From a bacterium (GTDB lineage Bacteria; Spirochaetota; Spirochaetia; Treponematales; Rectinemataceae): a DNA stretch of 37,905 nucleotides. Position numbers and translations under genes: made by a program. The stretch covers positions 1 through 37,905 of the forward strand of contig JAJXVS010000003.1 in NCBI GenBank assembly GCA_021782015.1. The letters are read 5' to 3'. Below are positions 1-37,905 of the stretch, one piece after another. Positions within the stretch are counted from its first letter, which is position 1, and each line of letters starts with the position of its first letter. The notes below the pieces were generated by a model. It was given only the letters and a program-made list of their open reading frames with translations, made no database searches and had not been told where the DNA came from.

Positions 1-616
1 CGCATTCGGCCCGAACGAGCTTCGACACTCCTTCGCCTTCATTGCCCACGACGATGACGGTCTTGCCCGGGAGCTCGGCTTCGGGCAAGGGGTCGCCGTC
101 CATGGCGGCGGCATAGCTCCAGAAGCCCTCCTTCTTGAGACGGCGGAGGGCCTCGGCCAGGTTCGGCACCCAGGCCAAGGGCACATAGGCCGCGGCGCCG
201 GCCGAGGCTCGGACCGCGGCCTCCGAGAGGGGAGCCGCGCGGCGCTTGGGGCTGATCACGAGGTCGCAGCCGAAGACATCGGCCGAACGCAGGATGGCGC
301 CGAAGTTTTGCGGATCTTCGATGTGGTCGAGGATGAGGACGAGGGCCTCTGTCCTGTCCTCGGAAAGGAATTCGTCGAGGTCGGCCTCGGAGGGGTTCTT
401 GGAGCTGTCGGTTTCGAAGGCGACGCCTCGATTGTCAGGCGCCATTCGATCCAATTCTTCCTGGGAAACCCGGGAAATGGGCACGACCTGCTTCGCCGCC
501 ATCTCGAGGATGGCCTTGATCCGCGGGCCTGTACCCGAGATCAGGAGGCGGCCGTGGATGGCCTTGCCTGAACGGAAGAGTTCCTCGATCGCGTGAAAGC
601 CGGTGATGCGTCGCAT
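1..616 (-). CDS. rlmB: 23S rRNA (guanosine-2'-O)-methyltransferase RlmB/TrmH (SpoU) family, truncated by the window edge
   Basis: Minus-strand translation from ATG at 616: MRRITGFHAIEELFRSGKAIHGRLLISG...LILDHIEDPQNFGAILRSADVFGCDLVISPKR...GKTVIVVGNEGEGVSKLVR. SpoU motifs D-x-DPxNxGAIxRSA and GNEGxG are present. Confidence 0.9.
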   Translation of the reverse strand, partial: MRRITGFHAIEELFRSGKAIHGRLLISGTGPRIKAILEMAAKQVVPISRVSQEELDRMAPDNRGVAFETDSSKNPSEADLDEFLSEDRTEALVLILDHIEDPQNFGAILRSADVFGCDLVISPKRRAAPLSEAAVRASAGAAAYVPLAWVPNLAEALRRLKKEGFWSYAAAMDGDPLPEAELPGKTVIVVGNEGEGVSKLVRAEC

Positions 617-735
617 GGCGACGATAGTACGCGGGCCGGAGGAAGGATGTCCACACGCGGAGGGCGACGAGGCGACACGGGACGGCGAGGCGGCTTCCTC
701 TCCCGAACGGGGTCATTTATAGTGGGGGCGTCTTC

Positions 736-2520
736 TTGCAGTCTTCCGATGAAAAGGAGATCTCGTTGAAGAATCGATCGATGCGCACGCCCCTGCTCCT
801 GACGATGGGCTTGACGGCCCTTGTGCCTCTCTTTCTCGTCTGGGCCCTGACCCTGGTCCAGGTCGGCAGGATTTCCTCGGCCGCATCGCGCGAGAGCATG
901 GCGCTGGCCTATTCCGATCTCGATCACAGCCTCCGCGGCGTCCTCGACATGGCGACCGTCCAAAACGAGCTCATCGCGCGATCCGGTCTCCAGGGAGACG
1001 CCGCCCTTCGGGCCCTCGCGATCGCGAAAGAGGCAGTGCGGTACCGTATTCTTCATATCACAATTGGAAAGACCGGCTATGTGTATGTCCTGGATCCGAA
1101 GGGCCGCTACATCGTTTCCTACCAGGGGCAGCGCGACGGCGAGCTGATTTGGGACGCCAAGGACTCGAGCGGCCGTCTCTTCGTCCAGAGCATCATCGCC
1201 AAGGCGATGGCCCTCCAACCGGGCGGAATCGCCGAGGAGATCTATCCCTGGAAGAACGCCTCGGACGCGGCGCCAAGGATGAAGATCGCCCGTCTGGGTT
1301 ACTTCGAGCCCTGGGGCTGGATCGTCGGCGTCGGGTCCTACGAAGATGAATTCCTCGGCGCGACGATGAGGATCGGCGAAATAGGCGGGCAAAGCGATCT
1401 CATTCTCGGAATCTCGATTCTGATCGTGGCCGTCATCGTGGTCCTGATCGCCTTGCGTTTCGCCGGGCGCTTCACGAAACCGATGGCCATCTATTCCGCG
1501 GCCATGGGGCGAATCGCCGAAGGGGATCTCGTGACGGAGGTCGCCAGCGTGAAGGCAGTGGGCGCCGATCGGGGACTGGATGAGATAGGGCTGCTCGGCA
1601 CCTCCCTGGAGGTGGCGCGGGGCAATCTTCGCGCCGGGTTCATCGACATGGCGGCGAAAGCCAATGACCTCGGCTCGCATTCAACGCGGCTCGCCTCGAT
1701 CGCTTCGTCGCTGCGCGATTCGACGGAGACGACCATGGAGCGCATCGGCGCGTCGGCCACCGCGGTCGAGGAGCTGAGCTCCACGATGATCACCGTCGCC
1801 GCCGAAATGGAAGAGACCTCGACGAGCATCGCCTCGGTGGCGACGGCGGCCGAGGAAATGACGGCAACCATCGGGGAGATCGCGCGGAGCTCGGGTCAGG
1901 CACGCTCGATGACGATCGAGGCGGTCGAGGCCTCGCGCCTCGTCGACGAGAGCATGGGCCAGTTCGGCTCGGCCGCCTCGGCCATCGGCTCGATCACCGA
2001 TTCCATCAATGCCATTTCGTCCCAGACGAACCTCCTGGCGCTCAACGCCACGATCGAGGCCGCGAGGGCGGGACAGGCGGGAAAGGGTTTCGCCGTGGTC
2101 GCCAACGAGATCAAGGCTCTGGCGCGGCAGACCGCGACCGCGACGGAGGATATCAAGGCCAGGATCGGGGGAATGCAGGATTCCACCTCGGATGTATCCA
2201 AATCCATCAAGGGCATTTCGAAGTCGATCGGCGCCCTTGAGACGATCGTTACCGGGATCGCGGCCTCGATCGAGCAACAATCGGCGGTCACGAGGTCCAT
2301 AGCGGAAAACATGTCGCAATCGTCCAAGGTGATAGCCGAGACCAGCGGCAACATCGCCCAGGCCTCGGGCGCGGCGGGCTCGATAGCCAGAGACATTGCG
2401 AAGGTGGATGGAACCGCCAAGGAGATCGCGAAGGTGAGCCTGGGACTTTCGGAAGACTCCAAAGGTCTCGAAACAATCGCCGAAGAGTTGTTGGGCACCA
2501 TCGGACGGTATAAAATCTAG
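736..2520 (+). CDS. Methyl-accepting chemotaxis protein (N-terminal TM, Cache-type sensor, HAMP, MCP signalling domain)
   Basis: Conserved MCP hairpin [43 protein letters not shown]. Cache-like segment [21 protein letters not shown]...[10 protein letters not shown]. Start uncertain (TTG 736 or ATG 781). Confidence 0.95.
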
Positions 2521-2551
2521 CCTGAAATACTTACATGTAAACGGAGAAGCC

Positions 2552-4039
2552 ATGACAGATGCCGAAGGTAAGACGATTCTCCTCGTCGAAGACGAAATCC
2601 TGATCGCCATGATGGAAAAGCGGCAGCTCGAGCAGGAGGGCTATCGAGTCCTCCACGTCAACAGCGGCGAAAAAGCCGTCGAGCTGGTTCGGGCGGGCAA
2701 GGAAGTCATCGACATAGTACTTATGGACATTAACCTCGGCCCCGGCATCGACGGCACGGAGGCTGCGGCAGAAATCCTCAAGAGCAAGGACATGCCTCTG
2801 GTCTTTCTTTCCTCCCATACCGAGCGGGAAATCGTCCGGAAGACTGAGGAAATAACCAATTATGGCTATGTCGTCAAGAATTCGGGCATCACCGTCCTCG
2901 ACGCCTCCATCAAGATGGCCTTCAAGCTTTTCCTGGCACGACAGAACATCCAGACCCAGCGCATGGACATCGAGGCGGCCTACGAGGAGATGCAGGTCGC
3001 GAACGAGGAATTGATCGCCTCGGAAGAGCGCCTGATCCGAAGCGAATCATCGGTCCGGAACAGGCTCAAGGCGATCATGGAACCTGATGGGGACCTCGGC
3101 GATCTGGAACTTTCGGACATCATCGATACCGACATCCTCCAATCCCTCCTCGAGGATTTCCACAGGCTCACGGGTATACTCGGGGCCATTCTCGACGTGT
3201 CGGGCAAGGTGCTGGTCGCCGTGGGATGGCAGGATATCTGCACGAAGTTCCACCGCTGCAATCCGGACTCCCTCAAGAACTGCCTCGAAAGCGACACCCT
3301 GCTCACCAAGGGTGTGCGGCCCAAGACCTTCAAGACCTACCGCTGCAAGAACAACATGTGGGATATGGTCACACCCCTCATCATCGGCGGGCGGCACATG
3401 GGAAATGTCTTCATAGGTCAGTTCATCTACGACGACGAGGAACCCGATATCGAAATGTTCCGCGCCCAGGCCCGGCGCTACGGCTTCGAGGAGGAAGCCT
3501 ATCTCGCCGCCCTCCATCGTGTTCCCCGTTTCAGCAAGGAGACCGTGGACGCGGGTATGCGCTTCTATGCGCGGCTCTCGGAAATCATTTCGTCCATGAG
3601 TTATGGGGCCATTCAGCGATCGCGAATGCTCGCCGCGGGCGATCGGACCCAGGAGGCCCTCCTTATGACGACGGAGCGCCTCCGCCTGGCGACGGAGATG
3701 GCGGGCATCGCCGTGTGGGAATACGATTTCAACTCGAACAGCATGACTCGATCCGACAATCACGACGCCCTCTATGGACTCGCCCCCCAACCCCATTGGG
3801 ACATCGGCACCTTCCTCGCCGCCACCTATCCGGACGATCGTAAATTGTCCAACTATTACATTGAGAAATCCGTCGCGCCGGGCGGCCCCGATCGCTACGA
3901 ATTCGACTTCCGCGTCGTCTTCCCTGATGCTTCGATTCGCTGGCTTAACGTCAAGGGGCAGGTAATCCGGCGCGACGATGAGGGCCGGGGCGTCATCGTG
4001 CGCGGTTGCCTCATCGACATCACCGAATGGAAGGCCTGA
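2552..4039 (+). CDS. Response-regulator receiver + PocR sensory domain + PAS, no recognisable output domain
   Basis: Receiver ILLVEDEILIAMMEKRQLEQEGY...DIVLMDINLGPGIDG. PocR-like LSDIIDTDILQSLLEDFHRLTGILGAILDVSGKVLVAVGWQDICTKFHRCNPDS. PAS-like C-terminus ending ...VRGCLIDITEWKA*. Confidence 0.85.
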   Translation: MTDAEGKTILLVEDEILIAMMEKRQLEQEGYRVLHVNSGEKAVELVRAGKEVIDIVLMDINLGPGIDGTEAAAEILKSKDMPLVFLSSHTEREIVRKTEEITNYGYVVKNSGITVLDASIKMAFKLFLARQNIQTQRMDIEAAYEEMQVANEELIASEERLIRSESSVRNRLKAIMEPDGDLGDLELSDIIDTDILQSLLEDFHRLTGILGAILDVSGKVLVAVGWQDICTKFHRCNPDSLKNCLESDTLLTKGVRPKTFKTYRCKNNMWDMVTPLIIGGRHMGNVFIGQFIYDDEEPDIEMFRAQARRYGFEEEAYLAALHRVPRFSKETVDAGMRFYARLSEIISSMSYGAIQRSRMLAAGDRTQEALLMTTERLRLATEMAGIAVWEYDFNSNSMTRSDNHDALYGLAPQPHWDIGTFLAATYPDDRKLSNYYIEKSVAPGGPDRYEFDFRVVFPDASIRWLNVKGQVIRRDDEGRGVIVRGCLIDITEWKA

Positions 4040-4938
4040 TGGACGTGGCCGCCCAACCCGGTGGCGGCTTGAGCCCCCGAGCCCTGATCGCATTTCTGCG
4101 ACTCTTCAACGCGAAGGCCTCCTTTTCGCGGCAACTTCGCAGGCCCTCGCGAAAACCCTTTTCAATGCATGGGAGGGGCCGCGCTCCTGGCTTCCGCATG
4201 ACGAGGGAAACAGTCGAGGGCTTCGATGTCCTGAGCGTCGAACCCAAAGGAAGCTGGAGCCGGCGCGTCGTCTTCTACCACGGCGGGGCCTACGTTCTGG
4301 GGCCGAGCTTTCTCCACCGCCTCGCCATCGAGAGCCTTGTCGCACAGGGCCTGGCCCTCAGCCTCGTGGACTACCCCAAGGCGCCCGAACACAACTGCGA
4401 CAGCACCCTCCGCGTCGCCCGGCTCGCCTATGAGGAAATCGCCCGCACCAATCCGGACGTCGAACTCGCCCTTCTCGGCGATTCCGCCGGCGGGGGCCTC
4501 GCCCTCGCGACCCTCCAGGCACTCCGCGACGAAGCCTTCGCGCCCCTGCCTCGGGCGACCGCCCTCCTCTCGCCCTGGGTCGACCTCTCGATGAGCAACC
4601 CGGCCATTGCAGACTTCGAGGGCCGCGATCCCCTCCTCTCCCTCGAAGGACTCCGCTTTGCAGCTGAAATCTACGCTGCGGGAAGGGAGCTCCGTACCCC
4701 CGGCATCTCGCCTCTTTACGGAGATCTTTCCCAATTGGGAGAGGTCGCCCTCTACTTCGGCACCGAGGAGCTTCTCAACCCCGACTGCGCCCTCCTCGCT
4801 CGGCGCCTCGCCGAGTCGCCGGGCACCCGGCCAGCGATCCATATCGGCGAAGGCATGATCCACGATTGGCCCCTCATTCCTCTGGCTGCGGGCAAGAAGG
4901 CACTCCGGGAGATCGGCGAGTTCCTCGCGTCGAAGTAA
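4039..4938 (+). CDS. Alpha/beta hydrolase, HSL/acetyl-esterase family
   Basis: VVFYHGGAYVLG (oxyanion HGG), LLGDSAGGGLA nucleophile elbow, C-terminal GEGMIHDWPL. ATG overlaps the upstream stop (TGATG). Confidence 0.85.
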   Translation: MDVAAQPGGGLSPRALIAFLRLFNAKASFSRQLRRPSRKPFSMHGRGRAPGFRMTRETVEGFDVLSVEPKGSWSRRVVFYHGGAYVLGPSFLHRLAIESLVAQGLALSLVDYPKAPEHNCDSTLRVARLAYEEIARTNPDVELALLGDSAGGGLALATLQALRDEAFAPLPRATALLSPWVDLSMSNPAIADFEGRDPLLSLEGLRFAAEIYAAGRELRTPGISPLYGDLSQLGEVALYFGTEELLNPDCALLARRLAESPGTRPAIHIGEGMIHDWPLIPLAAGKKALREIGEFLASK

Positions 4939-4965
4939 CCGGCCCTTTCACACTATCCTCTTGCT

Positions 4966-5106
4966 GTGATTCCCGTTCTCAAAGATACCGGACAGGCGCC
5001 GCCCGGAAAAGCGTGCCAAATTGTGAACGTGTACCCGGGCCTGGCGACGCGCAAGATGAAGGAGGTGGGACGCTCGATTCGCACCACGATGCCGGAGATC
5101 TTTTAG
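4966..5106 (+). CDS. Short uncharacterised ORF (46 aa), possible gene remnant
   Basis: GTG at 4966, TAG at 5104-5106: VIPVLKDTGQAPPGKACQIVNVYPGLATRKMKEVGRSIRTTMPEIF*. No recognised family. Confidence 0.2.
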   Translation: MIPVLKDTGQAPPGKACQIVNVYPGLATRKMKEVGRSIRTTMPEIF

Positions 5107-5138
5107 GCGAGCCAATGGACCTGCAGCCCGGCCGGCCT

Positions 5139-5199
5139 CCCCATGACTCGGGGCACGATCATCGAAGCCGTCATCATGCCGACGAAGACCGGGCCGGCC
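5139..5199 (-). pseudogene. Remnant of an MFS transporter gene, related to the intact gene at 9051-10349
   Basis: 61-nt ungapped match to 9456-9516 with 11 mismatches by hand count (21 nt identical core tcatcatgccgacgaagaccg). Minus-strand peptide AGPVFVGMMTASMIVPRVMG versus TGSVFVGMMIASPIVPRVIG in the intact transporter. Confidence 0.6.
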
Positions 5200-5319
5200 A
5201 TCGGAGTACAGCGGATTTTCCCCACTCACCGGTGAAACCTCGGGGATCGCTCCGCTCCCATGGCAGGGTGGAATCGGCCTTGGAGCTGCTTTATGCACAG
5301 CCCCGTTCCTCCCTCGCCG

Positions 5320-6261
5320 TCAATAGAGCCGCGCCATCGCTCGCGTGAAATCGCGCATTTCCCCGAGTATTTCCCCGTCGCCGAGGACCCGAACGCCTTC
5401 GCCGAATCGGAGCATGAACCGCGTGAACTCGACCGGATTGTGGACCTTAAGTGTTATAACAATCGATCCATCCGGCTGCTTCTCCTCTCTCTGATCGAGA
5501 CGGAGCTTGTTGCGTTCGAAATAGGGTGCGATGCCCGGCAACGCCTCGAAGCGGGCCTCCGCTATCCTTCCCTCGTCGTGTCTGATCATTTTGCCCCAGG
5601 CGCTCCGGCAATAATTGCCGAGTTCCAGGATCGCGGAGGCGGCGAGGGGCGGCCCGTCTTCCTTCCTGAAGTCGGAGATTTTCGAAGTGGCAAGGCAGAC
5701 GAGGTGGTCATGTTCCTCGTCCCAGGCGACAAGGTAGATCTGCACCGGGTCGAGATAGAGACGAATGGGCACGCAACGGTGGCGCTTTAAGCTGTCTTCC
5801 GAGGGATAATCGAAGGAGATCCAGGTGCCTCGAACGAGGGATTCGAAGAGATCGTGGAGCAGGGGGTCGGGGGCGTTTCCGCGGGAGACGTCGATGAAGG
5901 CCCGGACCTTTTCGAGGACCCGCGCGGGGACCCCATGGTTCTTGTCGAGGAGTCCGCCCAGGGGAGTGCTCGCGATGGCCGCCGCCGCGCGCTCATCGTA
6001 GGAACCGCCGATGATCTCGACGAGCTCGGTGCTTCGGGCGAGGCTATAGCGACCGCCCGCCTGCCGGATGAGGGGTTCCCCATCCGGCGAGGCGCGATTG
6101 ATGTCCTTTACATATCGATAGACTGTCCGCTCATCGCATTCCAGCAAACCCGCGATGTCGGATCGGCTCATTCCCTTCGTCCCGAGGGCCAGGAGGAGTT
6201 CGAAGGTCCTCGCGACCTTTTCGCTGCCCCTCGACGACTCGTCCCTTTCGGCCTTGTTCAC
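5320..6261 (-). CDS. WYL-domain transcriptional regulator (N-terminal HTH)
   Basis: HTH MSRSDIAGLLECDERTVYRYVKDIN. WYL-like core WISFDYPSEDSLKRHRCVPIRLYLDPVQIYLVAWDEEHDHLVCLATSKISDFR and C-terminal extension. Confidence 0.85.
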   Translation of the reverse strand: MNKAERDESSRGSEKVARTFELLLALGTKGMSRSDIAGLLECDERTVYRYVKDINRASPDGEPLIRQAGGRYSLARSTELVEIIGGSYDERAAAAIASTPLGGLLDKNHGVPARVLEKVRAFIDVSRGNAPDPLLHDLFESLVRGTWISFDYPSEDSLKRHRCVPIRLYLDPVQIYLVAWDEEHDHLVCLATSKISDFRKEDGPPLAASAILELGNYCRSAWGKMIRHDEGRIAEARFEALPGIAPYFERNKLRLDQREEKQPDGSIVITLKVHNPVEFTRFMLRFGEGVRVLGDGEILGEMRDFTRAMARLY

Positions 6262-6274
6262 ATCGGTCCCCCTC

Positions 6275-8524
6275 TCAGCGAAAACCGATGCTGCGTTCGC
6301 TGCGCTTCAAGGCGCATTCCCGGCCGAGTTCATTAAGGAGGCCGTTCCAATCGCTGCCGGTTCCCGCGAACTCGAGGCGATCGGCGACAGCCGCCACATC
6401 GCCGGGGCTGAGGAGCCCGACGAAGGGCGCAAGGGCGTCCTTCGCATCGGCAGGCTGCAGTATTGTCGGGAAAAGACCGGAGAGCAAGCGCGCGATGCCT
6501 TCCGCCCCGAGAGGCTTGAATTCCACTTTGAGTTGGAAGCGTCGGAGCGAGGCCGCGTCCAATGTCGAGACGAGATTTGTGCAGCAGACGAGGACGCCCC
6601 GGTACGCTTCCATCTGCGTCAGGAATTCGTTGACCGCGGTTACCTCCCAGGACTTCTCCGCCCGCGAACGTTCCCGGAGGAAGCTATCGGCCTCGTCCAC
6701 GAGGAGGAGGCCGTCCTCGCGTTCGGCCTCGCGGAAGGCCGCGGCGATCGCCTTCTCCGTTCCGCCGACGAACATGCTGAGAAGGTCTGAGGCCCGCCGC
6801 ACTACGAGTAGCAGGCCCGTCTCCGCGGCCAGATGTCGTGCGAGTTCGGTCTTGCCGGTGCCCGGCGCTCCCCAGAAGAGAAGGCGGAGCCCGCGGCGAT
6901 CGGGGCCATCGCGCCGGAGCGTCCAGTTCTTCAGGGCTGTAAAGATATGTTCACGTTCCATGTCGAGATTGAGCACGCCCGGATCGTAGGCTCGCGCAGG
7001 CGGATTCGACGGCCGAGACAGCGCGCCTTCGACAAGCCTCGTCTGGCTTTCGAGCGAAGAGCGAATCAGGGTTTCCGTTCCGGTGTCGTTCCCCTGCGCT
7101 CGCAGGGAATCCAGAAGTGCAAGGGCGCTGCCGATGCCCGCCGCGTTCGTCTCGTATTCCTCGGAAAGACGCCGCAGGATCGAAGGGTTCAATTCAGCCT
7201 TTAATTTCGGATCGCGTCCCGCGAGGGCTGCCGCCCAGAGGCGCCTGCGATCGAGGGGGGTAAAGCGCTCGAAGGCCAGGGCGAAGGAGAATCGCCGCTT
7301 GATGGAATCGTCCATGAGTTCGGTCCAATTGACGATCCAGATGATGGTTCGCGTGGGGGTCTCGAGAAAACCGTTGATCCAGGACTTGCTCACGACGGTG
7401 GGGGATGTGAAGATCGACCGCCCGACGCTGAGAAGACTATCCGCCTCATCGACGACGAGAATCTGACGCAACGGATCGAGAGAGGCGACGGACATGGAGA
7501 GGGCCGCCTGCCGATCCTTCACGGCGCCAGAAAGCCCTTGGCCGAGGAACCAGGCTTCTTTGCCCGTCACCGCGGCGAGGCTCTTCGCGAATTCCGTCTT
7601 GCCCGTACCCGGTTCGCCATGGAGGAGAATATTGAGGGGGCGGCCGGAAGCGACGAGGTCCCGCGCGATGGCGACAGCCAAAGGCGGAAGCGAAAAATCG
7701 TCGAGGGCGAAGTCGGCTCTCCCACCGGGCATGCAGAGCCTTTCGTGCGAGAGTGATCCGATGAAGCCGGCAAGGCCATCGACGAGCATCGGGGCGAATT
7801 GGACGGAGGCGAGAGCCTCGTCGTCGTCGCGGGAAAGAAGTCCGCTCTTGATAAGACTCCCCGAGGCGGAGAGGGCTCTGATGACATCGGACTCCGCAAT
7901 GCCGCAGCAGGCGGCTACGAAGCGGGGTTTCATCTGGATGAGCATCTTGTCGAAGAGACTCTCCAACTCGTCGCACTGCTTGACTGCAAAGTAGAAGAGC
8001 AGGACCGAGGAGTCCTCGAACGTAAGATTGAAGATGCGTGCAAGTTCAACGACCCGGGTTGCGAGCTGCCCGGAGGGGCGCACAGGCTCCCGGTCCTCGA
8101 GCAAACTGGCGGCAAGGGAGCGCGCGATCACGTGCTCGACGACCCGCGCGACATCATCGGCGGGAAGGCGGCCGGCAAGCTGCCCTATGGCGCAGGTTAT
8201 TTCGTCCTTCGACCAGGGAGAGGGAAGTTCATCCTCGTCGATGGGTTTGCCGCCTTGAAGCGCGAACTCGCGGAGTCGCGCGATAAGTTCCACCCTCTCT
8301 TCGGTTTCGAGCACCGTGACGAGGAACTCGGCTTTTTCGTCACAGTACCTCACCCGCGTAAGAATTCTGGCGGCGTATGCCTTAAGCAGCGAGAGAAGGC
8401 CATCGGCCGAGGTCCCGTTGGGATCGATCAGGAATTTCGCGTCGGCGTCGAGCGAATTCCTTGAAGTGTGTCTGAATCGTGCCATGTGGCAAAGATAAGA
8501 TGGGGGACTGACGATTGTTGTCAT
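6275..8524 (-). CDS. Tandem (two-module) AAA+ ATPase; start may be 8485
   Basis: Module 1: LLHGEPGTGKTEFAKSLA ... ILVVDEADSLLS. Module 2: LFWGAPGTGKTELARHLAAETG ... LLLVDEADSFLRERSRAEKSWEVTAVNEFLTQME. Alternative start ATG 8485 (MARFRHTSRN). Confidence 0.85.
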   Translation of the reverse strand: MTTIVSPPSYLCHMARFRHTSRNSLDADAKFLIDPNGTSADGLLSLLKAYAARILTRVRYCDEKAEFLVTVLETEERVELIARLREFALQGGKPIDEDELPSPWSKDEITCAIGQLAGRLPADDVARVVEHVIARSLAASLLEDREPVRPSGQLATRVVELARIFNLTFEDSSVLLFYFAVKQCDELESLFDKMLIQMKPRFVAACCGIAESDVIRALSASGSLIKSGLLSRDDDEALASVQFAPMLVDGLAGFIGSLSHERLCMPGGRADFALDDFSLPPLAVAIARDLVASGRPLNILLHGEPGTGKTEFAKSLAAVTGKEAWFLGQGLSGAVKDRQAALSMSVASLDPLRQILVVDEADSLLSVGRSIFTSPTVVSKSWINGFLETPTRTIIWIVNWTELMDDSIKRRFSFALAFERFTPLDRRRLWAAALAGRDPKLKAELNPSILRRLSEEYETNAAGIGSALALLDSLRAQGNDTGTETLIRSSLESQTRLVEGALSRPSNPPARAYDPGVLNLDMEREHIFTALKNWTLRRDGPDRRGLRLLFWGAPGTGKTELARHLAAETGLLLVVRRASDLLSMFVGGTEKAIAAAFREAEREDGLLLVDEADSFLRERSRAEKSWEVTAVNEFLTQMEAYRGVLVCCTNLVSTLDAASLRRFQLKVEFKPLGAEGIARLLSGLFPTILQPADAKDALAPFVGLLSPGDVAAVADRLEFAGTGSDWNGLLNELGRECALKRSERSIGFR

Positions 8525-8576
8525 CCGGCACCTCCAAACCGCCTGTCGATGCCAGCTGCGGCTTACTTGTCAGCTA

Positions 8577-8770
8577 GGAGGCTGTCGGACTTAGTATTTT
8601 CGCGGAGAGCGAGAGAGCCTTGAGACCAAAATTGGTGAGGATTGAGGCCCATACTTCCTGTATGGGCCGATTGACGAGCCAATTTTGGGCCGAGGATGGC
8701 CGCTCTCCGCGAAAAAGCGCTCAAATAAATGTTTCTTTTGTGTTGCGCGGTAATAAGTCCGACAGCCTCC
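8577..8770. repeat. ~194-bp MITE/REP-like palindromic element with 17-bp perfect terminal inverted repeats
   Basis: Terminal arms ggaggctgtcggactta (8577-8593) / taagtccgacagcctcc (8754-8770). Inner arms ttttcgcggagagc (8597-8610) / gctctccgcgaaaa (8702-8715). Central hairpin ggcccata-cttcctg-tatgggcc (8646-8668). Confidence 0.75.
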
Positions 8771-9050
8771 CAGGATGCAGTTTTTCCCGACAAGACCATC
8801 GTTCGATCGCCATGAAACACGTCCTAGTTATGCGCGATGCCATTGTATCGAAGCCGTCGAGGAGATCTTTCGCTCATTCTTCGAAAGTCCTTTTCGCAGG
8901 GCCTAGCCGTGCGAGGTCTTCGTGTAGATCGCACCCAACAAGCCATTTCGTCTCTCAGTTCATGGTCGCGCCCACGATCCCATAACCCATGACATCCGAT
9001 CGACTATTATAGCCATAAATAGTTACTCTGCAAATTTCGCTCCAAAGGCT

Positions 9051-10349
9051 TCAATCCTGCAATTCCCGAAGCTCCTTCGACCTGGCCATCCAGAGGGCGA
9101 GGAGGAGGACGGCCAGCGCCGAAACGCCGAAGATGAGCGCGAGAGGCAGTCGCTGCACCAGGGCCCCTCCGGCCAGATAGCCTAAAGGAACGCTGAGCGA
9201 AATGAGGGAGCTAAAGAAGCCCCAGAACCTTCCCCGATACTCGTCCGCGGTCCGCCTTTGCAGGAAAAGGGTGATCGGCACATTGATGAAGGTTACCGAG
9301 AAACCGATGGCGAAACTGAGACCCGACACCAGCCAGGTGATGCCCCATATGCCGAGCCCCTTTCCGAAGGGCCCGAGGGCCGACACGATGAAGAGTAGCC
9401 AGCAGGTGGCGAGGACACCGAGCCCCGCCAGAATGGCGGATCTCAGCCTGAGCCTCCCGATGACGCGAGGAACGATCGGTGAAGCGATCATCATGCCGAC
9501 GAAGACCGAGCCGGTCGCGAAGGCTAGCTGATACGATGCCGACTTCAGTACCACGTTGAAGAAATACGGAAAATATACGAAGCCGATGGGCATAATTAGG
9601 GCGTTATAGATCGCGAACAAGACACAGAAGGACGATATCAATCGGTCGTCCCGCACATAGCGGTAGCCTTCGCGGAGCTCGCGGGCCAGGGTCGAGATCC
9701 GCGCGCCTAGCGCCGGCTTCGGAGGAGAGCCCGCCTCCCCGGAAAGCCGTGGCTTCGCCTTGATTCTCACTCGCGCCTCGAGACCTGCCGATATGAGGAA
9801 GGAAAGGGCGTTGATCAGGAAGATCGCGGAGACTCCTGCCCAGGAAAATATGAGTCCCCCCGCCAGCATGCCGGTAATCGCCGTAAAGGACCAACTGAAC
9901 TGATTCAGCGACAGGGCCTTCGGCAGGAGCTTCGAGTCGACGACATTTGGGATGATGGCGCTCGCCGCCGGTCCGAAGACCGCCGCGCAGGTCGAAAGTC
10001 CCAGGGCGCCGACATAGAGCATCCAAATCTGCAATACGTTCAATTGATAAAGAATGGCGAGGGCGATCACGATGAGGCCCCTCGCGAGGTCCATCGCCAC
10101 GAGGATGGCCTTCCTGCTCGTACGGTCGGCAACAGCCCCGCCCAGGGGCGACAGGAGGGCTAGAACCAAGGAATCAACCATGAGGAATAGCGCCATCTGG
10201 AAGCCCGAATGGGTACGGTCGAGGATGAACCAAGAGATGGCGAAGGCATAGACCTGATCCCCCAGCTGCGAGACGAGCTTGCCGGAGAAGAGGAGGAGGA
10301 AATCGCGATTCGCGAGGATGCCGAACCGCCCGCCGATTTTCGCCATCAC
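9051..10349 (-). CDS. MFS transporter (macrolide-efflux-like subgroup)
   Basis: 12-TM hydrophobic pattern; NRDFLLLFSGKLVSQLGDQVYAFAISWFILDRTHSGFQMAL...SPLGGAVADRTSRKAILVAMDLARG. Confidence 0.88.
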   Translation of the reverse strand: MMAKIGGRFGILANRDFLLLFSGKLVSQLGDQVYAFAISWFILDRTHSGFQMALFLMVDSLVLALLSPLGGAVADRTSRKAILVAMDLARGLIVIALAILYQLNVLQIWMLYVGALGLSTCAAVFGPAASAIIPNVVDSKLLPKALSLNQFSWSFTAITGMLAGGLIFSWAGVSAIFLINALSFLISAGLEARVRIKAKPRLSGEAGSPPKPALGARISTLARELREGYRYVRDDRLISSFCVLFAIYNALIMPIGFVYFPYFFNVVLKSASYQLAFATGSVFVGMMIASPIVPRVIGRLRLRSAILAGLGVLATCWLLFIVSALGPFGKGLGIWGITWLVSGLSFAIGFSVTFINVPITLFLQRRTADEYRGRFWGFFSSLISLSVPLGYLAGGALVQRLPLALIFGVSALAVLLLALWMARSKELRELQD

Positions 10350-10661
10350 TGCGGCTACCTGTCATAATGCTAGGCCCACGCGTCTATTCCGGCAATGCCT
10401 TGGGGATGCTCAGCGCTGAAAGAGCGCCTCGACGGCTTTGATCGCCTTGGAAGTGGTGGGCTACCGAAGAGCCTGCACTGTTTTGTTGGGCGCTGGATAT
10501 TTCTTGGCGCCACCATCGTCGCCCGAGCCCAAGATGGTGAGGGCGACCACTACTTTGCTTTGGAATATATATTTAGAAACGCCAGCAGATTTCTCGCTTG
10601 CTATTTTTTGTCTTGCAATGACCGCATATTATCATTATATTGATAGATAAGAGGTGCTTTT

Positions 10662-10919
10662 ATGCCGACCATCAGACCTATCTCTGAGCTACGAAATAAC
10701 TTCTCGCAGATTTCTGAGATCGTCCATTCGGATGACGAACCCATCTTCCTCACGAAAAATGGCATAGGCGACATGGTCGTCATGTCGATTGATCTTTATG
10801 AACGGCAGATAGCCCAAATTGATCTCTATCAAAAACTTGCCGAGGCCCGCCAGGAAATTGCCAATGGCGCAAAGGGCAGAGACGCTGGCTCCTTCATTCA
10901 AGGGCTCATGCAGGCATGA
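10662..10919 (+). CDS. Phd/YefM-family antitoxin
   Basis: MPTIRPISELRNNFSQISEIVHSDDEPIFLTKNGIGDMVVMSIDLYERQ: classic YefM/Phd fold start. Overlaps the downstream toxin ORF (ATGA). Confidence 0.9.
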   Translation: MPTIRPISELRNNFSQISEIVHSDDEPIFLTKNGIGDMVVMSIDLYERQIAQIDLYQKLAEARQEIANGAKGRDAGSFIQGLMQA

Positions 10920-11224
10920 CTGATTCAGATTACAGGGTCCTCATCTTCCCAAAAGCCGAGGAAGATATTCGAGACACAAAGTACTACCTCGAAAACAAAC
11001 TGAAGACATCGGCCAAGCCTTTGCTTGAAAAGATCATGAAGCACATTGCCATGATCGAAGAAAATCCGTTCATATTTCCCATACTAAGTGACCCATACCT
11101 CAATCAGCTGGGATATCGGATGATCCCAATAGACAACTTCATTCTATTCTATGTTGTGAAAGACAAGGAAGTCCAAATTCATAGATTCATCTTCGGCCGA
11201 AGGAACTATCAGCTACTCTTTTGA
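10916..11224 (+). CDS. RelE/ParE-family toxin
   Basis: YRVLIFPKAEEDIRDTKYYLENKLKTSAKPLLEKIMKHIAMIEENPFIFP...YRMIPIDNFILFYVVKDKEVQIHRFIFGRRNYQ. Confidence 0.9.
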   Translation: MTDSDYRVLIFPKAEEDIRDTKYYLENKLKTSAKPLLEKIMKHIAMIEENPFIFPILSDPYLNQLGYRMIPIDNFILFYVVKDKEVQIHRFIFGRRNYQLLF

Positions 11225-11300
11225 GCAAGGTTCGGGCAAATCGACAATTCGCAGTTTTGCCACTGTGCCTGGGAAAGCCAGCCCTTCGCCCAGCCTATAA

Positions 11301-11360
11301 TTGTCCAGCATGATGGACAATTATATTGACAAGTCGCATTTCGTCCATCATGCTGGACGA
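11301..11360. promoter_or_regulatory. Twin palindromic operator-like sites upstream of the DUF4143-type ATPase
   Basis: Site 1 ttgtccagcatgatggacaa (11301-11320), site 2 tcgtccatcatgctggacga (11341-11360). The 16-nt cores are exact reverse complements and each is near-palindromic (gtcca-N6-tggac). A TATAAT hexamer lies at 11296-11301. Confidence 0.65.
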
Positions 11361-11362
11361 TA

Positions 11363-12571
11363 ATGAAGGAAGAATTGCTTCCCCGGCCCCGCTACATCGA
11401 CCGGGCAGGCCCCTGGGTTGGAACCACGCTCATCAAGGTTCTCACCGGTCAACGCCGCGTCGGCAAAAGCTCGATCCTGCGCAACCTCGCATCGATCTAT
11501 GGCGCGGAGCAACCGGAACTTCGCCTGGTATTCATAGACAAGGAGCTTTCGGAATGGGACCAGGTCCGCGATGCTGCCAGTCTCGAGAAGGCCGCCGCCT
11601 CGGAAAAGGGGGAGCGCGTCGCTCTCTTCATCGACGAGGCCCAGGAGATCCAAGGTTTCGAGCGGGCCCTTCGCAGTCTGGCCGCCGACGGTCTTCATGA
11701 CATTTGGGTGACCGGCTCGAACGCCCGTCTCCTCTCCGGCGATATCGCCACCCTTTTCGCCGGGCGGACCGCGACCCTCCGTGTCCGCGCCCTCGATTAC
11801 GCCGAGTTCCTCCGCTTCCACGGCCGGGAGGACTCCGACGAGAGCCTCGCTCTTTACCTGCGCTACGGCGGCCTTCCCTTTCTCAGAAATCTCCGGCTCG
11901 CCGACGAGACGGCCTTCGAGTATCTACGCGGGGTCTTCGACGCGATAGTCCTCAAGGACATCGTCCAGCGCCACGGTGTGCGCAATCCGGCCATTCTGGC
12001 GCGCATCGTGGAGTTCCTCGCCGATTCCATCGGCAGCCCCGTTTCCGCGCGTAACGTCGCCAACTACCTGAAATCGAAGGGCATCGACGCCTCGCCCCAA
12101 ACCATCCTCGACTATTTCGGACACCTCGCCGATGCCTACAGCATCAATCGCGTTCGCGCGGAGGACCTCCAAGGCAAACGCCTTCTCGAATCGGGCGACA
12201 AGTACTATTTCGAGGACCTCGGCCTGCGGAGCGTCGCGCGGGGCTTCGACCAACGCGACATCGGCAAGATCGTTGAGAACGCGGTCTATCTCAAACTCGC
12301 ATCGGAGGGCTGGGAAATCAAATCGGGCCGCGTGGGAGACCGGGAGATCGACTTCGTCTGCGAGCGCGGCGGCAAGCGCATCTATGTCCAGGCGGCCTAC
12401 CTCCTGCCCGACGGACCGACCAGGGAGCGCGAGTTCGGCTCTCTTTTGGCCCTGAGGGACGCCTGGCCTCGCTATGTGGTCTCGATGGACCCCATAAGGG
12501 CCGACATGGAAGGCGTGCTGCATCTGAGTCTGCGGGACTTCCTCCTGAACGGAGAGAGAGTAGGAGAATAG
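11363..12571 (+). CDS. AAA_14 / DUF4143-type ATP-binding protein
   Basis: VLTGQRRVGKSSILRNLA (Walker A), VALFIDEAQEIQGFERALRSL (Walker B), VTGSNARLLSGDIATLFAGRTATLRVRALDYAEFLRFHG, C-terminal nuclease-like GREIDFVC ... KRIYVQAAY. Confidence 0.9.
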   Translation: MKEELLPRPRYIDRAGPWVGTTLIKVLTGQRRVGKSSILRNLASIYGAEQPELRLVFIDKELSEWDQVRDAASLEKAAASEKGERVALFIDEAQEIQGFERALRSLAADGLHDIWVTGSNARLLSGDIATLFAGRTATLRVRALDYAEFLRFHGREDSDESLALYLRYGGLPFLRNLRLADETAFEYLRGVFDAIVLKDIVQRHGVRNPAILARIVEFLADSIGSPVSARNVANYLKSKGIDASPQTILDYFGHLADAYSINRVRAEDLQGKRLLESGDKYYFEDLGLRSVARGFDQRDIGKIVENAVYLKLASEGWEIKSGRVGDREIDFVCERGGKRIYVQAAYLLPDGPTREREFGSLLALRDAWPRYVVSMDPIRADMEGVLHLSLRDFLLNGERVGE

Positions 12572-12609
12572 CGAAGCGGGCTTGCCCTGCGCTTGAGTCT
12601 TCGTAGTTG

Positions 12610-15597
12610 TTAGAGTGGCAGTTCTCTCGCGACAGGTTGGTCTTCTTCCCTCCACCAATCCGGGTTGTCGCCCTTCACCGGACGGTAGGACACGCCCAGG
12701 GCGGCGAAATGTTTTCGCGCGCATTCGATCTTGCGCCTCTCGTCGGGGTGCTGGAGTCGAGCCATGTTCTCGGTTCCCTTGGTTTCGCGGACGAGCTCCA
12801 TCTTGAGTCGGTGTTGCGCGTTCCAGCGCAGTACTCCCCAGTCGGGATTGTAGTTTCCGATCAGGCGAGGGATGCCGATCTTGAAGGTCGGCGGGAATTT
12901 GAAGTAGAGGATCGTCTTGTCGTCCACGCCGTCATTGAGCTGGTGGATGAAGGCGACCTCGTTCTCGGAGTCTTTCTGGACAAGGTCATAGAGGGATCGA
13001 TCTCCGTGCCCGGCGACCAATTCCTTCGCGGGATACTCTTTGGAGGGCGGAAAGACCCTCTCGATATCGCGCATATCCACATCCTCTTTCTGGGTATATT
13101 CCAGGCGGTCGGTGATATGGTCGGCGAGGGCTTCCCGAATCGTTCCGATGAAGACGGAGGCGAAGCCCTCCGGATTCACTATGAATTGCTTCTTTCGCGC
13201 CTCTCCAAGACCTTTCCAGATTTCGAGAATGGTCGAGCGCGTGAGCGAGAGCTCCTCGGAGGCGCGCTCCATCAGGTTCGGCTTCGGCAAGGAGCCCGGC
13301 TCTTCGGCCACTTTTCGGGTCGAGCAGGACTGACCCTTCTCGGTGCTGAATACGATCGGCTTGTCCGGGCCGAGGATGCCGCCCTCCGAAAATTCGACGG
13401 AGGCCGAATCGCCCCTTCCCTTCACCTCGGTGACCTTAAAGGGTTTCAGGACCGGCTCGGCGAGCGCCTTGGCGAGGTCGCTGCCCTTCTTGACATCGTG
13501 CGTGGAATCCGAAACCTCGCCATTGCTCGAATTCTTCCGGATTCTGATCCGCGCGACCGTTCCGTCAGCCTCTTCGAGATCGATGCGCCAGTCGCTGATC
13601 ACATAGACGCCTTTAGTTATGACGATATGGGGAACAGGGTAGGCCGCGTTCTCGAGCCTGGCGACGGACTCGACTACCAAGGTCTCGGTATCGATGAGAA
13701 TCCGGTATTCCGTGCGCCGCACGAGCTTGTTCCAGAAGTTCTTGAAGTCGAGGGACTTGTAGACGCGGTCATTGCGCATGGCCGTGGCCTTGGCGCGGTA
13801 ATCCGCCGGCTGTTCGGGCGCCTGGTCGCCCGAATCGACATACTCCTTCTGGAGGCGAGCCACGTAGTTCGCGTAGCTGTCGTTCGCGACCACCGTGAGG
13901 AGATTGAGGCGGCGGTCCATGATCCGCCTGCCATCCTGGGTGACCGGTAAGCGGAGCCCCCTGCCGATCGTCTGGCGTCTCGCCTTTTCCGAGCTGATCT
14001 CGCGGAGGGCGCAGATCTGAAAGACATTCGGATTGTCCCAGCCCTCGCGGAGGGCCGAGTGGGCGAAGATGAAGGAGACGGGCTCCTCGAAAGAAAGGAG
14101 CTGCCCCTTTCGCTTCATGATGAGGTCGTAGGCGATCTTCTCCGCCTTCTTGTCCTCCTCGGTCTTGGCATCATCCTCCAAGGCCGTGTCGACTTCGGCA
14201 TCCGTCGCGTTCACCTTCTTCTTCGCGAAGTAGCCTTCTCGGACCTGGGCCGCGGAATAGCGGCCAAACCAAGAGTCGCCGTCTTTGAGGCGCTCGAAGG
14301 CCTCGTCGAATAGGCGGCGGATGATGGCGTCGTCGCCCTTGTAGCTCGAAACCCGGTCCACGAAGAAGAGCGTGAGCACTTTTACATTCTGGTCTTTGAG
14401 CTCGCGCTGCTTGGAGAAATGGACGAGGATGGTCTCCTCGATCTGGCGCTTGAAGAGCGCCTCCCTGACCAAGGCGGCGTTGCGCTCACCCTCGAGCTCG
14501 CAGCGCTCTCCATTCGCGAAGGCGACAAAGCCGTCGGCTCTATTGATCTCCTCGATCACCCAGCCGGCATAGGCGGGGTTCCCCGTCTTTGCAGCGAGAT
14601 CGGCATGGGCGCCGAGGGTCATCTCGATTTCGACCAAGGCCCCTTCGGCCATCGCCATGAGGCGAAAAAGGGCCGAGAGGCTCTTGTCGATCGAAACGAG
14701 CCTGAGCCAATCGGGTCGGGCGGCCGTACTCTGCGCCTCCACGAGGCCGAGAACCTCGATCTTCTTAACTAGGTTCTTCTCGAAGGCCTTGAAGGGCGTG
14801 AGCTTGTGAATGACATTGGGCGCCTCGCGACCTGGAGTCGCGGAGAAGTTCAGGGCAAAGAGTGGCTTCAGGGTCCGCAGGGCCGCCTTGGCCTTGAGCG
14901 ACGCGTAGTTCTGGGACTCGTCAAGGATGAGTATGGGCCTCGTCTCCTGGAGGTACTGGTAGGGAAGGAGGTTGCCCGGAAGATTGTCGGGCTTCTTGAA
15001 GACCTTGTTCGACTTCTTGTTGAAGGAATCGAGCGTGATCACGAGGATCTCGACGAATTCGGAGGTGGCGAAATTCTTGAGGTCCTGGACGTTCCCGTCG
15101 TAAGGAAGGGCTGTCACGTTCTCGTTGCCGTAGAGGCCCTTGAAGTGCTCCCTCGTGTCCTTGAGGGCGCCCGCCACGCCTTCCCAGATCGCCACGCTCG
15201 GGACAACTATGATGAACTTTCCGAAGCCGTAACGCTTGCGGAGTTCGTAGATGACTCTCAAATAGACATAGGTCTTCCCCGTGCCGGTCTCCATCTCCAC
15301 GGTGAAGGAGGGGTATTCCCAGGTGTCGCCCGAGATCCCTTCCACCATGAAGCCCGAATCCAGCTCTACCGTCATGCTCTCGGGAAGCTCGCCCTCCCTC
15401 TGGACGGCCTGGAGATTGTCGAGGAGCCAGCTCGCCTCGAGGCTGTACCAGGTCGGCAGGTTCGGGACGATGTCCTCGAGCTGCCTTCCCGAGGAGGTGT
15501 CGTAGCGCGAAAGCCCCTCAAAGACCCCGATGACGCTCCCGACGGCGGCGAGCTGGTGTTCCTGGTCGGCCTCGTACTTGATCGTGACAGAATTCAT
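12610..15597 (-). CDS. Type III restriction endonuclease subunit (Res; DEAD/DEAH helicase + PD-ExK nuclease)
   Basis: FTVEMETGTGKTYVYLRVIYELRKRYG, ILILDESQNYASLKAKAAL, SALREGWDNPNVFQICALREISSEKARRQTIGRGLRLP; C-terminal NPDWGVL...ELVRETKGT (PD...ExK). Confidence 0.93.
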   Translation of the reverse strand: MNSVTIKYEADQEHQLAAVGSVIGVFEGLSRYDTSSGRQLEDIVPNLPTWYSLEASWLLDNLQAVQREGELPESMTVELDSGFMVEGISGDTWEYPSFTVEMETGTGKTYVYLRVIYELRKRYGFGKFIIVVPSVAIWEGVAGALKDTREHFKGLYGNENVTALPYDGNVQDLKNFATSEFVEILVITLDSFNKKSNKVFKKPDNLPGNLLPYQYLQETRPILILDESQNYASLKAKAALRTLKPLFALNFSATPGREAPNVIHKLTPFKAFEKNLVKKIEVLGLVEAQSTAARPDWLRLVSIDKSLSALFRLMAMAEGALVEIEMTLGAHADLAAKTGNPAYAGWVIEEINRADGFVAFANGERCELEGERNAALVREALFKRQIEETILVHFSKQRELKDQNVKVLTLFFVDRVSSYKGDDAIIRRLFDEAFERLKDGDSWFGRYSAAQVREGYFAKKKVNATDAEVDTALEDDAKTEEDKKAEKIAYDLIMKRKGQLLSFEEPVSFIFAHSALREGWDNPNVFQICALREISSEKARRQTIGRGLRLPVTQDGRRIMDRRLNLLTVVANDSYANYVARLQKEYVDSGDQAPEQPADYRAKATAMRNDRVYKSLDFKNFWNKLVRRTEYRILIDTETLVVESVARLENAAYPVPHIVITKGVYVISDWRIDLEEADGTVARIRIRKNSSNGEVSDSTHDVKKGSDLAKALAEPVLKPFKVTEVKGRGDSASVEFSEGGILGPDKPIVFSTEKGQSCSTRKVAEEPGSLPKPNLMERASEELSLTRSTILEIWKGLGEARKKQFIVNPEGFASVFIGTIREALADHITDRLEYTQKEDVDMRDIERVFPPSKEYPAKELVAGHGDRSLYDLVQKDSENEVAFIHQLNDGVDDKTILYFKFPPTFKIGIPRLIGNYNPDWGVLRWNAQHRLKMELVRETKGTENMARLQHPDERRKIECARKHFAALGVSYRPVKGDNPDWWREEDQPVARELPL

Positions 15598-15608
15598 GCT
15601 TGTCCTCG

Positions 15609-15662
15609 TCGATCGTTACAAAAATCGGGGGAAAATGTAACGATCGAGAGGGATCGTTACAT
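15609..15662. promoter_or_regulatory. Three-copy operator-like repeat immediately upstream of res
   Basis: tcgatcgttaca (15609-15620), its perfect inverted copy tgtaacgatcga (15636-15647), and a third copy gatcgttacat (from 15652), all within 50 bp of the res start codon at 15597. Confidence 0.6.
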
Positions 15663-15686
15663 CCCGCGTGCAACAGGATGCTAGCC

Positions 15687-16136
15687 TCATGGCTCGTCCG
15701 TCGATATAGCAAGAAACACGCGGAGCTTCAGCGCCTCGTTCATGTCATACTCGTCATGGATGACCGCCTCGATGACATCGTGAAGGAGTTCCTTGTCGAT
15801 CCTTCCGGCCGCGACATGGTAGCTGATGTTTTCCATCTCTGCGATGAATGACGGCACCCGAAAGACATAGCCATTCTTCAGGAGCATGTCGGCGCTGAGG
15901 GAGATGGCGATCCTTTTGTTCCCGTCAAGGAAGCAGTGGAACTTGTTCGAGCAGAAGAAGAGGTGTGTCAGCTTGTCGACAAGGGTGGGGTAGTAGACAT
16001 CGTTCCGGATATGGGCGAGGACGCTTTCGAGCTGCGCGATGTCGCGGTAGCCTAACAACCCCCCTCCCGACACCTCGATCGTCCTAGCGTGGATTGCGAG
16101 CGCCTGCTGCAGGTCGGGATAGATGATCTCCATCAA
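15687..16136 (-). CDS. Doc/Fic-fold death-on-curing family protein
   Basis: Fic/Doc motif HCFLDGNKRIAISLSADMLLKNGY; N-terminal Doc-like LQQALAIHARTIEVSGGGLLGYRDIAQLESVL. Confidence 0.9.
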   Translation of the reverse strand: MMEIIYPDLQQALAIHARTIEVSGGGLLGYRDIAQLESVLAHIRNDVYYPTLVDKLTHLFFCSNKFHCFLDGNKRIAISLSADMLLKNGYVFRVPSFIAEMENISYHVAAGRIDKELLHDVIEAVIHDEYDMNEALKLRVFLAISTDEP

Positions 16137-17176
16137 TCCCTTTCCTTGAGGCGCCTGAAGACATCCTTCGCCTCCTCAAGCCGCTCGGAGAGCTCCTTGC
16201 TCTTTTCCCCGAGGAAGCGCTCGAACTCCTCCGCTTTGAGCGGCGTCACGTATTCGGTGAGCTGCTTGTGGAGGGCGTCGCGGAAGGCGAGGTCCCGGCT
16301 CGCCATCTTGTTCCGAGCCCGCTCGACCAGGGGACGCCAATGTGCCTGGGCCTCGAACAGCTTGAAGAGCTCGTCGGTCTCCCAGCTCGTCAGCTTGCGG
16401 CCAAGAGCGTCGGCTTTCTTGCGGATCTCGTCCCCAAGACCACATTCATACGAAGCGACGAGGTCGAGGATTTCTGCGTAGAAGGTGTCGCGAACCGCGT
16501 CCTTCTCGTGAAGCCTGAGCACCTTGCGGTACTCCTGGGCGTTCTCCCGGAAAATGCTCACATAGATCTTGTCGGTGTAGAGGGGGTACTTGAAGTTCCC
16601 CATCGCCACGCAATCACGGAGAGCATCTGTGAATTCCTTGCGGTAGTTCTCCTCCACGAAGGCGGCATGGATAAAGTCCTCGTCCCTCTGGTTGATGTAC
16701 TTTGTCCCGCCTCCTGTGCGGCGGTTAATCGTGTCCATGACAATATCGAGGATGGCCGTCCGGAGGAGCCTGGCACGTTCGCTTTCGGTGATCAGCATGC
16801 CGATATCGAGGAAGGCTCGGAAGTCGAAAACCGCGAGCTGGGGGGCCCGTGCGATGTTCCCGAAATCTATTTCGGGAACATGCTGCGATTTCAAGGCTAA
16901 TTTCAATTCTCGCAAGGCTTTTCCTCGCAAAATCCTGTAGCCATTCGCCTTGAGCTCGGCTTCGCGGCTGGAAAGATAATTCTCTATCGTCCTTACACTT
17001 ACCTCAAAGAAAGCGGCGACCTGCTCCTTGAGGAGAAGGCGCCGTCCCTCGAATTCGATCGTCGTGACGGAGGCTGCCTTTTCGATTTCCGCGAGGGCAT
17101 AGGGGTTGTTGAGGATGTTCTGGCGGACGACCTCGGAATCGGGCAGCCCGCCAATAGCGGTCTCGGCATCGCTCAT
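16133..17176 (-). CDS. HTH DNA-binding protein (RhuM-like) associated with the type III R-M operon
   Basis: RRLLLKEQVAAFFEVSVRTIENYLSSREAELKANGYRILRGKALRELKL resembles a RhuM-type DNA-binding start. Overlaps mod (17173-17176) and doc (16133-16136) by 4 nt. Confidence 0.65.
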   Translation of the reverse strand: MSDAETAIGGLPDSEVVRQNILNNPYALAEIEKAASVTTIEFEGRRLLLKEQVAAFFEVSVRTIENYLSSREAELKANGYRILRGKALRELKLALKSQHVPEIDFGNIARAPQLAVFDFRAFLDIGMLITESERARLLRTAILDIVMDTINRRTGGGTKYINQRDEDFIHAAFVEENYRKEFTDALRDCVAMGNFKYPLYTDKIYVSIFRENAQEYRKVLRLHEKDAVRDTFYAEILDLVASYECGLGDEIRKKADALGRKLTSWETDELFKLFEAQAHWRPLVERARNKMASRDLAFRDALHKQLTEYVTPLKAEEFERFLGEKSKELSERLEEAKDVFRRLKERD

Positions 17177-19077
17177 ATCGTTTTAATTAGTCCCTTATCC
17201 GCGAGACCCGACTTGAGCTCGTCGCCCACGGCCTGGTCAAGGCAGATGAAGGCCTCGTTGTCCTTGAGGACGAGGGCGCCAACCGTCTCCTCGTCGAGCC
17301 TGTCGTCCAGGCAGACGAGGAGGACCTTCTCATGGAAGTCCGAGGTGACTTCTCGGATGCAGTTCTTCGTGAACTCCGGCCTCTCGCGAACCATCGAATG
17401 GAGGGGATAGCCCTCTAGAAGAAGGATCTCGGTGAAGAGCCCGTCGGCCACCGCCTTCCAGGTCGGCACGAGAGGCGTCACCGCCTGCGTGAAGAGCTCG
17501 TCGAGCCTCGCGATGTCCTCGCCATGGTAATCCTCCCAGCTCTTGAAGTTCGACTGGACGAGCTTGTACACCTTAAAACCGAGGTCGGGCGCGGCCTCGC
17601 CTTCGCCGGCAAAGAGCTCGCCCGCCGTGGAAGGAGCTTTTTCCTTCTCGGCCTTGATCTTCTTGATGACGCGGCGGATGCGCTCCTTGCCGATTTCGGC
17701 AATCGTTGCGTAGCCCGCCTTGGCCGCCTCGGAATCGGCAGGCACCTTCTCGGGCATCTGGACGAGAATGAATTTGCGATTGCCTCCGTCTTCCTTGTTC
17801 AGGTCGAGGACGGCGTGGGCTGTGGTGGCGGAGCCGGCGAAGAAGTCAAGGACTATTGAGCTATCGTTTGTGGCAATTTGTAGCATCCTATTTATTAAGG
17901 TTTTTGGTTTTGGGGTATCAAACACGCTCTGTTCTGAAAAAATCTCATTTAGCGATTTCTTTGCGTCATCGTTCGTGCCAACCTCTTCGGCCGTCCAAAG
18001 GGTCTGTGGAGTTAAGCCGGTTGCGATTTCAGAAAAGAAAGCCTTTTCTCGAGGAACATTATTCCCGTCTTCGCCGAACCAAATGCGGTTATCGGTGGTC
18101 ATCTCCATAAAACGCTCTTTTGTCACTATCCAGCATCTACCTGTTGGCGGCTGTATTATTCGTCCTCCAGGCGTTGTGATATCATAAAATTGACTCTTGG
18201 TAGCATGTCCAGCTTGTGCATTTAGCGATACCGATTGCCATGGACCCCGTGGGTCATTATCAGGATTCGAGTACCGTCTTTTCACTTCCTCTGTTAGTGG
18301 TAATAAGTTGCGGCTTTCTTCAAATTGCGGCTTAGTTCTGGAATAGCAGCAAATATGCTCGTAATTGAAGGAAAACACTCTTCGGTTTTCACGCGTTGTT
18401 CGCTTTTCCCAGCCGAAGGTCGCGATGAAATTTTCCTCCCCAAACACCTCATTCATAAGCATCCTGAGGTGGTGGACCTCGTTGTCGTCAATGCTTACGA
18501 AGATAACCCCGTCATCCATGAGGAGTTCGCGGGCAAGGCGGAGGCGGGGATACATCATCGAGAGCCACTTGGAATGGAAGCGACCGTCGGACTTCTTGTT
18601 CGTCGTAGTGGGCCGGCCCTCGCCGTCGAGCTGGCCGCTGCGCTTCAGGTAGTCCTTGAGGGGCTCGGTGAAATCGTCGTCGTAGACGAAGTCGTTGCCG
18701 GTGTTGTAGGGCGGGTCGATGTAGATCATCTTGACGCGGCCCGCGTAGCTCTTTCTGAGGAGCTTCAAGACCTCGAGGTTCTCGCCCTCGATGAAGATGT
18801 TCGAGCTCGTCAACTCGTCCATCCCCTCGCCAGGGCAGGGGACGAGGGTGCCTGAGGATGGGCGGCTCGCGAGGCGCCGGGCTTCGCGCTTTCCCGGCCA
18901 GGAGAGGCCGAAGTGCTCCGCATCGTCGCCCTCCTCCCCGAGGAGTCCCTCGAGGGCCCCTTTAAGAACGGACCAATTGATATTTCCGTCTGAAAAGGCC
19001 TCGGGAACCTGGTCTTTCAGGATGGCGAGGCGCTCCTCGTCGATGAAGGATCCTGGCTTGAGTCGCTCAATAGGCAT
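17173..19077 (-). CDS. Type III restriction-modification DNA methyltransferase (Mod)
   Basis: MIYIDPPYNTGNDFVYDDDF (motif IV), FHSKWLSMMYPRLRLARELLMDDGVIFVSIDDNEVHHL, SSIVLDFFAGSATTAHAVLDLN (motif I), in the beta-class order IV-TRD-I. Confidence 0.94.
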   Translation of the reverse strand: MPIERLKPGSFIDEERLAILKDQVPEAFSDGNINWSVLKGALEGLLGEEGDDAEHFGLSWPGKREARRLASRPSSGTLVPCPGEGMDELTSSNIFIEGENLEVLKLLRKSYAGRVKMIYIDPPYNTGNDFVYDDDFTEPLKDYLKRSGQLDGEGRPTTTNKKSDGRFHSKWLSMMYPRLRLARELLMDDGVIFVSIDDNEVHHLRMLMNEVFGEENFIATFGWEKRTTRENRRVFSFNYEHICCYSRTKPQFEESRNLLPLTEEVKRRYSNPDNDPRGPWQSVSLNAQAGHATKSQFYDITTPGGRIIQPPTGRCWIVTKERFMEMTTDNRIWFGEDGNNVPREKAFFSEIATGLTPQTLWTAEEVGTNDDAKKSLNEIFSEQSVFDTPKPKTLINRMLQIATNDSSIVLDFFAGSATTAHAVLDLNKEDGGNRKFILVQMPEKVPADSEAAKAGYATIAEIGKERIRRVIKKIKAEKEKAPSTAGELFAGEGEAAPDLGFKVYKLVQSNFKSWEDYHGEDIARLDELFTQAVTPLVPTWKAVADGLFTEILLLEGYPLHSMVRERPEFTKNCIREVTSDFHEKVLLVCLDDRLDEETVGALVLKDNEAFICLDQAVGDELKSGLADKGLIKTI

Positions 19078-19086
19078 GGGTTCTCC

Positions 19087-19890
19087 TCATTCTTCCTCGC
19101 GCAGGTTGCCGTCGATGAAATCCTCGGGGCTCGATTCGCTGCCGTAGTCGTCCAGCCAGCGTCTGAAACTCGAGTTGCCCCCCTCGCCCCGCACATGGGC
19201 GCGGAAGCTCGGGCACGAAAACCGAATGTCGCAGTTGCGACAGGTCTTCCAGGCGAAGATGTTGCGCTCGCCCTCTTCTTTTTCCTTGAGCCGCGAAGGC
19301 GGCGGCGCCTCGAAGCGGCCAGCCTCGATCGCCTCGACGGTACGGCCGAAGTCCTCGATCATCGCCTCCACTTCTTCCTCACTGTAACCCAAGGGAATCA
19401 CGGGATCCCAACCGGCGAGCTCTCTCTCCATTCCCTCCGCGCTGCCTGAGCGGATCGCGGCCTTGAGGCCCTGGGGCAGGGCGGTGGAGATGAGGGCGCA
19501 GTTGTCGAGCTCGTTCCCGCGAAGGCCCTTGTAGATATGGGCGTAGACGTTGAGCTGGGCCCGGTAGGAATCGAGGTTCGCCTCGATCGCCGCGCGCTCG
19601 GGCGTCTTCAGGTCGTACATCCAGGTCTCCTCGCCCTCCCTCACGATGTCGACGACGCCCTCGAGGCTGTAGCGAATGCCGCTTTCGGGGCTCCGACACT
19701 CGGGGAGGACGAGGTGGACCTCGGTCTCCGTGACCCTTTCGGCGATGGCCCGGTTCTTCTTCCAGTACCAGAGAACCTGCTGGAAGGCCTGTTCCTTGAC
19801 GAAATCGGTCACTACGTGACCGCCTTCGACCTTGAGGAATTCGTAGTTCTCCTCGAAGAGGGCGCGGATCTCCTGTTCGTCAAGGTTCAT
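19087..19890 (-). CDS. PD-(D/E)XK nuclease, RecB/AddB/Cas4-like, C-terminal part with Cys cluster
   Basis: LEGVVDIVREGEETWMYDLKT (D...DLK), YRAQLNVYAHIY (QxxxY), WKTCRNCDIRFSCPSF (CxxCx5C). Confidence 0.85.
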   Translation of the reverse strand: MNLDEQEIRALFEENYEFLKVEGGHVVTDFVKEQAFQQVLWYWKKNRAIAERVTETEVHLVLPECRSPESGIRYSLEGVVDIVREGEETWMYDLKTPERAAIEANLDSYRAQLNVYAHIYKGLRGNELDNCALISTALPQGLKAAIRSGSAEGMERELAGWDPVIPLGYSEEEVEAMIEDFGRTVEAIEAGRFEAPPPSRLKEKEEGERNIFAWKTCRNCDIRFSCPSFRAHVRGEGGNSSFRRWLDDYGSESSPEDFIDGNLREEE

Positions 19891-22502
19891 GGCTTGTCTC
19901 CCGTGGCGGCGGCCCCGGCCTCAGCCTCTGCCTTGGCCATGACAAGGTGGTGGAGGTCTTCGATCGTCTCATGGACGAGGCGGCCGAAGAACATGGACTG
20001 GCCGCGGGAGGGGACGAAGCCGTACTTGCGGAAGGCCATGTAATTCCTTGGGCATTTGCGGTAGGGAAGGTAGTCGCCGGTGAAGCTGTAGCTTCTCCCC
20101 TCTTTGTCGGCCTCCTCCCGCGCAGCGGGCAGGGTGGCCGGGTCCAGCTCCGCAAGGGTGGGCAGGCTGGCACATTCGAAGATTTCCTTGAACGCCGGGC
20201 TGGCCGCCTTGGCGTGGGTGAAGCGGGGAAGGATGAGGAGGCTGCGGGCGCGGGAGAGGGCCACATAGAAGGCGCGCATCGTATCGAAGCCGTCGGTCCT
20301 GTCCAGCGGCTCGCCATCGCGGCCTGAAAGTTCCCGCATCGTCGTTTCGATGCGGGACGCCTCACGAGGCTCGCGGTACACCGAGCCGAGCACGACGACG
20401 GGGAACTCGAGGCCCTTGGCCTGGTGGATTGTCAGGAAGGGGACGCGGCCCTTGGGAAAGGGGTCGTCCACGTTCTCGTACTCGGACTCACCGAGGCGGA
20501 AGAGGGCGTAGAGGTAGGACGAGAAGAAGGCGTTGACGAAGCGGTCTTCCACGAGGTTCTGGCCCGCGATGACAGGGCCGTATTCCTCGGTGTAGCGGGC
20601 GAGGTATTGGGTGATGAGCCCGAGGTTGCAGATCGGTCCCTCGTCCCGGCCGCTCTCGGCCTCCTCGTAGGCCGAGCGGAAGCAACTAAAACCATTCAAT
20701 TGGTAGAAAAGATCAAGAACGCCCCAATCCATTGCGGTTACGCGGTTGAGAAGGTAGCGGAGGCGAAGGGGCGAGCCTTCCATCTGTCGCTTTTTGATGA
20801 GTTCGTTGACGCCGTGGGACTGGAGGGCCTTTTGCACGCGGAGGGAGAGCGAGGCTTCCTTGGCGATCCTCTGCGGAAGGCCCGGCTGGACTGTGGATTC
20901 GAGGTCGAGGCCGCGGCTCTCAGCCCACGAGAGGAGGGTCGTGTAATCCGCGGCAGCTTCATCCAATTCGGCCCGCCGCTCGCGGACAAAGGAGCGAAGG
21001 AGGGGATCGGCGGCGGTCAGTTCTTCAGCGCGGGCGCGGCAGGCGGCCATCCAGTCCTGGAACTCCCGGAATCCGGCGCTCGCGTCGCCCCGCTCCCTGT
21101 GCCGAGGGCGACCGAACACTTCCTGGCAGAGGCCGAAAAAGACGCGGGCCTCCTCGACTTCAAGAAAGCGGCCTGCACGTGGCGCGTAGTACGGAATCTC
21201 CGCTTCCTTGAGCGCCTCGATGAAGCCATGGACGCGGCTGTTCATCCCGCCAAAGCCCTTCATGGCGGGAAAGAGGAAGGCGGCCTGGTTGTAGTCCGAG
21301 ATCGCCCCGCTCTCGCGGAGTCGCTTTATGGAGGCGACGATCTCCCGGTAGACATCCTCGGCCTTGGCGTGGCTCGACGTGACCACCGCCGTCCCCTCGT
21401 CCGCGCTCGCGGCGACGATTCCCTTGTCCGCGATCCTCCACGCGCCGAGGGGGCTTTCGGGTCGCGACCAGTCCGCGCGGCGGATGAAATCGGAATAGAG
21501 ACCGACGATGGCCTTTCGCGAGCGATAGTTGACGTTGAGGTCGATCCTCCGCGGCGCCACACCGAGCCGGGCCGCGCAACGGCTTTCGAAGTCGACGAGG
21601 TTTTCGACGGTCGCCCCGCGGAAGCGGTAGAGCGCCTGATCATCGTCCCCGACCACGCAGAGCTTGCGGCTTCCCGATGCGAGGGCGAAAAAAAGGGCCT
21701 CCTGGATCGCGTTCGTGTCTTGGTACTCGTCGATGATGACATGGTCGAAGACGCTGCCCGCCACGGCGCTCTGGGCAAAGCGGCCGTATGCCGCCTGCTG
21801 GAGGAGGGAAAAATCGACGCGCTCCGTCGCCTTCCCCGTGGCCAGGTCGCGCTTGTAGCGGGCGTACATTCGAAGCAGGGATTTGAGCGTTTCGTCCCCT
21901 GTCGCCGTTTCGGCCCCCTGCCAGTTTTCCTCGGATAGGCGGTTGAAGAAGGCCATGCAAGCCTGGACGGCATGGTGGCGGGAATAGGAGTCGCTGCCCT
22001 GCATCCAGGCGTTGATCGCCCTCTGGGCCGACTCCTCATCCGGGAAGCCTCCCTCCTTGATGAGCTCCGCCCAATACCGGCGATTGTAGAGCATGAAGTA
22101 TTGCCCTAGCTCATCGAGGAGGACAGGAGCCCTCTTACGGGATTGCGAGTCGCTGAATCGCCTATCCACCAGGAACTTCTGGCAGAGCGAGTGGACGGTG
22201 CCGATCGAGATGCTCGAAAGGTCATAGGCCTTCCCGGTCTCATTGGTGACCAGGGCGAGGAGGGCCAGGAGACCTTCTTTGAGTTGTCGGGCTGCCTTTT
22301 CGGTAAAGGTGGCGAGCATGATGCGGGAAGGAGCCACATCCCGAAAGACCAGTAGGTTGAGGGTTCTCCATAAGAGCACGTGGGTCTTTCCAGAACCGGG
22401 TCCCGCCGTCAAGAACAGCGGGCCGTCTTCGTGGATGATGGCCGCGCGCTGGGCATCATTCGGATGGAATTCCCTCTTTTTGAATAGTGATTCCAAATTC
22501 AT
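19887..22502 (-). CDS. UvrD/PcrA-like superfamily 1 ATP-dependent helicase with N-terminal half of a RecB-type nuclease domain at its C-terminus
   Basis: MNLESLFKKREFHPNDAQRAAIIHEDGPLFLTAGPGSGKTHVL (Walker A), VIIDEYQDTNAIQE, CVVGDDDQALYRFRGA, FLTIHQAKGLEFPVVVLG, MRAFYVALSRARSLL. C-terminus DYLPYRKCPRNYMAFRKYGFVPSRGQSMFFGRLVHETIEDLHH. The listed ORF runs to 22718; ATG 22502 fits the family start. Confidence 0.92.
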   Translation of the reverse strand: MNLESLFKKREFHPNDAQRAAIIHEDGPLFLTAGPGSGKTHVLLWRTLNLLVFRDVAPSRIMLATFTEKAARQLKEGLLALLALVTNETGKAYDLSSISIGTVHSLCQKFLVDRRFSDSQSRKRAPVLLDELGQYFMLYNRRYWAELIKEGGFPDEESAQRAINAWMQGSDSYSRHHAVQACMAFFNRLSEENWQGAETATGDETLKSLLRMYARYKRDLATGKATERVDFSLLQQAAYGRFAQSAVAGSVFDHVIIDEYQDTNAIQEALFFALASGSRKLCVVGDDDQALYRFRGATVENLVDFESRCAARLGVAPRRIDLNVNYRSRKAIVGLYSDFIRRADWSRPESPLGAWRIADKGIVAASADEGTAVVTSSHAKAEDVYREIVASIKRLRESGAISDYNQAAFLFPAMKGFGGMNSRVHGFIEALKEAEIPYYAPRAGRFLEVEEARVFFGLCQEVFGRPRHRERGDASAGFREFQDWMAACRARAEELTAADPLLRSFVRERRAELDEAAADYTTLLSWAESRGLDLESTVQPGLPQRIAKEASLSLRVQKALQSHGVNELIKKRQMEGSPLRLRYLLNRVTAMDWGVLDLFYQLNGFSCFRSAYEEAESGRDEGPICNLGLITQYLARYTEEYGPVIAGQNLVEDRFVNAFFSSYLYALFRLGESEYENVDDPFPKGRVPFLTIHQAKGLEFPVVVLGSVYREPREASRIETTMRELSGRDGEPLDRTDGFDTMRAFYVALSRARSLLILPRFTHAKAASPAFKEIFECASLPTLAELDPATLPAAREEADKEGRSYSFTGDYLPYRKCPRNYMAFRKYGFVPSRGQSMFFGRLVHETIEDLHHLVMAKAEAEAGAAATGDKP

Positions 22503-22626
22503 ACTACGAAGGATTCTCTCGCACCCTCGAGCTTCTGTCAATTCGCGAAGTGCCCGGAGGGTCTGACCCTTGGGTAGAACCGATCGCCGCGAACAGCCTC
22601 GCCAAATCCAAAAGGGGGGTAGCGGA

Positions 22627-22664
22627 AAAGACGGCGCCCTCGTCCAGACGAGGGCGCCGTCTTT
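22627..22664. repeat. 38-bp perfect palindrome (hairpin), possible bidirectional terminator or insulator
   Basis: aaagacggcgccctcgtc-ca-gacgagggcgccgtcttt; arms are exact reverse complements. Confidence 0.7.
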
Positions 22665-22747
22665 GGAGCGTGGGGGGAACGCGTAAGCGAGGCGCCCGCC
22701 CGAGAGATGAGGCCTCACATCCCTTTTCGCTTTCCCCCCCCCTTCCG

Positions 22748-22784
22748 AAAAAAAGAGAGCCGCCCTTTCGGACGGCCCTCTCTC
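22748..22784 (-). terminator. Rho-independent terminator of nifJ
   Basis: Minus strand reads agagggccgtcc-gaaa-gggcggctctct followed by TTTTTTT: ~12-bp stem, GAAA loop and T-tract, just past the nifJ stop at 22805. Confidence 0.85.
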
Positions 22785-22804
22785 AATTCAGATAATGATA
22801 GTTA

Positions 22805-26380
<3,576 letters not shown>

Positions 26381-26453
26381 ACATTATCCTTGCGGAAGGA
26401 AGGTTGGGGATGGCGCTCCGGGTGGAGCGGCCAAAGTCTAGTTATTTTTGGGG

Positions 26454-26477
26454 CTTTATTCAATAAGCGGAATAAAG
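26454..26477. promoter_or_regulatory. Inverted repeat in the nifJ promoter region
   Basis: ctttattc-aataagcg-gaataaag (8-bp perfect arms). It overlaps a possible minus-strand -35 (TTGAAT) followed 17 nt later by TAGACT. Confidence 0.4.
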
Positions 26478-26661
26478 GCAAAGGTTCATGGATCGATAGG
26501 TCTAGATTCTATCCAGAATGGCCCGAGGGGGGGCGCGGGCCGAGGTGGCCGGCGTGGGGCCGAGCGACGCGTTGGCGCTGCAAGCCGATGTGGGGCCGAG
26601 CGCCGCGCCGCGGGTTGGCCAAATGGCCCCGGCTGCCGATAATGATGTGGGAAGGTACGCC

Positions 26662-29013
26662 ATGATGAAACGACGAGTTCTCGCCTGCGCGATCGCAGGC
26701 CTCATCGCCTCGGGGCTCGGGGCCGATGTGACGTTCAAAGGACCCGATTTCTCGACGACGGGAACGTTGCTCTTCGGCGCCAATTTTGCGCTGCCGGGCG
26801 GCGATTCCTATGACGCGCTCTTCGCGGCCGATCCCGCGAGCGGCGACATTCGCAGTCTGAGCTTCTATCCCGAATCGATGAGTCTCGTGGACAGCGGTCG
26901 CCGCCTGGAGATCCGCAATCGCTTCGGGCTCTACCGGACGGACAACGACTTCGCCAATCCCGAGGCCGTGCCCGGTTTCCCCGGTTTCGAGCGCGGTTCT
27001 CCCATCGTGAGCGGCAACCTGCCTCCCTCGGCGACGAGTCCCGACGGGGTTTGGGTCCTGCTCGCCGAGGCCAGCTCGGCGGCCTATGGGCGCCTCGTGC
27101 TCTACGATACTCGCTCGGGAGCCCGCAGCGTCGTCGTCGAAGGCATCGAGTATTCCGTCAACCGGGTCCATGCCCGCTGGTCGCCCGACTCGCGCTATTT
27201 CGTCTACGCCAAGTCAGGTTCCATCTATTATTACTCCATCGAGCAGCTCGCGGCCTCGCGCGTGATCGACGAGGGGTATCGCCGCATCGGTCCCGGCCGC
27301 GTCGAGGCCGTGCGCTGGGCCCTCGACGGGAGCCTTTACTATCTTCGCGATACGGCCCTCTACCGCGTCCTTCCGGCCGAATTCTTTACGCAGGCCCTCT
27401 ATCAGGGCATTGCCGGCATGGGGAGCCTGGCCGGCAAGCTTCCCTTTCCCTTCGATCCGAATTTCGACGAGTACTGGGTGGGCGCCGACGGCCAGCGCAT
27501 CATTTTTTCCAAGGGCGGCCGCAATCTCTTCCTGATCTACCTCAATCCCGATGATTATGGGTCGAAGGCCCGCGTGGCGGCCCTTCCTTATCTGTTTTTG
27601 CAGGGTGGAACGAGGGTTCGCGATGTGCTCTGGCCCGCTTTGGGCCAGGTGACCGTACTTACGGGAACGATCAGGGGGGGGGAGGTGACAACCGGGGCCT
27701 GGCGCTTCGACGCCCCCGCCGATCCTTCGCAGCTGGGGCTCGCTCCCAAGGTGGCAGAGCTCGACGCCGGCGGCGCTGTCGAGGCTCGGCTTTCTCCTGA
27801 TGGATCGAAGGTCGCGCTTGCGGGGGCTTCGGGTGTCGTCGTCCGCGATTATGACAGCTGGAAGCCCCTCGCCACGCTGCCTACGGCCAACTCCTTTCAT
27901 GTGCTGTGGCGTGACGACAGCAAGCTCGTCATCGGCAGCCGCGATTATATTCAGGGCTGGGATCTTGGTTCGGGCGATGTGACGACGATCGCCCTGTCGC
28001 GCGTAAAGGATTTCGGCTGGTCAGACGACGGGTCGATCGTCGCGAGTGTGGGTGCTACGACCTGGCGGCGCGACCCGCCACCCCTCGGGCAGAAGGCGCA
28101 GAGCAAGATTTCGGTCTCGGGTCAGTCGGGGGTTCCGGTTTCGTGGACCAAGGCGAACCTTCCGGGGCACCGGGATGCCTCGACGGTCGCTCCGGACTGG
28201 CGGGTCTACCTGGACAATCTCGCCGCGGGGCCGTATCGGAATATCGTGATGATCAGGGATATCAAGGGTCTCGGCACCACTTCGCTCTTTCCCATCCCGA
28301 AAAACACCTGGGCGGCCTTTCCCGCCACGGACGACCCCCGCGATCCGAATCTCTTCGATCATGGCTCGCGCATTCGGCGACGGGAGGTCGCCCTGACCTT
28401 CGATGCCCTCGATTCGGCCGACGGCCTCGTGAGCGTCCTCGGCAGCCTCGCCGAAAACGGGATCAAGGCCACCTTCTTCGTGAATGGCGAGTTTGTGCGC
28501 CGCGATCCCGGGGCGTCGCGACTTCTCGCCGATTCGGGCCAGGAGATCGGCTCGATGTTCTTTACCGCCATCGATCCGACCGACGCCCGCTTCGGCAACG
28601 ATCGGAATTATGTGCGGCGCGGACTCGCCCGCGCCGAGGATCTCTGGTTCCACGCGACGGGCAAGGAGCTTTCGGGGCTGTGGCACACGCCCTGGTACAC
28701 GACCAATTCGGAGGTGACCGCCGCCGGGCTCTCGATGAATTATCTCTATGTCGGCCGCGACATCGATCCGTTGGACTGGGTGGGGAGGAGCGACGCGACT
28801 CGAATGCCGGGGGCCTATCGCTCGTCCCACCGCATTGTGGAAGACATCATGGCGAAAGTTAAGCCCGGTTCCATCATTCCCATTCGAATCGGGGTGCCCG
28901 ATGGGGGGAGGGATGATTACCTTTTCAACGAACTGCCCCTCCTGATCGACGATCTTCGGAGCGAAGGGTATGGTATCGTGCCCATTTCGACTCTGATGAG
29001 CCATGCAGAATAG
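26662..29013 (+). CDS. Secreted beta-propeller (TolB/WD40-like) protein with C-terminal polysaccharide-deacetylase-like domain
   Basis: Signal peptide MMKRRVLACAIAGLIASGLGA; propeller-like repeats (DGVWVLLAEA, WSPDSRYFVYAKSGSIYYYS, LSPDGSKVALAGASGVVVRD). NodB-like C-terminus REVALTFDALDSADGLVSVLGSLAENGIKATFFVNGEFV. RBS-like ggaagg precedes ATG 26662. Confidence 0.75.
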   Translation: MMKRRVLACAIAGLIASGLGADVTFKGPDFSTTGTLLFGANFALPGGDSYDALFAADPASGDIRSLSFYPESMSLVDSGRRLEIRNRFGLYRTDNDFANPEAVPGFPGFERGSPIVSGNLPPSATSPDGVWVLLAEASSAAYGRLVLYDTRSGARSVVVEGIEYSVNRVHARWSPDSRYFVYAKSGSIYYYSIEQLAASRVIDEGYRRIGPGRVEAVRWALDGSLYYLRDTALYRVLPAEFFTQALYQGIAGMGSLAGKLPFPFDPNFDEYWVGADGQRIIFSKGGRNLFLIYLNPDDYGSKARVAALPYLFLQGGTRVRDVLWPALGQVTVLTGTIRGGEVTTGAWRFDAPADPSQLGLAPKVAELDAGGAVEARLSPDGSKVALAGASGVVVRDYDSWKPLATLPTANSFHVLWRDDSKLVIGSRDYIQGWDLGSGDVTTIALSRVKDFGWSDDGSIVASVGATTWRRDPPPLGQKAQSKISVSGQSGVPVSWTKANLPGHRDASTVAPDWRVYLDNLAAGPYRNIVMIRDIKGLGTTSLFPIPKNTWAAFPATDDPRDPNLFDHGSRIRRREVALTFDALDSADGLVSVLGSLAENGIKATFFVNGEFVRRDPGASRLLADSGQEIGSMFFTAIDPTDARFGNDRNYVRRGLARAEDLWFHATGKELSGLWHTPWYTTNSEVTAAGLSMNYLYVGRDIDPLDWVGRSDATRMPGAYRSSHRIVEDIMAKVKPGSIIPIRIGVPDGGRDDYLFNELPLLIDDLRSEGYGIVPISTLMSHAE

Positions 29014-29031
29014 GGACCAACTGGAGGACAG

Positions 29032-31944
29032 GTGGACAGCCAGCGATACGAAATAGCCTTTTCGCAGATAGATTTCGCCACAGATGCCGCCGTGGAGGAA
29101 GTGCTGTCGCCGGCCAAGGTGAGTGGAGGGGCAGCCAAGGGCGCGGGCGCCGGCGCGGGGTCGCCAGGGGTAGCGGGAAGCGGCGCCGGCTCCGGTGTGG
29201 CAGCCTTGGGCGCATCGGCGCCCTGGGGCGCCGAGGTTATCGGCCAGCCTCGCGCCCTCGAAGCCCTTCGCATGGGCGTCAGGATCAGGTCGAAGGGCTA
29301 CAACGTCTGGGTATCGGGGGCGCCGGGTACGGGAAGGCGCACCGCTGTCCTTCGTGTTCTCACCGACGAGCCGGGCGGGGTCGACAGGCTGCGCGACATC
29401 GGCTTCGTCTACGATTTCGAGGCCCCCCTCGAACCCCGAATGCTTTCTTTCGCCGCGGGCAAGGGGCGCGAGTTCAAGCGCGACCTGCACCGCCTCGTCG
29501 AAACGCTGAAGGAGATCGTTCGCCTCCAGGCCGAAAGCGACTCGCAAAAGAAGACCGAATCCGATCTCGTCGCCGAGCGCGAGGAGGCGGAAAACACCCG
29601 CCTTGGGGCCTTTGAGGCCGAGCTCGCGGCCGATGGCTTTCGGGCCGTCCAGGTCGAGGCGGGCGACGGGGGCGGGGCGATGGACATCGTTCCGCTGGCG
29701 GTCATTGGCGGTGGTGCGGCGGTTATCGGTGGTGGTGGCGCGGCTGCCGTTGAGGGTGCGGCGGCTACCGGTGATGGTGCGGCGGCCGTTGACAAGGGGG
29801 GCGCCGCTGGGGGCGAAGGTGCCACTGGTTCCGAAGGCGCCACTGGTGGTGCGGGCGCAGCTGGGGGCGGGGGCGCCACCTCCGGTGGTCGGGCCATTCC
29901 CGAGGGCCGAGCCACTCCTGTCCGCGGCGTAGGTGCCGCTGGTGGAAAAGGTGCCGCCCCTGCAAAGGGTGCCACTGGTAGAAAAGGGGCCGCTGCAAAG
30001 GGTGCCGCCGCCGCAAAGGGCGCCGCCGCAAAGGGCGCAAATGACCAGGATGGCGAGGCTATTTCTGCAAATTCCGCCCTTCCCGAAGGCGAGGGAGGCG
30101 CGGCCGCGATAGAGGAGACGACCTTCGAGCGGCTGCAAGAACTCGTGGCCTCGGGCGCGATGCGTGAGGAGGAGTACAATGATCTCCGCACGCGCTGGTA
30201 CGCCCACATGGACAAGATGCGGGCCATCTTCGCGGAGCTCCGCCGCGGGCGTGCCGAGCTCGACGAAAGGCTCCGCTCCCTCCGCGAGGAGGCCCTGGCG
30301 CCTCTGGTGGCCGCGGAAACCAAGCTGCTTTCGAAAACCTGGAACGTTCCGGCCATCACGGCCTGGCTCTCCTCCCTCGAAAAGGATGTGCTCGGCCACC
30401 TCTGGATCTTCCACGATCTGCCGGCGGGCCGAAAGGGCCCGCCTCGGCGCCGCTCTCCCGCGCTCAGCCGATACGGCATCAATCTCGTTATCGACCGCGG
30501 CGCAGCGGACCGACCGCCCGTGGTCATCGAAAATCATCCCAGCCTCTCGAACCTCTTCGGTTTCGTTGAACCCAAGCCCGAGGAGGACGGCGACACCCGC
30601 ACGGCCTACCTCCGCATCAGGTCGGGGACCTTTCTTCAGGCGGCGGGCGGCTATCTCGTGCTCCGCGCCGAAGACATCCTTTCCGACGAGGAGGTTTGGG
30701 TCCGCCTCAAGAGGGCGCTTCAGGATGGGAAGGTCGAGATTCAGCCCCGCGAAGGACCCTACGGTGCCGCGGCCTGGCTCAAGCCCGAGGCCGTTCCGGC
30801 CGACGTCAAGGTTATCCTGGTCGGAGGCGAGGGAACCTACGACGCCCTCTATCAGGCCGATCCTGACTTCCAGAAGCTCTTCAAAATTCACGCCGAGTTC
30901 GATTCGACCATGCCGCGCAGTATCGAAGGTTTAAGGGATTACGCAGCATTTGCCTCGAAAATAGTGAGCGAGGAAGAACTCCTTCCCATCGATGCCGGAG
31001 GCTTGGCGGCCGTCGTCGAGGAGGGCATGCGCCTCGCCGAATACCGCGATCGCCTTTCGACGCGCTTCGGCCTCATCGCCGACCTTCTTCGCGAGTCGGC
31101 CTACCGGGCCCAGGTGCGGAATTCTTCGGTCATCGATGGCGAATCGGTGCGCGAGGCGGTGGCGGTTCGGGCCCACCTGGCCAATCTCCCCGAGGAAAAA
31201 CTCGAGGAAATGATAGCCACCGGCGAGATAATCATGCAGGTCGACGGGAGGGCCACGGGCAGGGTGAACGGTCTCGCCGTCCACGATCGCGGCTACTACG
31301 CATTCGGCCTCCCCGCCGTCATTTCGGCCCAGGTCAGCCCCGGCGAGGGCGGCGTCATCAATATCGAAGGCGAATCGGGCCTCTCCGGCGAGATTTACGA
31401 CAAGGCCGTACTCATCGTCGAAGGCTTCATCCGCAGCCGCTATGCCAGGGACTTTCCCCTCGGCGTCACGGCCTCGATCTGCTTCGAGCAGTCCTATACG
31501 GCCATCGAGGGCGACTCGGCCTCGTCCACGGCGGTCTACGCCCTCCTTTCGGCCATCGCCGGCATCCCCATCAGGCAGGATATAGCCGTCACCGGCTCGA
31601 TGAACCAGACGGGGCAGGTCCAGCCCGTCGGGGGGGTTAACGAAAAGGTTGAAGGCTTTTTCCGCGTCTGCCGCCAGGCCGGATTCACCGGAAGCCAGGG
31701 CGTCATGATTCCGCGCAGCAACGCCTCCAACCTCATCCTGCCCCGCGAGATACGCGAGGCGATTCGAGCCGGCAAGTTCCACATCTGGACGGTGGCTTCG
31801 ATAGACGAGGGCCTCGAGGTCCTGGCGGGAATCGAGGCGGGCCGCCCCAACGAGCGGGGCGAGTTCGCGCCGGACAGCTTCAACGGCCGCGTGAGGCGCG
31901 AACTCCAGCGCATGGCCAAGACAGTCAAAAACTACACCGGCTGA
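29032..31944 (+). CDS. Lon-like ATP-dependent protease (AAA_32 / peptidase S16)
   Basis: GYNVWVSGAPGTGRRTAVLRVL (AAA_32-type P-loop); VEGFIRSRYARDFPLGVTASICFEQSYTAIEGDSASSTAVYALLSAIAGIPIRQDIAVTGSMNQTGQVQPVGGVNEKVEGFFRVC (S16 Ser/Lys dyad region). GTG start with upstream ggaggac. Confidence 0.9.
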   Translation: MDSQRYEIAFSQIDFATDAAVEEVLSPAKVSGGAAKGAGAGAGSPGVAGSGAGSGVAALGASAPWGAEVIGQPRALEALRMGVRIRSKGYNVWVSGAPGTGRRTAVLRVLTDEPGGVDRLRDIGFVYDFEAPLEPRMLSFAAGKGREFKRDLHRLVETLKEIVRLQAESDSQKKTESDLVAEREEAENTRLGAFEAELAADGFRAVQVEAGDGGGAMDIVPLAVIGGGAAVIGGGGAAAVEGAAATGDGAAAVDKGGAAGGEGATGSEGATGGAGAAGGGGATSGGRAIPEGRATPVRGVGAAGGKGAAPAKGATGRKGAAAKGAAAAKGAAAKGANDQDGEAISANSALPEGEGGAAAIEETTFERLQELVASGAMREEEYNDLRTRWYAHMDKMRAIFAELRRGRAELDERLRSLREEALAPLVAAETKLLSKTWNVPAITAWLSSLEKDVLGHLWIFHDLPAGRKGPPRRRSPALSRYGINLVIDRGAADRPPVVIENHPSLSNLFGFVEPKPEEDGDTRTAYLRIRSGTFLQAAGGYLVLRAEDILSDEEVWVRLKRALQDGKVEIQPREGPYGAAAWLKPEAVPADVKVILVGGEGTYDALYQADPDFQKLFKIHAEFDSTMPRSIEGLRDYAAFASKIVSEEELLPIDAGGLAAVVEEGMRLAEYRDRLSTRFGLIADLLRESAYRAQVRNSSVIDGESVREAVAVRAHLANLPEEKLEEMIATGEIIMQVDGRATGRVNGLAVHDRGYYAFGLPAVISAQVSPGEGGVINIEGESGLSGEIYDKAVLIVEGFIRSRYARDFPLGVTASICFEQSYTAIEGDSASSTAVYALLSAIAGIPIRQDIAVTGSMNQTGQVQPVGGVNEKVEGFFRVCRQAGFTGSQGVMIPRSNASNLILPREIREAIRAGKFHIWTVASIDEGLEVLAGIEAGRPNERGEFAPDSFNGRVRRELQRMAKTVKNYTG

Positions 31945-32026
31945 AGAAAAGTAACCTTGCCAAGGATGGCGGGCGCAAGTACCATCAGTGCGACAGGTAT
32001 ACTGTCGCAAAAGTCAGGGAGGAAGC

Positions 32027-33556
32027 ATGGCGGCACAGGAACTCGTGGTCGACGTACCCCGTATCAAGAAGGCGGCGCATAACGCGATACCGCTCACCGT
32101 GACCTCCTACACCCTTCCCCACGAAATGGAAGTCTATGTCTCCGAGGTCCTCGAGGTTTTCCTGGTCGAGCTCGGCCAGGCCCGCCTCAAGGACTACCTC
32201 GTCTACTGCCTGCGGGAACTCGCCGTCAACGCCAAGAAGGCCAACACCAAGCGTGTGTACTTCGAGTCGCGGGGCCTCGATCTCGATAGCTCCGACGACT
32301 ACGAGGAGGGCATGAAGTCCTTCAAGGACGACACCCTCGACAACATCCAGGTCTACCTCCAGAAGCTCAAGGAGAAGGGCTTGTATGTGAAGATAATATT
32401 CCATGCCCAGGGCCAGAACATAAAGATCGAGGTGCGCAACAACGTCGAGATAACCAAGGCCGAGTATCTCCGCATCCACGACAAGCTCGCGCGCTCGCGC
32501 ATGTACGCCAGCCTCGAGGAGGCGATGGCGAGCGTTCTCGACCCCACCGAGGGCGCGGGCCTCGGCATCGTCATACTCGTACTTATGCTGAAGAAAATGG
32601 GGCTTTCCGAGGACTGCTTCGACATCTGGGCCGAGAACGGCGAGACGGTGGCCCGCATCACGGTGCCCTTCGCCGAGGCCCGCGTCGAGAGCCTCGACCT
32701 GCTCACAGAACAGATCGTGAACTCGATCACGAGCCTGCCCCAGTTCCCCGACAACATCAACCAGATCCAGCGCCTCATCAACGATCCCAACAGCCAGATG
32801 ATCGACATCGCGCATTACATCGCGACCGATCCCGCGCTGACCGCCGACCTCCTCAAGCTCGTCAACTCGGCCGCCTTCATGATGTCCAAGCGCGTCAACG
32901 ACATCGTCGAGGCCGTCAAGCTCGCAGGCCTCAAGCAGATCAAGATGCTGCTCTACTCCTATGGCACCCTCAAGATTCTCGGCGACAATACGGAAGACCG
33001 GAAGAAGCTCTGGGAGCACAGCTATCGCGCGGCCTATTACGCCTTCAATCTCGTCCGCAACTTCAAGCCCAGCAACAAGGCCCTCCTCGACGACGCCTAT
33101 GTCTCGGGCATGCTCCACGACATGGGAAAGATCATCTTCCAGGAGGTCCATCCCAGCCTCCTCGACAAGATTCGCGCCTTCTGCGTCGAAAAGGGCATTC
33201 CGGCGAACACCTTCGAGGATCTCGCCGGGGGAATGAACCACGCCGAGATTGGGGCGCGGATCGCCGAAAAATGGAACTTCCCCGAGTCCCTCGTGTCCGC
33301 CATCCGCTGGCACCACATGCCGGCCAATGTGCCGGCCCAGCACAAGGATGTCTGCTATACCGTCTATCTCGCGAACGTGTTCTGCGAGTATGAGGCCGGA
33401 ACCATGACCTGGGAGCAGATCGACCCCCAGGTTCTCGGTGATTACCGGATTTCGAGCGATGTCCAGCTCAAGCAGGTCGTCGGCCAGCTCTCCGAGGGCT
33501 TCAAGCAGGAATCGCGGCGCTTGGCCAGGGAAAACGCCGCGGCGGCGAAACGGTAG
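32027..33556 (+). CDS. HDOD-domain protein with N-terminal HATPase-like domain
   Basis: HDOD segment ITSLPQFPDNINQIQRLINDPNSQMIDIAHYIATDPALTADLLKLVNSAAFMMSKRVNDIVEAVKLAGLKQIKMLLYSYG. N-terminal YCLRELAVNAKKANTKRVYFE (N-box-like) and PTEGAGLGIVILVLMLKKMG (G-box-like). RBS gggagg before ATG 32027. Confidence 0.8.
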   Translation: MAAQELVVDVPRIKKAAHNAIPLTVTSYTLPHEMEVYVSEVLEVFLVELGQARLKDYLVYCLRELAVNAKKANTKRVYFESRGLDLDSSDDYEEGMKSFKDDTLDNIQVYLQKLKEKGLYVKIIFHAQGQNIKIEVRNNVEITKAEYLRIHDKLARSRMYASLEEAMASVLDPTEGAGLGIVILVLMLKKMGLSEDCFDIWAENGETVARITVPFAEARVESLDLLTEQIVNSITSLPQFPDNINQIQRLINDPNSQMIDIAHYIATDPALTADLLKLVNSAAFMMSKRVNDIVEAVKLAGLKQIKMLLYSYGTLKILGDNTEDRKKLWEHSYRAAYYAFNLVRNFKPSNKALLDDAYVSGMLHDMGKIIFQEVHPSLLDKIRAFCVEKGIPANTFEDLAGGMNHAEIGARIAEKWNFPESLVSAIRWHHMPANVPAQHKDVCYTVYLANVFCEYEAGTMTWEQIDPQVLGDYRISSDVQLKQVVGQLSEGFKQESRRLARENAAAAKR

Positions 33557-33568
33557 GAATTCGGCCTT

Positions 33569-33590
33569 TTCTCATCTTCTTCTCATCTTC
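33569..33590. promoter_or_regulatory. Exact 11-bp tandem direct repeat, OmpR/PhoB-type operator candidate
   Basis: ttctcatcttc ttctcatcttc, two adjacent 11-bp units upstream of the small ORF at 33643. Confidence 0.5.
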
Positions 33591-33642
33591 TGGAAGTACT
33601 TTGATAGATGTCACGGGATGAAACCCGCGCAAAGGAGATGTC

Positions 33643-33840
33643 ATGAGCATTCAGGGAATCCATGGGCAGAGCCAGCTCCAAGCCTCAGGCCAGGCGATGG
33701 CTGCGGCCGCCTCGGCTCCCGCTTCCGAGGAGAGCCGCGAAGGCGCCGCGGAACGGGCGAGGGAAAGTTCCTCGTCGGCCGCCGGCGGTCTGGGCCAGCT
33801 CCAGGCCTATCAAGGCTCCAAGATCGACCTCATGGCCTAG
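33643..33840 (+). CDS. Small uncharacterised protein (65 aa)
   Basis: Strong RBS aaaggag spaced correctly before ATG. MSIQGIHGQSQLQASGQAMAAAASAPASEESREGAAERARESSSSAAGGLGQLQAYQGSKIDLMA*. Followed by a strong terminator. Confidence 0.65.
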   Translation: MSIQGIHGQSQLQASGQAMAAAASAPASEESREGAAERARESSSSAAGGLGQLQAYQGSKIDLMA

Positions 33841-33860
33841 TCTCCTCCTCCCCTCCTCCC

Positions 33861-33901
33861 GCCGCCGTCCGATTCCCTCCTCTGGACGGCGGCTTTTTTT
33901 T
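33861..33901 (+). terminator. Rho-independent terminator
   Basis: gccgccgtcc (33861-33870) / ggacggcggc (33884-33893), perfect 10-bp stem followed by eight T. Confidence 0.9.
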
Positions 33902-34081
33902 GTCCGGGCGATCGGAGCGGGTGTGCGGTCTGGGCGCGGTGGCGCGGTCGAAGTCTCCGGCGGAATTCGGGGCCTTCTCATCGCTCCTTCATACTACATA
34001 GCTAATTTAGCTATCGGACGGCGTTGGCCGCCCTAGCGCAAAGTCTTAGGATGCGTCACCGCATCCGCAAGGAGAGACATC

Positions 34082-34510
34082 ATGAAACGCACGAAGATTC
34101 TGGCCCTTGGCCTCGCAATCACCCTCGCAATGGCCGGGACGGGCATCGCCTTCGCCCAGACGGGCACCAAGCCTGCCGTCGCGCCGACCGCCACGACCAC
34201 CAGCGGCGAGTACAACGGCGAGCAATCGGGGGACGGCGAAATGGCGCCTTCCGCGGAGAACTCCGACGGCGAATCGAATGACGCCGTGGTCGTGGGCACG
34301 CCCGCCATCAGCTACGACCAAGCGGTGAAGGCCGCCGAGCAGTACGTCAAGAAGGGTGTCGCCACCTCGGCCAAACTCGAGGATGAGAATGGAAGCCTCG
34401 TTTACGCCGTCAAGATCGGCGGCGCCGACATCAAGGTCGACGCCATGACGGGGGCCGTCATCAGGGTTGACGGATCCGACAAGGGCGGCGACGCCGAGAA
34501 CAAGGACTGA
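34082..34510 (+). CDS. Secreted PepSY-domain protein
   Basis: Signal peptide MKRTKILALGLAITLAMAGTGIAFAQ; PepSY-like ISYDQAVKAAEQYVKKGVATSAKLEDENGSLVYAVKIGGADIKVDAMTGAVIRVD. Adjacent to a two-component system. Confidence 0.85.
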   Translation: MKRTKILALGLAITLAMAGTGIAFAQTGTKPAVAPTATTTSGEYNGEQSGDGEMAPSAENSDGESNDAVVVGTPAISYDQAVKAAEQYVKKGVATSAKLEDENGSLVYAVKIGGADIKVDAMTGAVIRVDGSDKGGDAENKD

Positions 34511-34585
34511 GGTTCCGGGAGGGGGAGGCCACGCGCCCCCTCCTCCTTGCGAGCCCGGTCCGGTTGACGGAATACTCAAAGCAGT

Positions 34586-35266
34586 ATGCGCATTCTTCTG
34601 ATCGAGGACGAGGCCGGCATCGCGGACTTCGTCTCTCGCGGTCTTCGCGAGGCCGGCTACGCGGTCGATGTCGCCGATGACGGCCCCTCCGGGCTCGAGT
34701 CGGCGCTCGCGGCCGACTTCGATCTCGTGCTCCTCGACATCATGTTGCCGGGCATGGACGGCATCACCCTCCTGCGTCGCCTCCGCGAAAAGCGGAGGCG
34801 CTTCCCCGTCCTCCTCCTGACCGCCCGCGACGCCGTCGAGGACCGCGTGCGGGGCCTCGATTCCGGGGCCGATGATTATCTGGTCAAGCCATTTGCCTTT
34901 CCGGAGTTGCTCGCCCGCGTGCGGGCCCTCCTTCGGAGGCCGGCCGAAGGAGCGGAGCCCGTGATCCGCGTCGGCCGATACGAACTCGACCCCGCCAAAA
35001 AGGAAGTGCGACGCGAGGGAGACCTTATCGACCTGAGCGCGCGCGAATACGGCATTCTCGAGTACCTGATGCGTGGCGAGGGCCGCACCCTCACGCGCGA
35101 GCAGATCGAGGATCATGTCTGGAATTTCGACTCGAGTCCGGGCTCGAACGTGGTCGATGTCTACATCGGGTACCTGCGCAAGAAGCTCGATCGGCCCGCC
35201 GAGGAATCCCTGATCAGGACGGTGCGCGGCATCGGCTACCGGGTGGAAGCTCCCGGGGACCGATGA
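34586..35266 (+). CDS. OmpR/PhoB-family response regulator
   Basis: MRILLIEDEAGIADFVSRGLREAGYAVDVADDG...LVLLDIMLPGMDGITLLRRLR; winged-helix LSAREYGILEYLMRGEGRTLTREQIEDHVWNFD...VDVYIGYLRKKLD. Confidence 0.96.
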   Translation: MRILLIEDEAGIADFVSRGLREAGYAVDVADDGPSGLESALAADFDLVLLDIMLPGMDGITLLRRLREKRRRFPVLLLTARDAVEDRVRGLDSGADDYLVKPFAFPELLARVRALLRRPAEGAEPVIRVGRYELDPAKKEVRREGDLIDLSAREYGILEYLMRGEGRTLTREQIEDHVWNFDSSPGSNVVDVYIGYLRKKLDRPAEESLIRTVRGIGYRVEAPGDR

Positions 35267-35294
35267 CGGGGCCGACGGGCCGACTGGGAGAAAG

Positions 35295-36704
35295 GTGACA
35301 GCAATTATGAGGAACGCGAACAGGGGCCTGAGATTCAGGACCAAGCTGGCCCTCTGGTACGTCGGGGTCTTCTTCACGTTCTTCATAGCCCTAGAAATTT
35401 ATAGTTATTATGAATTGCGGGCGGTGCTCTTCGAGAGTCTGGACGCGGCTCTCTCGGCCGAGGCCGACCGCGCCGCCGAGGATGTCGACATCGGGAGCGG
35501 CAGCCTCTTCGCGCAGAGCGGCGACGTGCCGCGTCCGCCCATCTCCGCCGCGGCCGCGGCCTTTTCGCTCCGCGTGATCGACGCCAGGGGCCGGGTGATG
35601 GGTTCGCACAACGCGTTTCCGTCCATCGCAGGGGAAGCGGGGCCGTCGGCAGGATTCAGGACGGTGGTCGCGGGGGGCCATCGCTACCGGCTCGTCACCC
35701 GCGACGTCCCGGCCGCGCCCCTTGGCGCCTATTTCATACAGGCCGCCCATCCCCTCGACTCCATCGAAGCCGAGCTGTCGGCCGCCCTCGTGCGATTCTT
35801 CATAACACTGCCCGTCGTCCTCGCCTTGGCCGCCTTGGGCGGGATTTTTCTCGCCACCACGGCACTCAAGCCGGTAAGGCGGCTGACCAGGATCGCCGAG
35901 TCGATCCGGGGGGACAGGCTGGCCTTGCGGGCGCGCCACGAGGGGCCCGACGACGAGATAGGAAGGCTCGCCCTGGCCTTCGACGGCATGCTCGATCGCC
36001 TCGAGGCGTCTTTCCTCCGGGAGAGGCGCTTTACCGCCGATGCCTCTCACGAACTGCGCACGCCGCTTGCGGCCCTCAAGGGCGGCTTCGAGGTGACGCT
36101 TTCCCGGCCCCGTTCGGCCGAGGAATACGAAACGGCCCTGCGCTCGATGAAGATCCAGATCGACCGACTTGTTTCGCTCAGCGCCGACCTCCTCCTTCTC
36201 GCGCGCACCGGGCAATCGGCGCTTAAAGAGGATGAAGGCGGCGTCGAGCTCGATCTCCTCCTCGATACCTGCGCGGAAGGACTGGGTGACCTCTTCGCCT
36301 CGCGCCGTCTTTCCCTGGCGCGCGATTTCGAGGCCGGGATCGTCGCGATCGGTTCGCGCGATCACATCGCCAGGCTCCTCATGAACCTCCTCGAAAACGC
36401 GGGCAAGTACGCCGATGAGGGTGGAAGTATCGGTCTTTCGCTCCGGCGCGACGGCGACAAGGCACTTGTCACGGTCCGCAACACGGGGCCCGGAATAGGC
36501 GAGGGCGATCTGGCCCACGTTTTCGAGCCCTTCTATCGAAGCGACGGCGCCCGCTCGAGGCGGACGGGCGGGGCCGGTCTCGGGCTCGCCATCGCCCGCG
36601 AAATCGCGGAGGCCCACGGAGGCAGTCTGTCCCTCGCGAGCGTGGAGGGGGTCGAGACCGTCGCGACCCTTTCGCTGCCGATTATGAGAAAAAAGTCCGG
36701 GTGA
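35295..36704 (+). CDS. Sensor histidine kinase (HAMP, HisKA, HATPase)
   Basis: FTADASHELRTPLAALKGGFEVTLSRPRSAEEY (H-box), LLMNLLENAGKYADEGG (N-box), RRTGGAGLGLAIAREIAEAHGGSL (G-box). Confidence 0.96.
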   Translation: MTAIMRNANRGLRFRTKLALWYVGVFFTFFIALEIYSYYELRAVLFESLDAALSAEADRAAEDVDIGSGSLFAQSGDVPRPPISAAAAAFSLRVIDARGRVMGSHNAFPSIAGEAGPSAGFRTVVAGGHRYRLVTRDVPAAPLGAYFIQAAHPLDSIEAELSAALVRFFITLPVVLALAALGGIFLATTALKPVRRLTRIAESIRGDRLALRARHEGPDDEIGRLALAFDGMLDRLEASFLRERRFTADASHELRTPLAALKGGFEVTLSRPRSAEEYETALRSMKIQIDRLVSLSADLLLLARTGQSALKEDEGGVELDLLLDTCAEGLGDLFASRRLSLARDFEAGIVAIGSRDHIARLLMNLLENAGKYADEGGSIGLSLRRDGDKALVTVRNTGPGIGEGDLAHVFEPFYRSDGARSRRTGGAGLGLAIAREIAEAHGGSLSLASVEGVETVATLSLPIMRKKSG

Positions 36705-36720
36705 GGTTCTTTCTCATAAT
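36681..36720. repeat. 11-bp perfect inverted repeat spanning the histidine-kinase stop codon
   Basis: attatgagaaa (36681-36691) / tttctcataat (36710-36720). Confidence 0.6.
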
Positions 36721-36794
36721 ACTTTCAGAATGATCCGCTAGCTTCTACCCCGGAAGGCGCGAGGACGCCTTACTAAAGGTAGAAGCGAGGAATC

Positions 36795-37382
36795 ATGAAG
36801 ACAACACGCAAATGGACGGCCCTGGCCCTCATGGGCCTGGCCGCGGTTCTTGGCCTCCAGGCGCAGCAGCAAGGAGGGGGCTCGGGCGAAAAGCCGGCTC
36901 CCATCGTCCGCGGGGCGGGCGGCGATATCCCCGACAGTCAGGCTTTCATCGACTACGCGTCGCCGCGGGGGGACTACAGCCTGAAGGCTCCCGAGGGATG
37001 GGGCCGCGTCGGAGGAGAGAGCGACATCACCTTCGCCGACAAATTCAATGGCCTCAAGGTCGAGTTGCGCGACTTCGCCGGAACTCTGACGATCGACGGC
37101 GCGACCTCCTCCATCGTGCCGGAAATCGTCAAGGCCGGCCGGGCCGTGACCGTAAAGAGCGTCGCCTCGCTGGGGCGCAAGGGCGGCCAGGCCATCGTCG
37201 TGACCTACGAGTCGAACTCGGATCCCAATCCGGTGACCAACCGGCAGATCCGCCTGGAAGACAAGGCCTATCTGTTCCTGGAAAAGGGTAAATTGGCAAT
37301 TGTGACGGTTTGGGCGCCCTGGGGGGCGGACAATGTCGATCAGTGGAATCTGATCTCGGACAGTTTCAGGTGGCACCGATGA
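36795..37382 (+). CDS. Secreted/periplasmic protein of unknown function
   Basis: Signal-like N-terminus MKTTRKWTALALMGLAAVLGLQAQ; body YSLKAPEGWGRVGGESDITFADKFNGLKVELRDFAG (PsbP/DUF-like pattern). Stop overlaps the next ATG (ATGA). Confidence 0.75.
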   Translation: MKTTRKWTALALMGLAAVLGLQAQQQGGGSGEKPAPIVRGAGGDIPDSQAFIDYASPRGDYSLKAPEGWGRVGGESDITFADKFNGLKVELRDFAGTLTIDGATSSIVPEIVKAGRAVTVKSVASLGRKGGQAIVVTYESNSDPNPVTNRQIRLEDKAYLFLEKGKLAIVTVWAPWGADNVDQWNLISDSFRWHR

Positions 37383-37905
37383 GCGCGGCGCCGGCCCTGG
37401 AGGCCCGGGACCTCTACCGGTTCTATCATACCGCCGAGGAGGAGACCCTCGCCCTCAAAGGCGTGAGTCTTACGGTGGGCAAGGGCGAAATCGTGGCCCT
37501 CATGGGGCCTTCGGGCAGCGGCAAATCGACGCTCCTGGCTTGCGTGAGCGGCATCGACGAGCCGGACGGCGGCACCGTCCTGATCGACGGCGTCCGCATG
37601 ACACGGAGGCCCTCGTACGAAAGGGGCGGGCTCCGGGCTTCTCTCATGGGCATCATGCTCCAGTCGGGAAGTCTTTTCGACCAGCTGTCGGTGCTCGACA
37701 ACGTGCTCATGAAGATGTGGATAGCAGGCAAGGTCGACCGGAAGCGAGCCGTGGCCCTGGTGGAATCGGTGGGGCTTGCCCCGAGGATCCACGCGGTTCC
37801 CGCCCACATGTCGGGGGGCGAAATCGCACGCGCCTCATTGGCCGTCGCTCTCGCGGCGGAACCGGCCATCCTCCTCGCGGACGAGCCCACGAGCGAGGTC
37901 GACGC
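37379..37905 (+). CDS. ABC transporter ATP-binding protein (LolD/MacB-like), truncated by the window edge
   Basis: VALMGPSGSGKSTLLACVSGIDEPDGG (Walker A), HMSGGEIARASLAVALAAEPAILLADEPTSEVD (degenerate signature, Walker B). Confidence 0.93.
   Translation, partial: MSAAPALEARDLYRFYHTAEEETLALKGVSLTVGKGEIVALMGPSGSGKSTLLACVSGIDEPDGGTVLIDGVRMTRRPSYERGGLRASLMGIMLQSGSLFDQLSVLDNVLMKMWIAGKVDRKRAVALVESVGLAPRIHAVPAHMSGGEIARASLAVALAAEPAILLADEPTSEVD

What the first reader, a model, noticed from the sequence alone, without database searches (positions are those of the whole stretch)
12610..22502. Six-gene composite operon: helicase, nuclease, type III Mod, HTH, Doc, Res
All six genes are on the minus strand. 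Three junctions have 4-nt ATGA overlaps (19887/19890, 17173/17176, 16133/16136) and one has a 9-nt gap. A standard type III R-M system needs only mod and res. Here an SF1 helicase-nuclease module precedes mod, and an HTH + Doc pair sits between mod and res. This suggests an expanded defence system in which the helicase-nuclease could degrade DNA after Res cleavage and Doc could act as a fail-safe abortive-infection toxin. I do not recognise this exact six-gene arrangement as a named system, but I cannot search.
Basis: partly seen in the sequence, partly recalled or inferred. Interest (0 to 1): 0.75.

Follow-up and report, generated by a model that had tools for sequence, protein, structure and literature searches.

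The report
Six-gene type III restriction-toxin operon
A spirochaete genome carries a DNA-restriction system that has been given two add-ons, a helicase-nuclease whose cutting domain is split between two genes and a growth-arresting toxin with its DNA-binding partner; each part is already catalogued, but the split nuclease and the full set are a new variant whose function nobody has tested.

Summary
The six genes are real, intact and in the order reported. A second genome (L003/L089, Spirochaetaceae UBA6076) keeps the same six at 61-74% identity. So the stated refutation fails, but most parts are already described. Mod and Res are EcoP15I-like type III R-M. Helicase plus nuclease are a two-gene form of the UvrD-Cas4-like protein that Hudaiberdiev 2017 found most often beside type III Mod/Res. 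HTH-Doc is PADLOC's candidate PDC-M59; PDCs come from a 'guilt-by-embedding' search.

New here: (1) The gene break falls inside the nuclease domain. The first Fe-S cysteine and motif-I histidine lie on the helicase; D, DxK and three cysteines lie on the second gene. This split recurs in six spirochaete loci and predicts an obligate two-chain nuclease. (2) The operon is modular: relatives have Hel-Nuc-Mod-Res without HTH-Doc, and HTH-Doc sits in EcoP-like operons with SNF2 or DrmD-like helicases, beside other defence genes, or alone in prophages and satellite phages. (3) An operator-like array (TGTAACGATC x3) lies between doc and res, conserved in the second six-gene locus.

Best model: type III R-M with an end-processing helicase-nuclease and an embedded regulator-toxin guard cassette. 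No step is experimentally shown.

The parts
19887..22502 (-). Hel: SF1 UvrD-like helicase (871 aa) whose C-terminus carries the first part of a Cas4/AddA-type nuclease domain (first Fe-S Cys in CPRNY, motif-I His in FGRLVH)
   Evidence: Pfam UvrD-helicase E 5.8e-49; tree places it in the UvrD-Cas4-like clade, apart from PcrA/UvrD/AddA paralogues; alignment
19087..19890 (-). Nuc: second part of the PD-(D/E)XK nuclease domain (G..D81, D93xK95, Q112..Y116, Fe-S Cys217/220/226)
   Evidence: Pfam PDDEXK_1 E 9.1e-10; Foldseek best match AddA 4cei/4ceh, probability 1.00/0.99, on a medium-confidence model; alignment with fused homologues
17173..19077 (-). Mod: type III DNA methyltransferase (DPPY motif)
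   Evidence: PADLOC MTase_III E 9.8e-184; phmmer hits 6k0w Mod E 9.9e-77 and EcoP15I Mod 4zcf E 3.8e-61
16133..17176 (-). HTH protein (PDC-M59A), N-terminal winged HTH plus helical region, KilA-N/antirepressor-like fold; probable regulator/antitoxin
   Evidence: PADLOC PDC-M59A E 2e-99; Foldseek to KilA-N-type viral proteins and DdrC; 59-sequence alignment
15687..16136 (-). Doc (PDC-M59B), Fic/DOC toxin with the kinase-type motif HCFLDGNKR; start TTG 16136 or ATG 16133
   Evidence: PADLOC PDC-M59B E 1.4e-33; Pfam Fic E 1.7e-10; P1-type Doc 3k33/3dd7 by phmmer; HxFxDGNKR invariant in 55 sequences
15611..15661 (-). Operator-like array between doc and res: TGTAACGATC / GATCGTTACA inverted pair (15661-15636) and a third half-site TGTAACGATC (15620-15611)
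   Evidence: same arrangement and spacing in L089
12610..15597 (-). Res: type III restriction subunit with SF2 helicase motor and PD...ExK endonuclease domain
   Evidence: Pfam ResIII and RE_endonuc E 1.8e-24; EcoP15I Res 4zcf_C E 2.4e-43
22513..22541 (-). Candidate sigma-70-type promoter TTGACA-17-GAGAAT just before the Hel ATG
   Evidence: 10 of 12 positions, but 3 sites found against 2.4 expected in shuffles, so weak

Best explanation
The operon is an EcoP15I-like type III restriction-modification system carrying two add-on modules. Mod methylates host DNA and Res slides along and cuts unmethylated DNA (inferred from homology). Hel and Nuc are two chains of one UvrD-Cas4-like helicase-nuclease. 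The nuclease active site and its predicted Fe-S cluster can form only when both chains associate. The likely job is to unwind and degrade phage DNA from the ends that Res makes (inferred). HTH-Doc is a portable regulator-toxin cassette. HTH is the probable antitoxin and DNA-binding regulator, and may act on the TGTAACGATC array just upstream of res. Doc would phosphorylate EF-Tu and arrest translation when HTH is lost or displaced, as a fail-safe (inferred from the Doc family).
For: Same six-gene order in a second genome with all six at 61-74%. Hel-Nuc-Mod-Res without HTH-Doc (L088) and Hel-Nuc-Mod-IVP-Res (L102) show Hel-Nuc belongs with Mod/Res. The four split-Hel Mods form one supported clade, SH-aLRT 100. 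Split Hel lies in the UvrD-Cas4 clade. The nuclease motifs complement each other across the two genes in aligned fused homologues. Fused Hel::Nuc-Mod-Res operons occur in other phyla and in the literature. The HTH-Doc pair recurs: most HTH homologues have Doc next door and the Doc motif is invariant. About 24 of 80 HTH loci have a type III Mod directly upstream. Operator-like array conserved between the two six-gene loci.
Against: No expression, phage-challenge, binding or enzyme data exist for any part. L082, L103 and L101 show partial or decayed relatives, so the association is not obligatory. HTH-Doc also occurs far from any R-M gene, so its functional tie to this R-M is unproven. HTH lacks sequence similarity to the Phd antitoxin. 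The operator-like array was found only in two loci and was noticed after the fact.
Confidence: 0.55

Rival explanations
1. Hel-Nuc is a host repair helper. Like RecBCD/AddAB it would process double-strand breaks caused by accidental self-restriction and so protect the host, not attack phage.
For: The domain family is shared with AddA/RecB. Hudaiberdiev 2017 suggested a RecB-like, partly redundant role for the fusion proteins.
Against: It co-occurs with Mod/Res on plasmids and in several phyla, and in G000 it coexists with several UvrD/AddA-like paralogues. Repair alone would not need linkage to one R-M type.
Confidence: 0.2
2. HTH-Doc is an autonomous toxin-antitoxin or addiction cassette that merely landed between mod and res. 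It has no mechanistic link to the R-M.
For: It is found alone in Streptococcus satellite phages and prophage contigs and near unrelated genes. L088 works out as a four-gene operon without it.
Against: It sits in the same mod-res slot in about 20 type III loci across several phyla, usually with tight junctions. The operator-like array precedes res in both six-gene loci.
Confidence: 0.3
3. Plain defence-island clustering: six genes or three modules kept side by side with no joint function.
For: The modules swap freely between loci.
Against: Overlapping starts and stops, the same order in two genomes, and all six genes at similar identity to their counterparts argue for inheritance as one operon.
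Confidence: 0.2
4. The Hel/Nuc split is a pseudogene or assembly frameshift of a fused gene.
For: Fused single-chain homologues exist.
Against: The split is present in six independent spirochaete loci. All catalytic residues are kept, the second gene has its own start, and the relative frames differ between loci (overlap 4 or 8 nt, or a 3-nt gap), so it is neither one sequencing error nor a programmed frameshift.
Confidence: 0.03

Closest known systems
Type III restriction-modification, EcoP15I (PDB 4zcf)
   Same: Mod and Res are clear homologues with intact motifs.
   Different: EcoP15I needs only mod and res. Here there are four extra genes, with HTH-Doc inserted between mod and res.
UvrD-Cas4-like (pfam12705) helicase-nuclease with type III Mod/Res (Hudaiberdiev 2017, PMC5704561)
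   Same: Same helicase clade, same nuclease motifs, same association with Mod/Res.
   Different: There the two domains are fused in one chain. Here the break lies inside the nuclease domain, and the Mod belongs to a different (EcoP-like) branch. Their unfused Clostridiales pairs were described in non-defence contexts.
PADLOC candidate PDC-M59 (M59A + M59B)
   Same: HTH and Doc match both models over nearly full length.
   Different: No experimental function is reported in what I could read. The candidate is a two-gene unit, not the six-gene set.
Phd-Doc toxin-antitoxin of phage P1
   Same: Doc fold and kinase-type motif HxFx(D/N)(A/G)NKR.
   Different: The partner is a 347-aa KilA-N-like HTH protein, not Phd; no Fic-inhibition motif was found conserved in it.
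AddAB/RecBCD
   Same: SF1 helicase plus Fe-S PD-(D/E)XK nuclease; Foldseek best match AddA.
   Different: Two-gene split of one nuclease domain, embedded in an R-M operon.
DdrC of Deinococcus radiodurans
   Same: Only significant PDB fold match of the HTH model.
   Different: 13% identity, low TM-score, no sequence-level match. This is a lead only.

Membership tests
Type III R-M (EcoP15I-like) | Mod with target-recognition region and N6/N4 methylase motifs (DPPY) | tested here: met
Type III R-M (EcoP15I-like) | Res with SF2 motor and C-terminal PD...ExK nuclease | tested here: met
Type III R-M (EcoP15I-like) | Mod-dependent, ATP-dependent cleavage at unmethylated sites | not testable with these tools
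   needs biochemistry or methylome data
UvrD-Cas4-like family (pfam12705) | Helicase belongs to the fusion-protein clade | tested here: met
   20-row clade, SH-aLRT 99, split Hel inside
UvrD-Cas4-like family (pfam12705) | Cas4-like nuclease motifs and four Cys present | tested here: met
   but spread over two genes
UvrD-Cas4-like family (pfam12705) | Fusion into a single chain | tested here: not met
   two genes with ATGA overlap. It is a split relative, not a member of the fusion type
PADLOC PDC-M59 | M59A and M59B adjacent | tested here: met
   E 2e-99 and 1.4e-33
Phd-Doc toxin-antitoxin | Doc motif HxFx(D/N)(A/G)NKR | tested here: met
   invariant in 55 sequences
Phd-Doc toxin-antitoxin | Phd/YefM antitoxin partner | tested here: not met
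   no Pfam family at 1e-3; no Phd hit even at E 1
RhuM (PF13310) | Profile similarity over the protein | tested here: not met
   only 37 HTH columns, probability 3%; no PF13310 hit
Gabija | GajA OLD-family nuclease next to a GajB UvrD helicase | tested here: not met
   GajB models hit the helicase, but no GajA gene lies in the operon

The most novel reading that the evidence does not exclude
The Hel/Nuc split makes a conditional weapon. The shared Fe-S nuclease assembles only on particular DNA ends, and HTH reads the same restriction state through the doc-res operator. Res synthesis, end degradation and Doc-mediated arrest would then be one wired circuit rather than three modules.
Probability: 0.15. 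Interest if true: 0.75.

Novelty: new variant of a known kind. Interest (0 to 1): 0.45.

Why it matters
It shows that type III R-M operons have at least two add-on slots: a helicase module upstream of mod and an accessory cassette between mod and res. Unrelated parts can be swapped into each. A nuclease domain split inside its catalytic and Fe-S core, and kept so across several genomes, would be a natural two-chain nuclease that can be tested directly. The operator-like array gives a concrete first target for the untested candidate PDC-M59A.

Tried and rejected
Hel homologue scan of viral contigs: no relatives. Hel/Nuc homologues in eight other-phylum genomes that carry HTH-Doc: none. HTH as RhuM: rejected. 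HTH versus PDB by sequence: nothing significant. HTH as DdrC homologue: kept only as a lead, because BFVD hits point to the general KilA-N/antirepressor fold. The TGTAAC element as a general HTH-Doc operator: rejected; it is only mildly more frequent near HTH-Doc in 80 loci (0.37 against 0.23 per kb) and the palindrome appears only in L003. Doc-res hairpin as a simple terminator: less likely, because in L089 two stem positions mismatch while the half-sites and the third, unpaired copy are kept. Programmed frameshift at Hel/Nuc: rejected because the frame offset differs between loci. Literature: 'PDC-M59' has no hit in the held library; the PDC source preprint (10.1101/2024.01.29.577857) is known to me only through its citation in PMC12988326.

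Full report
What is there. The six genes lie on the minus strand at 22502-12610 and are all open. Hel (22502-19887) is a UvrD-type SF1 helicase, Nuc (19890-19087) a PD-(D/E)XK nuclease, Mod (19077-17173) a type III methyltransferase, HTH (17176-16133) PADLOC PDC-M59A, Doc (16136-15687) PADLOC PDC-M59B, and Res (15597-12610) a type III restriction subunit. Mod and Res match EcoP15I chains in the PDB. Junctions: ATGA overlaps at Hel/Nuc and Mod/HTH, 9 nt between Nuc and Mod, a TTGA (or 1-nt) overlap at HTH/Doc, and 89 nt between Doc and Res.

Is the arrangement conserved? One scan of genome contigs with HTH gave 80 loci (the cap), most with Doc next door. L003 (Spirochaetaceae UBA6076; the same place was re-fetched as L089, on a contig of the same length) has Hel-Nuc-Mod-HTH-Doc-Res in the same order: 66, 64, 61, 74, 70 and 66% identity. 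In other spirochaetes the split pair occurs as Hel-Nuc-Mod-Res without HTH-Doc (L088), as Hel-Nuc-Mod-[23S rRNA IVP protein]-Res (L102), at a contig end (L103), and as a decayed copy (L101). So the helicase-nuclease belongs with Mod/Res, while the mod-res interval is an insertion slot.

Helicase plus nuclease are one enzyme. In an alignment with fused homologues, the first invariant Cys and the motif-I His are at the C-terminus of Hel. The Asp, the DxK, the QL..YA motif and the last three Cys are in Nuc. Neither gene alone encodes a complete nuclease domain. The break is present in six loci with differing frame offsets (4-nt or 8-nt overlaps, or a 3-nt gap), which argues against a sequencing error or programmed frameshift. 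A tree puts the six split helicases (SH-aLRT 100) inside one clade with 14 of 15 fused proteins (SH-aLRT 99), apart from the host's other UvrD/AddA-like helicases; the weak fused hit L109 falls outside. The trees are quick searches with midpoint roots, so the direction (fission or fusion) is not shown. The Nuc model has medium confidence (pLDDT 70); its best PDB match is AddA. Hudaiberdiev et al. 2017 (PMC5704561) already reported the fused UvrD-Cas4-like protein, most often beside type III Mod and Res, some with HTH or WYL genes. I found the same fused arrangement on plasmids of three phyla and in relatives of Desulfosarcina.

Two different Mod lineages. In a Mod tree, systems with the fused enzyme form one branch (SH-aLRT 100). 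The four split-Hel Mods form another clade (SH-aLRT 100), nested among EcoP-like Mods whose operons carry SNF2+DUF4391 or DrmD-like helicases upstream of mod, and HTH-Doc between mod and res. Of about 24 HTH loci with type III mod directly upstream, 15 have a helicase gene upstream of mod (my count), and several of the rest are cut by contig ends. This suggests a helicase slot that can hold unrelated motors; that is inference.

HTH-Doc. Doc keeps HxFxDGNKR in all 55 aligned sequences, the form with Lys seen in P1 Doc, which is known (from established work, not tested here) to phosphorylate EF-Tu. The HTH partner has no Pfam family. Its AlphaFold model (pLDDT 71, pTM 0.41) resembles KilA-N/antirepressor-type viral proteins and, in the PDB, only DdrC, a DNA-binding damage-response protein. 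The DdrC match has 13% identity and a low TM-score and is only a lead. The pair also occurs beside HsdM/HsdS, MADS-like, McrB-like and Cas3 genes, in an Ilyobacter plasmid as Mod-Res-HTH-Doc, and alone in Streptococcus satellite phages and viral contigs. PADLOC lists it as PDC-M59. PDCs come from a 'guilt-by-embedding' search (PMC12988326 citing Payne et al. 2024). Embedding of HTH-Doc in an R-M operon is therefore not new.

Operator-like array. The doc-res gap holds TGTAACGATC-N6-GATCGTTACA followed by a third TGTAACGATC near the res ribosome site. L089 has the same arrangement and spacing although its proteins are only 61-74% identical. The pattern TGTAAC-N8-16-GTTACA occurs once in the 3.85-Mb window assembly, at this place; twice in UBA6076, once at this place; and not in the two genomes whose operons lack HTH-Doc. 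By my rough estimate under one match per genome is expected by chance, so the position and conservation, not the mere presence, are the evidence. It was noticed after the fact and is not general to HTH-Doc loci. That HTH binds it is inference.

Mechanism, steps marked. Shown by sequence: complete type III Mod and Res, a two-chain helicase-nuclease, an intact Doc motif, conserved association. Inferred from families: Mod protects host DNA; Res cuts unmodified DNA; Hel-Nuc unwinds and degrades from the resulting ends; Doc arrests translation when HTH fails. Speculative: HTH regulates res and couples the toxin to restriction state. No step has experimental support here.

Verdict. A new variant of known kinds: the combination and the intra-domain nuclease split appear undescribed in what I could search, while each module and each pairwise association is already on record. 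Interest is moderate.

Noticed in passing
window 10662-11224 (+): A Phd/YefM-ParE toxin-antitoxin pair (Pfam PhdYeFM_antitox and ParE_toxin) lies about 1.4 kb beyond the end of the operon.
   Followed up: no
window 11363-12571 (+): AAA_14/DUF4143 ATPase gene convergent with res.
   Followed up: no
L087 6008-6703, L124 12207-12911, L127 5315-6052: A RadC-like JAB gene directly precedes the fused helicase-nuclease in three loci scanned; L123 and L125 have genes of similar size there that were not scanned. Suggests a RadC-Hel::Nuc-Mod-Res operon type.
   Followed up: partly
L028, L039, L070 upstream of mod: A DrmD-like SNF2 helicase (L039, PADLOC DrmD E 1.9e-219) precedes type III Mod-HTH-Doc(/Fic)-Res in Chlorobiaceae contigs.
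   Followed up: partly
L070 8158-9717, L072 1231-3215: A shortened HTH followed by a SoFic-type Fic gene in place of Doc, between mod and res.
   Followed up: no
L034, L045, L054, L055, L068: HTH-Doc next to a Cas3-like gene (L034 scanned, L045 same cluster) or an EVE-AAA McrB-like gene (L054 scanned, the others same cluster).
   Followed up: no
L120, L121 (Streptococcus satellite phages Javan319, Javan313): HTH-Doc sits beside the integrase; the HTH protein is annotated 'CiaB protein', which looks like a misannotation since it matches PDC-M59A at E 2.5e-106.
   Followed up: partly
window 26509-37807 (-): A block of nine large minus-strand ORFs with no Pfam match.
   Followed up: no
L108 6863-13490: Fused helicase-nuclease followed by AAA_21 and RloB genes and then mod.
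   Followed up: no
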